DNA of 64,000 nucleotides from Sphingopyxis granuli NBRC 100800 (lineage in GTDB: Bacteria; Pseudomonadota; Alphaproteobacteria; Sphingomonadales; Sphingomonadaceae): assembly GCF_001591045.1 (NCBI RefSeq), contig NZ_BCUA01000003.1, positions 1 to 64,000 of the forward strand. Direction: 5' to 3'. Positions 1-64,000 of this stretch are shown here, in pieces. Position 1 is the first letter of the stretch; every line of letters starts with the position of its first letter. The position numbers and the translations under genes are program-made. A model generated the notes under the pieces. The model ran no database searches. It had not been told where the DNA came from and saw only the letters and a program-made list of their open reading frames with translations.

Positions 1-1
1 T

Positions 2-1777
2 GTGATCGACTATCTCGCCAAGAGCTTTCCTGTTCGCCTGATGGCGGTGTTCATGGACGAAAACGGCAATCCTCGCTCCGAGCCCATGAGTGACGAGCAA
101 GGCGCTCCCGTGTTGTGCCGCTCTGCGCTTGCAGCGCGCGACCGGATGATCGAAAAGCTCTGCGCCTTGCCGCCGATTGCCACCGCGCTTGATGCCATCA
201 TCGAACGCTTCGGCGTCGACCAGGTGGCGGAGGTGACCGGTCGGACGCGCCGGCTTATCATCGGCCGCGATGGTCGTCAGAAGCTGCAATCCCGGTCGCC
301 GCGTGCCAACGTCGCTGAAACGCAGGCATTCATGGCCGGTGCCAAGCGGATCCTGGTGTTTTCCGACGCCGGGGGAACGGGGCGCAGCTATCATGCCGAT
401 CTGGCGGCGAAGAACCAGGCCCGCCGCGTCCATTTTCTGCTCGAGCCGGGCTGGCGGGCCGACGCCGCAATCCAGGGGCTTGGCCGGACCAATCGCACCA
501 ACCAGGCATCGGCCCCGCTGTTCAGGCCCGTTACGACCGACGTGCGCGGCGAACGCCGCTTCATCTCGACGATCGCGCGCCGACTGGACAGTCTTGGCGC
601 TCTGACGCGCGGGCAGCGCCAGACCGGCGGCCAGAACCTGTTCGATCCGGCCGACAATCTCGAAAGCATCTACGCGAAGGAGGCGCTCCATCGCTGGTTC
701 GGCCTGTTGTTCACGGGAAAGCTCGAAGCGGTCAGTCTCGGGCGTTTTCAGGAGCTGACGGGCCTGAGGGTCGAGGCACCCGATGGTTCAATGGTCGATG
801 ACCTGCCGTCGATCCAGCGCTGGCTCAATCGCATCCTTGCGCTTCCCATAGCCCTACAGAACGCGATCTTTGACGAGTTTATGGGGCTGGTCGAAGCGCG
901 CATCGATGCCGCGCGGCAGGCTGGCACACTCGATCTCGGCCTTGAGACTATCGCGGTCGAGGACTTCACGGTGCTGTCGGACATGTTGCTGCGCACCGAT
1001 CCGGCATCTGGCGCAACCACCCATCTGCTGGAACTGGAAATTGCCAGAGCCTTGAAGCCGCTCACGCTCAAGCGGCTCGAGGAGCTTCATGGCTTTGCGG
1101 GGCAGCGGCAGCGGCTTGTTCGAAACGCCCGCTCAGGTCGGGTCGCCCTGCTTGTGCCCGCTCGCAGCATTCTCGCTGACGACGGCAGCCGCATTGCTCG
1201 CTTCGAATTGCTGCGTCCGCTCAAGCGCAGTCACATCACCGAGGATCAGCTCACTGAGAGCAGTTGGGAGGATATCTCCATAGATGCCTTCCGCGATGCA
1301 TGGGTTGTCGAGGTCGAGGAAGCTCGGACCAGTCATAAGCGTGAACGCCTCTATCTTGCCACGGGCCTTCTGCTGCCAGTCTGGGACAAGCTCCCGTCTG
1401 ATTTCGTGAGGGTGAACCGCATATCGGCAGCGGATGGTCGTTCGCTCCTCGGCCGCGAGGTTCCGGCCCATTGCGTGCTGGATCTCTGCCGGGCGCTGGG
1501 TCTCGAGCGCGAGCAGACGCTGTCCGCCGATGACATTGTCCAGACCGTCCTGGCAAATGGCCGGGCCATGGAATTGGCCGGCCGCGAAATGCTCATGGTC
1601 AAACGCAGCCTGGTCAATGGCTCACAGCGACTTGAACTCACCGGATGGAGTGTTGCTCGGCTCGACTGGTACAAGGCGCAAGGCTGCTTTACCGAGATCA
1701 TCCGCTATCAGACCCGGCTCTTCGTGCCGATCGAAGGCGCAGCGAGCGTGATTGCCAGACTGGCATCATCGGCATAG
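2..1777 (+). CDS. Strawberry-notch family helicase, C-terminal part (5' cut by window edge)
   Basis: The open frame enters from the left edge, so the visible 591 residues are only the C-terminal portion; the GTG at base 2 is not taken as the real start. Residues 121-133 (SDAGGTGRSYHAD) and 159-168 (GLGRTNRTNQ) are hallmark segments of the strawberry-notch helicase C domain, an SF2 helicase motif V/VI region. Bacterial members are very large plasmid or phage proteins, often with an N-terminal methyltransferase-like and helicase core, which would lie upstream of this window. The role is inferred to be ATP-dependent nucleic-acid remodelling; no substrate is known. The stop at 1777 lies 52 bases before the antitoxin start, with an operator-like repeat between them. 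Family call firm, function uncertain. Confidence 0.85.
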   Translation: MIDYLAKSFPVRLMAVFMDENGNPRSEPMSDEQGAPVLCRSALAARDRMIEKLCALPPIATALDAIIERFGVDQVAEVTGRTRRLIIGRDGRQKLQSRSPRANVAETQAFMAGAKRILVFSDAGGTGRSYHADLAAKNQARRVHFLLEPGWRADAAIQGLGRTNRTNQASAPLFRPVTTDVRGERRFISTIARRLDSLGALTRGQRQTGGQNLFDPADNLESIYAKEALHRWFGLLFTGKLEAVSLGRFQELTGLRVEAPDGSMVDDLPSIQRWLNRILALPIALQNAIFDEFMGLVEARIDAARQAGTLDLGLETIAVEDFTVLSDMLLRTDPASGATTHLLELEIARALKPLTLKRLEELHGFAGQRQRLVRNARSGRVALLVPARSILADDGSRIARFELLRPLKRSHITEDQLTESSWEDISIDAFRDAWVVEVEEARTSHKRERLYLATGLLLPVWDKLPSDFVRVNRISAADGRSLLGREVPAHCVLDLCRALGLEREQTLSADDIVQTVLANGRAMELAGREMLMVKRSLVNGSQRLELTGWSVARLDWYKAQGCFTEIIRYQTRLFVPIEGAASVIARLASSA

Positions 1778-1787
1778 CCCTTGCCAA

Positions 1788-1831
1788 ATGGCATTATTTA
1801 GAATATATGATGCCATATGGAGAAATGCCAT
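1788..1831 (+). promoter_or_regulatory. Candidate autoregulatory operator of the Xre-RES module
   Basis: Three copies of one heptamer flank the antitoxin start: ATGGCAT at 1788-1794, its complement ATGCCAT at 1810-1816, and ATGCCAT again at 1825-1831, the last overlapping the start codon. The spacer between the first two is AT-rich (a TATTTAGAATAT-like stretch) and could hold the -10 box. Xre-RES antitoxins are known to repress their own promoters through inverted repeats. The assignment here is inferred from position and symmetry. Confidence 0.5.
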
Positions 1832-2243
1832 GCTGGCTCTGCAACCCGTTGATACTGCCGTTACCGCCTTCCGGCCCGATCCGATTACCCAGGACGAGGC
1901 CGCTGCCATGTTCCGGGCGGTCCTCAATCTGTTCGGCAAATGGGAGCTGACCGACGAGCAGGCGGCAACGCTGCTTGACATGCCAGTGCGCTCCTATCGC
2001 CGATGGAAGGCAGAAGGACCCGGGCGTATTTCGCGCGACGGGCGTGCGCGTCTCTCCAACCTCATGGGCATCCACAAGGCGCTCCGGATCATTTTTTCCG
2101 AGGCGACCCGTGGTTACGCGTGGATCAGGGTGGCGAATGAGGCTTTCGCGGGCTCCAGCGCGCTCGACCTGATGCTCGGGGGCGAACTCACCGACATCAT
2201 GCGGGTGCGTCGCTACCTCGACGCCGAACGTGGTGGCTGGTGA
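1830..2243 (+). CDS. Xre-type antitoxin with DUF2384 (MbcA/ParS/Xre) toxin-binding domain
   Basis: This 137-residue protein has a helix-turn-helix-like segment in its middle (LLDMPVRSYRRWK, about residues 49-61). The C-terminal DUF2384 half ends in the usual NEAF...LMLGGELTDIMRVRRYLD pattern. It should neutralise the RES toxin encoded immediately downstream and repress the operon. The start at 1830 (MLALQP) was chosen because it follows the operator repeats; earlier in-frame starts would run into the previous gene. Its stop codon TGA overlaps the GTG start of the toxin (GTGA), so translation is coupled. The Xre-RES pairing makes this call secure. Confidence 0.88.
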   Translation: MLALQPVDTAVTAFRPDPITQDEAAAMFRAVLNLFGKWELTDEQAATLLDMPVRSYRRWKAEGPGRISRDGRARLSNLMGIHKALRIIFSEATRGYAWIRVANEAFAGSSALDLMLGGELTDIMRVRRYLDAERGGW

Positions 2244-2968
2244 GCGGAGCGGCAGATATCCCCGTTTCTCGAGTTGAGTGGAAGGGCGCTGTCAGGATCA
2301 TCCGCAGTGCCTTTCCACCGATCGACCTGTTCGAGGATATCGCTGACCCTGCCGACTGGCCGCTGCTGATCTCGGCAGAGCAGAAGACCAATCCCCGCAT
2401 CATGGCGACAATTGGCAATCTCGACCTCGTTCCGGTTGACCGCCGCGTCGGCGGCAACGGGGCCTCTTACCTCATGGCGCCATTCACCCACGTCAGCACG
2501 GACCGGCCGAGCCGCTTTACCGATGGCAGCTACGGCGTGCTCTACGTGGGCGACCGGTTCGAGACCGCGCTGTTCGAGACGATCCACCACCACGCCCGCT
2601 TCATGGCACGGACAAAGGAAGCGCCTGGCTGGACCTCGCAATTCCGGGAGATTGTCATGGCGGTCGATGCAGACCTTCATGATCTCAGAGATGTAGAACC
2701 CGCGCCGGCGCTGGATCCTGAAAGTTACGCAGCATCCCAAGCTCTGGCTGCGATTCTCAGGGGCGCGGAATCCGACGGCATTCTCTACCCGAGCATGCGG
2801 CATTCTGGTGGGGAGTGCGTCGCCCTCTTCTACCCGGACTGCGCGTCAAACCCCTTGCAGGGACGGCACCTCGATTATCACTGGGATGGCCAGCGCGTTG
2901 ATCTGGTCCGTGATGCCGGATCGGGCGCTGTCTTCCGGATTGTCGATTTGCCGCCCGATCCCGTCTGA
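2240..2968 (+). CDS. RES-domain toxin (NAD+-degrading)
   Basis: This 242-residue protein carries the RES domain. Visible signatures are the VGDRFETALFET segment near residues 103-114 and the C-terminal YPSMRHSGGEC segment, which match the conserved Arg-Glu-Ser regions that name the family. Characterised RES toxins act as NAD+ phosphorylases or glycohydrolases and arrest growth by depleting NAD+; that activity is inferred here. It starts at GTG 2240, overlapping the antitoxin stop. The pair may stabilise the mobile element or act in abortive infection. It is somewhat longer than the compact RES toxins. Confidence 0.88.
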   Translation: MSGAADIPVSRVEWKGAVRIIRSAFPPIDLFEDIADPADWPLLISAEQKTNPRIMATIGNLDLVPVDRRVGGNGASYLMAPFTHVSTDRPSRFTDGSYGVLYVGDRFETALFETIHHHARFMARTKEAPGWTSQFREIVMAVDADLHDLRDVEPAPALDPESYAASQALAAILRGAESDGILYPSMRHSGGECVALFYPDCASNPLQGRHLDYHWDGQRVDLVRDAGSGAVFRIVDLPPDPV

Positions 2969-3033
2969 CGGCATGAGTTGGGCTTCCGGCCGAGTGCTGT
3001 AAGATCTCCAAGCACAGTTTCCGGGCAGCAGTC

Positions 3034-3546
3034 TCAAATCTGCGAACCAGCCTTCACGAGTTCGTCGAGGGCCTTGTCCGGCGAAACCGGGCCCTTGTAC
3101 AGCGGGCTACATGGTGTCTCCGCTAGCTTGGCGGAAATCGCCAGAAGGTCGTCATCATCACCCTTTTCATAGGCATAGGCGGCCAGCCAGAACTCGGCTT
3201 GTCGAACGAACTCATTGAGGATGCCCACGACGCTCCGGTTCGCAGTTTTCGAGTACTGGACCTTGTCCATCCGCCAGACTTCCTGGGCAATGAATTCGCT
3301 TGGGACGCTATGCTCCTTCAGAACCAGCGCCAATTGTGCGGGGAATCTTCGAGCAAGCGTGGCCGCCGGGGCCAGCGGCATAAGCACGGGAAGCAGCGTG
3401 CGTTCCGAAACCAGCAAAGCCACTTGCGGCTTCCAGAACAGGACGGTGGCATACCAGTTGCCCAGCGCGGTGTCGATTTGTCCTGGCTCAGCGATCTCGG
3501 GCTTGATCCGATCTAGCAGCTTCTTGGTGCAGTGGAGGTGGAACAT
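3034..3546 (-). CDS. DUF6933-like protein
   Basis: This 170-residue protein lies on the opposite strand to its neighbours. Its N-terminus (MFHLHCTKKLLDRI) followed by LGNWYATVLFW and SERTLLPVLMPLAP matches my recollection of the DUF6933 pattern, in which an HCT(Q/K)KLL start is followed by a WYA strand and a TLLPV strand. No catalytic motif is evident and no function is known. It sits alone between the Xre-RES module and the Hachiman genes, with no recognisable partner. The start at 3546 has only a weak ribosome-binding site. The family call rests on memory of the profile rather than a search. Confidence 0.6.
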   Translation of the reverse strand: MFHLHCTKKLLDRIKPEIAEPGQIDTALGNWYATVLFWKPQVALLVSERTLLPVLMPLAPAATLARRFPAQLALVLKEHSVPSEFIAQEVWRMDKVQYSKTANRSVVGILNEFVRQAEFWLAAYAYEKGDDDDLLAISAKLAETPCSPLYKGPVSPDKALDELVKAGSQI

Positions 3547-3796
3547 GGCTGTGTAGGATAGTAATCGCTGTCAAGCGCGTCCACTGACGCACTCGATCTC
3601 GCCGCGGTAATGGCAATGACCGATTCAGAATCAGTTGTTCCAAGGCCTGTACCAGAACGGCTGCTCATGCAGAAACTTGCTCTTCGCGCTTCATTGAGCA
3701 AACTGGCAGCAGTGCGTCCCATGGCCTAGTTTTAACTTATCTGGACGTCTTCCCTTCAGCACCCTACGATCATCCAGTCTTCCTTTTACGAATTGG
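3547..3796. other. Intergenic stretch upstream of the Hachiman genes
   Basis: This 250-base stretch carries no convincing gene. It must hold the promoters for the divergent DUF6933-like gene and for hamA, but no clear -35/-10 pair stands out. A short open stretch (39 codons, ATG 3610 to TAG 3729) could be the tail of a decayed gene; it is not annotated as coding. Confidence 0.4.
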
Positions 3797-4771
3797 GTGG
3801 ACGAGCCAATGGGGGGCCATCTGTCGCAGCTGACTGAAACCGATCTTATCTCGATCTTGACCGGCAATCCGGAAGCCATCGACGTTCACCTCACACTGGT
3901 CGAACGCGACATCTCGATCGATGGCCACAAGGTAAAAGTCCACTGTCATTGCCTGACAGTTGACGGAAATGGTCGTGTCCAGCTCCAACGACTTGCCGAG
4001 TTCATGCGCAATGCAGTTGTCGACTACGCCATCCCTCGCTCGAAGGTTGCAGATGCAAAGATCCGCGACCAGAAATTTAACAGCACCGAAGCCATCGCTG
4101 AGCTTGTCGAGCGCGCCAAGCGGTCGTTTACCGACATCGCAAAGACCGGCGAGGGCGGCGAGATGCTGCTATTCCTTCTGGCGGAACGATTCCTTCAGCT
4201 ACCTCAGATTCTTTGTAAGATGGATCTGAAGACAGACAGCCGGATGCACTATCACGGCGCAGACGGGGTTTATGCCGGTGTGACGTCGAGCGGAACACTC
4301 AAGCTCTATTGGGGCGAGTCGAAAGTCTACAAAAGCGCGGACTCAGCCATCCATGACTGCCTCGCCTCGCTGGCGCCCTTTCTTATCGAGCCAGAGCATG
4401 AAGGGGCCGAACGCGAACGTGACCTCATGCTGCTGAGCGATAAGGCCGATCTCACCGATCCGGCCCTAACCGACGCGCTCCGGCGCTACTTCGATCGATC
4501 CTCGGTATTGTCTACACGGGTTCAATACTGCGGGATCGCCTTGGTCGGCTTCGACGCGCCGTTTTATCCGGCGGATAATGTGCAGGCGGTCGCCGACGAA
4601 ATTGTTGCTGCGTCGCTCGATGCGCTGACGGGCTGGCGGGACAAGATCGGCGCCCGTCTTTTGGCTGAAAAGCTGAGCGACATGGAAATCCAGTTGTTCT
4701 GCATACCGCTCCCGTCCGCGGAGGGTTTCCGCGCAGCGTTCCTCAAATCGATGGGACTGAAAGGCGAATGA
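3797..4771 (+). CDS. hamA: HamA, nuclease effector of a Hachiman defence system (DUF1837)
   Basis: This 324-residue protein fits the DUF1837/HamA family. A PD-(D/E)XK-like active site is visible: Asp156 in HGADG (153-157), then Glu174 and Lys176 in WGESK (172-176), with Glu122 in a GGE turn ahead of them. In Hachiman systems HamA is held inactive by the HamB helicase and released to cleave DNA when phage DNA damage or intermediates are sensed; that mechanism is from the family, not from this sequence. The GTG at 3797 is the first start; ATG 3809 is an alternative, and neither has a strong Shine-Dalgarno sequence. The stop overlaps the hamB start by ATGA, as expected for a stoichiometric complex. 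Confidence 0.87.
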   Translation: MDEPMGGHLSQLTETDLISILTGNPEAIDVHLTLVERDISIDGHKVKVHCHCLTVDGNGRVQLQRLAEFMRNAVVDYAIPRSKVADAKIRDQKFNSTEAIAELVERAKRSFTDIAKTGEGGEMLLFLLAERFLQLPQILCKMDLKTDSRMHYHGADGVYAGVTSSGTLKLYWGESKVYKSADSAIHDCLASLAPFLIEPEHEGAERERDLMLLSDKADLTDPALTDALRRYFDRSSVLSTRVQYCGIALVGFDAPFYPADNVQAVADEIVAASLDALTGWRDKIGARLLAEKLSDMEIQLFCIPLPSAEGFRAAFLKSMGLKGE

Positions 4772-7377
4772 GTCTAGCAGACCTACAATCCTGGCTGCGC
4801 GACGAGGGAATACGTGACGACCTAGATGCCATCACCTGGATGACGGTTCGCACTGAACTCGACAATCTGTTGCCTGAGGCGAATGAGGTGGTGATCGATT
4901 GGTCGCGCCTATTGCTGGCCGGAAGCATCCTTGCGCGCTCGGCCGAGCGCTTTGACCAAGAGACCGCGTTGCGGATTGCAACCGCCGCTCTTTCCTTGAG
5001 CAAAGATCAGGCAATCTGCGACGCCGGGGCGGTCCTGCTCGGAAAATTATCAAACTTTCGCGCCGTCACGCTTGCCCGTCAGCGGAACTTGTTAGCAGAA
5101 GATCTTGAAGGGCGGTTGGGGGTCGCGCTTCGGCTGGAAGCACAGCGGCGCGAGATGGAGCGCTCAATTCTTGTCGAGTCGAGCGGTGCATGGCTTCAAG
5201 TCAACGACTTCCAGCAGCGCTTTTGGAATAATGCAAAGGGGCAGAACTGGCTCTCGGCGTCCGCGCCCACCGCATCGGGAAAAACCTTTCTCGTGCTCCA
5301 ATGGCTAGTTGACCAGATGGCCGTGGGCAGTGCGGGTATTGCCATTTACCTCGCGCCGACACGAGCCTTGGTGTCCGAAATCGAATCGAACATCGCCAGG
5401 ATCCTTGGCAAAAACGACTCAATCGAAGTCTCGTCGCTTCCATTGCGTGAGAAATTTGATTCTGCGCGAAGCGGCGATCGGAGGCTGATCCTGGTCTTCA
5501 CGCAGGAACGGATGCACCTTCTTGCAAACATCCTGGGAGACGACTTCAACGTCGACCTCGTCATTGTCGACGAAGCCCACAAGATCGGAGACAATCAGCG
5601 CGGCGTCATTCTTCAAGATGCAATCGAGCGTGCGACACGCGCCAATCCCAAGCTGAAGATTGTCTTCATCAGTCCGGCAACACAAAATCCCGAAGAACTG
5701 CTAACCGACGCCCCTCCGGAAATCGAGACTGTGGCGGTGGACAGTGACGCGCCTACGGTGCTGCAAAACGTAATCGTTGCTGACCAGGTCCCCCGAAAAC
5801 CGAAACTTTGGCACTTGGCGGCCCGGCAAGGAGAGGCCCTTCTTCCGATTGGAACCCTCGAGCTACCCAGCAAGCCAGACGGGTTGCGCAAGCGTCTCGC
5901 ATTCATCGCCGCTGCGATCGGCCAGCGTGGAGGCACCCTTGTCTATGCCAATGGGGCAGGGGAGTCCGAGGAGGTTGCCGATTTGATCAGTCAGCTGCTT
6001 CCTGCGACGGTCGATATCGACCCAGAACTCGCAGCTTTAGCGGATTTGGCACGCAAAGGCGTGCATCCCCATTTTCGGCTCGCGCCCCTCGTTGAACGTG
6101 GTGTCGCCTTTCACTTCGGCAACATGCCATCACTTATCCGACTGGAGATCGAACGCCTCTTTCGTGCGGGCAAGATCCGGTTCCTAGTCTGCACATCGAC
6201 CCTGATTGAAGGCGTCAATTTATCCTGCCGCACCATCGTCCTCCGCGGTCCGCGCAAGGGCATGGGTCATCCGATGGAGCCGCACGACTTCTGGAACCTG
6301 GCCGGCCGTGCTGGCCGTTGGGGTGATGAGTTTCAGGGTAACATTATCTGTATCAATCCGCAGGACAAAGCAGCGTGGCCGACCGGCGTACCCCAACGCG
6401 CCAGATACCCAATCAAGCGCGAAACCGACGCTGTGCTGGAACTTGGGGACGAATTGGTCGACTATCTCGACCACCGCGATACGCCCGATCTGGCGTCACT
6501 TGGACCATCTGATCAATTCGAGCAGGTCGGCGCCTACCTTCTGACGACATACATGCGCATCGGATCGATCTCCGGGGCAAGTTTTGCGAAGCGGCACGAC
6601 GAAGCCTCGCTTGCGAGACTTGACCGCGTTTTGGGAGATCTGGCGTCCAAGATTGACATCGACGCTACGCTCGCGGCCCGCCACCCTGGTGTGAGCGCAA
6701 TGGGGCTACAGCGACTTCTGGAGACTTTCCGCTCCTATTCCGGCGATGTGGAAAATCTGCTGCCGGCTGATGTCGCCAGCGTGGACAGCTTCGATCGCTT
6801 CGTTGCGATCATGGGAAGGATCCACACCCATCTTTTTCCCGCATTCGGCCCTGAGAATGTGAACCGCCGCTACGCAGTCATCGTTGTAAATTGGTTGCGA
6901 GGCCTTTCACTTGCCACAATGATACGTCGTAATATCGAATGGCATCAAAGCGTCGGAAGGAGCTATCGGCTACCTGCCCTCATTCGCGACACAATGGATC
7001 TCGTTGAACAGATCGCGCGCTTCAAGGCTCCCAAATTCTTCTCAGCTTATATGGATGTGCTTCATATGCACCTGCGCGAGATCGGCCGCGACGATCTGAT
7101 CGAGCATGATCTCGATATCGGAACACAGCTGGAATTCGGCGTCTCGTCGCGAACTCTGTTGTCGCTCATGGAACTCGGGCTTTCCCGCATGAGCGCGGTC
7201 GCACTTTACGAAAAGATCGCGCGGGATGATCTCAGCAAAGACGATTGTCTAGTTTGGGTCGCTGAACGCCGCGATCAGCTCGAAGCTATGGATATCCCGC
7301 TGATCATCGTTCGGGAACTGCGCGAGCGTCTGATACCCCTAGATGACCATGGGGCAGCGGTCGGAGAGCAGACCTAG
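4768..7377 (+). CDS. hamB: HamB, superfamily 2 helicase of a Hachiman defence system
   Basis: This 869-residue SF2 helicase has Walker A PTASGKT at residues 167-173, DEAH at 268-271, a CTSTLIEGVNL motif IV/V-like segment and motif VI AGRAGR at 512-517. A long helical C-terminal half follows, typical of Ski2-like/HamB proteins. The N-terminal 150 residues are helical and probably dock HamA. HamB is the ATP-dependent DNA-scanning sensor that restrains HamA. The gene starts in a four-base ATGA overlap with hamA. Length, motif order and the HamA partner together make the Hachiman assignment strong. Confidence 0.88.
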   Translation: MSLADLQSWLRDEGIRDDLDAITWMTVRTELDNLLPEANEVVIDWSRLLLAGSILARSAERFDQETALRIATAALSLSKDQAICDAGAVLLGKLSNFRAVTLARQRNLLAEDLEGRLGVALRLEAQRREMERSILVESSGAWLQVNDFQQRFWNNAKGQNWLSASAPTASGKTFLVLQWLVDQMAVGSAGIAIYLAPTRALVSEIESNIARILGKNDSIEVSSLPLREKFDSARSGDRRLILVFTQERMHLLANILGDDFNVDLVIVDEAHKIGDNQRGVILQDAIERATRANPKLKIVFISPATQNPEELLTDAPPEIETVAVDSDAPTVLQNVIVADQVPRKPKLWHLAARQGEALLPIGTLELPSKPDGLRKRLAFIAAAIGQRGGTLVYANGAGESEEVADLISQLLPATVDIDPELAALADLARKGVHPHFRLAPLVERGVAFHFGNMPSLIRLEIERLFRAGKIRFLVCTSTLIEGVNLSCRTIVLRGPRKGMGHPMEPHDFWNLAGRAGRWGDEFQGNIICINPQDKAAWPTGVPQRARYPIKRETDAVLELGDELVDYLDHRDTPDLASLGPSDQFEQVGAYLLTTYMRIGSISGASFAKRHDEASLARLDRVLGDLASKIDIDATLAARHPGVSAMGLQRLLETFRSYSGDVENLLPADVASVDSFDRFVAIMGRIHTHLFPAFGPENVNRRYAVIVVNWLRGLSLATMIRRNIEWHQSVGRSYRLPALIRDTMDLVEQIARFKAPKFFSAYMDVLHMHLREIGRDDLIEHDLDIGTQLEFGVSSRTLLSLMELGLSRMSAVALYEKIARDDLSKDDCLVWVAERRDQLEAMDIPLIIVRELRERLIPLDDHGAAVGEQT

Positions 7378-7390
7378 GGGAGAAATATGG

Positions 7391-7687
7391 ATGCCCGCTA
7401 AGCCAATAGATCTCGGGCCGATGCACTTCGCGAAGCGAGGAGATGCTGTCGCCTATCTCAATGCTATGCTACACCGCTACGACTTGGGCGACAAGGTAAG
7501 CGCCAGCGATGCAGTCATTCTTCGCGCCGCCCTCGACCGGCATCCAGATGCCGGTGTGAAAATCGGCTGCGGCATAACGCATTTCAGTGTTCGCACGGCA
7601 GATTTCGGGACGCGCTGTTTTTGGCTGAATCGCCCGGACGGTACGACGGAGAAGTTCTCCCACACTGCGTGTGTCTACGGAACCTAG
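7391..7687 (+). CDS. DCL-family (DUF3223) small protein
   Basis: This 98-residue protein has the DUF3223 pattern: a FAKRGDAVAYLNAML helix, a DAVILRAALDRHPD segment, the KIGCGITHFSV strand and a closing CFWLNRPDGTTEKFS segment. The family is named after the plant DCL protein, linked to rRNA maturation; bacterial members are of unknown function. ATG 7391 was chosen because GGGGAGA at 7377-7383 gives it a good ribosome-binding site, whereas the upstream in-frame start lies inside hamB. It follows hamB by 13 bases and is probably co-transcribed, which makes it a possible accessory component of this Hachiman locus. Confidence 0.72.
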   Translation: MPAKPIDLGPMHFAKRGDAVAYLNAMLHRYDLGDKVSASDAVILRAALDRHPDAGVKIGCGITHFSVRTADFGTRCFWLNRPDGTTEKFSHTACVYGT

Positions 7688-8038
7688 GTGAGCGAATAAG
7701 CGCAACCTTGCTGACGGAGCCAATCAGCAAACACCAAATTTGCACTCCGCATTCTCGCCTCTGATACAGACGAAAGCTGACAGGCCGGTGACGGCCCAAC
7801 TTCTGCCTTTCTGCGATGTCGGTTGGGCAACCGCTGAATGCCGGCTGCTGGCAGACTCTGCCGTTCGACCTATCGCTCTGCAACGGAAGCAAAGTCCCTA
7901 ATCATTGCCACTCGTCATTGTCCGTGACTGCTGAGAGATCTGCGGCGATCGCGATAGAGGGGAGGGGGCTTTGCCCTGATTGAGCCAGCTGGGCGTCGAT
8001 GGTCGATGCGCCAGGCTCAAAATCAGGAGTGCTGTCCC
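7688..8038. other. Gene-free leader upstream of the ParB-like gene
   Basis: No coding potential is seen in these 351 bases. The segment contains a 14-base near-palindrome CGGTTGGGCAACCG around 7821-7834. At its end is a stem in which CCTGATTGAGCC (7975-7986) can pair with GGCTCA plus ATCAGG (8014-8019 and 8022-8027). The second arm contains the first part of the Shine-Dalgarno AGGAG (8025-8029), so the hairpin could hide the ribosome-binding site of the next gene. Confidence 0.45.
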
Positions 8039-10027
8039 ATGATCAAATCGATCCCGCTGAACAAGCTCGTTCAGTCTCCCCGTAATGTCCGCCGTCACAG
8101 TGACGCGGCAGCAGATGCCGAGCTCAAGGCCAGCATCGCAGCCTGCGGCCTGCTGCAGAACCTCATCGTCAGATCCGCCGCCAAGGGCAAGTTCGGGGTC
8201 GAAGCCGGGGAGCGTCGCCGCCGCGCCATGCTCGCGCTGGCAGACGAAAAGATCCTCGCCCGCGATCACGAAGTCACCTGCCTCGTGCTCGAAGACACCG
8301 CTGAGGCCGCGGTCGAGACCAGCCTTGCGGAGAACTTCCACCGCCTCGCAATGAATCCCGCCGATGAAGCACAGGCCTTTGCAACGCTTGTCACAGTTGG
8401 CGCAACGGTCGAAGATGTTGCGCGCCGTTTCGGTCTGACCGTTCGCTTCGTCGAGGGCCGTCTGCGCCTTGCAACGCTTGCGCCCGTCGTGTTCGAAGCG
8501 CTGGCCTCGGGCGAAATAACCCTCGACATCGCCAAGGCCTTCGGAGCGACCTCGGATCAGGAGATCCAGTCCCGCGTCTTCGAGCAGCTGTCCTCGGCCT
8601 ACTATGCCCCCAATCCAGACAGCATCCGGCGCATGGTCCTCTCCGGGACTGTCCGGGGCAGCGATCCGCGAGCGCGCCTTGTCGGCCGCGATGCCTACAT
8701 CGCAGCCGGCGGTCGGATCGAGCGCGAACTGTTCGATGACGAAGACAGCGAATCCTGGATCGACGTCGCGTTGCTCGAGAGCCTCGCCGCAGCGAAGATG
8801 GAAGATCAGGCGAAAGCGCTCGCCGCTGAGCAGGGTCTCGCCTGGGTCAAGCCCACGCTCGATCCCTATGCCAGCCACGATCTCGTCGAGGGGCTGGTCC
8901 GACTTCCTGCCGAACCGGCGCCGCTGACCGAAGCCGAATTGGCAAGGCTCGACGAACTCGATACCTCCTATGACGAACATGCGGCGATCCTCGAAGACGA
9001 GGACAGTGCCGAGGAGGCTGTGGCTGCGGCCGAAGCGGCAATCGAGGCCATCGAACGCGAGTGCCAGGAAATCCGCGCCCGACCGCCCGTCATCGCGGCG
9101 GAGCTCAAGGCCGAAGCAGGCATGGTCCTGGTGCTCTCCCGCGATGGCACGCCGGTTCTCCAGCCGGTGTTCTACGGCGAGCGTCAGGCTGAACCCGCCG
9201 AAGCCGACGATGGGATCGAAGTCGTTGGTGGCGGGGAAGGTTCGGACAATCGCCGGACCACCTTGTCCAAGCGCCTGGTTGACGAGCTCGCCATGCAGCG
9301 CCGGGATGTTCTGGCGCTGCACGTTGCATCCGACCCCGGTCTGGCGCTCGACATCATGGTCTTCACGCTCGCCGATGCCGATACCTACGACTGGCGGGCG
9401 CGGACTGCGAGTACGCTGCGCGCGCCTGTTCCGGCAGGCCCGATCATCGGCTTCGAAGCCAAGGATGCTCCGGCGAGCAGCGGGCTTGCCGAGTTCCGCT
9501 CCAGTCTCGACGAAAGCTGGCGCGCTGGTGACGATGCGATCTCCCGCTTCGATCTGTTTCGGGCGCTGCCCGATGACAGCCGCGCAGCCTGGCTTGGCTA
9601 TGTCGTTGCCCGGTCGCTCGAGGCGAGCCTCAACATGGCCGGTGAGCGTCAGCTGCCGTTCCAGGACCACCTCGGCCGCCTGATCGGCATCGACATGGCG
9701 CAATGGTGGCGACCGACTGCAGCCAACTACTTCGACCGGGTGTCGAAGCAGGTGATCCTCGACGCGCTGACCGACGTCGGTGGTCTCGAGCTTTCCTCGC
9801 GCTTTGCCGCGGTCAAGAAGGGTGACCTTGCGATGAGCGCCGAGCGTGTCTTCGCTGGCACCTACATCACCGAAGTTCAGGTGCGCGAGAAGGCTCTGGC
9901 TTGGGTGCCTGAGGTCATGCGCTTCACTTCGGCTGCGCCAGATGCTGGCGAGCCGGAGATTGACGTCAATGACGCTGAGCCCGGTATCGACACCGAACAT
10001 CAGTCCCCCCGCGAGCTGGCCGCCTGA
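8039..10027 (+). CDS. ParB/RepB/Spo0J-type nucleotide-switch DNA-binding protein
   Basis: This 662-residue protein starts with a ParB N-terminal domain: IPLNKLVQSPRNVR, then the GERRRRAM box and the LAENFHR..NPADEAQAF box that mark the CTP-binding ParB fold. A helix-turn-helix (VEDVARRFGLTVRFVEGRL) follows. The C-terminal 350 residues are acidic and helical and not recognised. It is about twice the length of chromosomal ParB and has no ParA next to it. It therefore resembles the long stand-alone ParB-like proteins of sphingomonad and other alphaproteobacterial plasmids rather than a classical segregation protein. ATG 8039 was chosen because AGGAG lies 9 bases upstream. A strong terminator follows. 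Confidence 0.8.
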   Translation: MIKSIPLNKLVQSPRNVRRHSDAAADAELKASIAACGLLQNLIVRSAAKGKFGVEAGERRRRAMLALADEKILARDHEVTCLVLEDTAEAAVETSLAENFHRLAMNPADEAQAFATLVTVGATVEDVARRFGLTVRFVEGRLRLATLAPVVFEALASGEITLDIAKAFGATSDQEIQSRVFEQLSSAYYAPNPDSIRRMVLSGTVRGSDPRARLVGRDAYIAAGGRIERELFDDEDSESWIDVALLESLAAAKMEDQAKALAAEQGLAWVKPTLDPYASHDLVEGLVRLPAEPAPLTEAELARLDELDTSYDEHAAILEDEDSAEEAVAAAEAAIEAIERECQEIRARPPVIAAELKAEAGMVLVLSRDGTPVLQPVFYGERQAEPAEADDGIEVVGGGEGSDNRRTTLSKRLVDELAMQRRDVLALHVASDPGLALDIMVFTLADADTYDWRARTASTLRAPVPAGPIIGFEAKDAPASSGLAEFRSSLDESWRAGDDAISRFDLFRALPDDSRAAWLGYVVARSLEASLNMAGERQLPFQDHLGRLIGIDMAQWWRPTAANYFDRVSKQVILDALTDVGGLELSSRFAAVKKGDLAMSAERVFAGTYITEVQVREKALAWVPEVMRFTSAAPDAGEPEIDVNDAEPGIDTEHQSPRELAA

Positions 10028-10062
10028 CCTCCTCCTGACAGGCAAGGCCACTCGCATCTAGA

Positions 10063-10104
10063 GAAGCGGTCCTTCGGCTTACGCCGGAGGGCCGCTTCCT
10101 TCTT
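10063..10104 (+). terminator. Stem-loop terminator after the ParB-like gene
   Basis: A 16-base stem (10063-10078 with 10083-10098, two G-U pairs, loop TTAC) is followed by CTTCTT. Its position 35 bases after the parB-like stop fits a rho-independent terminator. Its right side opens the leader of the next gene, so it could also be part of a leader structure. Confidence 0.6.
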
Positions 10105-10194
10105 GGAAGGAGAGCAGAGGGGGCTTGGGACCCTGTGGCACTGACCGGCGAACCCGTCGCCGACTGTCCAGATGCCTCAATCAGGAGATCCATC

Positions 10195-11136
10195 ATGGCC
10201 TATCGCAAGGGGCAGATCGGCGGCTTGTCGCCCGCCACCCGCATCACCCAGGAAATCATCGCTCGTCTGGAAGCTGGCACGAAGCCGTGGATCAAGCCGT
10301 GGCGCGCCGTGCCCGTTTCCCGCCCCTTGCGGGCCTGCGGGATTCCGTACCGGGGCATGAATGTGTTCTGGCTGTGGATGGTCGCCGATATGTGCGGCTA
10401 TGCCTCGCCGTTCTGGATGACGTATAACCAAGCCAAGTCTCTTGGCGCCCAGGTCCGCAAGGGCGAGAAGTCGACCATCGCGATCTTCTACAAGAGCTAC
10501 ACCAAAGAGGTGGAAGCCACCGATACCGGCGAAAAGACCGACGAGGCCCGCCGGGTGCTCAAGGCCTATCCGGTCTTCAATGCCGATCAGATCGAAGGTC
10601 TGCCCGAGCGCTTCCATCCGGCTGCAACGCTGGAGCTGGTCGAGCCTGAAGGGCGCGAGGCCGAGCTCGACGCCTTCTTCGCCGCCATCCCCGTCAATCT
10701 GCGCCACCAGGGCTCTGAAGCCTATTACGAACCCACTGCAGATCGCGTCACGATGCCGCCGACCAGCCTGTTTTCCGGCTTCGACCACTACTATGCCACG
10801 CTCGCCCACGAGCTGTCGCACTGGACCGGCCATGCCAGCCGCCTGGGGCGTAATCTCAAGAACCGCTTCGGCACGGCGGCCTATGCCGCCGAAGAACTGG
10901 TAGCCGAGCTATCGAGCGCCATGCTCGGCGCTGAGCTGGGCCTGCCGGTCACGCATCTCGACAGCCACGCGAGCTACATCGAGCATTGGCTCAAGCTTCT
11001 GAAGGATGACGACCGCGCCATCCTGTCCGCTGCGGCCAAGGCCGAAGAGGCCTCGACCCTGCTGCTGAAGCTTGGCGGGCGGGTCACGGCCGAACAGTTT
11101 GACGACGCGTCAGACGACGCTGCGCTTGCGGCCTGA
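10195..11136 (+). CDS. ardC: ArdC-type antirestriction protein (ssDNA-binding plus zincin metallopeptidase)
   Basis: This 313-residue protein has the ArdC two-domain layout. The N-terminal single-strand-DNA-binding part contains ITQEIIARLEAGTKPWIKPW and the YRGMNVFWLW segment. The C-terminal zincin domain has the zinc motif HELSH at residues 205-209 and a downstream AEELVAELSSAMLG helix supplying the third ligand. ArdC proteins protect incoming conjugative DNA from restriction on entry. ATG 10195 was chosen for AGGAG 10 bases upstream and because homologues begin near this residue. The gene lies in the cluster with ssb and parB, where an early-expressed establishment function is expected. Confidence 0.87.
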   Translation: MAYRKGQIGGLSPATRITQEIIARLEAGTKPWIKPWRAVPVSRPLRACGIPYRGMNVFWLWMVADMCGYASPFWMTYNQAKSLGAQVRKGEKSTIAIFYKSYTKEVEATDTGEKTDEARRVLKAYPVFNADQIEGLPERFHPAATLELVEPEGREAELDAFFAAIPVNLRHQGSEAYYEPTADRVTMPPTSLFSGFDHYYATLAHELSHWTGHASRLGRNLKNRFGTAAYAAEELVAELSSAMLGAELGLPVTHLDSHASYIEHWLKLLKDDDRAILSAAAKAEEASTLLLKLGGRVTAEQFDDASDDAALAA

Positions 11137-11147
11137 GGGAGGATGCC

Positions 11148-11570
11148 ATGGGCCGATCAGTCAGCTATCCTAGCGGCGCAATCGTCGCCTTCACCGTGCT
11201 CGAGGTCGAAGCCGAGGACGACTGGGAATTCGAATACGAGTGGCTGCGTGACGACCTGCGCGAGCGGGCCGGCCGAGCCTTCCCGTCGCTGATCCCGCAT
11301 GACGGCTGGCGCGGCCGGGAGGACCGGATCCTCATGCGCAATGCCTATGCGGATTTCGGCGTGTCGGTCTACGGCGGGCTGGTGGCCGTCTGGATCGTCG
11401 AACGCGATGACGGGGCCTATTGGGACGCCGATTGGCGCACGGCCCGCTCACCGCGGGCACAGCGCTGGCTGTCCCAGATCGCATCCCGCTTCGATGCCGT
11501 GTTCGGCGACTATGACTGTCTCGGGCATATGTCGAACGGAGAGGGTGTCTACGCCAAGCGAGCGGCTTGA
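11148..11570 (+). CDS. Conserved hypothetical protein of the ardC cluster
   Basis: This 140-residue acidic protein is rich in Trp, Tyr and Asp and has no recognised domain. It begins 11 bases after ardC, with GGGAGG just before the ATG, so it is probably translated from the same message. No signal peptide or membrane segment is visible. A strongly charged, compact protein next to an antirestriction gene could be a DNA mimic or accessory antirestriction factor, but nothing in the sequence proves this. Confidence 0.65.
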   Translation: MGRSVSYPSGAIVAFTVLEVEAEDDWEFEYEWLRDDLRERAGRAFPSLIPHDGWRGREDRILMRNAYADFGVSVYGGLVAVWIVERDDGAYWDADWRTARSPRAQRWLSQIASRFDAVFGDYDCLGHMSNGEGVYAKRAA

Positions 11571-11880
11571 GCCGAGCCGGGGCGGTGCAGTGCATGGATG
11601 AAGCATAGGGCGTGCCCCTGCCTACGGATCTGTTCCGACCGCCCATGGCCTGGCGCCATGCGAGAGAGGCCCTGGGCCAGCCGCCAGTCTTGCGCAACCC
11701 GGCTAGGGCGGGCCCGTGTTGGCCTTCGCCCTTCAGGCTCAAGGCCTGCCCGCGCCAGCCCGCCAAGCCGGGTTTCCCCTGACGGGTGCGCAATCCTGCC
11801 TGAATGCTGGCCCTGACGGGCTCTCGCTGGCGCAGCCATGAACGGATGCGCCGGTGTCACGTCAGTCAGGAGGATATCCC
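11571..11880 (+). promoter_or_regulatory. Structured leader of the DUF2493 gene
   Basis: No gene is seen in these 310 bases. A long imperfect hairpin spans 11696-11774: AACCCGGCT (11696-11704) pairs with AGCCGGGTT (11766-11774), and the next arms GGCGGGC and GCCCGCC pair inside it. An inner GGCCTT/AAGGCC stem caps it. The right arm continues as TCCCCTGACGGGTGCGC, close to the sequence after the matching hairpin upstream of ssb. The segment ends in TCAGGAGG ahead of the start codon. Confidence 0.5.
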
Positions 11881-12834
11881 ATGCACACGTCATTTGCTGA
11901 CCAACTCGCCGGGCTCGATCTTGCCGGTTTCTCGATCGGACCCGCTCCCGTATCGACAAGCGATTTCCCGGTCCGGGAGGCGGTCGTCCAAACTCTCGAA
12001 GCGGTCTGGTCCGATCTTTTCGCCATGGTGTCCGGGACCGCTCTCGAAGCCGACGCCGAGGATCTTGGCTGGGCTTTCGTCAACATCTTTCACCGCTCGG
12101 CCGAACGTAAATCAACTGCAGTCGACCGGGCGACCGACGAGGTCCGCGCGCTGATTGCTACGGCCGATGGATCTGAGGTCCACACCCATGAACTCGAGAC
12201 GCAGGTCGAGCGGGCGCAGTGCGCCGAAAGTGCGATGCTGGCGCTCGAGGAGATGCGCGAGGTTGCAGCAGCCCTTTACCTCAACGAGTTCGGTTCCTCC
12301 TGGAAGCCGGTCTCCAGTTCGCGTTTCAATCACAGCGTCATGCTCACCTCGGCGCTCGTCGAAGGGCGCGACTTCCTGCGTGCCCGTGCCGAGGCCAAGC
12401 GCCGCGCGGCGGTGCCCGAAGGAACCCCGGTCGTCTTCGCTGGCGGGCGCACTCGTCATGCGACCGAAGACGATGCGCTGACCTTCGGCAACAATGTCTG
12501 GGCAACGCTCGACAAGGTTCGTGACCGTGTACCCGACATGGTGCTCATCCATGGCGGCGACACCAAGGGAGTCGACCGCCTGGCGTCGAGCTGGGCTGAA
12601 CGTCGCGGCATCCCGCAGGTCACGTTCTCGCTCGACATGCGGCTGGGCGCCCGTGCCGGCTTCAAGCGTAACGAGCGGATGCTCTCCCTCGATCCGCGAT
12701 ACGTCATCGCCTTTCCGGGCAATGGCGTACTCGAACGTTTGGTGATCGAGGCCAAGACTCGGCGGATCACCGTTGTCGATCGCCGCGGGCCCCTTGGCAC
12801 CAATCCGAAGAGCACTTCGGCAGGAACTGACTGA
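11881..12834 (+). CDS. DUF2493 / SLOG-domain protein (YspA, cpYpsA-related)
   Basis: This is a 317-residue protein. Residues from about 180 to 300 form a DUF2493 SLOG Rossmann domain: VVFAGGRTRH, then VLIHGGDTKGVDRLASSWAE, then GFKRNERML and a final nucleotide-binding-like segment. SLOG proteins bind or process nucleotide-derived ligands and some act in phage-response pathways; the ligand here is unknown. The N-terminal 170 residues are helical and plasmid-specific. ATG 11881 was chosen because TCAGGAGG precedes it by 7 bases. Genes of this type recur beside ardC and ssb on sphingomonad plasmids. Confidence 0.8.
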   Translation: MHTSFADQLAGLDLAGFSIGPAPVSTSDFPVREAVVQTLEAVWSDLFAMVSGTALEADAEDLGWAFVNIFHRSAERKSTAVDRATDEVRALIATADGSEVHTHELETQVERAQCAESAMLALEEMREVAAALYLNEFGSSWKPVSSSRFNHSVMLTSALVEGRDFLRARAEAKRRAAVPEGTPVVFAGGRTRHATEDDALTFGNNVWATLDKVRDRVPDMVLIHGGDTKGVDRLASSWAERRGIPQVTFSLDMRLGARAGFKRNERMLSLDPRYVIAFPGNGVLERLVIEAKTRRITVVDRRGPLGTNPKSTSAGTD

Positions 12835-12851
12835 GGTCATGCTGGTCCTCG

Positions 12852-12950
12852 CGCCAGCGCCCAATCGGCGCTGGCGTCATCCATCAGAGGAAAGGCGCGC
12901 GCCTTTCGTTTGGAGCCAGCGAATAGCCGTTGGCTTCATTCACCAGGAGG
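12852..12950 (+). promoter_or_regulatory. Triple-hairpin leader before the DUF6878 gene
   Basis: Three stems lie in tandem: a 10-base perfect stem CGCCAGCGCC/GGCGCTGGCG (12852-12876), an 18-base perfect palindrome centred on GGCGCGCGCC (12890-12907), and GAGCCA...TGGCTTC near 12913-12937. A CCAGGAGG ribosome-binding site ends the segment at 12950. No T-run follows any stem, so a leader or single-strand promoter role is as likely as termination. Confidence 0.45.
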
Positions 12951-12977
12951 CATTCCATTTTAAATATCGAGGCCGTG

Positions 12978-13418
12978 ATGGCCAATTTTGTCGTCCGGCA
13001 AGCGGAGCGGCAGGTGCAAGTGGCCGAAGAAATCCAGCAGCTCAAGACCGCCATTCTTCCGCGGTTGCGAGAGGCTGGCATCGCACGCGTCGAGATCCGC
13101 TTTGACGGCTGCGGCGATAGCGGTGCCGTTGAAGAATGTGCATGCCTCGATGCAGCCGGCGCGGCGATCCCGTGCCCGGAAGTCTCCCTCATGGAAGGCG
13201 AAGCAGACAGCGTTGATCGTACCGGTTCCGAAGAGCTGCAATCACTCCGGCAGGCACTCGAGCAGATGACCTACCTGGCGCTCGAACGCCACCATCCGGG
13301 CTGGGAGATCAATGACGGTGCATGCGGCGAACTGGTGATCGATGTGACTGAGGCGACCTTCGTGCTCGACTGCAGTCTGCGCTTCACCGCGACCGATGAT
13401 CACAGGGCCGAGCTCTAG
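12978..13418 (+). CDS. DUF6878 family protein
   Basis: This 146-residue protein has the segment AGIARVEIRFDGCGDSG, the signature of DUF6878, followed by the C-terminal HHPGWEINDGACGEL segment and a LRF strand. No function is known. Start choice is open. ATG 12978 has GAGG 5 bases upstream and is annotated. However, the strong AGGAGG at 12945-12950, positioned like the sites of the neighbouring genes, points to an in-frame ATT at 12957, which would add 7 residues. The next gene starts 10 bases downstream, so the two form an operon. Confidence 0.75.
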   Translation: MANFVVRQAERQVQVAEEIQQLKTAILPRLREAGIARVEIRFDGCGDSGAVEECACLDAAGAAIPCPEVSLMEGEADSVDRTGSEELQSLRQALEQMTYLALERHHPGWEINDGACGELVIDVTEATFVLDCSLRFTATDDHRAEL

Positions 13419-13428
13419 GAGACACTGC

Positions 13429-13857
13429 ATGGCACATTGTTACTACCACGCCCTCTCGTCGGTCCGAAAATGGGGCGGCACGGTCGATGACTATCTCCCT
13501 CTGCACCAGTGGTTCGACCAGTCGAAGGCTATTCTCGCAGACCCCCGTCACCGCGCGCTGCGGCACCATGCCGAGGGGATATTCATGCTCGAAACACTCT
13601 TCGGCGAGACCCTCGTCAATTCCGATGGCCGGGTCGTTCCGGTGCGTCTGGTCGGCGAACAGCACGTACGCGAAGACCTGGGCTCGATCCCCTCCTTTGC
13701 GGACTGGGCGCGGTTGATCACGCCGCAGGCCTGGATGCTTCGAGGCAACCCTCTGGACGGCGCTGAAGGGGTGACGATCGATATGCCTTTCCGCGGCGAA
13801 GCAGTTTCGTCCAGGGATGTGCCACCTGTTGAAGGATCGGTCAGTACGATGATCTAG
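13429..13857 (+). CDS. DUF6915 family protein
   Basis: This 142-residue protein starts AHCYYHALSSVRKWGGTVDDYL and contains HRALRHHAEGIFMLE, VPVRLVGEQHV and IPSFADWARLI, which match the DUF6915 pattern throughout its length. The His-rich segment (RHHAEG) could bind a metal, but no catalytic role is known. It follows the DUF6878 gene with 10 bases between, and GGAG lies before ATG 13429. DUF6915 and DUF6878 genes commonly sit together on alphaproteobacterial plasmids. Confidence 0.78.
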   Translation: MAHCYYHALSSVRKWGGTVDDYLPLHQWFDQSKAILADPRHRALRHHAEGIFMLETLFGETLVNSDGRVVPVRLVGEQHVREDLGSIPSFADWARLITPQAWMLRGNPLDGAEGVTIDMPFRGEAVSSRDVPPVEGSVSTMI

Positions 13858-14159
13858 GAAGGGGTTCTCCGGTGGAAGGTCGGGAGGGATGATCCGGCCA
13901 AGACCGGAGGAAAACTAGGCAGGGCAAACCTGTTCAAGGCATCCAGCTCCACCCGGCTTCGATGCAAACCTGTCCCTGAATCACCCCCCGTCGAGACGCG
14001 CAACCCGGATCAGGTCCGGCCGAGTTGCCGGGCTGTGCCCGGCTGCCCGCACCACCCGAACCAGTTCCGGGTTCCCCTTCGGTGCGCTTCGCCATGGGGC
14101 GCTTCTGCTCGGGTTTTGCAGCCGGGATGGACCCGGAATGCTCGATCAGGAGAAAGCCC
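13858..14159 (+). promoter_or_regulatory. Structured leader of ssb
   Basis: No gene is seen in these 302 bases. An imperfect hairpin spans 14002-14073: AACCCGGA (14002-14009) pairs with TCCGGGTT (14066-14073), the stem continues imperfectly, and a perfect inner hairpin GCCGGGC-TGT-GCCCGGC sits at 14027-14043. The segment then reads CCCCTTCGGTGCGC, resembling the sequence after the DUF2493 leader hairpin, and ends in ATCAGGAG ahead of ssb. Confidence 0.5.
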
Positions 14160-14549
14160 ATGACCAATCTCGTTATCCTCGTTGGCCGCATCGCTCGCGA
14201 CCCCGAGACCCGCACCACCCAGGGTGGAACCAGCATCACCTCGATCTCGGTCGTCACCGACCGTCCCGCCCGCAAGGATGGCAAGACCTACAAGGACGAG
14301 AACGGCTACACCGCCAAGGACAGCGAATTCCACCGGATCACCTGCTTCAACGGCCTTGGCCAGAACGTCGCCAAGTACTGCACCAAGGGCCAGCTCGTGA
14401 CGGTCGAGGGGCGCATCCACTACACCCAGTGGGAAGATCAGAGCGGCACCAAGCGCTACGGCTGCGAGATCATCGCCGACAAGGTCGACTTCCTTACCAA
14501 GGGCCGTTCGGGCGGCAACGAGGGCGCTCCCGATATCGACGAGGACTGA
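14160..14549 (+). CDS. ssb: Single-stranded DNA-binding protein
   Basis: This 129-residue protein has the SSB OB-fold: MTNLVILVGRIARDPETR at the start, then TSISVVTDRP, the FHRITCFNGLGQNVAKYCTKG core and the GRIHYTQWED strand. Plasmid SSBs coat incoming single-stranded DNA during conjugative establishment. The C-terminus is short and ends PDIDED. It keeps the acidic character but lacks the usual DDDIPF tip that recruits host repair and replication proteins. ATG 14160 follows AGGAG at a normal distance. A clear terminator follows 18 bases after the stop. Confidence 0.93.
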   Translation: MTNLVILVGRIARDPETRTTQGGTSITSISVVTDRPARKDGKTYKDENGYTAKDSEFHRITCFNGLGQNVAKYCTKGQLVTVEGRIHYTQWEDQSGTKRYGCEIIADKVDFLTKGRSGGNEGAPDIDED

Positions 14550-14567
14550 ATGTCCTTACCCCACGAC

Positions 14568-14607
14568 AAGGCCCCGGTGGCAGACGCCATCGGGGCCTTT
14601 TCTTTTG
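14568..14607 (+). terminator. Rho-independent terminator after ssb
   Basis: AAGGCCCCG and CGGGGCCTT form the outer stem, TGGC/GCCA extends it inward around an AGAC loop, and TTTTCTTTT follows. This is the clearest intrinsic terminator in the window. Confidence 0.9.
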
Positions 14608-14663
14608 CTCTGGGGCTAGGCGGCGGCGCGGGGCATCGAACCCCTTGCCGCCGCTGGGTGGGG

Positions 14664-14894
14664 CTACGCAGGAGCGATCCGCTTCAGCGTTTCTTCGATC
14701 CCCAGTGCCATCGATGCGCGCACGATCAGGCGCAGTTGTGCCGGTTCGATCGTCTCGGCGCCGCACTCGATCAGCACTTTGCCGAGTTCGGTCGCTGCCT
14801 CTTCACGAAGACGAGCTTCCTCGCTTTCGAGCCTCGCACGCTGTTCACGAAGCTTCTTCAGCGCATCGCGCGCAGTGGGTTTGGACCTGGCCAT
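14664..14894 (-). CDS. DUF6437 family small protein
   Basis: This 76-residue, highly charged helical protein starts MARSKPTARDALKKLREQR and continues with a long Arg/Glu-rich coiled-coil-like helix and an AATELGKVLIECGAETI segment, matching DUF6437. No function is known. Size, charge and a plasmid context next to ssb suggest a nucleic-acid or relaxosome accessory protein. ATG at 14894 was chosen because AAGGAAA precedes it; longer versions would run into the leader of the next gene. It is convergent with ssb across the terminator. Confidence 0.7.
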   Translation of the reverse strand: MARSKPTARDALKKLREQRARLESEEARLREEAATELGKVLIECGAETIEPAQLRLIVRASMALGIEETLKRIAPA

Positions 14895-15217
14895 AGGGTT
14901 TCCTTCTTGCTGGCCGTTGGTCCCCTCCGCTGACGATATTGGCATTCCGGACGCGTGTAGGAAAATGGTTTGTGCGGCGATTGGTGCGCTTTCCCGCTGA
15001 CGTTGGAGAGGTCTCTCTCGCAGAAAGACCAAGTCTGATGCGGGCTTTGGGGCTGCGTCAAGGACGACGGGGCCCCACCATTTTTACCGGGCAAGCCCGG
15101 CAAAAATCGTTGCCCCCATCGCCGCTTCGCGGCCGCTGACGCGGTCCCTGACCCAGCCCGTCACCCACATCTTTCGCAATCCCTGATGCGACGCATCGAA
15201 CATCAGGAGGAAAGATC
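14895..15217. other. Gene-free divergent region with leader hairpins
   Basis: No gene is seen in these 323 bases between the DUF6437 gene and the next small ORF. A 28-base hairpin lies at 15080-15107 (ATTTTT-A-CCGGGC-AA-GCCCGG-C-AAAAAT, one mismatch). Nearer the right-hand gene, CCTGATG (15182-15188) can pair with CATCAGG (15201-15207), covering its ribosome-binding site. A GC-rich block with GGGGCCCC and CGCGGCCGC-like repeats fills the middle. Confidence 0.45.
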
Positions 15218-15454
15218 ATGTACGCTTCGCTGAACATTGCCGATGCCGGTCTCAAGGCAGATCAGGCCGCCTTCGTTGCCGCACTGGATCAGGCCCATGC
15301 CCGGTCCTTTCACAGCTACTACACGCAGTATGTCCTGACCGATGACGAGGCCGGATACATCGCGGTCGATGAAGGGGACTATGGCGCCTTGCCCAAGGCC
15401 ATGCTGGACAGGGTAATCGACACAGTTCCGGGCCGTCTCAGCGATGAATTCTGA
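15218..15454 (+). CDS. Small hypothetical protein
   Basis: This 78-residue acidic protein has no recognised domain. It is rich in Ala, Asp and Tyr (SYYTQYVLTDDEAGYIAVDEGDYG), which suggests a compact soluble fold. CAGGAGG lies 7 bases before ATG 15218 and is of the same type as those of the ardC, ssb and DUF2493 genes, so the gene appears to belong to the same regulated set. Coding character is supported by the ribosome-binding site and strong third-position GC. Confidence 0.6.
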   Translation: MYASLNIADAGLKADQAAFVAALDQAHARSFHSYYTQYVLTDDEAGYIAVDEGDYGALPKAMLDRVIDTVPGRLSDEF

Positions 15455-15556
15455 TCCGCCGGTTTGGGAGGAAGTCCGTCAGGGCTTCCTCCTTTCTCTT
15501 TGCTCGCAGACTGTTTTGGCATCTCTAAGCCGGGACAGGAAGGCGGGTCGCAAGCT

Positions 15557-15751
15557 TCAGGCGGGGGTATCGGAACGGTCGAGATCGGTGAGCCGCTCCG
15601 GCATATCCAGGACCTTCAACGCTGCGGCCTCGATTGCCTCTGCCTGCGTCGGGAAAGCCTCGGAAGAACTGATCGACACCCCGTTCGGGTAAGTGACTGT
15701 CGCCTGGAAGCCGTTGCCCTTCGGTGTCGCACTCAATGTGACCTGGCCCAT
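15557..15751 (-). CDS. Small hypothetical protein
   Basis: This 64-residue protein starts MGQVTLSATPKGNGF and continues with a QATVTYPNGVSISSSEAFPTQAEAIEAAALKVLDM pattern, a beta-beta-helix fold resembling small DUF proteins found in sphingomonads. The start at 15751 gives a compact domain; an upstream start would add 15 basic residues with no homologous look. Function unknown. It is transcribed away from the oriT candidate region and converges on the preceding small gene. Confidence 0.55.
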   Translation of the reverse strand: MGQVTLSATPKGNGFQATVTYPNGVSISSSEAFPTQAEAIEAAALKVLDMPERLTDLDRSDTPA

Positions 15752-16191
15752 GCCGTGCTTCCTTGTTGCCCGAGGTAATGCCCGCATCATAGGCATCGAT
15801 CCCGTCTGTGCCTATTAGGATCCGAGGCATCGGCAACCTGCAGAGCGACCGGCCGAACCGACATCGCAGACCGCATCATCCGTTACAGGCTCAATAGCTG
15901 GTTCCTGTCCTCGCAGCTGGGGACGGTTGAGCACACCCTACGCGACCGGTCGCAGGAACGATGGGCGATAAACCACGAAAATACAGATATTTGTGTGGGG
16001 GATACTGGATTGGTAGCTTCTCCGTCAAAAATGACGTGGGCGAGGGGAGTCACGTAGAATTGACCCAAGCAGCGCAGCGATTGGCGGAATTTCGCCGAAT
16101 TCTATGTTCTTGACATGTTCTTGAATCTGACTTAGCTTCGACCCTGCCTTTCGCAGTGTGAACCGGGCTCCTGACCACAAGGAGTCCGTGC
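15752..16191. other. oriT: Candidate origin of transfer and promoter of the traD-traI block
   Basis: This 440-base gene-free stretch lies directly upstream of a small RHH-like protein, traD and the MobF relaxase gene. It holds several oriT-like elements. There is a GTTCCTG (15901-15907)/CAGGAAC (15953-15959) inverted repeat around the perfect 12-base palindrome GCGACCGGTCGC (15942-15953). An AT-rich run leads to TTTGTGTGGGG (15990-16000), similar to the start of the F-plasmid nic-region sequence as I remember it. A GGCG...CGCC repeat lies near 16084-16097, and ATGTTCTTGA occurs twice, at 16104-16113 and 16115-16124. The location of the nick itself is a guess. Confidence 0.5.
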
Positions 16192-16524
16192 ATGACACGG
16201 CCAATCTGTCTCCAGGTTTACATCTCGGCCGAGCTCAGCTCGCTGATCCGCAAGGCTGCCAAGGCCAAGGGGATCAGCATGAGCGAATGGGTTCGTGCCT
16301 TGCTCGCCAATGCCTGCGCCGAGGACGATCTTGCCTCCCGGCTCGACGCTTCCATTGAACGTATTTCCCGCCGCTCGGTGTTCCTCATGGTCGGTGTGGA
16401 TGCGCTACTGGCAGGGCACCCCGACCACGCTTTGCGCGGTCGGGCACACCAGGCTTACGTGCGCAAATGCAAGGAGCTCGGCCTCACCACCGCTACCGGC
16501 GAGGGAGGTTCCGATGAAGCGTAA
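16192..16524 (+). CDS. Ribbon-helix-helix-like mobilisation protein
   Basis: This 110-residue protein begins with a short strand (PICLQVYISAELSSLIRKAA) followed by KAKGISMSEWVRALLANA. This is the ribbon-helix-helix layout of MobC/TraM-type relaxosome accessory proteins. The C-terminal half is helical and hydrophobic in part (SVFLMVGVDALLAG). It probably binds oriT and helps load the relaxase, and may repress its own promoter. AAGGAG precedes ATG 16192. Its end overlaps the traD start by 11 bases, which ties it to the transfer operon. Confidence 0.65.
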   Translation: MTRPICLQVYISAELSSLIRKAAKAKGISMSEWVRALLANACAEDDLASRLDASIERISRRSVFLMVGVDALLAGHPDHALRGRAHQAYVRKCKELGLTTATGEGGSDEA

Positions 16525-18910
16525 TCTCGTCAATTTCACGCGCGGCAGCCAGCTGCTCGGACACTTCAGCTTCATGTTCGCGGCGGGGCTCAAGGGCCCG
16601 TTGATCGTTGCCGCGCTTGTGATCTCATGGACCTCATGGTGGACCATTTCGGCAGGCCTCACCGATCATGAAGTCTACCTGGTCTGGATGCGGATCTATG
16701 CCGCCATCTACGGCTTCATGGAGTTCGATCCCGCCAAGCGTATCACTCTGGAAACCGCCTTCGGCGCATCCATTCAGTTTCCCATTACACAGCTCGACCA
16801 CTATCCACCGGTTGTCCATGCGTGGGATAAGCTGACAGATCTTCTGACCAGTGCCTTGTGGCGATCGGGGTTCCTGCTGGTCCCTGCCTTTGCCGTCTTC
16901 TACTGGTTCGCCGAGCGGTTCGGTGGTCGTTCCAAGGAGCGCAAACACGAGCGCGGCGCCATGCTGGTCACGCTTCCCGAGCTCGTCGATGAACTGACAA
17001 ACCACAACCGGCGCGAGCGCACACGTGAGCTCGATTCCGCTATGGGCTGGAAGTGGCGGCTCAGCCTGCCGCGAGAGATAGCCCGGGTCTTTCCCTACCG
17101 GCCATCGCATATCGCCACGGTGGCCTATCCCTGGCGCCTTGAACAGAGCCACGCGATGCTCATTGGCACGACCGGCATGGGCAAGACCGTGGCGATCTCG
17201 GACATGATTGCGGAGGCAAGAGCCAAGGGCCAGCGCTGCGTGGTTTTCGATCTGACCGGTGCCTTCATCGAGCACTTCCATGCCGCCCATTGCGACATCA
17301 TTTTAAACCCGCTCGATGCGCGCTGCCCCCAGTGGAGTCTCTTCGACGAATGCCGCACTGAAGGCGAATTCTGGGCCGCTGCCGATGCCCTCGTGCCCCA
17401 TGACGGGGGCGGGGAAGCCCAGTTCTGGGTGATCGCTGCCCGCGCCCTGTTTGTCGAATTCTGCCTCAAGCTCGTGGCGGAGGGCAGGGCAACCAATGAT
17501 GCCCTGGCGCGCGAGCTGATGACCGCGGACCTGTCGCGCGTGCATGCCATGATGCGCGGAACGATCGCCGATCCGCTAACCGCGCCGGAAGCCGCGCGCA
17601 TGGCGGAATCGATCCGGGCCGTCTTCAACGTCAACGCCAAGGCGCTCAAGCTGCTACCGACTGCAGGCCCTCGTTTCTCGGTCCGCGAGTGGATTCAGGA
17701 CGGAGCCGATAGCACCCGAAGCGAAGGCTCGATCCTGTTCATTTCGGCCCGCTATGTCGACATGAGTGTTTGCGCGCAGCTGCTCACACTCTGGCTCGAC
17801 ACAGCAATGAACACGCTGATGACGATGCCCCGCACCCGCGATCTCAAGTGCTGGTTCTTCGTCGATGAGCTGGGGGCATTGCACCGCCTGCCGGCCCTTG
17901 AGAAAGGCTTGCAGACGGCGCGCAATTTCGGCGGCGCGATTGTCCTCGGGCTTCACGCTTATGCCAAGCTCAAGGAGGTCTACGGCGAGAACATGGCGAT
18001 GACGCTGGCATCGCTGGCCCGGACCAAACTGATCCTCGGAACCGCCGACCGCGAAACGGCCACCTGGTGCTCCGACTTCATCGGCCATCGCCAGGTCAGG
18101 GACATGGAGGAGGGCTACACTTACGGCTACAACAATGCCCGTGATGCGGTCAGCCTCACCCCGCGCAAGCACATCGAGCCGCTCCTACTGCCCGACCAGC
18201 TCATGAACCTGCCGCGCCTGTCCGGGTACATCAAGTTCCCCGATGGTTTCCCTGCCGCGCCCGTCAAGCTCATTCCCGTCGACCGTCCCAAGCGGGCGGA
18301 GACCTTCATCGCAAGAGTGAAGGAAGGGCCCAAGGCACGCGTCGTAGAGCCCCGGCCGCCGGCGGAGCAGTCTGAGCCATCCGCTGCATCGGCGGGCAAT
18401 GAGCATCCCTCGGCCAACGACGACGGGGCAGGGAAGCCGGTCGTGCCCAAGCAGGGAGAACTGGCTCTCGACAATGCGCCGGAATCCGGGTCGAGGCAGA
18501 AGCCCGAGGCGACCGCAAAGGACTTGCAGCGGGCTGTTGAAAGCACATCGGGCAAGACGGCGAAGCAACAGGAACGAGCAGCCCGATCCGGGAAAGAGAA
18601 GGCGGGCAGGGCCAACCGGGATGTTTCTAAAACCCGAACTGATGCAAGGCCGAGAAAGGCTGGCCCCTCCGCCCGCCCGCTCCTGCCTACCGGCGAGACC
18701 ACCCCGACGCAGGAGCAGCCGGCTACTCCCAAGGGTACAGCTAGAGCCGGAACAACGGACGCAAATCCGCTACAAGAGGGCAAGCAGGATGGCCCCAAGA
18801 GCGTGCGACCCAGCGATGCAGTAGCGCGCAAGCTGATGCTCGAGGATGGGCTGCGCGAGCAGGAACCGCCGCCAATCCCGGGTCCCGACCTCGGCGACAT
18901 GGAGATGTGA
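16514..18910 (+). CDS. traD: TraD type IV coupling protein
   Basis: This 798-residue inner-membrane ATPase has two membrane segments in the first 140 residues (about 20-45 and 110-135). These are followed by a VirD4/TraD motor domain with Walker A GTTGMGKT at residues 218-225 and a Walker B-like FFVDELG around 450-452. The C-terminal 180 residues are low-complexity and rich in Pro, Lys and Ala, as in F TraD tails that contact the relaxosome. It pumps the relaxase-DNA complex into the secretion channel. ATG 16514 was chosen at the overlap with the preceding gene. TraI follows after 37 bases. Confidence 0.92.
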   Translation: MKRNLVNFTRGSQLLGHFSFMFAAGLKGPLIVAALVISWTSWWTISAGLTDHEVYLVWMRIYAAIYGFMEFDPAKRITLETAFGASIQFPITQLDHYPPVVHAWDKLTDLLTSALWRSGFLLVPAFAVFYWFAERFGGRSKERKHERGAMLVTLPELVDELTNHNRRERTRELDSAMGWKWRLSLPREIARVFPYRPSHIATVAYPWRLEQSHAMLIGTTGMGKTVAISDMIAEARAKGQRCVVFDLTGAFIEHFHAAHCDIILNPLDARCPQWSLFDECRTEGEFWAAADALVPHDGGGEAQFWVIAARALFVEFCLKLVAEGRATNDALARELMTADLSRVHAMMRGTIADPLTAPEAARMAESIRAVFNVNAKALKLLPTAGPRFSVREWIQDGADSTRSEGSILFISARYVDMSVCAQLLTLWLDTAMNTLMTMPRTRDLKCWFFVDELGALHRLPALEKGLQTARNFGGAIVLGLHAYAKLKEVYGENMAMTLASLARTKLILGTADRETATWCSDFIGHRQVRDMEEGYTYGYNNARDAVSLTPRKHIEPLLLPDQLMNLPRLSGYIKFPDGFPAAPVKLIPVDRPKRAETFIARVKEGPKARVVEPRPPAEQSEPSAASAGNEHPSANDDGAGKPVVPKQGELALDNAPESGSRQKPEATAKDLQRAVESTSGKTAKQQERAARSGKEKAGRANRDVSKTRTDARPRKAGPSARPLLPTGETTPTQEQPATPKGTARAGTTDANPLQEGKQDGPKSVRPSDAVARKLMLEDGLREQEPPPIPGPDLGDMEM

Positions 18911-18947
18911 TCATGCCGCCGATTGCCGCAGCCTCGGGGGACAAACG

Positions 18948-21875
18948 ATGCTATCGGTAGCTAATATCCGCACCGCAGGCGGCGCGGCCAATTACTTTGC
19001 TGCCGACAACTACTACACGCGCGCAGACGCTGATCGCTCCGGCGAATGGCTGGGTGAAGGCGCTGCCGCCCTGGGGCTGGTTGGGGCCGTGGATGCGCGG
19101 CAGTTCGAGGCAGTCCTTAAAGGAATGCTGCCGGATGGTAGCCGGGTTGGAAGTGACAATCGGGCGCACCGCGCGGGGACCGACCTCACCTTTTCGATGC
19201 CGAAAAGCTGGTCGGTCCTTGCTCTGGTGGGCGGCGACAAACGGATCCTCGATGCCTACTCGTCAGCCGTCCGGGAAACCCTGCGCTGGGCCGAAAAGAA
19301 CCTCGCTGAGACCAGGATGGAGGTTCGGGGCAAGGAGCGAGCCGTCCAAACCGGCAACCTTGCGATCGCGCTCTTCCAGCACGACACCAACCGCAACCAG
19401 GAACCCAACGCCCACTTCCATGCCGTCATTGCCAATGTGACCCAGGGGCCAGACGGCAAATGGCGGGCGCTGCGCAACGACAAGCTCTGGCAGCACAACA
19501 CCTTGCTCAATGCCATGACAATGGCCCGGTTTCGGTTGGGCGTGGAGAAGCTCGGTTACGAGGTTGGGGAGTTCGGAAAGCACGGCAATTTCGAAGCTGT
19601 CGGGGTGCCCAAGGCCGTGCGCGATGCCTTCAGTTCCCGGCGCGCAGAGATCCTGGAGGCAGCAGCTCAAATGAACTTCTCAGGGCCGAGCGTCCTTGAT
19701 GCCGCAACCTTGATGACCCGGGCCAACAAGGGCCGGATCGAGGATCGCGATGCGCTTACACAGCAGTGGCAGGAAACGTCCGCCAGGCTTGGCTTTGATC
19801 CCGCCACGATCATTGCAAGTGCCAACGGCCGCAGTGCACAGGATCTTGGGAAAGTGGCCGGCATCGGTCCAACGATGCGCGGGCTTGTCCGCCATGCTCA
19901 GGCCCTCGCAACTTCCTTTGCCGAGCGTCTGGGCCTGCGGGAAGGTGATCCTCTGATACCTGCCCGGCTGACCAATCGCAGTGTCGAGCAGGTCGCCGCA
20001 ATTCATGCGGTCGCCTCGGCTGTCCGGCATCTGGGCGAGCGGGAAGCGGCATTCACGCGCACCGAGATCTACCGCACCGCACTTGGCTTTGCGCTCCCTA
20101 CATCGCTTGCCGCGGTCGAGCATCGCGTCGATCAACTGCTCCGCCAAGGATATCTGGAGAAGGGCAGGGGCGCAGACCGTGACCTGCTGACCACCCGCGA
20201 CGCCGTCAGTCTCGAGCAGCGCATCATCGCCGGAGTCGAAAGCGGGCGCGGCGGCGCTCCGGCGATTGTCTCTCCCGACCTTGCCGGGCCCCGCCTGCAG
20301 GCACTCTCCCAGATCAAGTACGGGCTCACCTTGAACGCCGGACAGGAAGGGGCGGGGCGCCTGCTGCTTGGGTCGAACAACCGCATCGTCGCCATCCAGG
20401 GCGTTGCCGGGGCAGGCAAGAGCACCGTCCTCAAACCCGTCGCGGACATTCTGCGCGAGGAGGGCAGGGCCGTGCTCGGGCTCGCGGTGCAAAACACGCT
20501 GGTTCAGATGCTGGAGCGGGATACGGGTATTCCCTCGATGACGGTGTCGCGGTTTCTCGCGCAGCACCGCGATCTCCTCGAAGGGGCCGATACGGACCGC
20601 CTCGCCGAGGCCCGAGCCGATATGCGGGGCAGTGTCGTGTTGCTCGACGAAGCCTCCATGGTCGGCAACGCCGACAAGGAAAAGCTGGTGCGCCTCGCCA
20701 ACCTGCTCGAACTCGGCCGCTTTGCCAGCATTGGTGACCGCAAGCAGCTGGGCGCAGTCGATGCCGGCAAGCCGTTCGATGTGATGCAGCAGGCCGGGAT
20801 CGAGACTGCGGTGATGAGCACCAATCTTCGCGCGCGCAGCGAAGGCCTGCGTGAAGCCCAACAGGCAGCGCAAGAAGGGCGCATTGAGGATGCCATGCGC
20901 CATCTCGCACCCCAGGTAGTCGAGGCTGGGAACGATGCTGCTGTCGAAGCTGCCGCAGCCTGGCTGTCCCTTTCGACCGCTGAGCGCGAGGCAACCGCAA
21001 TCTATGCCTCAGGCCGAAACTTGCGCACCGCCGTGAACGATGCGGTGCAGACCGGCCTTAAAGCGAGCGGTGAGCTCGGTCCTGAAACCATGCGGCTCCA
21101 GACCCTGTCGCGCGTCAATGTCACCCGCGAGGAGCTGCGATACGCGAGCACCTATGCCCCCGGCATGGTGGTCGAGGTCGCGCGGCGTCAGCGGAGCCAG
21201 GGCCTTGCAGCAGGCGAGTACCGGGTGGTCGGAACTGATGTGCCTCGCGAGCGGGTCACGCTGGAGAACGAGCGTGGCCGCCAGTTCGAGTTTCGTCCCG
21301 GTCAGATAAGGCCGCAAGGTGAGCAGGATCCGCTGCGCCTGTTCGAAGTCCGCGCCCTCGACATTTACACCGGCGACAAGATCCGGTGGACAGAGACCGA
21401 TCACCAGCGCGGCCTGCTCAATGCCGACCAGGCCCGGATTGTCGCAGTCGACAAAGAGGCTGTCGTGGTGAAGACATCCTTGGGCGCAGAGCACAGGCTG
21501 GAGCAGGGCGACCCGATGCTCCGCCGTCTCGATCTCGCCTATGCGCTCAATGCCCATATGGCGCAGGGGCTTACTTCCGATCGCGGCATTGCAGTCATGG
21601 ATAGCCGCGAGCGTAATCTGGCCAACCAGCAGACGTTCCTGGTGACAGTCACGCGGCTGCGCGATGGCCTCACCCTCTATGTCGACAATGCTGGCAAGCT
21701 TGAAGCTGCGGTCGAGCGCAATGCCGGTATGAAGCGCTCGGCGCTGGAAACGGTCGATCTCCTCCGCGACGCTGCGTCCAAAGGGCAGGTCAAAGATCGT
21801 GTGGATCCTGCACCGGAACGCAAGCCGCCGGAGCTTGACCGGTCGATCACGAAGCCCTTCGAAATCGGCATATAG
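18948..21875 (+). CDS. traI: MobF relaxase-helicase TraI (TrwC family)
   Basis: This 975-residue protein begins with the MobF relaxase domain. It carries the Tyr pair Y22-Y23 in NYYTR and the metal-binding histidines H145, H156 and H158 (the last two in HFH). The helicase half has Walker A GVAGAGKST at residues 485-493 and LLDEASM as Walker B, as in RecD-like TrwC/TraI helicases. It nicks oriT, stays covalently bound to the 5' end and unwinds the transferred strand. ATG 18948 places the relaxase fold at the very N-terminus, as it must be. Only one helicase domain is present, so it is closer in size to TrwC than to F TraI. Confidence 0.94.
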   Translation: MLSVANIRTAGGAANYFAADNYYTRADADRSGEWLGEGAAALGLVGAVDARQFEAVLKGMLPDGSRVGSDNRAHRAGTDLTFSMPKSWSVLALVGGDKRILDAYSSAVRETLRWAEKNLAETRMEVRGKERAVQTGNLAIALFQHDTNRNQEPNAHFHAVIANVTQGPDGKWRALRNDKLWQHNTLLNAMTMARFRLGVEKLGYEVGEFGKHGNFEAVGVPKAVRDAFSSRRAEILEAAAQMNFSGPSVLDAATLMTRANKGRIEDRDALTQQWQETSARLGFDPATIIASANGRSAQDLGKVAGIGPTMRGLVRHAQALATSFAERLGLREGDPLIPARLTNRSVEQVAAIHAVASAVRHLGEREAAFTRTEIYRTALGFALPTSLAAVEHRVDQLLRQGYLEKGRGADRDLLTTRDAVSLEQRIIAGVESGRGGAPAIVSPDLAGPRLQALSQIKYGLTLNAGQEGAGRLLLGSNNRIVAIQGVAGAGKSTVLKPVADILREEGRAVLGLAVQNTLVQMLERDTGIPSMTVSRFLAQHRDLLEGADTDRLAEARADMRGSVVLLDEASMVGNADKEKLVRLANLLELGRFASIGDRKQLGAVDAGKPFDVMQQAGIETAVMSTNLRARSEGLREAQQAAQEGRIEDAMRHLAPQVVEAGNDAAVEAAAAWLSLSTAEREATAIYASGRNLRTAVNDAVQTGLKASGELGPETMRLQTLSRVNVTREELRYASTYAPGMVVEVARRQRSQGLAAGEYRVVGTDVPRERVTLENERGRQFEFRPGQIRPQGEQDPLRLFEVRALDIYTGDKIRWTETDHQRGLLNADQARIVAVDKEAVVVKTSLGAEHRLEQGDPMLRRLDLAYALNAHMAQGLTSDRGIAVMDSRERNLANQQTFLVTVTRLRDGLTLYVDNAGKLEAAVERNAGMKRSALETVDLLRDAASKGQVKDRVDPAPERKPPELDRSITKPFEIGI

Positions 21876-21945
21876 CGTGCTGCTGTCCCCATCCGTCCGC
21901 ACACTGCCGGTGGACGAAAAGTTCTTTCTTTGTTCTCATTCACCC

Positions 21946-22185
21946 ATGCCCCGAATCTCCGACGATCTCCTCCTTACGCATCTCGAAGTCGCGCTGGCCG
22001 TTGCGCCGGAGCACACGCTCATCCGTCTCAATGCCGATGACCCACGCGCCCAGCGCAGCGCCAGGGTCGATCTTGCTCGCCATCTGGTCGAACGCATGCG
22101 CGGCCTCACCATCGAAGGCGACAGCCATGGCAGCCCAGGCGCGCAATCCTGTCTCTTTCCCGGCGATCTCTCGCCAATCGGATGA
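21946..22185 (+). CDS. Small hypothetical protein after traI
   Basis: This 79-residue protein starts MPRISDDLLLTHLEVALAVAPEHTLIRL and shows strong GC bias at third codon positions, which argues that it is real. No domain is recognised. It lacks an obvious Shine-Dalgarno sequence. The opposite strand also has an open frame, but its composition looks less protein-like. It may be the last gene of the traD-traI operon. Confidence 0.5.
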   Translation: MPRISDDLLLTHLEVALAVAPEHTLIRLNADDPRAQRSARVDLARHLVERMRGLTIEGDSHGSPGAQSCLFPGDLSPIG

Positions 22186-22200
22186 CCTGGTCAGTGACGC

Positions 22201-22398
22201 TTAGTGCGTTGGCTTGTCAGAGGCGTTGGAGCTCAGCTGGACAATCCGCTCAGCGATAGCCTGCCATGTCCGAATGCCTGCTTCGTCGCCGGCAAGTGCA
22301 AGAGCACCAATCTGTTCGGCGACGTGCAAAGGTGCTTTGTCCCCATGGGTTTGCAGGACATGGTTGGCGCAGGCCCAGACTTCCCAGTCGCTGAGCAT
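22201..22398 (-). CDS. DUF6961 family small protein
   Basis: This 65-residue protein has the pattern SDWEVWACANHVLQTHG, then a IGALALAGDEAGIRTWQAIAERI helix, which matches DUF6961. These are tiny helical proteins common in sphingomonads with no known function. Its ATG overlaps the stop of the upstream gene (TGATG), so it is translationally coupled as the last gene of the S24 repressor operon. Confidence 0.72.
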   Translation of the reverse strand: MLSDWEVWACANHVLQTHGDKAPLHVAEQIGALALAGDEAGIRTWQAIAERIVQLSSNASDKPTH

Positions 22399-22703
22399 CA
22401 GCCTAGCGTGCTGACGAACGCGCCAACTGTCGCGTAGAGACCATAGGCGACGAAGCCGGCCGCAAGAAGGAATTCGATGCGAAGTTTAAATGCTGTCGGA
22501 CGAGGCTGATCGGCCGGCCATATCTGTTCGCAGACAAACCCGTTGAACCCCGAACGCTCCCCGACCACTTCGACGCGAGAGCCGATAAACTTGCGTACCT
22601 GGCGAGTGTTGTCGAGTTCCCAAGTCCCGCCACCATCGGTTCGCAGCACCGGCCCGTTGGCCGCCCCCTCGACGATGCCGGTCAGATGCGTGGTGCTGTT
22701 CAC
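22398..22703 (-). CDS. DUF5818-like protein with C-terminal membrane segment
   Basis: This 101-residue protein starts at GTG 22703, overlapping the nuclease stop (GTGA). An OB-like beta domain (LTGIVEGAANGPVLRTDGGGTWELDN, then RVEVVGERSGFNGFVCEQI) resembles DUF5818. It is followed by one hydrophobic helix near the C-terminus (FLLAAGFVAYGLYATVGAFV). It would sit in the inner membrane or be secreted and tail-anchored. Function unknown. The longer upstream frame overlaps the nuclease gene and is not used. Confidence 0.6.
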   Translation of the reverse strand: MNSTTHLTGIVEGAANGPVLRTDGGGTWELDNTRQVRKFIGSRVEVVGERSGFNGFVCEQIWPADQPRPTAFKLRIEFLLAAGFVAYGLYATVGAFVSTLG

Positions 22704-23128
22704 CGGCAAGCCGGGCCTTTCCAGTAGCGATCCCAGCGCAGGACAGCGCCGGTCTTGATCATGGCGCATGAAAGATCTGCGCCTGACGGCAGGCGGCACC
22801 AGGCAGCGGTCCTGTTTCCGCCTGCGCCCCCCTCGGAGCGGCATGTCAGTCGCGGCCCCCTTACCACCACGTGACCGGTCGAGATCGTTCCGCGCGCGCC
22901 GCCCATCAGCTGTACCAGCGCATCGCGCGCCTCAATCGCCGAGGCAGCTGGGCAGGGCTGATTGGTCCGGCAGGTGCCGTCCATTTCCCGCGCAGCGATG
23001 CCGGCGATCCGAAGGTGAGGACCTTCCACACACCAGACTGGACCGTCACCATCCCAGACGTGGGTCGGTGTGCAGGTGAATGTCTGTCCGGAGGCGACGA
23101 TAGAGGCGGCAAGCAAGGCGAGTATCAT
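22700..23128 (-). CDS. Secreted SNase-like (thermonuclease family) protein
   Basis: This 142-residue protein has a short hydrophobic N-terminus (MILALLAASIVASGQ) that looks like a signal peptide. A staphylococcal-nuclease-like region follows: HVWDGDGPVWC and LRIAGIAAREMDG, the usual D-G-D and R-x-x-G-I-x-x-x-E positions. A WCRLPSGADLSCAMIKTGAVLRW segment lies near the end. It would act in the periplasm. Genes of this family often accompany conjugation operons, although their job there is not established. It begins 9 bases after the S24 repressor gene and belongs to the same operon. Confidence 0.72.
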   Translation of the reverse strand: MILALLAASIVASGQTFTCTPTHVWDGDGPVWCVEGPHLRIAGIAAREMDGTCRTNQPCPAASAIEARDALVQLMGGARGTISTGHVVVRGPRLTCRSEGGAGGNRTAAWCRLPSGADLSCAMIKTGAVLRWDRYWKGPACR

Positions 23129-23137
23129 ATGGCTCCC

Positions 23138-23779
23138 TTAGAGTGCTCGTCCGAACCAGAGAACCCGCCCGACGATATTGAGCGTCCGCTTCTCGAGACC
23201 GCGCCAGCTCGGATAGGCCGGGTTGTCGCTCAGAACTGAGGCGCGCTTGCCCTGCGGTTCGAGGGCAATCCGCTTGACGCTCAGCATGTCGTCCATCCGC
23301 AGGACATAGATCCCGTCTCTCAGGCGCGCCTGGCCGTCCCCGAGATCGACCATCACTTCGTCGCCATCATGAAGAGTGGGCTCCATGGAGTCGCCATGCA
23401 CGGCGATGATCGACAGACTCGATGCCTTGCTCGCGGTCAGCCGGCGTAGCCACTTCTCGTCGAAGCCGAATTGCGCTGATTTGGCTTCCATTTCCGCGAG
23501 CGCGCCGTGGCCGGCTGATGCCTCGACATTGAGCAAAGGCACATGGACCAGATCGACGACCGGACCTGAACGACGGGCGGGGGCACCGAGAATTTTCTCA
23601 TCGACCCCGAAAAATCGCGCCAGAACCGAGCGATCCTGCTCGTCCAGCTGCCGCGGGCTGCCGCGCCGGATGTACTGCTGGATGTAGGCGGCATTGCGCC
23701 CCAGCAGGCGCGAAACCGAGGAGTAATTCACCCCTCGTTGCTGGATCAATTCGTCCAGGGCTCTCCGTGCGTCGTCCAT
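23138..23779 (-). CDS. S24-family (LexA/CI-like) repressor-protease
   Basis: This 213-residue protein has an N-terminal helix-turn-helix (about residues 15-45: VNYSSVSRLLGRNAAYIQQYI) and a C-terminal S24 peptidase domain. The domain has Ser131 in HGDSMEP, Lys169 in LSVKR and an Ala89-Gly90 bond in EASAGHG that could be the self-cleavage site. Such proteins repress lysogeny or transfer genes until RecA-stimulated cleavage after DNA damage. Palindromes CTAGGA...TCCTAG sit in its own promoter region and recur upstream of traA, which suggests it controls conjugation. The start at 23779 was chosen because it begins the HTH domain directly. Confidence 0.88.
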   Translation of the reverse strand: MDDARRALDELIQQRGVNYSSVSRLLGRNAAYIQQYIRRGSPRQLDEQDRSVLARFFGVDEKILGAPARRSGPVVDLVHVPLLNVEASAGHGALAEMEAKSAQFGFDEKWLRRLTASKASSLSIIAVHGDSMEPTLHDGDEVMVDLGDGQARLRDGIYVLRMDDMLSVKRIALEPQGKRASVLSDNPAYPSWRGLEKRTLNIVGRVLWFGRAL

Positions 23780-23803
23780 GACTGCCAGTCCTATCGCGGG
23801 CAC

Positions 23804-23860
23804 CTAGGAAAATCGATCCTAGACTCTAGGAAGCCTTCCTAGTAAGAACATAACAAGAAC
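23804..23860. promoter_or_regulatory. Repressor operators and 11-bp repeat in the S24 divergent promoter
   Basis: Two palindromes lie side by side: CTAGGA (23804-23809) with TCCTAG (23817-23822), and the perfect 17-base CTAGGAAGCCTTCCTAG (23826-23842). Directly beside them AAGAAC occurs at 23844-23849 and 23855-23860, exactly 11 bases apart; read on the minus strand this is GTTCTT twice. The same two motifs are found at the traA divergent promoter, and the GTTCTT repeat also at the traD promoter. Confidence 0.65.
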
Positions 23861-23885
23861 GCAAGCGTAAAGCGAGTCTACGGCC

Positions 23886-24074
23886 ATGGAGCTTCTGGAG
23901 CAGATCGAGGAATATCTGGCACAAACCCGGACGTCGCCGAGCACCTTCGGTCGGCACGTCGTGGCAGATCCTCGCTTCGTTCAGGACCTACGGGACGGGC
24001 GCAGGCCACGCCGAAAAACCTGTCAGAAAGTCTCGGCATTTCTGGCGAGTTCAGAGACAGTTAGCCGCGGGTAG
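23886..24074 (+). CDS. Small HTH-like regulator divergent from the S24 repressor
   Basis: This 62-residue basic protein reads MELLEQIEEYLAQTRTSPSTFGRHVV at its start, then FVQDLRDGRRPRRKTCQKVSAFL. The helix-turn-helix-like spacing and Arg-rich recognition helix suggest a Cro-like DNA-binding protein. Its divergent position from a CI-like repressor across shared operators fits a repressor/anti-repressor switch. Whether it counteracts the S24 protein is inference. No ribosome-binding site is strong; the ATG at 23886 is the only start that gives the domain. Confidence 0.6.
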   Translation: MELLEQIEEYLAQTRTSPSTFGRHVVADPRFVQDLRDGRRPRRKTCQKVSAFLASSETVSRG

Positions 24075-24151
24075 GACGACTAAACATAACAGCGAGGACA
24101 TTTCCGAATCTCGTTGCCTCGATATCAAGCATCCACTACGCTTACCCACAC

Positions 24152-24175
24152 AGAAACTGGTTTAGCCCAGTTTCT
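24152..24175 (+). promoter_or_regulatory. Candidate operator of the WYL regulator and defence operon
   Basis: A perfect 9-base inverted repeat, AGAAACTGG (24152-24160) and CCAGTTTCT (24167-24175), lies 14 bases before the WYL gene start. BrxR/CapW-type WYL regulators are known to bind an inverted repeat in the promoter of the defence operon that they head. The match in position and symmetry supports the same role here. Confidence 0.6.
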
Positions 24176-24189
24176 TGGGGGATCGGGGC

Positions 24190-25044
24190 ATGGACAGCGA
24201 ATCGGGATTGCGGCGCGGAGTTGAGAGCCGCCTCGAATTCATCGAATTCAGGCTCTTCTGGGAGGGCCACGTCAACCGCAGTGACCTGATCGATGTTTTC
24301 GGCGTTTCGATCAATCAGGCATCGACGGATCTGAACAGATACCTCGGCCTAGCTGAAGCGAACATGGTCTACGACAAGAGCGCCAGGACTTACGTTCGTA
24401 GCTCGTCGTTCAACCCCGTATTCCACCAGCCCGACGCAGCCCAATATCTCTCCCAGCTCAGATCGCTCTCGGATGGAATCATTGCCGCCGACGACAGCTG
24501 GATCGGAGGCTTGCCGAGTTTCGCCTGTGCCCCGACTCCCGCCCGGGGCGTTTCGCCCAAAACTTTGAGGGCCATTGTAACGGCGATCAAGCGGCACGAG
24601 GCGATCGAGGTCTTCTACCAATCAATGTCATCCCCTGAGCCTGCTTGGCGTTGGATCGAACCTCATGCCTTGGTGTTTGACGGGTTCAGATGGCATGCTC
24701 GCGCACATTGCCCACGCAGCAGCGCTTTCAAGGACTTTGTTCTCTCGCGCATTACCGACACGCGCTCATCGCAGCCGGCAGATGCTAGGCCTTCTGGCGA
24801 TAGCGAATGGGAAGAGCTGGTTGAGCTGCAAATCGCGCCTCATCCCGAGTTGAGTGCTGGTCAGCGCAAGGCGATCGAGCTCGACTATGGAATGGAAAGG
24901 GGCGTGACGACCATCCCGGTGCGGCGGGCACTCCTTTACTATGCCCTGAAGCGTTTGGGCCTCGACACCGACCCAGCTGCCAGGCCACCACAGGATCAGC
25001 AGATCGTCCTGCTAAATCGGGAGGCGATCCATGCAAATCATTGA
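24190..25044 (+). CDS. WYL-domain transcriptional regulator (BrxR/CapW-like)
   Basis: This 284-residue protein has an N-terminal winged helix (FEGHVNR-like segment: FWEGHVNRSDLIDVFGVSIN). A central WYL domain follows (AIEVFYQSMSSPEPAWRWIEPHALVFDGFRWHARAHC), then a C-terminal dimerisation part. These proteins repress phage-defence operons and are thought to release DNA on sensing a nucleic-acid or nucleotide ligand. ATG 24190 follows GGGGGAT. The gene heads the long defence operon, overlaps the next gene by 14 bases, and has a palindrome just upstream, so it is probably the operon's autoregulator. Confidence 0.85.
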   Translation: MDSESGLRRGVESRLEFIEFRLFWEGHVNRSDLIDVFGVSINQASTDLNRYLGLAEANMVYDKSARTYVRSSSFNPVFHQPDAAQYLSQLRSLSDGIIAADDSWIGGLPSFACAPTPARGVSPKTLRAIVTAIKRHEAIEVFYQSMSSPEPAWRWIEPHALVFDGFRWHARAHCPRSSAFKDFVLSRITDTRSSQPADARPSGDSEWEELVELQIAPHPELSAGQRKAIELDYGMERGVTTIPVRRALLYYALKRLGLDTDPAARPPQDQQIVLLNREAIHANH

Positions 25045-28000
25045 TAACAATTCCCATCTTTGGGGTGACGATCTCAAACGGGCCCTAACCAAGGGCTCGC
25101 GGGTGAAGATCGCCGCCTCCTGTTTCTCGATCTATGCCTTCGAGGCGCTCAAGTCCGAGCTCTCCAGGATTGACAGTCTAAAGTTCATTTTTACCGCGCC
25201 TACGTTCACTCCGAACGGTGCAACCGATCGGCTCACCAAGGAGCGACGGGAGTTCTTCATCCCGAAAGCTCAGCGAGAGAGCGGGCTTTATGGAACCGAA
25301 TTTGAGATACAACTTCGTAACAAGCTGACGCAGCGTGCCGTTGCACGCGAATGCGCCGAGTGGATCCGCAAGAAGGCAAAGTTCCGGTCCAACGGGACAA
25401 AGGCGCCGATGCAGCAATTCATGCATGTGGGTGGCGCGGCTGATGCAGTGGCCTACATGCCCATCAGCGGATTCACAGCGGTCGACTTGGGTTACCAGAA
25501 GGGTGACGCAGTCTCGAATTTCGTAACGCGATTCGATGACCCGAGCCACGCGCAGATGTACCTGCAGCTGTTCGATCAGATCTGGTCGGACCCGGAGAAA
25601 TTGCAGGACGTCACGGCCGCCATCTGTGACCATATCGAGTCCGTGTATCAAGAGAATGCGCCGGAGCGCATCTACTTCATGATGCTCTACAATATCTTCC
25701 GGGATTTCCTCGAGGAGGTCGATGAAGATGTCCTTCCGAACGACCTGACCGGCTACCGGGATAGCGTGGTCTGGAACAAGCTGTTCAATTATCAGAAGGA
25801 TGCGGCGACCGGCATCATCAACAAGCTGGAGACCTACAACGGCTGCATTCTGGCCGACTCTGTGGGGCTCGGCAAAACCTTCACCGCGCTGGCAGTGATC
25901 AAATATTATGAGCTCCGGAACCGGTCAGTCCTGGTACTTTGCCCCAAGAAGCTCGCGGACAACTGGCGCAACTACAACACCAACCTGACCACCAACATCT
26001 TCGCCAGGGACCGGTTCAACTACGATGTCCTGTGCCACACCGATCTGTCCCGCACCTCCGGGGAATCCTTCGGCATCCCGTTGAACCGTGTAAACTGGGG
26101 CAATTACGACTTGGTCGTCATCGACGAATCCCACAACTTCCGGAACAATGACGTCTTCAAGGATCGGGAGACGCGCTACCAGAAGCTGATGAACAAGGTC
26201 ATCCGCGCGGGCGTGAAGACCAAGGTCCTGATGCTCTCGGCAACGCCGGTGAACAACCGCTTCACCGATCTGCGCAACCAGCTCGCACTGGCCTACGAGG
26301 GGCAGTCCGAGGGGCTCAGCAAGAACCTCAAGACCGACACCAGCATTGAAGAGATCTTCCGACGGGCTCAGAAGGCCTTCAACGAATGGACATCGCTGCC
26401 TCCCGAGGAGCGGACGGCGGCGTCAATCCTCAAGACCTTGGATTTTGACTTCTTCGAACTGCTCGACTCCGTGACCATTGCCCGGTCCCGCAAGCACATC
26501 GAGACGTTCTACGACACGAAGGATATCGGCAAATTTCCGCAGCGTCGGAAGCCGCTGTCTTTCCATTGCCCGATTACGCAGCGCCCCAATGTGATGGGGC
26601 TGAACGATATCTTCACGCAGCTGTCGGTGCTCAAGCTCGCGGTCTATGCGCCCATCAGCTACATCCTTCCCAGCCGTCTGCGGAAGTACGAAGAAATCTA
26701 CGACACGCAGGTCGAGGGCGGCCGCGGAAAACTGCGTCAGGCAGACCGGGAGCGCAGTCTCCAGGCGCTCATGACCACCAATCTTCTGAAGCGGCTCGAG
26801 AGTTCGGTCGCGGCATTCCGGCTGACGCTTCGGTCACTCGGCAGCAATATTTCCCGCACGCTGAACGCAATCGAAGAGTTTGAGCGAACTGGACGCGCTG
26901 GCAGCGTCAGCGACCATCTCGCGGAGATGAGCGCCTTTGATCCCGAAGACGATGATCTGGCCGGCCTCGATGAGTTCACCGTCGGCAAGAAGGTCCAGAT
27001 CAGCCTTGGCGATATGGATTTGCCGTCGTGGAAGCATGACCTTGCTGCCGACCTTGTCCTGATCGACGACCTGATCGCGTCGATGGACAAGGTGACACCG
27101 GGGGATGATACGAAGCTCCAGCACCTACTTTCGCTTATCGGTCAGAAGATCGAAGCACCGCTGAATGCTGGCAACCGCAAAGTCCTGATCTTCACGGCCT
27201 TCGCCGATACCGCCAATTATCTCTACGACAATCTCGCGCCCTTCTCGCAGCAGCTGGGCCTGCACGTCGGCAAGGTCACCGGATCAGATGCACCGAAGAG
27301 CACCCTGAAAAAATCCTACGACTTCCAAGGTGTGCTGACGCTGTTTTCCCCCCGTTCAAAGTACAAGGCCATTGTTCTGCCTAATGAGCCGGGCGAGCTG
27401 GACATCCTGATCGGCACCGACTGCATCTCGGAAGGCCAGAACCTTCAAGACTGCGACTTCTTGGTGAATTACGACATCCATTGGAACCCGGTACGCATCA
27501 TCCAGCGCTTCGGCCGTATCGACCGCATCGGCTCACCCAACAGCCAGATCCAGCTGGTCAACTATTGGCCGGACATCACGCTCGACGAGTACATCAACCT
27601 CAAAGAGCGCGTCGAAAACCGGATGGTGATCGCGGACGTCACGGCGACGGGCGACGACAATGTGCTGACCGCCAAGTCGAGCGACATTGCCTACCGCAAG
27701 GAACAGCTGAAACGGATGCAGGAAGAAGTCATCGAACTTGAGGACGTGAAGGCCGGCATTTCCATCACCGACCTCGGCCTGAATGACTTCCGCATGGACC
27801 TGCTCAACTACGTAAAGGAGCATGGTGACCTCGAGAGCGTGCCCTTCGGCATGCACGCCATCGTCCCTGCACAACCAGAGCTTGGATTGCATTCGGGCGT
27901 CATCTTCGCCTTGAAAAACATCCATGACAGCGTGAATGTGAACCAGCAGAACCGGCTCCACCCGTTCTACCTGGTCTATATCGGTGACGATGGCGAGATC

Positions 28001-28300
28001 GTCGCCGACCATACCGAGGTCAAACGGCTGCTCGATCTGATCCGCACCAGTTGTAAGGGGCAGGTAGAGCCGATCCGGGAGGTTTGCCGGGTCTTCAATG
28101 AGCGGACCGATGACGGGCGCCAGATGGGTCTCTATTCCGACCTGCTCTCCAGCGCGATCCGGTCCATGATCGAGGTGAAGGAAGAAAAGGACATCGACAG
28201 CCTGTTCAGCGGCGGGCGTACCACCGCGCTGACCCACACCATCAAGGGGCTGGACGACTTCGAGCTGATCGCGTTCCTGGTCATCGAGGGGGGATCATGA
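25031..28300 (+). CDS. SNF2-family helicase with PLD-like N-terminal domain
   Basis: This 1,089-residue protein has an N-terminal region of about 200 residues (VKIAASCFSIYAFEAL..LKFIFTAPTF) that resembles the phospholipase D-like domain fused to some SNF2 helicases. No intact HKD motif is obvious. The helicase core has Walker A SVGLGKT at 277-283, DESH at 365-368, LSATPVNN as motif III, and a C-terminal lobe with GTDCISEGQNL and QRFGRIDRIGS. It would translocate on double-stranded DNA using ATP. In this operon it may work with the DUF4391 protein and the Mod/Res pair. The downstream gene starts in a four-base overlap. Confidence 0.88.
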   Translation: MQIIDNNSHLWGDDLKRALTKGSRVKIAASCFSIYAFEALKSELSRIDSLKFIFTAPTFTPNGATDRLTKERREFFIPKAQRESGLYGTEFEIQLRNKLTQRAVARECAEWIRKKAKFRSNGTKAPMQQFMHVGGAADAVAYMPISGFTAVDLGYQKGDAVSNFVTRFDDPSHAQMYLQLFDQIWSDPEKLQDVTAAICDHIESVYQENAPERIYFMMLYNIFRDFLEEVDEDVLPNDLTGYRDSVVWNKLFNYQKDAATGIINKLETYNGCILADSVGLGKTFTALAVIKYYELRNRSVLVLCPKKLADNWRNYNTNLTTNIFARDRFNYDVLCHTDLSRTSGESFGIPLNRVNWGNYDLVVIDESHNFRNNDVFKDRETRYQKLMNKVIRAGVKTKVLMLSATPVNNRFTDLRNQLALAYEGQSEGLSKNLKTDTSIEEIFRRAQKAFNEWTSLPPEERTAASILKTLDFDFFELLDSVTIARSRKHIETFYDTKDIGKFPQRRKPLSFHCPITQRPNVMGLNDIFTQLSVLKLAVYAPISYILPSRLRKYEEIYDTQVEGGRGKLRQADRERSLQALMTTNLLKRLESSVAAFRLTLRSLGSNISRTLNAIEEFERTGRAGSVSDHLAEMSAFDPEDDDLAGLDEFTVGKKVQISLGDMDLPSWKHDLAADLVLIDDLIASMDKVTPGDDTKLQHLLSLIGQKIEAPLNAGNRKVLIFTAFADTANYLYDNLAPFSQQLGLHVGKVTGSDAPKSTLKKSYDFQGVLTLFSPRSKYKAIVLPNEPGELDILIGTDCISEGQNLQDCDFLVNYDIHWNPVRIIQRFGRIDRIGSPNSQIQLVNYWPDITLDEYINLKERVENRMVIADVTATGDDNVLTAKSSDIAYRKEQLKRMQEEVIELEDVKAGISITDLGLNDFRMDLLNYVKEHGDLESVPFGMHAIVPAQPELGLHSGVIFALKNIHDSVNVNQQNRLHPFYLVYIGDDGEIVADHTEVKRLLDLIRTSCKGQVEPIREVCRVFNERTDDGRQMGLYSDLLSSAIRSMIEVKEEKDIDSLFSGGRTTALTHTIKGLDDFELIAFLVIEGGS

Positions 28301-29055
28301 TCCTCTACGAATGGCCTCGCGCTGCCGCTTTCGGACGCGTGATCCCCAAGAACAAGATCTACGAACATGCTGGCGCAAACACTGCGCTTAAGGACCTCTT
28401 TGTGCGCGAGGTTGATCAGATCGTCTGGTCGCACAAGTTGGCACCCGAGACAGTCAACCTGGCGGCAACGAAGTCAGTGGCCGAGGTTCAGGTCTTCCGC
28501 GTCACCGCCCGCACTCCGTCTCTGGACCACGAAGTGCTGCGTGCCATCGACAAGGCTATTCCCTTCCCGCTCATTTTTGAGGTGGTCCATGGTGGCCGCG
28601 TGAGGCTCGCCGCAGCCTACAAGCGGCCGAGCGAGGCCGATAAAACCCGTTGGGTGGTGAGCGACTATTTCCTAGGAGACTGGCTGCCCGAGGACGCACG
28701 CCGCACGCCGCTCCCAGTCGCGCTAAACATGCGCGCACTATACGAGCGCCTGCTCGAACCTTTGGTGACGGAACAAACCAATCGGCTGGTCCCAAGCATG
28801 GCCGAAGCGGTGAACACCGATCGCTCGACCGAAAAACTCGCCTCGATAGAAGAGCGCATAGCGCTCGCAGAGGCGATCAAGGTGCAGCTGCGTGAGGTCG
28901 AACGGATCAAAGCGCGGCTGGCGCGCGAAAAGCAATTCAACAAGCGTGTGGCGATCAATGCCGAGCTGCGCGCGGCCAAACAGGAATTTGAGCGGCTGAC
29001 GGCGGGGACCGCAGACGCTGCTGTAGCGAACTATCAAGAGGAAGATCATGGATAA
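28297..29055 (+). CDS. DUF4391 domain protein
   Basis: This 252-residue protein contains VQVFRVTARTPSLDHEVLRAIDKAIPFPLIFEV, the core of DUF4391. A WLPEDARRTPLPVALNMRALYERLLEPLV segment and an Arg/Glu-rich coiled coil over the last 80 residues follow. DUF4391 genes recur between SNF2-type helicases and type III-like methyltransferases in defence loci; the biochemical role is unknown. It may bridge the helicase and the methyltransferase. It overlaps the helicase stop (ATGA) and its own end overlaps the mod start by 8 bases. Confidence 0.83.
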   Translation: MILYEWPRAAAFGRVIPKNKIYEHAGANTALKDLFVREVDQIVWSHKLAPETVNLAATKSVAEVQVFRVTARTPSLDHEVLRAIDKAIPFPLIFEVVHGGRVRLAAAYKRPSEADKTRWVVSDYFLGDWLPEDARRTPLPVALNMRALYERLLEPLVTEQTNRLVPSMAEAVNTDRSTEKLASIEERIALAEAIKVQLREVERIKARLAREKQFNKRVAINAELRAAKQEFERLTAGTADAAVANYQEEDHG

Positions 29056-31057
29056 GCTGAAGATGCATAGCCCCGACCTGAGCCAGGACAACATCGCGAA
29101 GATCCGAGACCTGTTTCCCGGCTGCGTGACCGAGGCGCGCGACGAGTCGACGGGTGCGGTGCGTCTGGCTGTGGACTTCGATCAACTCCGTCAGGAGTTG
29201 AGCGACAACATCGTGGACGGGCCCCAGGAGCGATATCGGTTGGATTGGCCGGGGAAGCGGGAGGCGCTGGCACTTGCGAACGCGCCGATCGCCAAGACAT
29301 TGCGGCCCGTTATCGCCGAAAGTGAAAATTTCGACGCCACGCAAAACCTATTCATTGAAGGCGACAATCTCGAAGTTCTGAAACTTCTACAAACAACCTA
29401 CCTGGGAAAAATAAAGCTAATCTACATCGACCCGCCATACAACACGGGTAGCGACCTTATTTATGAAGACGATTTCTCAAAATGCGGCAGTGAATTTTTG
29501 ATAAAGTCCAATCAGTCTGACGCCTATGGCAACAAGCTCGTCGCAAATTCTGAGTCCAATGGGCGATTTCATTCTGATTGGCTGTCCATGATGTATGCGC
29601 GCCTCAAAATTGCGCGCAATCTTCTGAGAGACGATGGTGCCATATTCATTTCAATAGCCAATGACGAATTCCACAATCTGAGAAAAATATGTGACGAGGT
29701 TTTTGGGGAAAATAACTTTGTCGAGTGTATAACTTGGAACAAACGGATCCCCAAGAATGATAAGGGCGTAGGCAACATTCACGATTTTATCTTGGTTTAC
29801 GTTAAGAATGATGACGTTCGTCACGAATTTTACATGAGAAAAGATGGCTTAGAAGAGATAGACGATCTCCTCGCGTCACTCCGAAGAAGGCAGGTTCCCA
29901 TCCCTGACGCTGAGAAGGAGGTAAAGAAACTGTATAGAAAGCAGGGATATGATAGGGGAATCACGCTTTATAATTCTCTAGACAAAGACTATCGCCTCTG
30001 GGGTAAAATAAATATGAGCTGGCCGAACGCTAATACGTTCGGACCCCGCTATGAGGTATTGCACCCTATTACCAGGGAGGCTGTAAAAATTCCGGATCGT
30101 GGCTGGCGATGGAAGGAAGATACATTCAACGCCGCTGCTCAGAGGGTAAACGGGCAATACGTGTCTGTCGAGGAGCTGCACGACGGATCGGTGCGCTGCG
30201 GAAAAATTTGGTTTTCTAAAGATAGCAATCAACAGCCAAGTTCAATTACCTATCTCGATGAGGTGAATCAGTTCCTTCTGCGATCGATTTTGTCGTTCAA
30301 AAGCGATGGTGGGATGGAGGTCGAGGGCCTATTCGGCGGGAAGAGCTATTTCTCTTACCCCAAGCCAACCAGCCTTATGCGAACCTTGCTTTCTTCAAAG
30401 ACTGTTGAGGATGAGGATATTATCTTAGATTTCTTCGCCGGTTCATGCAGTACTGCTCATGCAGTTATGCAGATGTCTTCAGAGGACAAAATTCGTCGGC
30501 GTTTTATTATGGTTCAAATTCCGGAAGAAATTGATGCAAGCACTGAGGCTGCAAAGGCTGGTTTCAAATCGATCGCAGATATCGGTAAGGAGAGAATCCG
30601 TTTGAGTGCTAAAAAGGTTAGAAGCGAGTTCCCGCAAGCAGGCGATTTGGATTTCGGATTTCGCGTCCTTAAGCTGGATTCTTCGAACATGAAGGACGTC
30701 TATTACCGTCCCGACAAGCTGGAGCAGTCAGACCTGCTTGATATGGTCGACAATGTGAAGGATGACCGGACGTCCGAAGACCTTCTGTTTCAGGTTCTGG
30801 TCGACTGGGGCGTTGACCTGACGCTGCCGATCCGCCGCGAAACTGTACAAAACAAGACGGTATTCTTCGTCGATGACAATGTCCTTGCCGCCTGTTTTGA
30901 TCGTGGTGTGACTGAGGAACTGGTGAAGGAACTGGCAAAGCGCGAACCTTTACGCGTCGTCTTCCGCGACAACGGCTTTGTCTCGGATGCTGTGAAGATC
31001 AACGTCGAGCAGATCTTCCGCCAGCTTTCGCCGTCTACCGACGTCAAAGTGATCTGA
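29048..31057 (+). CDS. Type III-like site-specific DNA adenine methyltransferase (Mod)
   Basis: This 669-residue beta-class N6-adenine methyltransferase has catalytic motif IV DPPY at residues 128-131 and the S-adenosylmethionine motif DFFAGS at 461-466, in that order. A target-recognition region lies between them. It should modify host DNA at one strand of an asymmetric site and supply specificity to Res downstream. The middle of the gene (about 29,330-30,660) is clearly richer in A and T and uses different codons from both ends, which suggests that the catalytic and recognition core was replaced by recombination. It is separated from res by 10 bases. Confidence 0.88.
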
Positions 31058-31067
31058 GGCTGCACCC

Positions 31068-34000
31068 ATGAAGCTGAAGTTCAAGGTCCAGCCCTATCAG
31101 ACCAATGCAGTTGAAGCGGTGGTCGATTGTTTCGCTGGTCAACCGAAGGTCGATGGTCTGACCTACCGCATCGACCCTGGCCAGAAGGCACAGGCAGCCG
31201 CTTTCGAGGAAGGGTTCAAGAACGCCGATTTCGCGCTGAGCGAGGCCCAGATTCTCGAGAACATCCAGGCGGTCCAACGCCGCCAGAACCTCCCTGTCGC
31301 GCAGCGGCTGGACGAGTTCATGGTGCTCGATCGAAACAATCAGCGCGTTGCCGCGCCGGCAGCCTATCGCCGCGACGCGCTGGCCGCGACCCGCATTCAC
31401 CTCGACGTCGAGATGGAAACTGGCACCGGCAAGACCTATTGCTACATCAAGACCATTTTCGAGATAAACAAGCGGTACGGCTGGTCGAAGTTCATCATCA
31501 TGGTGCCGTCGATCGCCATCCGCGAAGGCGTTTACAAGTCCCTGCAGATTACCGCCGATCACTTCACGGAAAGCTACGGCAAGAAGGCGCGGTTCTTCAT
31601 CTATAACTCCAAGCGCCTGCACGAGCTGGAAAGTTTTTCCTCCGATGCCGGTATCAACATCATGGTGATCAACATCCAGGCGTTCGCCGCGCGCGGGGCT
31701 GACAACCGGCGCATCTATGAAGAGCTGGACGACTTCCAGTCACGCAAACCCATCGACGTCATCGCGTCCAACCGGCCTATCCTGATCCTGGACGAACCAC
31801 AGAAGATGGAAGGTGCGGCAACCATGGAGGCGTTGCCGAACTTCAAGCCACTGATGGTCCTGCGCTACTCCGCAACGCACAAGACCCAGCATTGCCGCAT
31901 TCACCGGCTAGATGCACTGGACGCTTACAACCAGAAGCTGGTGAAGAAGATCGCCGTGCGCGGCATCCAGACCCGAGGCCTCGCAGGCACAAATGCGTAC
32001 CTCTATCTCGAAGGCATCGACATCTCGAAAAAGGCCCCGGTTGCCCGGATCGAGCTCGAGGTGAAGCTGAAGTCTGGTGAAATCAAGCGCCAGATTCGGC
32101 GATTGGAATTCCGCGACGACCTGTTCGTCGAGTCAGGCGATCTGGATCAGTATCGCGGCTTCACGATCAGTCAGATCGATTACAACACCGACACGGTCGA
32201 GTTCACAAACGGCATTGTCCTGAATGCAGGCGAAGCCAACGGTGATGTGTCTGAGCGTGATATCCGCCGCATCCAGGTCCGCGAGACGATCAAGGCCCAC
32301 CTCGACAAGGAGAAGCAGCTGTTCGCGCAGGGGATCAAAGTCCTGTCACTTTTCTTCATTGACGAGGTGGTGAAGTACCGGGACTACGACCAAGCCGATG
32401 AGAAGGGCGAATATGCCCGGGTCTTCGAGGAAGAGTACGAGTTGCTGAAGGCTGAGTACCTGTCGGAGCTCGCGATCGATAACAAGGCGTATCGGAAGTA
32501 CCTTGCCGGCATCGACCCAGCCAAGACACACAACGGCTATTTCTCGATCGACAAGAAGACGAACCGCCTGAAGGATCCAGCTGTTGGGGCCCGCTCGGTC
32601 GATTCTGACGACGTGGACGCCTACGACCTGATCCTGAAGGACAAGGAGCGCCTGCTTTCGTTCGCCGAACCCACCCGTTTCATTTTTTCGCACTCAGCGC
32701 TGCGCGAGGGGTGGGACAACCCGAACGTCTTCGTCATGTGCATGCTGAAGCACAGTGACAACACCATTTCGCGCCGTCAGGAGGTCGGTCGAGGACTACG
32801 GCTGAGCGTTGACCAGCATGGCGACCGTATGGATCACCCAGCGGTGGTGCACGATATCAACGTGCTGACCGTGGTCGCGAGCGAGAGCTACAAGGACTTC
32901 GTGACAGGCCTTCAGAGGGAAATTGCCGAGACCCTCTCATCGCGTCCGCGTGAGGCAACCGAAGCTTACTTCACGGGCAAGACGATCACCACCGAGCAAG
33001 GTCCGGTTGAGGTGACCGGCTCGATGGCGAAGCAAATCTATCGGTATCTGGTGAAGAACGACTACACCGACGATGCGGATCAGATTGCAGGCACTTACCA
33101 TGAAGCAAAGGCTGCCGGTGCAATGGCGGAACTGCCCGACGAGCTAAAACCCTATGCGGATCAGGTGTTCCAGCTGATCGACAGCGTGTTCAGCGACGCG
33201 CAGTTGCCCAAGGTGGGTGATGGCCGTAAGCCCAAGACCAATCCGCTCAATGCGAACTTCGATAAGAAGGAATTCCAGGAACTGTGGGCGCGGATCAATC
33301 GCAAGGCGGTGTACCGTGTCGAGTTCGATTCTGCGGAACTGGTCAGGAAGTGCGTCAGTGCACTGAACAGCCAGCTGCGCGTTACGCCGCTGCAATACAC
33401 GATTCAGGAAGGCAAACAGAACGACGACCTGACCGACGACAAGCTTCGCACCGGCGATGGCTTCACGGTTACGGCCACGACTACCGAACAGGGAGGTTCC
33501 ATCCACTCGTTTGTGAAATATGACCTTGTCGGAAAGGTCGCCGAAAGCACACAGCTGACGCGAGATACGGCTGCAACCATCCTTGGCCAGACCGAGCCTG
33601 CGGTATTCGGGCAGTTCAAAATGAACCCTGAACACTTCATTTCCGAGGCGTCGCGGATCATCGCCGAGCAGAAGGCTGCCATGGTCATCGAGCGCTTGGC
33701 CTACGACGAAGTCGATGAGCGTTACGACGTCGACATATTCACTGCCAACCAGACCGGCCAGGACTTCTCACGCGCCTCGGCGAAGCTCAAAAACCATGTC
33801 TATGACTACGCAATCACGGACTCGGATGTCGAAAGAGAATTCGTCAAAGAGCTGGACACGAGCACCGAGGTCGTCGTGTACGCCAAACTGCCACGGGGTT
33901 TCCTAATCCCGACCCCGGTCGGAGACTATAACCCGGACTGGGCGATTTCGTTCAAGGCTGGCAGCGTGCGGCACATCTATTTCGTGGCTGAAACGAAGGG

Positions 34001-34184
34001 GACGATGTCCTCGATGAAACTGCGCGAGATCGAGAAAACAAAAATTGAGTGCGCCCGGAAATTCTTCGATGAAATCAATGGGCAGATCACCGAGGATCGT
34101 GTCAGATATGACGTCGTTACGGACTATGGAAAGCTGATGGAGGTGGTCGGTCAAGGTGCTTCTGTGACGGACGATCGCGCATAA
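31068..34184 (+). CDS. Type III-like restriction subunit (Res helicase-nuclease)
   Basis: This 1,038-residue protein has an SF2 helicase core with Walker A METGTGKT at residues 116-123 and DEPQ at 242-245, the variant Walker B typical of type III Res subunits. A HQ-free [12 protein letters not shown] motif VI segment follows. The C-terminal PD-(D/E)XK nuclease site shows NPDW with Asp957, then Glu975 and Lys977 in ETKG. It would cut DNA after ATP-driven communication between two unmodified sites, together with Mod. Its stop overlaps the next start as TAATG. All catalytic residues appear intact. Confidence 0.9.
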
Positions 34185-35128
34185 TGAGACCTCGCTCCAT
34201 CAACATATTTCTGCTCGATGGCGACCCGGACGGTATCCGCGTTGCTCAGATCTCGATGTCGACAATCCAGGCTATCGCGTTTCGAAAACTGCAGATGAAA
34301 CAGGTGCGAGCCACATTCCCCGAACTGGCTCGACCGGGGGTGTACCTGCTGCTGGGCTTCGATGAAGCGCAACCTGATCGGCTGATGGCTTATATCGGGG
34401 AGTCCGAAGGCGTGGCCAATCGGCTGCAGTATCATGCCGGGAACGACAAAGGCTTGGATAGCAAGCCGTTCTGGACTGAGACCATTGTCCTAGTCAGCAA
34501 GGACGAGAACCTCACCAAGTCCCATGCCCGCTATGTCGAAGCCAGGCTGATCGCGGACGCGGGGCTGAACCCACGTTGGACGCTTCTCAATTCCCAGAAA
34601 GCAAGCGAGGTCGGCAAGCTACCGCTGCCGGACCGGGCAGCCATGGAAGAGTTCATCGACCAGACAAAGACGCTGGTTGGTGCTCTCGGCTGTGATCTGT
34701 TCAAGGTCGTCTCGGGCGACTTGACCAATGGTAACAAATTGGAAATCCCGGCGTCGCCATCCGCTTCAAATGTTATTTTCGCGTATCGTGGACAAGGCTT
34801 TGCTGCTCAAATGTCGATCACTGCCAGCAGCGAGTTCGTTGTGAAGAAGGGATCTATTGCCCGGATAAAAACTACGAATACAATTCCCAAGGGGACTGCC
34901 TCCTTACGTTCCGACCTACTCGCTAAGGGCATTCTGGTCGAACAGAACGACGGCCTCCTCTTCACATCAGACTATATTTTTGCATCTGTGTCGGCCGCTG
35001 CTGCCACTGTGACCGGTGCTGCAGCTAACGGCCGAATTCTATGGCGGCTGTCGGATGGTAGGACGTACGCTGAGTGGGAGGAGGCTGAAAATAGCAGTCC
35101 TGCGGGTGATCCCGAACCAAAGTTCTAA
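34184..35128 (+). CDS. GIY-YIG nuclease-like protein with DUF4357 domain
   Basis: This is a 314-residue protein. GVYLLLG and YIGES around residues 47-70 correspond to the two halves of a GIY-YIG motif, in a divergent form, followed by an Arg/Glu pattern (ARYVEARLI) that includes the family's conserved Glu. The C-terminus (SAAAATVTGAAANGRILWRLSDGRTYAEWE) is a DUF4357 domain, often attached to GIY-YIG proteins in restriction loci. It probably acts as an accessory nuclease. It is coupled to res by TAATG; a 72-base gap follows before the giant gene, the largest gap in this operon. Confidence 0.8.
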   Translation: MRPRSINIFLLDGDPDGIRVAQISMSTIQAIAFRKLQMKQVRATFPELARPGVYLLLGFDEAQPDRLMAYIGESEGVANRLQYHAGNDKGLDSKPFWTETIVLVSKDENLTKSHARYVEARLIADAGLNPRWTLLNSQKASEVGKLPLPDRAAMEEFIDQTKTLVGALGCDLFKVVSGDLTNGNKLEIPASPSASNVIFAYRGQGFAAQMSITASSEFVVKKGSIARIKTTNTIPKGTASLRSDLLAKGILVEQNDGLLFTSDYIFASVSAAAATVTGAAANGRILWRLSDGRTYAEWEEAENSSPAGDPEPKF

Positions 35129-35200
35129 GTTGCCAAAGTGTGGCATGTGACCGAGGGAAGCGCGACCGGTTTTGACGCACTCGGAACTAACGGAGCCGAG

Positions 35201-38200
35201 ATGGAGATCAAATCTAGTGGCTTGGTGCATTCAGCTGAAAGCGACATTCTTCGACTGCAGCAGATTTTGCGGGAGGGGTATGCCTCGGGCTTCACGATCT
35301 TCAAGGAGCTGCTCCAGAACGCCGAAGACGCGGGTGCTCGCCGGATGGTCGTGGCCGGTCACGCTGGGTTCGATGAAGCGACTAACCCGCTGCTGCGAAC
35401 CCCTGGGCTGATTATCGCAAATGATGGTCCCGTCCTTGCCCGGCATATGGACGCGATCACCCGCGCCAGCGGCGGGAGCAAAGCGGATGAACGGTCGGCA
35501 GTGGGGCGGTTCGGTCTAGGACAAAAATCAGTCTATCATCTGTGCGACGCATTCATTGCGCTTGGCCGGGTGGAGGATCGCGAAGGCCGACCGCAAACGC
35601 TGATTATGAACCCATGGGAACAGGTTGCTGAAGCTAATGCGGCACATCGCGACTGGCCTCAGCTTTCTGCCACCGAAGCCAAGATGCTACTCGATAAGGC
35701 AGCGGCGCTAGGCATGGAGCGGGGCATGGCGCTGTTCCTTCCGCTGCGCACTCCACATCTGCGTCCCGGGGCCGCGCTGTGCCTGTCAGATACGAACTGG
35801 CACCCTGACGGTGCGATCTCAGATATCCTCGATGGTGAGGAATTGGCCGCGACATTGTGCTGCCTCCGCAATCTGGAGAGCGTGGAGATCATGCCAGTCG
35901 CGGGCGAGGTGCGCAGGATCTCCCTGCGTAGCGGCGCCCGGCGCTTGTCTGGCCCGGGTGTGGAGAGCGGAGCCCCGAGCATTTACGGTAACGTCGAGGG
36001 AGCTGGCTTCGAGCTCTCGTTCAGCGGACGCCAGCAATGGAAGCATGATGGGCAAGCTGCGCGACTGTTGACGGCCGATGGATGGGACAAGGTGTTCGAC
36101 ATCCACGGTAAACTCATTCCGCCCAAGGCGAATCCGCATGGTGCAGTAATCCTGTGCCGATCTGCTGCCCGTGAAGGTATGGGCCACTTGCGGTTGCGTT
36201 CTGCCGTTTACTTGCCGCTGGGTGAACCTCTGTTTTCCGAACCACTCGAACGCGGAACGGACAATATCGATCTGCTCGTGCACGGCTATTTCTTCGTGTC
36301 GAGCGACCGGCGAAAACTGCGTGAAGACGATCATATCGAAACCCGTTGGAACCAGGCGCTCCGCCGCGAGGCGGCGCTGCCGCTGCTGCTGGATGCGATT
36401 GCAGATACCTTGCCCAGCTTACCCAGTGATGCAGAGCGTCATGCGCTGATCCGAGCATTACAGCGGACGCGATGGTGGCATGAGCACCGTGTGGAAGCCT
36501 GCCAGGGCAAGGCCCTTGCCCGGTGCTGGACGGGCGACAAGGCGGAAAGCTGGCGGGTTTGCGCCGGTGACTCGCTGCGTCCGGTGATGAGAGGCGATGC
36601 AACCTCGATTGCCCGCCTCAAGGCCGCTTTTCCTAGACTCGAGGAGTGGTGCAGCGAAAACGGCATCGTTTTGGCATTCGGCACGGTCTTGGCTGATGCT
36701 GATCCACACTGGCCGGATGCGCAGCTTGCTGACTTGGTACGCCTTGCCGGGCCGGCCGCCTTCCAAAAAGGACAGATCGCCGAAACGTTGGCGACAGTGC
36801 TCGAGGGCGCGCAGCCCGGCGAAGCAACACGGATGGCGTTGGTCGAAACTTGCCGCAGCGCCATCGCCATGGTCGAGCAAAGTTTCGCTACTGCTGACAA
36901 GCTGAAGCCGCTTGTCCGACGCCTCCCGCAGGATCGCATATTTGTTCTCCCGCCGAGCGTAGAAAATCGTGAGCTCCTAAACGCGTTGGCCGCCGCAGGG
37001 GGTAGTATTCCGCTTAAGGCTGCGTGGTCGGAGCAGGGTGGGGCGATGTCCCGGCAATTGGGGCTGAGCGAGACAATCGAACTGTTGACCGCCGCCGAAC
37101 CCTTTTTGTCATCTCGAGGAACCGTAGCGCAGGAAGCTTCGACGCTGATATCGCATCTCTTGAGGAACGGTCCATCGCTCGACGCATTGGCGGCGGATCG
37201 TCGGGGTAGTGAATTGCAGGTTATTCCGGCGCGCATGATGCAAGCCGAAGAGGAAGTGCGGCTATCTTTAGGCGCTATCGCGGGATTGAAGCGCAAGGGT
37301 TTGCTGTTCGATGCGGCACCAAATCGGGAGCTGGTCGTGCTCGCTGGCGCAGTCCTCTCACCCCCGATTTACCGTGTTACATTGAAAGATGGAGGGTTGG
37401 GGGATTTGGCCTCGGCCAAGAAGGCCGATTGCCTCCTTGCAGTCTTGCGGCAGGTTGATCGCTTCGGGGATCCTGGCAAGTGTGGCGAGCTTGCTGAACT
37501 GCTCGGTGCCGATGCTCCACGCGAGGAGTTGCGGCGCCTTGTTGCGAGAGATCAGGCTGTGCCTTCGCACGTCAATCTGATTGAGCTCGATGAGCTCGGT
37601 GGGATACTCGATGATCTGGTACTGGCGCTGTTGCAGGACAGGGAAGATCGCCTCGTAGCGTCTGCGACTGCGGCGGAATTGAAAAAGGCATTGCGCGATC
37701 ACATTGGCCTGCGACGGATCGATCTTGCCGAATTAGGCGCATGGCTTCGCGATGCGCAGTGTGCTGGCACCATGCCGCCGATGGACGACTCCAAGGCTAT
37801 GGCATTGCTCAAGTCAGGGATCGATGACGATGTTTTGAAGTCGCTGCCCTTGCACAGATCCGACCAGCATGAACCCCTTCTTCCGGCCACTGATCTGTTC
37901 AGCGGTCGTGTTTCGGATGTTGCACCTGCGCTCTTGCCATTTACCCGTCTGGTCGAGCTTTGGGGCGATCCTTTAGCAGCGGCGGTTCAAAACAGGCTTA
38001 TCGGGCGCTGGGGGCCTGAAGCCGCGATCCGCACAGCATTGTCCGCGCCAAATCCCCATCAGTTTACCTCGGAAATTGCTTCAGCATTGGGCGCAATCGA
38101 CCAAGTGCCTGTTGATCTGATAGAAAAGCTTCAGGCGACCGCCTGGATTGCTGCGGACGGGAATGCTTGGACACCGATCAAAGTCCTCGACCTGCCTCTG

Positions 38201-41200
38201 GATGCTGAACATGCGCTCGAGGAGCTGATTATCGACCAAGGCGGACTTCTGTTCGCAAGCATACTTCCCGGCTCCCTTCGCGAAGAAAGTGTGCAGCGGC
38301 ACTTGGCGAGGCTAAGACCCGATCGGTCCCAGTCATTTCTCTTTGCCGCCCGCCTTGCCGCTGACCACGGAGCCACCGGCCTTTGCCTTGATGTCGTCGA
38401 GCACCTAGATGAGCTAGCCAAGCTGGCGACCTCGAATGTTGGCCTTGATGCAGAAGCGTGGCCTCTGATCTCTGCGGCTCTTCGCGACGGCGTGGCCGAT
38501 GAGGTCATCGCGGGGATGGCTGAAGTTTTGAGCGCGCCCTCTCTTGCCGACACCGTTGCTCAAATGAATGCAATGGCTGCACTGAGCGGGCTCGGCACGA
38601 ATGCTGAAGCAGCACGGCGCCTTTACCGCTCAACATTTGCCCGAAATCTGCGTGCTTTGACACATGCGTCCAGCTATCTGCCGCCCGATCTCCTTGTACC
38701 GACCGAAGCAGGTGGGTTCAGCAGGGCAGACAGGGTTGCGCTAGGAGCAGCAGGTATCGACCCTGCGGCGCTCCTCGCACACGATTATGCAGGCAAACTG
38801 GAACAGCCCGACGATCAAAAAACAGACACCATTCCAACCAGCAAGTCTGCCAAGGCGGACTGGCTCGAGAGTGTCGAGCGCGCCTTCACTCCAGTCAGCC
38901 AATACGATGTGCATGATGGGATTCTGCTAGCTCTGGCGATGCTTGGTCGTGATGACAGGATCCAGTCGCTCGCGGCCAGATGGGAAGGTCAGCGATCATT
39001 CCACCGCATTTGCGATGATCTCGACAATTTGGCCGACGAACACCGTGGCTTGACCAACGCAAATTTGGACCGGCTTGCTGAACTGCGTTTTGCAGTCGAG
39101 CTGCCGGAACACGGGCACGTTACGGTGCGATCAGCTGCTGGAACGGACTGCACCGTTCCGCTGTCTGGCAAAGACGATGCGCTGCTGCTGGATTGTATTC
39201 AGAGAGGAATTGAGCGCAACGAATATGGCTATCGACACGTCTATGACCTCGTGATCGGACCGGTATCGCCATCCGATGAAGCCGAGGCGCGGCTGTTGTT
39301 GGATCAGTTCATCAAAAAACTGGCGCCGGCTCTGATGCTAGGCTTCGAACGTCACAAGGCGGCATTGTCGGAGCTCTTGGATAGCTATTTTACAAGCGAT
39401 CAGCGCACGCTCGCAGACACCTGTGAAGAGTTGCAGGAGGTGCTTCATGATCGCCTGGCCGGCATCAAGACCGGGCCCGTAATGCGCGCGGCATTGAATG
39501 ATTATCATCGCGACGCACCACGCGACCGGGACAAGGCGCGCAACGCACTTTGGGCAGCCGCGCAGTCGGACGACGGGGCGAGGGAGCTTCTCGAAGCCAC
39601 CCGCCAGAAGATCGACGAGATGGGCTATGCTCCCCATCGCGTGGTTTTCGAACTGTACCAGAATGCTGTCGATGCCCAAGCGCAATGGCACGGTATCGGA
39701 CGCTTCCGGGTAGAAGCGATCTACAATGACGATCAAGTGATCACTTGCTTGCGAGTGATCCATTGGGGGCGCCCCATCAATCAACCAGGGAGTGATCCAC
39801 GTAAGGCAGAGGAAGAAGGGCACCGACGGGACCTTTCGAATATGCTAGCCATCAATCACTCTGCCAAAGATGGAGATCGGGTAACCGGTCGCTTCGGCCT
39901 TGGATTCAAGACCGTGCATATGCTCGCCGACGAAGTTCGCCTCGCCAGCGGAGGCATAGCTATCCGGATCTTGGGAGGCATGATCCCTGCAGATTGGGCA
40001 GGGGGAAGCAGGACGGTCACCCCATTCCATGACAGGGGGCGCAAAGCGACTCTCATCGAACTTCCGGTTGCTCCAGGCCGATCAGAAGATGCGCTAGACG
40101 CATGGGAAGCGTTTCGGGATGCGGCTCCGTTCTTGGCGGCGCTCGGTCAGGAAGCATCCATCGAGGTGGTGGCTCCAGACGGTGAGACCGTGTTCCGACA
40201 TGAGGAGCATCCTCTTGTCGATGGCGTGAGCTGGCTGACAATCGATGCTACTCGCCACGTATTGCGCTTCGATTTAGGGAGTGATTTCCGGCTCTTCCTG
40301 CCCTTCGGACGTAATGGGCCCTACTCGTTTCCGCATGATGTGCCGCAGTTTTGGCACCTTGTCCCGCTCGTTGGTGAACGTCGCCGGGGGGGCTGGCTTC
40401 TGGAAGGCCGCTTTCCGGTTGACCCGGGGCGTACCCAATTGTCTGGCACGGCCGATGAGAAGGATAGCCGATTTGCCCGGCTTGGCATTGCTCTTGGGCC
40501 ACGGCTCATCGCTTTTTACGACCATTGTCTTGCTGACTGGTCAAGCTTCGCGCGAGCGACAGGTCTCGATCCGGAAGGACGGGAGGATTTTTGGCAGAAG
40601 CTAGTGCAGCTTTTTGCACAAGATCTGGCAAGCCAGGGGTCCGAACAGTCACTACACAAGTCAGGCCAAGGCCTTGCGAGGCTATGGGCGGAGCGCCCCG
40701 TGGTGCCGCTGGCTTTCGGCGGTGCAACGCGCGCGGCTGATGTCAAATGGCGCTTGTCGGGAGCGCTTGCCGATCGCGATGCTCAAGCTGCGATCTCGAA
40801 TTTGCTCGCCGAAGTGGAATTCAAGAATGCAGTTGTCACTGAGGAAACAGGACAGCTTCTGAAATCTGTTGGGCTGCCTTCGGGTCAACGACTGGATGTC
40901 GTGACCTTGGCCGAAAACCTTGCTGGAGCCGAGGGCATAGATCCTGGGCTGGCGGGACGCATTTCCTGTCTTTGCGAGGAAGCAGTTTCGCAGGCGATGA
41001 CCGGTGAGGAACAATCAGAATTCCGCAAGTTACTGCGTGAGCGGCTCTGGCTCGCCGAAGATGGAAGTTGGCAGCAGATCCGTCTTCTAGCGTTTCCGCT
41101 GGGCGACAACGATGAACAAGGCAGGGCTGCATTCGCTCCTCCTTCGGGCCGCCTTTCATCAGAGTACGTAGGCGCCGCCTTTGAGCTCGCTGCCTTCGCC

Positions 41201-42364
41201 CGTGAACAGGCAGGTCAGCTACCCGTCGCCAAATGGGCTGAGACTGCCGGTGACAGCGCCGCACGCCAGCAAGCCTTCATTCGTTATCTGGTCGGTGCGG
41301 ATGATCGGACCGTCGCACTATTAGCGAGCGCGGCAAAGTGGCTACCCAATGTCGACGAACTCGCCAACTCCCCTCTGCTGGCCGGGCTGAGGCAAGACGA
41401 GAAGAACCGGTTGCTCGCCAAGCTAGGGTATTCATTCGGCCTCCCTTCAACACCGGTCGATCCAATCAGCCCATGGCAACCTGACGCTGCGGAGGCGCTC
41501 TCAAGGATCGCGCAGTGGTGGCGCGACAATCATGGGGATTTGCGGGCTGCCTATGATCGAGCCGTGTATCCTGAAGATTTTTCGTCAGCAGCCCTCGCTG
41601 ATGGAGATAAGCCCGCCTGGTTCACCATGCTTTCCCTCGCAACCTTCCAGACACTGGGGAGGATTAAGCCGGCTCAATCCCGGCAGTTTGTTACCAAGGC
41701 AATCCAAGATGGCTGGTGGCACGAACTCGCGACAATCGACCCTTGTGACGAGGAGCTGAGGCCTTTTGTCGAGCGCCTCCGAGCCTGGAGCGATCCAGAT
41801 GCCGATGAAAACTACCTGATGTGGCGCAGATGCCTTCCTGATCTATGCATGATCGCGCGGCATCTCGAAAGCTACCAGAGACTGTTCCGCAAATTGCCTG
41901 CGGTGATCGCCCAAGAGGGTGACGTGAGCCTGCGCGGACATTTGCGACCGGCATTCTCTCACGTCGCCGCTCGTATGGGCATTGAAGCAGCCCCTCTAGC
42001 AAGATCGCTTGGCATTGGCGCCAACTGGCTTGTGCGCGAATTGGGCCGCAAAGGTATCTATTCTCAGGCGCAATTCGAGCAGATCATGCCGTATGGCTGG
42101 AGTGCGGCGGAACGCGTCCGCCGCCTCGCTTACACGCTCGGCATGGGCCAGTTTGAGCGTGGCATCGACGAGGGACGCGCCCTGTATGGAGCGGTAGAGC
42201 GTCGCATTGGTGATGCCGCTCATTTCGATGGCGATGGTGATTTGCCATTGCACGTGATCACACTTGCCAAGCACCGCGATGACCTCGTGTCGATCCTTCA
42301 CGATGCAGACGTCGACGAATGGCCAGACAATAATTGGGACGATGCAGAAGATGACGATGCCTGA
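35201..42364 (+). CDS. Giant sacsin-like protein with two GHKL ATPase modules
   Basis: This 2,387-residue protein is one of the largest in the window. An N-terminal GHKL module shows the N-box ELLQNAEDA (residues 36-44), ANDGP as the Asp-containing motif and RFGLGQKSVYH as the lid motif, as in sacsin and Hsp90-like ATPases. A second complete set lies near residues 1,480-1,570: ELYQNAVDA, then RFGLGFKTVHM. The rest is helical with no recognised domain. ATG 35201 was chosen over the upstream GTG 35138 because GGAG precedes it at the right distance and the conserved start is close. Inferred role: ATP-gated clamp or chaperone-like sensor working with the helicase encoded next. Confidence 0.82.
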   Translation: MEIKSSGLVHSAESDILRLQQILREGYASGFTIFKELLQNAEDAGARRMVVAGHAGFDEATNPLLRTPGLIIANDGPVLARHMDAITRASGGSKADERSAVGRFGLGQKSVYHLCDAFIALGRVEDREGRPQTLIMNPWEQVAEANAAHRDWPQLSATEAKMLLDKAAALGMERGMALFLPLRTPHLRPGAALCLSDTNWHPDGAISDILDGEELAATLCCLRNLESVEIMPVAGEVRRISLRSGARRLSGPGVESGAPSIYGNVEGAGFELSFSGRQQWKHDGQAARLLTADGWDKVFDIHGKLIPPKANPHGAVILCRSAAREGMGHLRLRSAVYLPLGEPLFSEPLERGTDNIDLLVHGYFFVSSDRRKLREDDHIETRWNQALRREAALPLLLDAIADTLPSLPSDAERHALIRALQRTRWWHEHRVEACQGKALARCWTGDKAESWRVCAGDSLRPVMRGDATSIARLKAAFPRLEEWCSENGIVLAFGTVLADADPHWPDAQLADLVRLAGPAAFQKGQIAETLATVLEGAQPGEATRMALVETCRSAIAMVEQSFATADKLKPLVRRLPQDRIFVLPPSVENRELLNALAAAGGSIPLKAAWSEQGGAMSRQLGLSETIELLTAAEPFLSSRGTVAQEASTLISHLLRNGPSLDALAADRRGSELQVIPARMMQAEEEVRLSLGAIAGLKRKGLLFDAAPNRELVVLAGAVLSPPIYRVTLKDGGLGDLASAKKADCLLAVLRQVDRFGDPGKCGELAELLGADAPREELRRLVARDQAVPSHVNLIELDELGGILDDLVLALLQDREDRLVASATAAELKKALRDHIGLRRIDLAELGAWLRDAQCAGTMPPMDDSKAMALLKSGIDDDVLKSLPLHRSDQHEPLLPATDLFSGRVSDVAPALLPFTRLVELWGDPLAAAVQNRLIGRWGPEAAIRTALSAPNPHQFTSEIASALGAIDQVPVDLIEKLQATAWIAADGNAWTPIKVLDLPLDAEHALEELIIDQGGLLFASILPGSLREESVQRHLARLRPDRSQSFLFAARLAADHGATGLCLDVVEHLDELAKLATSNVGLDAEAWPLISAALRDGVADEVIAGMAEVLSAPSLADTVAQMNAMAALSGLGTNAEAARRLYRSTFARNLRALTHASSYLPPDLLVPTEAGGFSRADRVALGAAGIDPAALLAHDYAGKLEQPDDQKTDTIPTSKSAKADWLESVERAFTPVSQYDVHDGILLALAMLGRDDRIQSLAARWEGQRSFHRICDDLDNLADEHRGLTNANLDRLAELRFAVELPEHGHVTVRSAAGTDCTVPLSGKDDALLLDCIQRGIERNEYGYRHVYDLVIGPVSPSDEAEARLLLDQFIKKLAPALMLGFERHKAALSELLDSYFTSDQRTLADTCEELQEVLHDRLAGIKTGPVMRAALNDYHRDAPRDRDKARNALWAAAQSDDGARELLEATRQKIDEMGYAPHRVVFELYQNAVDAQAQWHGIGRFRVEAIYNDDQVITCLRVIHWGRPINQPGSDPRKAEEEGHRRDLSNMLAINHSAKDGDRVTGRFGLGFKTVHMLADEVRLASGGIAIRILGGMIPADWAGGSRTVTPFHDRGRKATLIELPVAPGRSEDALDAWEAFRDAAPFLAALGQEASIEVVAPDGETVFRHEEHPLVDGVSWLTIDATRHVLRFDLGSDFRLFLPFGRNGPYSFPHDVPQFWHLVPLVGERRRGGWLLEGRFPVDPGRTQLSGTADEKDSRFARLGIALGPRLIAFYDHCLADWSSFARATGLDPEGREDFWQKLVQLFAQDLASQGSEQSLHKSGQGLARLWAERPVVPLAFGGATRAADVKWRLSGALADRDAQAAISNLLAEVEFKNAVVTEETGQLLKSVGLPSGQRLDVVTLAENLAGAEGIDPGLAGRISCLCEEAVSQAMTGEEQSEFRKLLRERLWLAEDGSWQQIRLLAFPLGDNDEQGRAAFAPPSGRLSSEYVGAAFELAAFAREQAGQLPVAKWAETAGDSAARQQAFIRYLVGADDRTVALLASAAKWLPNVDELANSPLLAGLRQDEKNRLLAKLGYSFGLPSTPVDPISPWQPDAAEALSRIAQWWRDNHGDLRAAYDRAVYPEDFSSAALADGDKPAWFTMLSLATFQTLGRIKPAQSRQFVTKAIQDGWWHELATIDPCDEELRPFVERLRAWSDPDADENYLMWRRCLPDLCMIARHLESYQRLFRKLPAVIAQEGDVSLRGHLRPAFSHVAARMGIEAAPLARSLGIGANWLVRELGRKGIYSQAQFEQIMPYGWSAAERVRRLAYTLGMGQFERGIDEGRALYGAVERRIGDAAHFDGDGDLPLHVITLAKHRDDLVSILHDADVDEWPDNNWDDAEDDDA

Positions 42365-45038
42365 AACACTGGCCGCTGACGCAAGAGTCACTCACCCACG
42401 CCACGGCGTGGGACAAGTTATTGCCGATGCAGGAGAATTCGTCGTTGCGCGTTTCGGCGCGACGATCCAGCAGGTTCTTCGCACAGAACTCACGCTTGCT
42501 CGGTCGCTAGATCAAGCGCTGTCGACCGGGACTTTCGACGACAGTGCCGAGACTTTGATGCGGGCCAGCGCCATGGCAATCCGGTCCGTTAACGATCAGT
42601 GGGGGGTGTTTTCTCGATCACGCGTCCAGCTGCTCCCGCATCAACTCTGGGTTTGTCACAAGGTTAATCGAACTTTCCCGTTCCGCTGGTTGGTGGCCGA
42701 TGACGTGGGGTTGGGCAAAACGATCGAAGCCGGTCTGGTGCTCATGCCTCTGGTTGCTCGGGCTCAAATTCGCCGCCTGCTGGTATTGGCACCAGCAAAG
42801 CTAGTGCCCCAATGGCAGAAACGCCTGCGGCAGATGTTTGATATCCGCCTGCAGGTCTACGATCGCTCCGTTGATACACCTGCTGTGGATTTCTGGGATA
42901 CGGCAAACATGGTGGTCGCGTCGGTCCACACGCTGCGCCGGGAAGTCGCCGACGGACGGGCTGAAGGCAGCCGGTTTCTTGCGGCCGATCCTTGGGACGC
43001 GGTCGTGGTCGATGAGGCGCATCATTTGCACGCGGATGAACGCACGGGAGAGACCCTTTCCTTTCAGCTCCTTCGCGCGCTGGAGGAACGGCACAGAATT
43101 CGTTCTCTTCTTCTGTTCACGGGCACACCACATCGGGGCAAGGACTTCGGCTTTCTGTCATTGCTGAGCCTCCTTGATCCGGATCAGTTCGGACCCGAGC
43201 ACGACATCGACGAGCAACTGGCCAAGCTTCCGGATGTGATGATCCGTAATAACAAGGCGACCGTTACCGATCTCAAAGGCAACCGCCTTTTCACGCCGGT
43301 CACAGTGCAAACAAGGGAGTACGCCTTTAGCGCTGCGGAAAGCGCATTCTACGAAACGTTGAGTGCCTTCATCATCGATGGGCGAGCATATGCATCGACC
43401 CTCGATGGTCGGGCACAGTCGGCAAGAATGCTCTTGCTGATTGCGCTGCAGAAGCTTGCGGCGAGTTCGATTGCTGCGATTCGTAGCGCCTTGACCAAAC
43501 GCCGCGCGAAACTGGCAGATGTTGCTGAGCAGGCTCGTACGCCGTCTGTGTCCATAACGGAGGGTGATGACGACGAGACATTGGACGACCGCGCGCGGGC
43601 CGACGAAGAGGCGTGGGGCAAGATGCTCGCCGAACTGATGGAGGGCGAGATCGCTCGCCTGGATGAGCTGCTTGAGTTGGCTGCACCCATTCAGCAAGAG
43701 CGGAAGATCGAGCGACTGGTAGATCTCATCGAGAGCGATTTGCCCACCGGCGAGCCAGTGCTGCTCTTCACCGAATACAAAGCAACCCAGGCTCTCGTCG
43801 TTGATGCCCTGCATGCTCGATTTGGTCACGGTTGCTGCGGCTTCATCAACGGTGATGAACGCTTGGACGAAGTTACCAAGGCGGACGGTTCGCGGGGCCC
43901 GAAAAGTTGGTCGCGCGATGCGGCAGCGGAAGCCTTCAACCAAGGCACGATCCGCTTTCTGGTTTCAACCGAGGCAGCGGGCGAAGGGATCGATCTTCAG
44001 GAGCGCTGCGCGACGCTCATTCATGTCGACATGCCCTGGAATCCCATGCGGCTTCATCAGCGTGTCGGCCGCCTGTCGCGCTACGGTCAGACAAGGCCGG
44101 TTCAAGTGTTCATCCTGAGGAACCCAGACACGGTGGAGGCGCGCATTTGGGACCTCCTGAACGCCAAGCTCGAGCGAATCCAGCGCACCTTGGACGAGGC
44201 AATGGATGAGCGAGAAGACATCAGCCAGCTCGTCATAGGCATGACTGGGCCAAGTGCTTTCGAGAAGATTTTTGCTGCAGGCCAGACCCAGCCGCGAGAA
44301 AGCCTCGATCAGTGGTTCGACCGGGAATCTGCTACGATTGGCGGAGAAGACCTAGTCGATAAGGTCAAGACCATGCTTGGCAATGTCACTCGCTTCGACT
44401 TTGCCCAAGTTGGAAGAAATCTTCCGCAGGTTGATCTGCCGGACCTCGAACGTTTTTTCGCGATGATGATGGAATCGAAGGGGCGGCGCGTTTTCCGGAG
44501 GGACGATGGTCTCGACGTTCTGACGCCCGATAAATGGGCCGATGAAGACTACGCCATGCAAGATCGTTACAAGGGGCTGCTGTTCGATCGCAATGCTCGC
44601 TTGGGCAATGGCGAAGGCCCGACCCGTCTTGTCGGCGTGGGGCACACACTTTTCGATCGAGCGCTGAAGGAAGGGGAAAACCTCCAATCGGCTCTGGCGA
44701 CCTGCACGCGATTGCCCGCTCCCTTTCTTATCGCCTCAGTTGAGGATCAGGTCACTGGCCAGGACCACTCGGTTACTCGAATTATCCTAGGTGCTTGGCG
44801 CGATAACGCAGCTCAGATCTATGTTCTCCGAGACTGGGAAGTCCTTCAGTTATTGAACACGTTAGGTCGCTCGGACAATCCGAAGTCGCCTGAAATCGAC
44901 ATCCCACAGATGCGGGCGTTAGAGGCTGATCTCCTTGATGCAATGTCGCAAAGTTTGCCGACTGTCGCGGACATGATGACCCGTCCAGGCATCCGAAGCG
45001 AGATGATGCTCTTGCCGGATCAAGGCGCCGATACGTGA
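42357..45038 (+). CDS. SNF2/RapA-like helicase partner of the giant GHKL protein
   Basis: This is an 893-residue protein. The first 50 residues (VTHPRHGVGQVIADAGEFVVARFG) look like a small CarD/KOW-type beta barrel. The SNF2 core has DVGLGKT at 116-122, DEAH at 219-222, FTGTPHRGKDFG as motif III, VSTEAAGEGIDLQ as motif V and HQRVGRLSRYGQ as motif VI. It is a duplex-DNA translocase by family. It overlaps the giant gene's stop by 8 bases, so the two are made together. ATG 42357 was chosen for its spacing from AGAAG; 42351 is possible. It resembles DISARM DrmD only in being a long SNF2 protein; other DISARM genes are absent. Confidence 0.85.
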   Translation: MPETLAADARVTHPRHGVGQVIADAGEFVVARFGATIQQVLRTELTLARSLDQALSTGTFDDSAETLMRASAMAIRSVNDQWGVFSRSRVQLLPHQLWVCHKVNRTFPFRWLVADDVGLGKTIEAGLVLMPLVARAQIRRLLVLAPAKLVPQWQKRLRQMFDIRLQVYDRSVDTPAVDFWDTANMVVASVHTLRREVADGRAEGSRFLAADPWDAVVVDEAHHLHADERTGETLSFQLLRALEERHRIRSLLLFTGTPHRGKDFGFLSLLSLLDPDQFGPEHDIDEQLAKLPDVMIRNNKATVTDLKGNRLFTPVTVQTREYAFSAAESAFYETLSAFIIDGRAYASTLDGRAQSARMLLLIALQKLAASSIAAIRSALTKRRAKLADVAEQARTPSVSITEGDDDETLDDRARADEEAWGKMLAELMEGEIARLDELLELAAPIQQERKIERLVDLIESDLPTGEPVLLFTEYKATQALVVDALHARFGHGCCGFINGDERLDEVTKADGSRGPKSWSRDAAAEAFNQGTIRFLVSTEAAGEGIDLQERCATLIHVDMPWNPMRLHQRVGRLSRYGQTRPVQVFILRNPDTVEARIWDLLNAKLERIQRTLDEAMDEREDISQLVIGMTGPSAFEKIFAAGQTQPRESLDQWFDRESATIGGEDLVDKVKTMLGNVTRFDFAQVGRNLPQVDLPDLERFFAMMMESKGRRVFRRDDGLDVLTPDKWADEDYAMQDRYKGLLFDRNARLGNGEGPTRLVGVGHTLFDRALKEGENLQSALATCTRLPAPFLIASVEDQVTGQDHSVTRIILGAWRDNAAQIYVLRDWEVLQLLNTLGRSDNPKSPEIDIPQMRALEADLLDAMSQSLPTVADMMTRPGIRSEMMLLPDQGADT

Positions 45039-45139
45039 CGGCCTAGACCGAATTGGAGGAGAGGCTGCGCACTCTCCGATGCAGGGCATGTTTTGCTGGT
45101 TACCATCCTCGTTTCTGCTATGTTCCAAGGAGCAGCGAG

Positions 45140-45370
45140 ATGAATGCGATCATGAGCAACTTTGACATCGATACTGGCAACCGACCGGCATCCCGAAATT
45201 GGGAAGGTCTGTCGGAGCTTGATCAGGCGCTCCGCGAGAATCGCCTGATAGAGTATCGTATCAAGAAGTCTTGGGCCGACCCTTGGGGGCGTAAGCTGAC
45301 GATTATCGGGGTCTTCGTCATTGTTGCCGTTTTCGCATTTTTAGCTGGTGCGTCATTCGGACTGTGGTGA
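45140..45370 (+). CDS. Small single-pass membrane protein
   Basis: This 76-residue protein has a polar N-terminus of about 50 residues and one strong C-terminal hydrophobic helix (LTIIGVFVIVAVFAFLAGASFGLW). AAGGAG lies 8 bases before ATG 45140. It follows the defence operon by 101 bases on the same strand and converges on traG with only 10 bases between the stops. It could be the tail of the defence operon or an entry-exclusion-type inner-membrane protein, since such genes lie next to traG in F. Neither is proven. Confidence 0.6.
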   Translation: MNAIMSNFDIDTGNRPASRNWEGLSELDQALRENRLIEYRIKKSWADPWGRKLTIIGVFVIVAVFAFLAGASFGLW

Positions 45371-45386
45371 TCTCTGCAGATCACCA
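45365..45386. terminator. Perfect hairpin between convergent genes
   Basis: TGGTGATCT (45365-45373) and AGATCACCA (45378-45386) pair perfectly around CTGC. The hairpin contains the stop codons of both the small membrane protein gene and traG. The right side continues CTCTTTC on the plus strand. It may serve as a bidirectional terminator. Confidence 0.55.
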
Positions 45387-48083
45387 CTCTTTCACTTCAT
45401 CCGCTGCCTCTGCACTGGCGCCTTGGGCTCCCTTTGTAACGGCGTCGAGGCGTCCGGTGGGTCCGCTGATCCTTTGGCGACCGACCGCCTGAGCCCTTTG
45501 CACCTCTTCATGGAGATCGCCGGCTCCCACGCGGGGCACTGAACCGGAACCCCCGCCGCCGGTCTGTGCCCGGCTGCGGACTGAGCCCGCGCTTGAAATG
45601 ACCGGTCGGGATACGGGCAGTCCGGTGGCGAGTACGAGGCGATCGTCGATCCCGTCGCGAAGCTGCTCGGCATAACTTTCAACGAACTTTGCCTGCAATG
45701 CCTGGCCTTCCGGACTGAGCTGGAATGTCACGTCGTCGAACCGAGCGTTGCCATAATAATCGCGGTTGCTTTCGATCTCGGCAAGACCCCATTCTCGGTA
45801 GGCTTGGGACAGATTGAGATTGCCTGCAGCGCTGTTTCCCTCGAAGAAAGACGCTTGGCTCTCAAGACGATTGGCAAGCTCCTCGGCTCGGCGAGCCTCG
45901 ATAGTGAAGCTCTGTGCTTCCGTCAGAGAGGCATTCATGCCGCTTGCGGTGCTCGAGATCGACGAGCTTGATGCGGTACTGACCGAGCGAACGAACCCAT
46001 CGCGGGTGCTCGACCAATTGCGGCTGTCAGACATCTGGGACAGGCTCCCAAAGATCCGCGAACGGTCTTCCGAAGCGATGCCGATGTCGCTGTCGGTCCA
46101 CGTGCGTGTCCCACCGCCCTTCGCTCCGATGCTCCCAGAGAGCACGCCATTTGAAATTCCGGCTTTTGCCCCAGCTTCGCCACCGAGGAACCAGGCCGTG
46201 GAGATGTCATCGGCCGCTCTGCGGGACAGCCCGAATTGCTGCTGCAGATTGGTCGATGCCTGATCGACTTCGCTGAATGCAGTCTGGATGCTGTCGGAGT
46301 TCGAGGTGCCGGTCGCGCTCTCGAAGGATGCGCCTCGGCTGAACTGGTCCCTGAGCTCGCGGAACTTCGTGACAGCGCTGGTCGTCGATTCCGTGGCGAC
46401 ATTGGTATAGGTCTCGCTGTTGGCGCGGGCCTGCGACGCCATCGTCGAAAGGCGCGCCGTGAATTCCTGGCCCAGCGTCGGCGTGAAGGGATAGCTGGAG
46501 GTCGGGATCTGGTCGTAGCTGCCATCCGGGAAGCTCGTGGTCATCGAGCCGGTGTCGCTGAATGTCCGCGTCTGCGGCGCGCCATAGGTGAAGCTTGGGG
46601 CAAACGTGCCTTGGGCGAACTGACGCGTGAGGACGCTCGAGTTTTCGAAGCTGGTGTTGCCGAGCGAGACATTGCCGGTGCTCGCCTCTCGGGCCGCTTC
46701 TTCCGCCGCGTTCTGGCTAGGGTTGAGGTAGCTCGTCGCGTGGTGCGAGATTGCCATGGCGCCCTTCGCCACACCCCCTGCCAGAAACGGGACTGAGGCG
46801 ATGAGGTAGCCTGCCAGCAGGCCAATATCGCTGTTCACGTCAGCCATGCCGGTGAAGCTTGCAAGGCTGAGGCCGCTGCTGCCCGTGACCGCGCTCATGT
46901 CGGCGGCGCCCTTGTACATCAGCATCATGTGGAGGATCACGAACAACGGCCCCCAGGCCGCCAGATAGAAGAAGCCCGTCACATAGCCCTTGAGTGCGAC
47001 CGGCCCCGTCTTGGGAAGCAGGAACAGCGGGAAAAGCACCGGGAAGAGGGCGTAGAACAGCACGGTCAGCACGACGTTCAGGAGCGGGACCCACTTCATC
47101 GCGTTGCTCGCGATCGAGCCATAGGTCCGCTCGGTCTGGATGTCGGCGCGGGTCTGGGCGTAGACGTCAACATTGCCCGTACCGCTGCTGCCGGACATCG
47201 AGTGCATCGCCTGGCTCATCGCATTGATCGTCAGCGTCTGCTTGAAGATCTCGGTTGCATTGGCCGAGACCCCGGTCAGGTACTGATAGGCCACCGGCAG
47301 ATCGGCAAAGAGCTTGGCCTTGGCGAGCGCGGCTGTCTGGTTGGGGTAGAGCTGACGGCCGAACACCGAACCCATTGCATCGACCAGCCCGGCCCACTGC
47401 GCATTGAGCGTGTCGTAGGCCTCGCGGCAGGTCACGATGTTCGAGCTCACCTGGCCCGTGGTCGCATCGCGGGTCAGGAACCGTTGGGCGCGTGCCTGGC
47501 TGCCCGGCGCGATCGTCGCCCAGATGTCACCTGTCTCCGCCAGCTCCTTCATCGAGTAGCGGCCGAGAAGGACGTCGTAGAACACGCACTGCCGGAAATG
47601 CTCATCGAGATTGGCGGCGAACTCGGGATCGGAAATCCGCAAGGACCGGGTCGCATCGTAGAGCCGCGCGCCGTAGATCATGCCGTTCTTTGAATAGTTG
47701 AGATCGCCTGGCAGGCCGAACACCACCTCGGCCGAGCCCGTCAGATAATCGCCGACCTGGCTGGTAAAGCTCGCCATGAGAGCCAGGCCCAGTGGCACGT
47801 TGCTGACATTGGCCGGCGCAAGGCTCGGGTTGAGCCGGTCGGTCACATGGACATCGAGCCGCGGCACCATCAGGCAGGAGTAAATGAGCGTGGCGCCCAG
47901 GAACCAGTTGATCCAGGCGCGCCAGTCCTGATTGAACGCCAGGGTCAGGGCGGACAGGCCAAGGCCCATCACCATGACCACCTGGAGCAGGCTTTTGTAG
48001 CCGCCGTTGCCGGTCCAGGCAGCGACTGCCTGGAAGACGTTGACCAGATAGTCGCCGCCGCCGACCGTGAAAATCTCCACCAT
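45381..48083 (-). CDS. traG: TraG, mating-pair stabilisation protein of an F-type system
   Basis: This 900-residue inner-membrane protein has several hydrophobic segments in the N-terminal 450 residues (for example GYKSLLQVVMVMGLGLSALTL and a FPVLFPLFLLPKTGPVALKGYV cluster). A long polar, Ser/Thr- and Gln-rich periplasmic C-terminus follows. The layout and the terminal place in the operon after traH are those of F TraG, which acts in pilus assembly through its N-terminal part and in mating-pair stabilisation and entry exclusion through its C-terminal part. Start at 48083, 33 bases after traH. Confidence 0.88.
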   Translation of the reverse strand: MVEIFTVGGGDYLVNVFQAVAAWTGNGGYKSLLQVVMVMGLGLSALTLAFNQDWRAWINWFLGATLIYSCLMVPRLDVHVTDRLNPSLAPANVSNVPLGLALMASFTSQVGDYLTGSAEVVFGLPGDLNYSKNGMIYGARLYDATRSLRISDPEFAANLDEHFRQCVFYDVLLGRYSMKELAETGDIWATIAPGSQARAQRFLTRDATTGQVSSNIVTCREAYDTLNAQWAGLVDAMGSVFGRQLYPNQTAALAKAKLFADLPVAYQYLTGVSANATEIFKQTLTINAMSQAMHSMSGSSGTGNVDVYAQTRADIQTERTYGSIASNAMKWVPLLNVVLTVLFYALFPVLFPLFLLPKTGPVALKGYVTGFFYLAAWGPLFVILHMMLMYKGAADMSAVTGSSGLSLASFTGMADVNSDIGLLAGYLIASVPFLAGGVAKGAMAISHHATSYLNPSQNAAEEAAREASTGNVSLGNTSFENSSVLTRQFAQGTFAPSFTYGAPQTRTFSDTGSMTTSFPDGSYDQIPTSSYPFTPTLGQEFTARLSTMASQARANSETYTNVATESTTSAVTKFRELRDQFSRGASFESATGTSNSDSIQTAFSEVDQASTNLQQQFGLSRRAADDISTAWFLGGEAGAKAGISNGVLSGSIGAKGGGTRTWTDSDIGIASEDRSRIFGSLSQMSDSRNWSSTRDGFVRSVSTASSSSISSTASGMNASLTEAQSFTIEARRAEELANRLESQASFFEGNSAAGNLNLSQAYREWGLAEIESNRDYYGNARFDDVTFQLSPEGQALQAKFVESYAEQLRDGIDDRLVLATGLPVSRPVISSAGSVRSRAQTGGGGSGSVPRVGAGDLHEEVQRAQAVGRQRISGPTGRLDAVTKGAQGASAEAADEVKEW

Positions 48084-48116
48084 GTCTATTGTTCCGCCTG
48101 GATGTGGTTGGCCCGG

Positions 48117-49553
48117 TCAGTGGGTGAGGGCGCGGCTCTGGACGCCGCGCGACCAGTCGAGCGATGCGGCCATGCCGGGAGACATCGAGGCGGCCAGCAC
48201 GTTCTCGATGAACGCCGTCTTCTCGATGATCTGCAGCACCGCATTGACCTTTAGATGCGTGTTGGCCTGCCGGTCAGCCAGCGCCTGACGCACGACATTG
48301 ACCTGGCTCTGCCACATCGCGATCTTCGCTTCGTCGGCCCCAATGAAGCTCGACATCGAGCGGCCAGCCTCGCTGACAATGCGGTCGAGCACGGCAAACA
48401 GCAGGTCAACACTGGCGATCTCGGCCAGGGTCTCGCGGTCGTCGGTCGGCATGCCGCGGCCATAGGCCGCCTGGACGGTCAGGATCTTGTACAGCGGGAT
48501 CGATGCGACCTGCAGGAGCTCCTTCTGCTCTTCGGTGATCGCCGCATCATCGCGGATCGCCTGAACCATCCCGCCAATGAGTGCCGCGACGCGCGGCCGC
48601 AGCGCTTTCGATGCGGGCAGGCTCAGCGACTTGAAACCCGGGTTGAGGCACTTTTCCGTCTCGTCGCAGTCGAAAATGAGGACATTGCCGTTCGTGGTGC
48701 CATCGAGCAACGAGGTCACAAGCGTCGACGAGGCTTCGCCAACGATCGGCACGAACTTGCCCGGTTCATCGTCCTTGGGCGGCACGTAGATGATCGTGCC
48801 CAACAGCGTCATGGCATATTCGGCGAGCTCTTCGTCGAAGCGGCCTCCGGGCGAGAAGAACGCCGACTTCTTGAGGATCGTCCAGGTGTAGTTTCGCGGC
48901 ACACCGGGATTGACGTCGTCATACTTGCCCGAGCCTTGCGCAGTCGTGCTCGAACGCTGCCCCCTGGTGCCGCAGCCGTGCTTGGCCGCGGCATAGTCGG
49001 TGAAAATGCCCTCGGAGTTGCCGATAGCTTCGCAGACCGCCTTGTCGGCAAGGTCGCCTTTCGGCCAGATTCCGCCCACCAATCCTTGTGCCATCTCGCA
49101 GGAATTGATGTTGAGGTTGTTCATGAGCTGAGCCTTCTGGCTGAACTCCTGCATGATCTTCGAACATTCTGGGCAGACCGTGTCGATCGCCAGGCTGAAG
49201 GCGAAGCCGACGGCATTGTTGGCGACCGCCTTCAGCATCGCCACGATCTCGCTCGCGTTTATGAAGCTGAAGGATCCCGCGAAAATGTCGATACCGCCGC
49301 ACCCTGCGCGGGCGCGCGGCAGCTGCAGGTTGGCAATGTTGGTCGTCTTCTGGGGAAAGCGCGTCCAGACATTGCCGAGGCTGTAATAGCCAGCTGACTG
49401 CCCCTGGAACGCGGTCGGCCCGTTGACGTTGGCTGCGCCGCCGACGTCGTTCAGAAACGAGTCCATCGAACTGCCGACGTCAGCCGATGCACTGGTGAGA
49501 GGAAGGGTAGCTGCAAGGATCGCAGCGACGACTCTTTTCATCCTAGTAGTCAC
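48117..49553 (-). CDS. traH: TraH, pilus assembly protein
   Basis: This 478-residue protein has a signal peptide (MKRVVAAILAATLPLTSASA) and the TraH body: GQSAGYYSLGNVWTRFPQ near the start, then CGGIDIFAGSFSFIN and Cys-containing segments (DTVCPECSKIMQ, INSCEMAQ). TraH works in the periplasm with TraF and TraW in assembly of the F-type channel and pilus. It overlaps the traF stop by 11 bases, so the two are translated together. Cysteines suggest dependence on the disulfide proteins encoded in the same operon. Confidence 0.92.
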   Translation of the reverse strand: MTTRMKRVVAAILAATLPLTSASADVGSSMDSFLNDVGGAANVNGPTAFQGQSAGYYSLGNVWTRFPQKTTNIANLQLPRARAGCGGIDIFAGSFSFINASEIVAMLKAVANNAVGFAFSLAIDTVCPECSKIMQEFSQKAQLMNNLNINSCEMAQGLVGGIWPKGDLADKAVCEAIGNSEGIFTDYAAAKHGCGTRGQRSSTTAQGSGKYDDVNPGVPRNYTWTILKKSAFFSPGGRFDEELAEYAMTLLGTIIYVPPKDDEPGKFVPIVGEASSTLVTSLLDGTTNGNVLIFDCDETEKCLNPGFKSLSLPASKALRPRVAALIGGMVQAIRDDAAITEEQKELLQVASIPLYKILTVQAAYGRGMPTDDRETLAEIASVDLLFAVLDRIVSEAGRSMSSFIGADEAKIAMWQSQVNVVRQALADRQANTHLKVNAVLQIIEKTAFIENVLAASMSPGMAASLDWSRGVQSRALTH

Positions 49554-50388
49554 GTCCAGCTTCCTTCGATGTGAGGAGGTAAATCCGGTCCTGAAGCTCG
49601 TCGGCGCTCATCACGCCGTAGCCGATCGGAATAGGGCGGCCGGTCAGGGCGTCCCAGAGCACGACAGCTGGCGTAATCTTGGGCTCCAGGCCCATGCGGG
49701 TGCGCTGGTTGGTCTCGACCGTGTAATTCGGGAAATGCCGCGATGGGCCGCCGTCGGTCGAAATCGCTCGGACAGCGATATGCCAGGTCGAGGCAACACT
49801 CTGTACGATCGGCGACATGACCTCGCAGGCGCCGCAGCTCTGGGCGAAGAAGTAGAAGAGCCCGTAGCGATCGGAGAGCTGCGCCATTGCCGCGTTCCGT
49901 TCCGCGCTGCGCGAATCCTGCCACTGGCGCTTGCCGAGCGTCGAAACCGGGCGCTGCAGCGTGTAGTCGAGCTCGGGATCCTGCCAGATCGCCCGTTGCC
50001 AGACGTCGCTGAAGAGTGAAGCCCGGTCGAGCTGGGCGCGCTGGAACCGAATGTAGGCCGTCACATTAGCAGGCGTGGGCTCGAGGATCGCCTTGGCCTT
50101 GAGCTCCCGCAAGGTCGCCGTGATTGCGTCAAGCTGGCTCGTGGCGCTCGCAGCCGGCGCGGGTGCCTGCTGTTCCGGCGGCTTGGGCCGGTTGCAGTAG
50201 AACCAGTACCCAAGCCGGCGCTCCTCGCAGTAGAAGCTGTCCTGCCGCTCGCTCGTCTCGGCGCGTGGTGGCGCATCGGTCTGGGTGGTGGCCGTCTGCG
50301 CGTTTGCGGACGGAAGGACGCAAACGGCATTGGCAATCGCGCAGGCGGCAAGCAGCCGCCACGCGGCCTTATTGGCGTGCGCGGGCAT
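49543..50388 (-). CDS. traF: TraF, periplasmic thioredoxin-fold protein
   Basis: This 281-residue protein has a signal peptide (residues 1-30, ending SANA) and a C-terminal thioredoxin-like domain. Cys185-Gly-Ala-Cys188 is in FFAQSCGACEV, so the active CxxC is kept, unlike in F TraF. A FYCEERRLGYWFYC segment near residue 53 adds two more cysteines. It belongs to the periplasmic assembly set of F-type systems. Start 50388 was chosen because it begins the signal peptide; it overlaps the traN end by 20 bases. Confidence 0.9.
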   Translation of the reverse strand: MPAHANKAAWRLLAACAIANAVCVLPSANAQTATTQTDAPPRAETSERQDSFYCEERRLGYWFYCNRPKPPEQQAPAPAASATSQLDAITATLRELKAKAILEPTPANVTAYIRFQRAQLDRASLFSDVWQRAIWQDPELDYTLQRPVSTLGKRQWQDSRSAERNAAMAQLSDRYGLFYFFAQSCGACEVMSPIVQSVASTWHIAVRAISTDGGPSRHFPNYTVETNQRTRMGLEPKITPAVVLWDALTGRPIPIGYGVMSADELQDRIYLLTSKEAGRDY

Positions 50389-52096
50389 AATAGTCCTCGA
50401 TCTTCTGTTGGATTTCTTGGGTGGCCTGCAGTTCATCAGGCAGGCGGGCGGCGTCGGTGAACTCGGCATAGACTTCGCTGAAGTCCATTCGGCTCAGATC
50501 AAGCCGGGCGAACTCGTCGATTGTGAACCCGGAGCATTGCTCCGTCTTCGGCTTGCCCCAGGGCTTGTTCAGCTGCTGGCGGCCTTGTTCCTGCAGGATC
50601 CGCGAGAGCTTGGATTCAAAGCAGCAGTAGACCTTCCGCTTGGTCAGGCACACGCCAAGGAAGGAGGACGAGCAATAAGTGCCGACGTAGGCGCACAGAC
50701 CCTGTGCGTCCTTTTGATGCAGCAGCATCTCCTCGCGGCTGCAGCCCAGTGCCACGAGCAGCTGGATGCCCGGAATCAGCGGGAAGCCTTTGCCCTTGCA
50801 GCAGTTGAGAATGCCGAAAACCTTCGAGGAGCAGCTTTCGCGGGTCCCCTTGAACAGGGTTAGATTGTCAGGATCGAATTCGCGGCGGGCCTGATTCATC
50901 GCGTTCAACGCGACAACCGCGTCCTTGAACTCGTCATTGGCTTCGCGCTGGATGGTCTCGCACGAGCCATCGATGCAGTAGACATCGCCATCGCAGATGA
51001 ACTGATTGCTGTTCGCGGGCTGGTCCGGAACCGGGCAATCATAAACCCGCTCCCAGGTGCGGCAGGGCTCGCCAGCAAGACAGTCTTCGCGCACGAGCTT
51101 GCAGCCCGGGGTGTCTTCAAGTGTCTGGCAGTCCTGAGCCTCGGTAAACTGTGCGCAGCTGTAACTACGGCTCCATGCCCAGCAAGGCTGCGTCACGGCG
51201 ATGCCATCGACAATGCGGGTCACCGGATCGCTGTCGGTGCACGTCTCAGTGTCCTGCTGACATGAGCTGTCGGCTGCGAGGCCAGCGCACTGGCTTTCGT
51301 CGCGTGTCGTCGTGACGACGTTCTCGCCCGTCACCGTATAGGGCGTGGCGCCCTCGACCGGCGCGGTGCAACTGACGAGGTCAACCCTCAGATCGCCGGA
51401 GTTGCAGCCCCAGTAGATCCCGAAATAGGGATCGCACAGGTTGATCGGATAGGACTGCGTGACCGTGCATTGCGGCGCGGGGTAGCGGTTGCAGTTGTAG
51501 ACCGAAGCCGGGTCAACCCCGCTGCCGCCAACGCAATAGTAGCCGTAGACCTGACGTTGCTCGACCCGCGCGGTCAATGTCACGGGGCAGGTCCGGGTTT
51601 CTTGGCTGGCGGTGTAGCCGACATTACAGGTTGCCATGTAGCGCGCTGCGGTTCCGCTGGCCGGCGGCAAGGGCACGCAGCGTCCTTGCGTGCCGCCGAT
51701 GGCCATCCCGCTTGTATAGGCGAGCGGATCATCGCTGATTACATTGCTGCGCGCGATCGTCGCATCGAGATCCTGAGGGGCAAACTGGGCCCGCCGGTCC
51801 ATCGAGTCCCGCATGGCTTTGTAGCCGGTACTGGTGGTGGCCTGGCTAGCCGCTTCGCGGCTCATCCGGTCCGGATCGTCGAAATAGCCCGACTGACTTG
51901 GTGTGCCGCCGAAATTGGGGATGCGACTGGCATCCGGGTTTGTGGTTGCCGCACTTTGCGCGGATGCCGCCTTGTCTCGCCCGAATGCCTTGCCGTCCGC
52001 CTTGGCAGCATCGGTTGTTGTCTGGGCGTGAAGCGGTCCGGCGAGGGTGAGCAGGAGCGCGAACACGCCTGCGCGACAGAGGATTGGTCGTTTCAT
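50369..52096 (-). CDS. traN: TraN, cysteine-rich outer-membrane adhesin
   Basis: This 575-residue protein has a signal peptide (residues 1-24, ending LHAQ) and more than 30 cysteines spread through the middle and C-terminal regions (for example CDGDVYCIDGSCETI and SKVFGILNCCKGKGF), the hallmark of TraN. In F, TraN contacts recipient outer-membrane receptors and stabilises mating pairs. The region around residues 150-300 differs most between TraN types and probably sets recipient range. Its ATG overlaps the trbC stop by four bases (ATGA). Confidence 0.92.
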   Translation of the reverse strand: MKRPILCRAGVFALLLTLAGPLHAQTTTDAAKADGKAFGRDKAASAQSAATTNPDASRIPNFGGTPSQSGYFDDPDRMSREAASQATTSTGYKAMRDSMDRRAQFAPQDLDATIARSNVISDDPLAYTSGMAIGGTQGRCVPLPPASGTAARYMATCNVGYTASQETRTCPVTLTARVEQRQVYGYYCVGGSGVDPASVYNCNRYPAPQCTVTQSYPINLCDPYFGIYWGCNSGDLRVDLVSCTAPVEGATPYTVTGENVVTTTRDESQCAGLAADSSCQQDTETCTDSDPVTRIVDGIAVTQPCWAWSRSYSCAQFTEAQDCQTLEDTPGCKLVREDCLAGEPCRTWERVYDCPVPDQPANSNQFICDGDVYCIDGSCETIQREANDEFKDAVVALNAMNQARREFDPDNLTLFKGTRESCSSKVFGILNCCKGKGFPLIPGIQLLVALGCSREEMLLHQKDAQGLCAYVGTYCSSSFLGVCLTKRKVYCCFESKLSRILQEQGRQQLNKPWGKPKTEQCSGFTIDEFARLDLSRMDFSEVYAEFTDAARLPDELQATQEIQQKIEDYYARARQ

Positions 52097-52857
52097 GGAT
52101 CCTGCCTTTCAAGACGGGCGAGGTGCTGGGCCGCGAGCAAAGCGCCGGGGCCGCCGCCGTGCGCGAAGGTCTCAAGGGCGTAGGCTGCGCTGACATTGCC
52201 GCTCATCCGGTCGTGGGGCGGGACCTGCGTCCGACAATCGAACCCGTCGCACAGATCGAAGTCGCTGCTGGTGACGACGTAGGTGGGCACGGTCTCGATC
52301 CCGAAAGCACGGAAAAGCCGCGGGTCGATACCGACGCCGTCCAGCTGCTCGCCGGGCTTTGCGACTTTTGCCAATGCGTCCGTCAGAGCCTTGGCGCTGT
52401 TGCCAGGCAGACCGCGCAGGGCGACGATGCCGCCGGCCTTGGCCACGTCGTCGATCATTGCCCGTAACGCCGCCGGCGGCATCGAGAGCGAAGCAAAGGC
52501 TATAAACCTTGGCGCATCGCCCATGCCTTCGCTGGTCATGGTGCCGGCATCGGCCACCATCCGGTCAAAGTCGAAGGTGCTGGCCGGATCGTGCTTAGCA
52601 CTTGCGGCGGCCTCACGGGTGAAGCGGCGAGCGTGCGCCTCGGCCTCGCTGGTGCTTGTCATGGCCTCCCGCGCCAGCGCCTCGGCCCTTGCGCGAGCAT
52701 TGGCAGAGAGCGCGTCGGCATCACTGGCGCCAGCGCTGGCGCGTGCCCGGATGGCCGCCACATCAAGGTCCGGTTCGGCCGTCTGCGCCGACGCGCCAGC
52801 GAAAGCGGCAAGGCTCGAAAGCGAGGCGATCACAATGAGATGAGGAATGGTTTTCAT
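52093..52857 (-). CDS. trbC: TrbC, F-type periplasmic assembly protein
   Basis: This is a 254-residue protein. A signal peptide (about residues 1-25, ending ASAQ) is followed by an Ala/Arg-rich coiled-coil region. The F-type TrbC domain then reads RFIAFASLSMPPAALRAMIDDVAKAGGIVALRG and continues with GIDPRLFRAFGIETVPTYVV. The protein is needed for F-pilus assembly. Its place between traU and traN matches F. The start at 52857 overlaps the traU stop by ATGA; a longer upstream frame lies inside traU and is excluded. Confidence 0.9.
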   Translation of the reverse strand: MKTIPHLIVIASLSSLAAFAGASAQTAEPDLDVAAIRARASAGASDADALSANARARAEALAREAMTSTSEAEAHARRFTREAAASAKHDPASTFDFDRMVADAGTMTSEGMGDAPRFIAFASLSMPPAALRAMIDDVAKAGGIVALRGLPGNSAKALTDALAKVAKPGEQLDGVGIDPRLFRAFGIETVPTYVVTSSDFDLCDGFDCRTQVPPHDRMSGNVSAAYALETFAHGGGPGALLAAQHLARLERQDP

Positions 52858-53882
52858 AGTGCGCAGCAGTTCCGCTTGCGCCAGACCAGATAGCCCATGT
52901 CCTCGCCAATGGCGGGATAGACCTGGCCTGCCGACATGAAGGTGGTGGAGGCACCAATGGGCGCGCAGGCGTAGCGGCCCTTGGTCTGCGGATTGGGATT
53001 GGTGGCCTGGAAGCGGTATTGCTGCTTGCGCATCACCGGCATCAGGTACTTGCCGCAAAGCCCCTTGCTCCCCATCGTCCCCCAGGCGACGAGCTCGCGG
53101 TGGAGCTTGTAGGAGAAGCGGGCGAGCGCGAGCCGCGAGGCTTGGACATGGCCAATGGTCGCCGAGACATTGCCGTTAAGCGGATACATCGTGCCCTGAC
53201 AGCCCGCGCACCAGAACAGTTCATCGGTCGGCAGCTTGGCCGTTGCCGCCACGCAGTCGGCCGCGCAGGCCGCAAGCGCCAGCGGATTGGCGAACAGGAC
53301 CGCCTCGGGGTTGATGATCGCGGTGAGTTCGCTGTCCTGCCAAAGCGGATCGATTTCGGTGATGTAGAGGATGTCGATCGAGCCGGACTCGAGGCACAGG
53401 AAGTCGGCAACGATCTCCATCCAGTAGATCAGCGGATAGGCATACCAGTGGACATGCCACTGCGAGTTGTACTGGGTATTGCCGCCAACTGCAGATGGCC
53501 CCGCCATCGACTTGAAGCCGATGTCGAACCCAGGATCGAGCTTCATCCCGCCCAGATTGACGAAGCACCAAGGCTTCATGCTGACGTCGGCAAGCCGGAC
53601 CGGCTCCCAGAACCCCATGGCGATACCGGGCCGCAAACCGCAGAGGCAAACGGGGAGAGCTGGGTTGCTGGTGTCGGGCCGACTTGACGGCCAGATTTTC
53701 AAGCCTCCGATCGAAATCGGGAAAAGGCACGACCAGCAGATGTCCGTGATCGGATTGACGAACTTCCCGGTGCAGCGGCCGGGACCGGCCGCAGCCTGGG
53801 CTGGAGCGGCTGAGATGATGTTCATGCTGGCGAGCAGAAGTGCTCCGCAAAGCCATGACAGAAGGCGATGTTTCCTGCTCAT
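52854..53882 (-). CDS. traU: TraU, pilus assembly and DNA transfer protein
   Basis: This 342-residue protein has a signal peptide (MSRKHRLLSWLCGALLLASM...AQA) and the Cys-rich TraU body: GKFVNPITDICWSCLFPISIGG near residue 38, CLCGLRPGIAMGFWEP, and a closing DMGYLVWRKRNCC. Many of its cysteines are expected to be disulfide-bonded. TraU is a conserved periplasmic component of MPF-F systems and is more important for DNA transfer than for pilus formation in F. It overlaps traW and trbC at both ends by four bases. Confidence 0.93.
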   Translation of the reverse strand: MSRKHRLLSWLCGALLLASMNIISAAPAQAAAGPGRCTGKFVNPITDICWSCLFPISIGGLKIWPSSRPDTSNPALPVCLCGLRPGIAMGFWEPVRLADVSMKPWCFVNLGGMKLDPGFDIGFKSMAGPSAVGGNTQYNSQWHVHWYAYPLIYWMEIVADFLCLESGSIDILYITEIDPLWQDSELTAIINPEAVLFANPLALAACAADCVAATAKLPTDELFWCAGCQGTMYPLNGNVSATIGHVQASRLALARFSYKLHRELVAWGTMGSKGLCGKYLMPVMRKQQYRFQATNPNPQTKGRYACAPIGASTTFMSAGQVYPAIGEDMGYLVWRKRNCCAL

Positions 53883-54526
53883 GATGGCGCCCGCTCGTTG
53901 GGAGTGACCGGCTGTTCAGTGATGAGGAGCGCGCGACCCTGCTGCTCGACGGTTGCCGGTACTGCGCGAATGCCGAAGTGCTTCACCAGCGTGCCGCCTT
54001 GGTCGAAGTAGAAGCGCCGCTGGCGGGCTTTCATGAGTTTGAGCGGCGCGCCGGCCACGAGGATGAGTTTGGCCTTTGTGCTGGCATAGCGACGGGTGGC
54101 CCAGGCGAGCTGTGCCGGGTCGTCGCCATCGAGGAAGACGAGCGGAGCCCGCAGCGGCACGGTATCGAGCGGATTGACCCTTGTGCCTGCGGCAATGATG
54201 ACCCGGCCCTTGTCGTCGGCAATGTCGCGCTCGACGGTGATCGTCGGATCGAAACGCCAGCTGCGTGTTGCCGGAGCGAGGGAGAGACCTGCGACAGGCT
54301 CTGGCCGGTTGACCCGGGCGATCGTGCGCCGCTTCAGCTCCTCATTGATGCGGGCGGTCTCGCCGGTCTTCTCGAGCTGCGTAAGCCTGGCATGGATCTG
54401 CTGCAGCAGGTCCGGTTCGATGACTGGCCAGACCGTGCCGTTCTGACCGTAATCGCGAGCCATTGCTTCTGGCGCTATGGCCAGCGCCAGCGCAGTGGCG
54501 CATATGGGGAAGGTAAGGAGCCTCAC
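53879..54526 (-). CDS. traW: TraW, periplasmic assembly protein
   Basis: This 215-residue protein starts at GTG 54526, overlapping the upstream peptidase stop (GTGA), and opens with a signal peptide ending EAMA. The family motif YGQNGTVWPVIEPDLLQQI follows, then a helical region and a C-terminal domain (RFYFDQGGTLVKHFGIRAVPATV). TraW is one of the periplasmic proteins required for F-pilus assembly. The longer frame starting at 54571 would run into the peptidase gene and is not used. Confidence 0.9.
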   Translation of the reverse strand: MRLLTFPICATALALAIAPEAMARDYGQNGTVWPVIEPDLLQQIHARLTQLEKTGETARINEELKRRTIARVNRPEPVAGLSLAPATRSWRFDPTITVERDIADDKGRVIIAAGTRVNPLDTVPLRAPLVFLDGDDPAQLAWATRRYASTKAKLILVAGAPLKLMKARQRRFYFDQGGTLVKHFGIRAVPATVEQQGRALLITEQPVTPNERAPS

Positions 54527-55047
54527 AGGATCGGCCTCCCGACCCCGAGAATGCGTGGGCCGCAAATCCAACCGATTGCGGCGTAGCGGCTGTCGAAACC
54601 GTCCTTGTGTTCGCTTGTGACGAAATAGCAGCTTTTCGGAACGCGGCCCGTCGGGCCGAGCGCGAGGGGTTCACCAAGGCGGCTCGCGAGCTTGGCCTTT
54701 GCGACAGCCTGCCCGTTTACGAAGTAGGTGCGGTTTTGCTCGGTGACGATGTCGCCCGGCACGCCGCTCACCCGCTTACCGAACGGTTTCGGCGCCGCTC
54801 CGAAATGCTTCACCAGCAACGAGGAAGCAGGCGGATCGAATAGGATGATATCCCCGCGGTGCACGGCCGCCCCGCGCGTCACCCAGAGGGCCCAGTAGGG
54901 CAGGCTGGGGCTCACGTTGATCATGAGCGCGTGGCCCTGAGCGAAGGCGGCGAGCGAGGAGAGTGCCAGCGCCCCGGCGCCAAGCCCGCCCCAAAGCACG
55001 AGACGGCGCGCGGACGCAGAGCGGATCAGGCGATCAGCGGGCAGCAT
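54523..55047 (-). CDS. TraF-type S26 signal peptidase (pilin-processing)
   Basis: This 174-residue protein has one N-terminal membrane segment (about residues 16-36) and the S26 active site: Ser48 in NVSPSLP and Lys91 in GKRVSGVPGD. It resembles TraF of RP4, the dedicated peptidase that trims and circularises pilin, more than host LepB. F itself has no such gene in its tra operon; alphaproteobacterial MPF-F operons often do. Likely substrate: the TraA prepilin of this operon. It overlaps the trbI stop by 14 bases. Confidence 0.87.
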   Translation of the reverse strand: MLPADRLIRSASARRLVLWGGLGAGALALSSLAAFAQGHALMINVSPSLPYWALWVTRGAAVHRGDIILFDPPASSLLVKHFGAAPKPFGKRVSGVPGDIVTEQNRTYFVNGQAVAKAKLASRLGEPLALGPTGRVPKSCYFVTSEHKDGFDSRYAAIGWICGPRILGVGRPIL

Positions 55048-55441
55048 CGGGGATGGCTCCCATCCGGCGCACAACATCGGCGCGCACAGATTGCGTCAGG
55101 TCCGGCGTGCTCCCGGCCACCACGGCTTCGGCAACGAGGACCGTGCGGCCTTCGCGGCCCAGCTGCTGCACCGAGGCTTCCACGGCCTTGAGGTAGGCCT
55201 GCACGCGCAGCCTGGTTTCTTCCGGAGGACGACCAGATCGTGCTTCGGCTTCGATGAAGTCGCCCATGATCCGGCTCAGCTGGACCGTCACGACCTCGCG
55301 CTTCTCAAGGGTGAGCACCTTGTCGGTCGTCCAGACGCCCCACAGGACTTGCCCGATCATGCCGACGCCGAGCACGACAGCGGTGAGATTGATCGATGCC
55401 AGCCGCCCGCGCAGGTTGGATGTTGCCAGAATGTTCCTCAC
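55034..55441 (-). CDS. trbI: TrbI (F-type) membrane protein
   Basis: This 135-residue protein has one N-terminal membrane helix (LTAVVLGVGMIGQVLWGVW) followed by a periplasmic part (VVTVQLSRIMGDFIEAEARSG). The EVVTVQLSRIMGDFI segment is the F-type TrbI signature. In F, TrbI influences pilus outgrowth and retraction. Its position between the membrane protein gene and the S26 peptidase/traW matches F-type operons. It overlaps the neighbouring stop by four bases. Confidence 0.83.
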   Translation of the reverse strand: MRNILATSNLRGRLASINLTAVVLGVGMIGQVLWGVWTTDKVLTLEKREVVTVQLSRIMGDFIEAEARSGRPPEETRLRVQAYLKAVEASVQQLGREGRTVLVAEAVVAGSTPDLTQSVRADVVRRMGAIPDAAR

Positions 55442-55830
55442 AGCTTTTCTCCCGAGAGTTCGCGGTCGAGATCACGGATGAAGCGCGGCATGCGCCACAC
55501 GACGACGAGCGTGGCGAGACCGATCAGAACGAACTTGCACTGATCGACGAATGTGACGCGCCGAGTAAAATCCGCCGCCAAAAAGCGATCACCGAGATTG
55601 GCGACATGGGCGAAGAAGGCGTCGGGATTGCCGCCCGATAGAAGCAGGAAGAAGAGCAGCGGCAGGCCCAGAGCCATCAGATAGGACGAGCCTAGAAACA
55701 GACTACCGCGCAGCACGATGTAGCAGCCATCGGCGATGCGCGAGCGCCAGGTCGGCACCGACGGGAATAGGGGTTGTTCGTCTTCGGGCGCATCCGTCCG
55801 GTCGAACGGGGTGACGAGGTGGAGAGGCAT
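55438..55830 (-). CDS. Hypothetical membrane protein of the tra operon
   Basis: This 130-residue protein has two membrane helices (YLMALGLPLLFFLLLSGG and FVLIGLATLVVVWRM), joined by a charged loop. It sits between traC and trbI with a four-base overlap to trbI. No family is recognised. The position suggests an inner-membrane component of the transfer channel specific to this alphaproteobacterial lineage. Confidence 0.68.
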   Translation of the reverse strand: MPLHLVTPFDRTDAPEDEQPLFPSVPTWRSRIADGCYIVLRGSLFLGSSYLMALGLPLLFFLLLSGGNPDAFFAHVANLGDRFLAADFTRRVTFVDQCKFVLIGLATLVVVWRMPRFIRDLDRELSGEKL

Positions 55831-55859
55831 GGAGATAGAGATCCTTTGATGAAGAGGTG

Positions 55860-58403
55860 TCAGCGATTGGGATGAGCGATGCGCTCGATGGCATCGGCGA
55901 GCTGGTGGCCGCGGGCGATCTCGGCATCGATGGCGGCGAAGGTCTGGGGCGAACTCGAGAAGAGCGTTGCCGAATAGTCGTCGAGCACGAGCCGTCCGAT
56001 CGCCTCGGTCTCCGGCCCCTTGATGAACACCTCGGAATAGTCGCTCCCGGAGCGCTTGAGGCTGCGGATCAGCGTCTCGGTGCGATCGTCCATATCGAGG
56101 CGTTTGCTCGCCTTGAAATCGGCGATCGTCTCCGGCTTCTGCTGAAGGATCAGCATCCAGTCGCTGTTCTCCAGCGCTGCCGTCGCCCCGTCGGACTTGT
56201 AGTAGTCGTTGAGCGACTGGGTGGCTGTCGCAAGCGCCCCGCCATATTTCCGGCAGGTGCGGGCATAGGTTTCGACGAATTCACCCATCGAGCCGCCCTT
56301 CAGCATCGACCATGCTTCGTCGATCAGCAGCAGCTTGCGCAGCGACCTTGGGCTGCGCGTCATCGCCTGGCTGGTCATGAACATGATCGCGGAGAGCACT
56401 ACGCTGCGCAGATCCTCCCGGCTCGCGAGGTCGGACATCTCGAACACGGTGAAATCCGCATCGAGGTCGAGACTGGCCTGGCCTTCGAAGAAGGCGCCGT
56501 AGGTCCCTCCCGCCATGTACGGGGCCAGCGCGGTCGCAATATCGGTCGCGGTGTCATGCCCAAGATTGCCGAGCATCTCGCCGACGGTCGTGACCGTGGC
56601 TGCAGCGCCGTGTTCGGCCCAGACCATGTTGACCGCCCGGTCGATCAGCCCGCGCTCTGTATCGGTCAGCTTCGCGCTGTGGCGGGCCATTTGCCCAACG
56701 ATCGCCTTGATCATCCCGAAGCAGTCGAGGCGATAATCCTCGTCCTCGGCGGCGCGGGCTGCGTCGATCATCGAGAAGGGGTTGAGGCAGAAGCCCGCTT
56801 TCATCGTGAACTCGACAAAACGGCCGCCTTGCAGCTTGACCGAATGCTCGAAGCTGCGGCCATCGTCGATCACGACCACCTGCGCGCCTGCGCCGCGCAG
56901 CGCGGCGCACATCTCCTGGAGCAGCACCGACTTGCCCGATCCCGACTTGCCGCAGATCGCGACATTGTGGTTGCCGGCTTCGTTCTCGAACGGCGACCAG
57001 AAGAAGGGCTGGCCGCGCCGACCGACGAACAGCAGGTGGGGGTGGACGCTGCCGAGATACTCGCCCTGCATGGGCGCGATATTGGCCGCGGTAGTCGACA
57101 GGACGGTCTTGAACCGCTTCAGCCGCTCCATGTCGGCGCCGAGCCCGTCGGCAAGCGTCAGCGGCATGGCGGCGAGCAGTCCCTGGATCTGAAGGTAGCG
57201 TTCGTCGGTGAGATCCCAGCCTGCAGCCTTGTAGATCGACTTGATCGCGCGTTCGTGGCGGTCGCCCTGGCCAAGCGGCGAATAGGTCGTCACGCCATAA
57301 AACACCCGCACGAGGCGGCGGCCTTCCTGGAGCTCGGCCTGAACATGTTGCCACTCGGCGGCCTGTTCGCCGATCCGGGGCAGGAACCGGGCGCTGCGGG
57401 TTCCGGCGAGGCTGGTCGTGCGCATGAACTTGAAGCCGGCCTTCGCCGATGCAGCCTCTTGGTCGGGATAGACGAGACACAGCATGGTCGCGGCCGGGCA
57501 GGGGAAGCGCAGCTTGTCGGTGAACAGGTCGCCGATCAGCCGCGCGCATTCCCACGGGGCCCAGCGCGCCGGCATGTTGCGGACTGCAAAATGCCGGACA
57601 TCGAAAGCATCGGGATAGACGGTCCCGATCTCGGGCACCCCGTCATTGACCTTGCCGGTGGGACGGAACCGCTCGGTCAAGAGGCGCATGCGGTCTTCTG
57701 CCACGACCAGTTCGATGTCGTGGCGGATCGCCTGGGAGGCGATCGGATCGTTCGGGTTATAGGGCACAGCATCGTCTTGCGGCGCGGTGGTGGGCGAGGT
57801 CAGATCATCGATGACGGCGATCAGCGCTTCGGGACCGACTTCGACCACGCCGAGGTTGAGCGACTTGAGCATCGCCATCAGCCCCTCGCGGGTCTGCTTG
57901 AGATCCTCATTGCTGACCGACTTTGACGTCGGCACACCGACCGAGACGATCACCTGGTGGTGACGGGCGTGGAACGGCGCGTCCGCAGAGCCGGACTCCC
58001 AGACGAGCGAATAGAGCCGCCGCGCGCGGTGACGGGCAATCGCCTCGTACACGCCGCCCTGCATGTACCGTGGCGCAAACCACGGGGCGATGATTCTGCT
58101 GATGCGCGGGCTCGCAAGGTGGAGCACTTGCAGGCAGGCGCCCGCTGGCAAGCCTTCCGAAAAGAACTGCCCAAGGATTTCCCCTGTGCGCTCGTCCGCG
58201 CCGATCAGCGGCGTGACCGAGAGGACAAAGCCCTTCGAGCGTGCGTTGAAGTACAGGCGCGTTGCCGGATCATAGACCCTGTAGGGCAGCCAGTCGGACA
58301 GCATGTCGACCATCAGCTGGGGGCGGGGCTTTTCGACGTGCTCGGCGTCACCCAGCAATCCGCTAAGCAGCCGATCAATGACGGACTTGAGTTGCTCGGC
58401 CAT
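55860..58403 (-). CDS. traC: TraC, VirB4-type secretion ATPase
   Basis: This 847-residue protein has Walker A GKSGSGKS at residues 485-492, followed by a Walker B-like LLLIDEAWSML and GGALATATQSLND, as in VirB4/TraC ATPases. The N-terminal 450 residues form the TraC-specific domain. It powers pilus assembly and substrate transfer at the cytoplasmic face of the inner membrane. Its ATG overlaps the traV stop codon by one base (TAATG). A large open frame on the opposite strand in this region is a codon-bias shadow. Confidence 0.95.
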   Translation of the reverse strand: MAEQLKSVIDRLLSGLLGDAEHVEKPRPQLMVDMLSDWLPYRVYDPATRLYFNARSKGFVLSVTPLIGADERTGEILGQFFSEGLPAGACLQVLHLASPRISRIIAPWFAPRYMQGGVYEAIARHRARRLYSLVWESGSADAPFHARHHQVIVSVGVPTSKSVSNEDLKQTREGLMAMLKSLNLGVVEVGPEALIAVIDDLTSPTTAPQDDAVPYNPNDPIASQAIRHDIELVVAEDRMRLLTERFRPTGKVNDGVPEIGTVYPDAFDVRHFAVRNMPARWAPWECARLIGDLFTDKLRFPCPAATMLCLVYPDQEAASAKAGFKFMRTTSLAGTRSARFLPRIGEQAAEWQHVQAELQEGRRLVRVFYGVTTYSPLGQGDRHERAIKSIYKAAGWDLTDERYLQIQGLLAAMPLTLADGLGADMERLKRFKTVLSTTAANIAPMQGEYLGSVHPHLLFVGRRGQPFFWSPFENEAGNHNVAICGKSGSGKSVLLQEMCAALRGAGAQVVVIDDGRSFEHSVKLQGGRFVEFTMKAGFCLNPFSMIDAARAAEDEDYRLDCFGMIKAIVGQMARHSAKLTDTERGLIDRAVNMVWAEHGAAATVTTVGEMLGNLGHDTATDIATALAPYMAGGTYGAFFEGQASLDLDADFTVFEMSDLASREDLRSVVLSAIMFMTSQAMTRSPRSLRKLLLIDEAWSMLKGGSMGEFVETYARTCRKYGGALATATQSLNDYYKSDGATAALENSDWMLILQQKPETIADFKASKRLDMDDRTETLIRSLKRSGSDYSEVFIKGPETEAIGRLVLDDYSATLFSSSPQTFAAIDAEIARGHQLADAIERIAHPNR

Positions 58404-59215
58404 TACTTGGGTTCCTCGGGCTGCGGGGTGCTGGCTATCGGCTGTTCACCGGCCCTGGCTGCGGGGCGGATCGCAGCTTTCGCTGCTTCAATCGCCGCGG
58501 CGCTGGGGAACACGGGAGCGCTGTGCCGCGCCTCTGGCCGAGGGGTCCGATCACGCGGGGGAGGCGGCGTGTCGAACCCCTCGACCGCCGGTGCTTTGGC
58601 ACCGGCAACGGCCTCGCGCGCCGTGGAGGGGAGGACCAGCGGCGAGGCATCTGAAACTGCATTTTCGGAACTGAGGGCATCAGCGCCCGGGGTCTCCAGG
58701 GTGCTGGTCCCGTTCGTGGGCGCGGATGAATAGGGCGATGCAAGATCGACGGTAGCATTCGAGTGTCCGTCTGCGGCTTCGTGTGCCGACGCAGCTTGAG
58801 CGGCCTTCAACTGCCGGCGGACCTGGCGCATGACGGCCCCGCTCTTGTCCTCACCCGCCTTGCGGCGCAGTTCGGTTGCCCAGCGCGGGTTGTCGACGAC
58901 TGTCCAGGCGACCGCTTCATCATGGAGCGTTCCTGCCTCATCGACATGCGCTGGGAAGACGACCCGCAGGGTCCGCTCCGCCGTACGCGTGGTGTCAGCC
59001 TCCACCACGCCCGACCGGGAGCGTGTCTCGGCATGAGGCGTCGTGCCCGCCGACAGAATGTTCGTTGCCTTGGCATCGATGACGTGGGCCGGTGCGCAGT
59101 CGCCCTTGGGCGCCCGGCAGGTGAAGTCACCTTCGACATTGGTGCCGAACGTGGCGCAGCCACTGGAGAAGCCGGCAAGGCAGGCGCAGACAAGAAGACG
59201 TGATGGAAACCGCAT
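58403..59215 (-). CDS. traV: TraV, outer-membrane lipoprotein of the core complex
   Basis: This 270-residue protein has a lipoprotein signal with Cys20 after FSSG, then the TraV motif CATFGTNVEGDFTCRAPKGDCAP. A Pro/Ala-rich region with little conservation makes up the C-terminal half. TraV (the VirB7 counterpart) links TraK and TraB in the outer-membrane ring. Start 59215 was chosen because it opens the lipoprotein signal; an upstream frame overlaps the dsbC gene. Confidence 0.87.
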   Translation of the reverse strand: MRFPSRLLVCACLAGFSSGCATFGTNVEGDFTCRAPKGDCAPAHVIDAKATNILSAGTTPHAETRSRSGVVEADTTRTAERTLRVVFPAHVDEAGTLHDEAVAWTVVDNPRWATELRRKAGEDKSGAVMRQVRRQLKAAQAASAHEAADGHSNATVDLASPYSSAPTNGTSTLETPGADALSSENAVSDASPLVLPSTAREAVAGAKAPAVEGFDTPPPPRDRTPRPEARHSAPVFPSAAAIEAAKAAIRPAARAGEQPIASTPQPEEPK

Positions 59216-59219
59216 GGGG

Positions 59220-60134
59220 TTATCCTTTCGGAGCTGGGGTGGGAGCCCGGGTGGAGGTTGGGCGCAGGAATTCCCGGAGCACTGCAGCAGGCCGGAAACC
59301 CTCGAGAACGGCGCCATCGGCGGGGCGCACGATCACCGGCGTGCCGCCAAAGCCGTGTGCCCGGGCGAAGGCCTCGTTGGCATCGAGGCCGCTCGTGTCG
59401 CAGGGTTTGGGATTGGCGAGCGCCAGACCCGAATATGCCATGTGCAGCGCCAGCTCGGGACGAGGTGAGCACAGAACCCGCTCGGCGTCGCGGCGGCTCT
59501 CTGCGCCGAAAATCGAGATCGGCCGTTCTTCGACCCGCGCCCCGATCGCCTTCAGTTCTGCCTCAAGCTTCTTGCAGTAGCCGCAGTGGAAGTCCGAGAA
59601 GACAACGACACGTGGACCATTGGCAGGGCCCCAGGTGATCGCGCCATTTGATGGAAGCTTGCTAAGCTGCACATGCCGCGGTTCAGCGTTCCGGGCTGAA
59701 GCTGCTGATGGGTTTGGGTTCCCATCCGCTTGCGCTTCGGGATTGCTGCGCCGTGCTGCCCCTGCTGCCAGCAGGTCCGGATTGAGGGCGAGCAGCCGTG
59801 CAGCCGTCAGATCCTGACGGGCTTCCATGTCATAGACCCGGCCGATCACCAGATACTTCGCAGCCCGGTCGACATAGAAGAGCGTCGACTTGGATGCGAC
59901 CTCGCACAAACCGCCAAGGCCTTTGCAGTTGATCGCGTCGATCGGGGTCTTGGGCAGCCGCAGCTTCAGTGCCTCACGCACCTTCGCCATGTCCGGAGCG
60001 GCAGTGGGGGCTGCAAGGCTTGCCACCGCCCATCCGGTTGCGGCCGACAAGGCGATGATTGCTGCCAGTCCTGCGCTGGCACGCAACCAGCGGCGCCGAC
60101 CATTGCCCTGCTCAAGGAGATTGTTTTCGATCAT
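59220..60134 (-). CDS. DsbC-like disulfide isomerase of the transfer operon
   Basis: This 304-residue protein has an N-terminal membrane anchor (AGLAAIIALSAATGWAVASL, about residues 21-40), a DsbC-like N-terminal domain and a thioredoxin-fold catalytic domain with Cys184-Gly-Tyr-Cys187 in FHCGYCKKL. The late GGTPVIVRPADGAVL segment carries the cis-proline. It probably corrects disulfides in TraN, TraU, TraH and other Cys-rich components of this operon. It lies between traB and traV and overlaps traB by four bases. Confidence 0.87.
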   Translation of the reverse strand: MIENNLLEQGNGRRRWLRASAGLAAIIALSAATGWAVASLAAPTAAPDMAKVREALKLRLPKTPIDAINCKGLGGLCEVASKSTLFYVDRAAKYLVIGRVYDMEARQDLTAARLLALNPDLLAAGAARRSNPEAQADGNPNPSAASARNAEPRHVQLSKLPSNGAITWGPANGPRVVVFSDFHCGYCKKLEAELKAIGARVEERPISIFGAESRRDAERVLCSPRPELALHMAYSGLALANPKPCDTSGLDANEAFARAHGFGGTPVIVRPADGAVLEGFRPAAVLREFLRPTSTRAPTPAPKG

Positions 60135-61471
60135 TGGGAGTTCCTCACGTAGACGCCGTCGAGGAACACGATCTCGACATCGATGCCGGTCGGCATCTCG
60201 ACGACGGGTTGGTACTGTTCGGCGCGCTCGATCAGGTATTTGCTGACGGTGTCGGCGGCATCGGCGGCGCCCTGGCCAAGCCCGCCACCGAGGATGTCGC
60301 CGGCGGACAGCTTGGAGCGGCTGCCGTCGGGGTTGGTCGTGACGCCGGAGAACACGCTGTTGGCGTTTGCGGAGAAGCCGCGCCCGAAACCGCCGACGAT
60401 CCCGGCGAGCAATGCCTGGCTGACGAGGCTGCCTTCGCGGCTCACGACGCGACCGCGCACCCCGGACTTGCCAGCGAAGCTGATGAAGCCCTTGACCTCG
60501 CTCACCGCGACCCGGCCACCAGGCTGATCGCAGGTCATGCGCGCGAGCTTCACATAGACCTTCTCGCTGCTGAGATCCCCGCGCGCTGCACCGTTCACAA
60601 CGCAGCCCTGGATCCGGGTGGTCAGAACTTTCCCGTTCTGCATGACGGATCGGGCAGGCCCCGTGATCCTCAGCACCACGGGCAGCGGATCGGTCTGGCT
60701 GGCGACGCCCGCCGAGGCGTCGACGCCGACGATCACCCGGGCGGGCGCATAGGAATTGGGCGGCAGGTAATCAGGCGAGTCCTCGACGACGACCGGCGGG
60801 GCATCGGGGCGACCCACTCTGAGACCACTGCTTGCCGCCTTGTCGGAGCTGAAGCTCATCAGCTTCACCTCGCCAGAGGACGGGATCATGCCGCCCTGCG
60901 GATCACCGCCTGCGGCCACAGCACTGGGCTGAGGCGAACGTCCCCGCGCGTCATAACCGCCTGCCTGCGGCCCATAGGCCGGTGGCGGTACAGCGGGTGC
61001 CGTCGTCGCTGGCTGAGCGGCAAGCCGTGTCTTCAGCTCAGCATTCTCTGCGGAGATGGCATCAATCGCAGCCTGCCCATCGACCCGCATGGCCTGGTTT
61101 TCGGCTTTGAGAGCCGCGAGCTGTGCCTCGATCTCCGTCCGCGGGATGCTCCCATCCTTCAGCGCCTTCTGTTCGCGTGTGACCGCATCCAGCCGGTTGC
61201 CATAGGTTGCCACGAACTCGCGCTGTGACAGATCGCGGTTGACCAGACCTGCCGTGTCGATCGTCTGCGCCGCATTGGGATCGCCGGTCTTGGCCTTGTC
61301 GTCACCGCCAAGGATGAACCAGCTCCCGCCCAGCAGCGCGAGCGCTCCCAGCGAGCCCAGCAGCAGCTTCTGACGGCGCGCAGTGCGGGCGTTGAGCCCG
61401 GAAAGTTCGGATGGCGCCGCACTCTCGGCCTGCAGAGGGGCAGGGCTTGGCGTATTAGCTGCATCAGTCAT
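60131..61471 (-). CDS. traB: TraB, inner-membrane core-complex protein (VirB10 family)
   Basis: This 446-residue protein has an N-terminal cytoplasmic tail, one membrane helix (about residues 35-54), a coiled coil (EIEAQLAALKAENQAM), a Pro-rich periplasmic linker and a C-terminal beta-rich TrbI/VirB10 domain (ARVIVGVDASAGVASQTDPLPVVLRI). It bridges inner and outer membranes and senses ATPase state. Start 61471 overlaps traK by 8 bases and gives the usual short tail. Confidence 0.92.
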   Translation of the reverse strand: MTDAANTPSPAPLQAESAAPSELSGLNARTARRQKLLLGSLGALALLGGSWFILGGDDKAKTGDPNAAQTIDTAGLVNRDLSQREFVATYGNRLDAVTREQKALKDGSIPRTEIEAQLAALKAENQAMRVDGQAAIDAISAENAELKTRLAAQPATTAPAVPPPAYGPQAGGYDARGRSPQPSAVAAGGDPQGGMIPSSGEVKLMSFSSDKAASSGLRVGRPDAPPVVVEDSPDYLPPNSYAPARVIVGVDASAGVASQTDPLPVVLRITGPARSVMQNGKVLTTRIQGCVVNGAARGDLSSEKVYVKLARMTCDQPGGRVAVSEVKGFISFAGKSGVRGRVVSREGSLVSQALLAGIVGGFGRGFSANANSVFSGVTTNPDGSRSKLSAGDILGGGLGQGAADAADTVSKYLIERAEQYQPVVEMPTGIDVEIVFLDGVYVRNSQ

Positions 61472-62222
61472 GGCCGGTCTCCGCGTTTGCGCCGACAACA
61501 AAGGCCGTGGTGCTGGTCCCGGGCTCGAGCTTTGGCTCGGCGATCGAGACAGCTAGAGTGTCGCGGGGCGCGAGATCGCGTTCGGCCAGCGTCACCGGCT
61601 TCGACCCGCGATTGTGGATGCGGACCACCTTTCCGGTGAGACTGGCGCCGCGATAATCAGCGATGAGCTGGACTTCGAGATCGCCGACCCGGGCAGGCAT
61701 GGCGGCCCTCTGGCGGACCTCGAAGCCATCGACAGTCCGGTCGTTGGCCATGGCCTGGATCAGCCTGACGGCGCTGGTCTCGAGCGGGGTCTGGCTTTCC
61801 CAATCCGCAGCCCGGTTCTTCGCGATCGTGGGGTTGGTGACGAAGACCTGGGTCGCTGGAATTTGCTCAACCCGGCACGCGACCTTGTAGACGAAGCCCT
61901 TCTTGGTCGTGGCGAAGAAGCTGATCGACCGCGCCGCATAGGTCTCGGGCACCGACACGTATATGTCGCCGCGCAGCGGTTCGTTGGTGACCGCAAAATC
62001 GTTGTAGGGCGTGCCGGTCGAGATCTTCGAGACGCTGGCAAACTGGTCATCGACCAGCGCGAAGCGCGTCAGCTCGCGGGCCGACACAGCGCATTCGATG
62101 CTCGCTCCGTCTGCAGCCTGTTTGAACTGGTCGGCGGCCTCGGCGCCGCTCCCTGAGAATGCGAGCATGGTACTGGCGCAAAGAGCCAGACTCCACGCGC
62201 GCGTCTTGCGTCGGTAAGCCAT
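61464..62222 (-). CDS. traK: TraK, outer-membrane ring secretin-like protein (VirB9 counterpart)
   Basis: This 252-residue protein has a signal peptide (MAYRRKTRAWSLALCAS...GAEA). A beta-rich body follows, with CAVSARELTRFALVDDQFASV near the start and VRIHNRGSKPVTLAERDL near the end, both typical of F-type TraK. It forms the outer-membrane ring with TraV and TraB. Start 62222 overlaps the traE stop by one base. The much longer frame that extends upstream over traE and traL is not coding. Confidence 0.91.
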   Translation of the reverse strand: MAYRRKTRAWSLALCASTMLAFSGSGAEAADQFKQAADGASIECAVSARELTRFALVDDQFASVSKISTGTPYNDFAVTNEPLRGDIYVSVPETYAARSISFFATTKKGFVYKVACRVEQIPATQVFVTNPTIAKNRAADWESQTPLETSAVRLIQAMANDRTVDGFEVRQRAAMPARVGDLEVQLIADYRGASLTGKVVRIHNRGSKPVTLAERDLAPRDTLAVSIAEPKLEPGTSTTAFVVGANAETGHD

Positions 62223-62794
62223 CACTGGGCCTCCTTCGTTGGGTCTTTGGTGGGCAACTGGCTGAAGCCTGACAGCGCGAGACGCAGGCCCCGGTAGGTC
62301 CAGTTGAAGCGGAAACGGCGCTCGTCGCTCGCGATGACCTGGGCACCGACAAACGTCTTGAGCGTCCCCGTCACGTCGGACGTCAGCCCCTTGGGGTCGA
62401 CGGTCATCGAGCGGATGACGAAGGCCTGGGTGACGTCCGAACCCCGCTGCTCTTCGACAATCCGCACGAGATCGGCCTTTAGCCGTCCGTAGCTTGCCGG
62501 ATCGGCGAGCTTCAGGATCTCGTCCATCCAGTAGTCGAGACCCTCGGGGCTGCGATTGAGGAGAACGAGCGCGGCATCGCGGGTCACGAGTTCGAGATAG
62601 TCGGCCTCGACCCCCGCGCTGCTGACAGTGAGCTGCTTGGGGAGCGTTGGCAGGAGCACGACTTCGCGGTCGCGGGTGGCAGCAAGGCTGACCGCTACGA
62701 CGAGCGCAATGCCAAGTCCGGCGCTGGTGAGCGCAAAGAGGTTGCGCTGGCGCAGCAGCGACTGCTGACGCTCGTGTGAAATGTCGGCAAACAT
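62222..62794 (-). CDS. traE: TraE, inner-membrane assembly protein (VirB8-like)
   Basis: This 190-residue protein has an N-terminal membrane helix (LFALTSAGLGIALVVAVSLAA) and a periplasmic domain with SAGVEADYLELVTRDAALVLLNRSPEG, the TraE signature. It is needed for pilus assembly. It starts 12 bases after traL. Confidence 0.92.
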   Translation of the reverse strand: MFADISHERQQSLLRQRNLFALTSAGLGIALVVAVSLAATRDREVVLLPTLPKQLTVSSAGVEADYLELVTRDAALVLLNRSPEGLDYWMDEILKLADPASYGRLKADLVRIVEEQRGSDVTQAFVIRSMTVDPKGLTSDVTGTLKTFVGAQVIASDERRFRFNWTYRGLRLALSGFSQLPTKDPTKEAQ

Positions 62795-62806
62795 GGATAT
62801 CTCCCC

Positions 62807-63094
62807 TCAACCGGCAAGCAGGCGGCAGTGGGAAGGCGGCGTCGATTTCAGACCCAACAATCCGGCCGGCAGATACCAATAGGCGGCATGGGCTACCCAG
62901 GAGCTGGCGCGTCCTGCTTTTGCCTTTCGCAGCGCGAACCAGGCGCCGAAGGCAACGATAATGCCGATAAAGATATGCTGGCTGAGGATCCCCCAGGTGA
63001 AGGGGATGAGCATCCCGGCGAACTCGTCGATGGTCCAGAAGCCGATAAGCTCCGGATCGTCGAGCCGCCGCGGGATGATATATGGGTCTGCCAT
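62807..63094 (-). CDS. traL: TraL, pilus assembly membrane protein (VirB3-like)
   Basis: This 95-residue protein starts MADPYIIPRRLDDPELIGFW, the standard TraL opening. A hydrophobic region with two membrane helices (MLIPFTWGILSQHIFIGIIVAFGAWFAL) and a basic tail follow. It is an inner-membrane component that works with TraC. It begins 26 bases after traA. Confidence 0.92.
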   Translation of the reverse strand: MADPYIIPRRLDDPELIGFWTIDEFAGMLIPFTWGILSQHIFIGIIVAFGAWFALRKAKAGRASSWVAHAAYWYLPAGLLGLKSTPPSHCRLLAG

Positions 63095-63120
63095 GGCGAC
63101 GCGCCTTCCCGTCCGATGCG

Positions 63121-63465
63121 TCAGATGACCGCGGTGACGACCGAGGTGACGATCGGAACACCCGTGCCGACGCCGATGCCGACACCGACCGGAACAGCGA
63201 CCTGTCCGAGCGAGAACCGGCCGGAGGCGAGACCGATGAGACCGCCCGCAAGGCTGAGGACGGTGATGATCTTGCCGCCCGAGCCTTCGAGGAAATCAGT
63301 GAATTTCGTGAGGGCAGGGGTGAAGGTCGTGTCGGCGCCGGCGTAAGCGGCGCTGGCGGCCAATGCTGCGACAGCAAGCGCTACCGCAAAGGTCATGGCC
63401 CGCCCGAGCTTCGAGGGGTTCTGATCAATGGCGCTGGAACGCCGGGAAAGGGTAAGAGACTGCAT
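63121..63465 (-). CDS. traA: TraA-type prepilin
   Basis: This 114-residue prepilin has a long leader with basic residues and a hydrophobic helix (AMTFAVALAVAALAASAAYA). A likely cleavage after AYA is followed by a mature pilin of about 70 residues with two hydrophobic helices joined by a short basic loop (GGLIGLASGRFSLGQ). It builds the conjugative pilus and is the likely substrate of the S26 peptidase of the operon. ATG 63465 was chosen because GGAG lies 6-7 bases upstream; ATG 63477 is an alternative. It is the first gene of the tra operon. Confidence 0.85.
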   Translation of the reverse strand: MQSLTLSRRSSAIDQNPSKLGRAMTFAVALAVAALAASAAYAGADTTFTPALTKFTDFLEGSGGKIITVLSLAGGLIGLASGRFSLGQVAVPVGVGIGVGTGVPIVTSVVTAVI

Positions 63466-63813
63466 ATGGAGCTCCATCTGGAGGGGTGAACCCAGCGTTC
63501 TTTCGTTCGCTGTGTGTTCCACATGGATCTAGGAAATCGATGTAGGAAAGTCGGATTGCCGCTGGAGCTGAAGTGGCGGACGGATATGGACGCATCAATT
63601 GCTCGGCGTCGGCGATAATGCGCAGAAACAGCGGCTTATTTCGCAATTAGCGTCGACGAATCCCGACAAGCGTGGCGGTGATGGTCGGCGACTCGGGCCT
63701 AGGGGATGATTCGCCTAGAAACGATATGTTCCATAAATGTTCTTTTCATTTTCCTACATGGATCACGCGCGATATGGCTACGACTCAGTTCCTCATCGTT
63801 GGAGTTTTTGTCG
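63466..63813. promoter_or_regulatory. Divergent promoter region of the tra operon and the Xre regulator
   Basis: This 348-base gene-free stretch holds repeated operator motifs. CTAGGAAATCGATGTAGG lies at 63529-63546. The inverted repeat CTAGG (63699-63703)/CCTAG (63714-63718) and TTTTCCTACATG (63749-63760) follow. ATGTTCC (63726-63732) and ATGTTCT (63737-63743) start 11 bases apart. These are the motifs seen at the S24 repressor promoter. The leftward promoter of traA must lie near 63,500-63,560. Confidence 0.6.
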
Positions 63814-64000
63814 ATGCACCAGCCCGCGCCATTCCGATGCGAAGCCAACACCAGCCTCGCGCACATTCTTGCCCATGCAATCGAGTCGTCTGACAAGCCG
63901 AAGCACCAGATCGCTCGGGAAGTCGGGATCCACCGCGAGACCCTGCTTCGTGTCATGCGCGGCGATCGGCCGATCGGCCTTGATGAAGCCGCGCGCGTTC
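63814..64000 (+). CDS. Xre-type DNA-binding regulator, N-terminal part (cut by window edge)
   Basis: The frame starts at ATG 63814 (GGAG 9 bases upstream) and is open to the end of the window, giving 62 residues: MHQPAPFRCEANTSLAHIL and then a helix-turn-helix HQIAREVGIHRETLLRVMRGDRPI. The start, ribosome-binding site and HTH pattern make it a real gene whose C-terminus lies outside. It is divergent from the tra operon and shares its promoter region, so it is a likely regulator of transfer. Confidence 0.72.
   Translation, partial: MHQPAPFRCEANTSLAHILAHAIESSDKPKHQIAREVGIHRETLLRVMRGDRPIGLDEAARV

Follow-up and report, generated by a model that had tools for sequence, protein, structure and literature searches.

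The 64,000-nucleotide stretch of DNA analysed here (the window; Sphingopyxis granuli NBRC 100800, contig NZ_BCUA01000003.1) contains on its forward strand the open reading frame of a giant double-GHKL protein (35201..42364), followed by a gene for an 893-residue SNF2 translocase of the RapA/DrmD clade (42357..45038, forward strand; start placed by comparison with relatives). Translation of the giant from ATG 35201, from which its residues are numbered here, yields 2387 residues, and an alternative GTG at 35138, with the frame open throughout, would yield 2408. Two relatives (L005 and L007) have ATA at the codon equivalent to 35201 in the alignment, and their giants must therefore start upstream of it; the exact start in the window appears open by up to 21 residues, all of which precede the first motif. 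The dN/dS ratio against six close relatives is 0.11-0.12 over the whole length, 0.05-0.11 in both GHKL modules and 0.05-0.14 in every part, which rules out an overlapping frame or a non-coding open reading frame.

The chain comprises module 1 (residues 1-420, 35201..36460), a middle region (residues 421-1430, 36461..39490), module 2 (residues 1431-1780, 39491..40540) and a C-terminal region (residues 1781-2387, 40541..42361), all on the forward strand. Across 15 giants, including that of the window, 71 of the 92 invariant residues lie inside the two GHKL modules (Fisher p 2e-19). This count omits the truncated or broken L006, L014, L015 and L016/L067, the frameshifted L009, and Trichormus ATCC 29413, whose second gene is 100% identical to that of L012; L010 was retained although it is short at the C-terminus, and alignments A10 and A11 are without L010 and L012, respectively. 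The middle region has few invariant residues and belongs to no recognised family, with DUF7782 as the one sub-threshold match in a Pfam scan up to E 1. The C-terminal region carries a conserved RSLGIGANWLVRELGR at residues 2268-2283, recognisable in 14 of the 15 giants and missing from L010, and has no sequence relatives in the PDB at E up to 5. Pfam matches over cut-off in the four giants scanned are to the sacsin module and nothing else; a nuclease concealed in the giant was considered, and neither these scans nor the PDB search of the C-terminal region gave one. A Dynein_heavy match in the L068 giant (E 0.004, 17.5 of 30.5 bits) was judged to be due to chance. Structure models of the two half-chains (mean pLDDT 41.2 and 45.4) are too weak for placing domains or for reading the folds of the middle and C-terminal regions.

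The giant carries two GHKL modules in one chain, as the preliminary description had claimed, and profiles, curated cut-offs and invariant motifs agree on this. The NCBIfam sacsin module NF047352 matches it in two stretches with 109.3 bits (cut-off 50; E 9.2e-32), and Pfam SACS PF25794, again in two stretches, with 78.8 bits (cut-off 32.8); both sacsin-type cut-offs are exceeded by the protein as a whole, with module 1 as the best stretch. Eight PADLOC TmtA models also match the giant, some best in module 1 and others in module 2. When each half is searched separately, the profile of the sacsin-type module 1 retrieves sacsin SR1 from the PDB with E 5.9e-22, the next match after sacsin being MORC2 (E 6e-4), and that of the Hsp90/GyrB-like module 2 retrieves TRAP1, GRP94 and HtpG with E 2e-5 to 4e-5. 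The two profiles match each other with E 4.5e-9; direct BLASTP between the halves gives E 0.004 and no better, and module 2 falls below threshold against Pfam HATPase_c alone (E 0.04; 14.8 bits, cut-off 26.4). A recent internal duplication is ruled out, since the modules are about 20% identical over 152 columns and have different nearest solved relatives.

Structural comparison of low-confidence models of the two modules points in the same direction. Foldseek superimposes the model of module 1 on sacsin SR1 with E 4.3e-6, and VIA gives Z 12.2 over 189 residues with an rmsd of 3.8, its best 50 matches all being GHKL proteins by title. For the model of module 2 (mean pLDDT 45), the best Foldseek E is 8.3e-3, with none at or below 0.001, and VIA aligns it with TopoVI-B (Z 8.8), GyrB (8.4) and sacsin (8.0) at rmsd 3.6-4.3; here too the best 50 matches, down to Z 7.7, are all GHKL by title. 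A motif set lying outside a GHKL fold had been named beforehand as the refuting point, and both sets appear to fall on the GHKL fold in these low-confidence models, module 2 more weakly, backed by its sequence profile (E 2e-5).

The motifs lie where they had been read, with N-boxes starting at residues 36 and 1484 and lids at 103 (RFGLGQK) and 1564 (RFGLGFK). In module 1, the N-box E36-D43 (ELLQNAED, 35306..35329, forward strand, as for all motifs below) has E36, N40 and D43 invariant in 15/15 giants, as are G102, G105, G107 and K109 in the lid G102-K109 (GRFGLGQK, 35504..35527). The same holds in module 2 for E1484, N1488 and D1491 in the N-box E1484-A1492 (ELYQNAVDA, 39650..39676) and for G1563, G1566, G1568 and K1570 in the lid G1563-K1570 (GRFGLGFK, 39887..39910). 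An arginine downstream of each set, R370 in the region following the first and R1744 after the second, is likewise invariant in all 15. Motif II differs from that of Hsp90 in both modules. In module 1 it reads N74-D75-G76 (35420..35428), with N74, invariant in 15/15, at the position of Hsp90 Asp79 as taken from the sacsin alignment, like Asn160 of sacsin; in module 2, H1521-W1522-G1523 (39761..39769) aligns with the Hsp90 DTG column and replaces it, with His in 14 of the 15 giants and Asn in L068, and with G1523, R1524 and N1527 invariant. The description of the modules as complete is thus borne out in part: the catalytic Glu and the Mg-binding Asn of the N-box (E36/N40 and E1484/N1488) and the lid glycines are kept, but neither module has, in any of the 15 aligned giants, the adenine-anchoring Asp found in motif II of Hsp90. 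Sacsin likewise has Asn in motif II while retaining the catalytic Glu and the N-box Asn and Asp, as described in PMC9880540, so that the replacement weakens the label "complete" and not the assignment to the GHKL fold. It does make ATP binding by either module uncertain.

Bacterial sacsin-like proteins had been said to show usually one recognisable module, and this holds in a sample of 398 genomes of the phylum. Ten of these have an open reading frame over the sacsin-module cut-off, nine besides the window with lengths of 325-1417 residues; our module profiles match eight of the nine, each at a single N-terminal place, and the 1417-residue frame is matched by neither profile. At least one of the nine, L076, is cut by a contig end. 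Several modules per chain are not unique in life, sacsin having three according to PMC3710099. A nine-row profile of the giant matches 26 of the 398 phylum genomes, that of the window included and the only one matched at full length, the others being frames of 325-1097 residues with one short match each. Relatives of the giant were found in 2/240 genomes of the class and 3/396 of the order, each count including the window's own genome. The pair of giant and SNF2 gene is rare; it occurs in Pseudomonadota, Deinococcota and Cyanobacteria. Searches with the L068 copy did not find its SNF2 gene in E. coli genomes or its giant in phage records.

The ATG of the SNF2 gene overlaps the stop of the giant by 8 nt. 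The SNF2 protein matches PADLOC PDLC02634 with E 9.6e-242, its closest solved structure is RapA (E 2.4e-47), followed by CHD1L (7e-20; PDB), and the motifs VGLGKT (Walker A), DEAH, and GEGID and HQRVGR (motifs V and VI) are invariant in all six aligned sequences. Neither the giant nor the SNF2 protein shows a recognisable nuclease or other effector domain in Pfam and PDB searches. The coupling to SNF2 noted in the preliminary description recurs widely: the downstream neighbour can be read at 19 of the 21 loci with a giant (counting the window), and at 16 of these 19 the SNF2 gene lies directly downstream (the window, L002, L003, L004, L005, L007, L008, L009, L011, L075, L012, Trichormus ATCC 29413, L013, L068, G719 and G724). 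The giants without this neighbour (L006, L010 and L014) are all truncated or broken. Haematobacter has a 2103-residue giant without SNF2, with a separate 1404-residue TmtA-like protein just upstream of it. In the reverse direction, 80 plasmid records match the SNF2 protein at E 1e-40 or better; among the matches listed, five have 97-99% coverage and 44-74% identity and all five adjoin a giant, and the other 55 of the best 60 have no more than 34.3% identity, with coverage of the query up to 82%. In eight representatives of the 15 giants, distances correlate with r 0.97 between giant and SNF2 and r 0.98 between module 1 and module 2. In Trichormus, the two modules are found in two genes (828 and 1853 residues), followed by SNF2. 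The stronger result of this comparison is that the giant and the SNF2 gene probably constitute a two-gene unit; the neighbourhood evidence fits a working partner and clustering in a defence island alike and cannot separate the two.

Upstream of the pair in the window lies an exchangeable slot (23951..35127, forward strand) with defence-type genes, namely a WYL regulator (24175), HKD-Snf2 (25031), DUF4391 (28297), type III Mod (29048) and Res (31068), and a DUF4357 protein that matches GIY-YIG weakly (PDC-S14; 34184). The slot has no nucleotide homology to the 4.7-10 kb upstream of the giant in L002-L008, and the giant itself aligns in all seven. On the far side of the slot, 22511..23950 belongs to an element backbone common to L004 (76% nucleotide identity to L004:24-1464). 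On the other side of the pair, conjugation genes on the reverse strand (45381..49553) comprise TraG_N (45381-48083; E 9e-135) and a following gene that we take to be TraH, a label given without a family search; they are 90% and 92-96% identical in amino acids in L002, L007 and L008. Within Sphingomonadales, the pair is constant and its upstream partner varies between type III or type I R-M, BREX and a DUF1156-methylase/PLD-helicase; further methylation-type neighbours of the giant are DrmD/Mod/Res, a methylase gene at L003 and DISARM in Trichormus. No modification system was seen beside the pair in the stretch read for G719, a second D. wulumuqiensis copy and Deinococcus QL22, where L013 and L075 have incomplete plasmid gene tables, G719 and G724 were covered by BLASTP against labelled genes of the other loci and a Pfam scan of four proteins, and G724 is readable on one side. 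These pairs, with the same reservation about gene tables, weaken the view that the unit is an obligate accessory of R-M.

We hypothesize that the giant and the SNF2 protein form a mobile, ATP-driven complex acting on invading double-stranded DNA, alone or added to a DNA-modification defence, and we give this reading a probability of about one half. It starts from the conservation of two GHKL modules and of the motor motifs and from the overlap of the two genes, together with co-inheritance across distant bacteria and surroundings of defence genes and mobile elements; contact between the two proteins, binding and hydrolysis of ATP, DNA as the substrate and defence as the outcome are the parts that we infer. 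The SNF2 protein would bind DNA and translocate along it, with the giant as scaffold and switch of this motor. On binding ATP, the two unequal GHKL heads would shut their lids and reshape the long middle and C-terminal regions, and engagement with foreign or stalled DNA would lead to a block on that DNA.

A less probable alternative, suggested in the preliminary description, is an intramolecular clamp: driven by ATP, the two heads within a chain would pair as the heads of a MutL, GyrB or Hsp90 dimer do and close around DNA loaded by SNF2. TopoVI-B and GyrB, to which module 2 can be aligned, have heads that do pair; 14 of the 15 aligned giants carry both heads on a single chain (the fifteenth has them in two adjacent genes), they are co-inherited in the eight representatives compared, and the about 1,060 residues from the end of module 1 to the N-box of module 2 could span the distance. 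However, the heads are of different sub-types and have different versions of motif II, and the half-chain models are unable to place them. The three heads of sacsin, the nearest multi-module relative, are moreover argued in PMC9880540 probably not to pair, because the residues at the interface are different and every lid is packed against the middle domain that belongs to it, although the paper also notes an AlphaFold prediction of a dimer for the first head.

It is unlikely that the giant is an assembly or remodelling chaperone that matures or regulates the neighbouring R-M, BREX or DISARM complexes, with SNF2 clearing stalled complexes off DNA. Many copies adjoin DNA-methylation systems (type I, type III, BREX, DUF1156-methylase/PLD-helicase, DrmD/Mod/Res and DISARM), and the relatives of the giant, sacsin and Hsp90, are chaperones. 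Yet the neighbouring partners are unrelated in sequence and in type of complex, the stretch read around the copies of G719, the second D. wulumuqiensis locus and Deinococcus QL22 contains no modification system (with incomplete plasmid gene tables), and the partner that travels with the giant is a dedicated SNF2 protein and not a co-chaperone. That the pair helps the integrative element to transfer, become established or stay stable, and does not serve host defence, is quite improbable, for although nucleotide homology in L002, L003, L004, L007 and L008 is continuous across the giant, the SNF2 gene and the conjugation genes, relatives occur outside this element on Deinococcus and Trichormus plasmids, in an island with an integrase-like frame (L068, an IMG/VR contig) and, in G719 and G724, close to pyrB/pyrC-like genes, the integrase and pyr names being taken from sequence reading.

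The preferred reading, a complex of giant and motor acting on invading DNA, thus suggests that the pair may be an unstudied two-gene defence module. A bolder version, which we consider doubtful, makes it an undescribed, autonomous anti-invader system with a general add-on role, in which the unlike heads would form a pseudo-heterodimeric ATP gate that the motor loads on DNA, and the unit could be added behind almost every kind of modification-based system; if true, a bacterial switch for DNA defence would have human sacsin as a eukaryotic relative. That GHKL ATPases lie beside SF-II helicases in R-M loci has been known since 2008 (PMC2292703); the pair described here is a compact two-gene version with two distinguishable heads in one polypeptide. 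Among the matches listed in a literature search covering few subscription papers, none deals with a bacterial double-sacsin/SNF2 pair. The double head makes single and double head mutants feasible in one gene, and the natural split in Trichormus offers a way to ask whether the covalent link matters. As the same pair stands beside type I or III R-M, BREX, DISARM or, over the stretch read, none of these, it allows a direct test of general add-on modules in defence islands. For sacsin, the human ataxia protein, whose ATPase cycle is debated (PMC9880540), the pair may be informative as well.

Among known systems, the PADLOC TmtA models are matched in their N-terminal part by both modules, but the best-matching stretches span about 30-210 positions, against model lengths of 1063-1655, and our literature search found no published definition of TmtA. 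The resemblance to DISARM lies in the partner: PDLC02634, a DrmD model, covers the SNF2 protein nearly end to end (10-839/900 in the window, 1-883/900 in L068), and genes of DISARM type are found close to the copies in Trichormus and Synechocystis. The SNF2 protein of the window, however, reaches 279.6 bits where the NCBIfam DrmD cut-off is 610 and 145.8 bits where it is 950, and with these cut-offs missed the pair was rejected as a part of DISARM; to our knowledge the giant is no part of the published system. In a PADLOC scan of seven proteins at 25.0-45.0 kb, the top label among the matches listed was never DrmA, DrmB or DrmC. A DrmA model cross-matches the two SNF2 proteins.

VcSduA, a Shedu protein with a GHKL domain, a tested anti-phage function and a clamp-like dimer model (PMC12137116), shares the GHKL ATPase with the giant; its single GHKL domain is fused to a PD-(D/E)xK nuclease, and the available text of that source does not mention an SNF2 partner. 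The prokaryotic MORC and paraMORC proteins are described as GHKL ATPases beside SF-II helicases, SNF2 included, in highly mobile R-M loci, for which DNA looping has been proposed (Iyer 2008, PMC2292703). The giant, too, is a GHKL ATPase beside SNF2 and R-M genes, but by their description those proteins have one N-terminal GHKL domain and S5 (PMC2292703), whereas the giant has two modules in about 2,400 residues. Animal sacsin (SACS; PDB identifiers 5V44-5V47) resembles the giant in its sacsin-type sequence and predicted fold of module 1, in having several Hsp90-like modules per giant chain (PMC3710099) and in Asn replacing Asp in motif II (PMC9880540). Unlike sacsin, the giant lacks Ubl, DnaJ and HEPN domains in a Pfam scan up to E 1, and it combines two unlike modules, as against three alike, in a protein that is bacterial, mobile and paired with SNF2.

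The giant is encoded on the forward strand from an ATG at 35201 to a stop at 42364 (2387 aa). A GTG at 35138 (+21 aa) is an alternative start; two close relatives (L005 and L007) have ATA at the codon equivalent to the ATG, and therefore their start lies upstream. The motifs named in the preliminary description are located at residues 36, 103, 1484 and 1564, and its two GHKL modules in one chain are borne out by separate profiles. The profile of module 1 (residues 1-420; 12 rows) detects sacsin SR1 in the PDB (all four sequences, E 6e-22 to 6e-21) as well as MORC2 (E 6e-4), and that of module 2 (residues 1431-1780; 8 rows) reaches the Hsp90 types TRAP1, GRP94 and HtpG (E 2e-5 to 4e-5) and sacsin (E 0.002). 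A whole-protein scan identified the NCBIfam sacsin ATP-binding module (109.3 bits, cut-off 50) and Pfam SACS (78.8 bits, cut-off 32.8), each in two stretches. Eight PADLOC TmtA models also match, the best stretch being module 1 for PDLC03965 (E 8e-23) and module 2 for PDLC03968 (E 2e-20). Pfam HATPase_c alone stays below threshold on module 2, and the relative in G719 gives the same picture (21.1 bits, threshold 26.4). The modules align with each other at E 4.5e-9 by profile-profile comparison, with about 20% identity across 152 columns, and at E 0.004 by direct BLASTP; judged by sequence, both are GHKL yet dissimilar, and this weak likeness rules out a recent internal duplication.

AlphaFold2 models of the two halves, from alignments of 10 and 9 rows, have mean pLDDT values of 41.2 and 45.4, probably because the alignment allowed was shallow, and give the module folds only, the domain arrangement not being readable from them. 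Foldseek placed sacsin SR1 first for both the N-terminal (E 4.3e-6) and C-terminal half (E 8.3e-3), with GyrB at E 0.03 for the latter. Using VIA-align, the N-terminal half could be superimposed on sacsin with a Z of 12.2 (189 residues, rmsd 3.8), and the C-terminal half on TopoVI-B (Z 8.8, 164 residues, rmsd 3.7), GyrB (Z 8.4, 149 residues, rmsd 3.6) and sacsin (Z 8.0, 147 residues, rmsd 4.3); all 50 rows in each list are GHKL proteins, judged by title. These searches of low-confidence models place both motif sets in a GHKL fold, module 2 more weakly than module 1: its Z is close to the tool's 'middling' level, and its fold assignment therefore rests on profile and structure jointly.

Fifteen giants were aligned (window, L002-L005, L007, L008, L010, L011, L012 with its two genes joined, the plasmid loci L013 and L075, L068, G719 and G724). 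Among 92 invariant residues, 35 are in module 1, 36 in module 2 and 21 in the other 1,617 residues (Fisher p 2e-19), and all parts of the protein have a dN/dS of 0.05-0.14 when compared with six relatives. In each module the catalytic Glu is retained, together with the Asn and Asp of the N-box, the glycines and Lys of the lid, and one invariant downstream Arg (R370 and R1744), which by analogy may be the counterpart of the sacsin catalytic Arg (R474, R1839 and R2893, as given in PMC9880540). The description of both modules as complete holds for these motifs but not for the adenine-anchoring Asp of Hsp90. In module 1 it is replaced by Asn, as in all three sacsin modules according to a table of PMC9880540; in module 2 the position is His in 14 of 15 giants (residue 1521, 39761-39763 on the forward strand, followed by invariant Gly-Arg and Asn) and Asn in L068, which may be a sign of changed nucleotide binding. 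ATP binding by either module is therefore only putative.

Giant relatives are found in 2/240 genomes of the class and 3/396 of the order, the window's genome counted in each. A nine-row profile has matches in 26 of 398 phylum genomes, full length in the window's own genome only; the others are ORFs of 325-1097 aa with a single short match each, many of 620-660 aa, a size typical of Hsp90 or MutL. The sacsin module exceeds its cut-off in 10 of the 398, and eight of the nine ORFs besides the window's (325-1417 aa) are matched by the module profiles at one N-terminal place each, the 1417-aa ORF by neither profile. Thus one module is the rule in this phylum sample, as the preliminary description had supposed for bacteria.

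The giant's close coupling to an SNF2 gene is likewise supported. The SNF2 ORF most likely begins at ATG 42357, a start suggested by relatives, which gives the two reading frames an overlap of 8 nt at the end of the giant. Among 21 giant loci, window included (L016 and L067 are one contig), L015 and L016 stop at a contig edge, and SNF2 directly follows the giant in 16 of the 19 with a readable downstream neighbour. Those lacking it are L006, whose homology stops near residue 1717, L010 (2103 aa, C-terminal motif missing) and L014, broken and adjoining insertion sequences. In the reverse search 80 plasmid records match SNF2; among the 60 listed, the best five (97-99% coverage, 44-74% identity; two are Trichormus strains with identical scores) all have an adjacent giant, and the remaining 55 show at most 34.3% identity over at most 82%. 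Across 8 representatives, the distances between giants are correlated with those between their SNF2 proteins (r 0.97). In Haematobacter (L010:7541-18300) a single-module TmtA-like protein of 1404 aa lies immediately upstream of the C-terminally short, SNF2-less giant. The Sphingomonas changnyeongensis giant is broken by a frameshift within module 2 (L009:16700-16900); its intact relatives are G719 and G724.

In Trichormus (L012) the modules are divided between an 828-aa protein (module 1) and an 1853-aa protein (module 2), whose genes overlap by one base and are followed by SNF2. By Rosetta-stone logic both modules would be members of one complex, and a covalent link between them is not needed in every case. 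An intramolecular clamp, in which the two heads pair within one chain as the preliminary description proposed, is possible, although a passage of PMC9880540 argues that sacsin heads do not pair.

Nucleotide homology to the window begins at about 35.0 kb, the giant's start, in 7/7 other Sphingomonadales loci (L002-L008). In the 4.7-10 kb compared upstream per locus there is none, except at the far edge of L004, which matches window 22511-23950. Downstream it runs through SNF2 into conjugation genes in L002, L003, L004, L007 and L008, and stops after SNF2 in L005 and within the giant in L006. The upstream partner is type III R-M with HKD-Snf2, DUF4391 and a DUF4357 protein in the window, PglX-PglZ-BrxL in L002, an oppositely oriented type II methylase gene in L003, type I R-M in L004, a DUF1156 methylase and PLD-helicase in L005 and, with DUF499, L007, and DrmD with type III Mod and Res in L008. 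Farther afield, the surroundings hold type I R-M and PDC-S11 (L068), PDC-S11 and type I genes (L011), PDC-S68 (L009) or an adjoining DISARM (L012). The giant of G060 has a WYL regulator as its neighbour, with 59% identity to the WYL protein of the window. No modification system was found in the stretch read for the second D. wulumuqiensis copy and Deinococcus QL22, whose plasmid gene tables are incomplete, nor in a partial scan of G719 and the readable side of G724. Synonymous divergence from L005, L007 and L008 is 1.7-2.8 in module 1 (values above 1 being near saturation) and 0.74-0.79 in module 2, a difference that points to recombination within the giant on exchange of the upstream partner. 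In L068, a contig from the viral collection IMG/VR, HsdR-HsdM-HsdS-PDC-S11-giant-SNF2 forms a compact island beside an integrase-like ORF, and in G719 a 902-aa PIF1-like helicase with a TBP-TOTE domain lies upstream of the pair (L071:6596-9304).

The window's element carries both restriction and anti-restriction genes. WYL, HKD-Snf2 (PADLOC C3a139), DUF4391, Mod, Res and the DUF4357 protein, which has a weak GIY-YIG match (PDC-S14), form one run at 24175-35128, and this R-M operon with extra genes could represent a type III variant of its own. A Hachiman-like pair at 3797-7377 comprises HamA (PF08878, E 1e-57) and, with a 4-base overlap, an 869-aa DEAD helicase. A small ORF followed by a RES-domain protein (E 5e-36) at 1752-2968 looks like a RES toxin-antitoxin pair, and a ParB-like gene precedes an ArdC-type anti-restriction protein at 8006-11136.

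The best-supported reading of the sequence data is that giant and SNF2, a mobile gene pair, encode an ATP-driven complex that acts on DNA; its role would most likely be in defence, either on its own or as an add-on to another system. The PADLOC DrmD model PDLC02634 spans SNF2 (positions 10 to 839 of 900), Walker A, DEAH and motifs V and VI are intact in 6/6 aligned sequences, and RapA is the closest solved sequence (E 2.4e-47). SNF2 stays below the NCBIfam DrmD cut-offs. A passage of Iyer et al. 2008 (PMC2292703) describes units of GHKL and SF-II helicase proteins in R-M operons and proposes DNA looping; given this precedent, the giant and SNF2 pair varies an already described type rather than constituting a new one.
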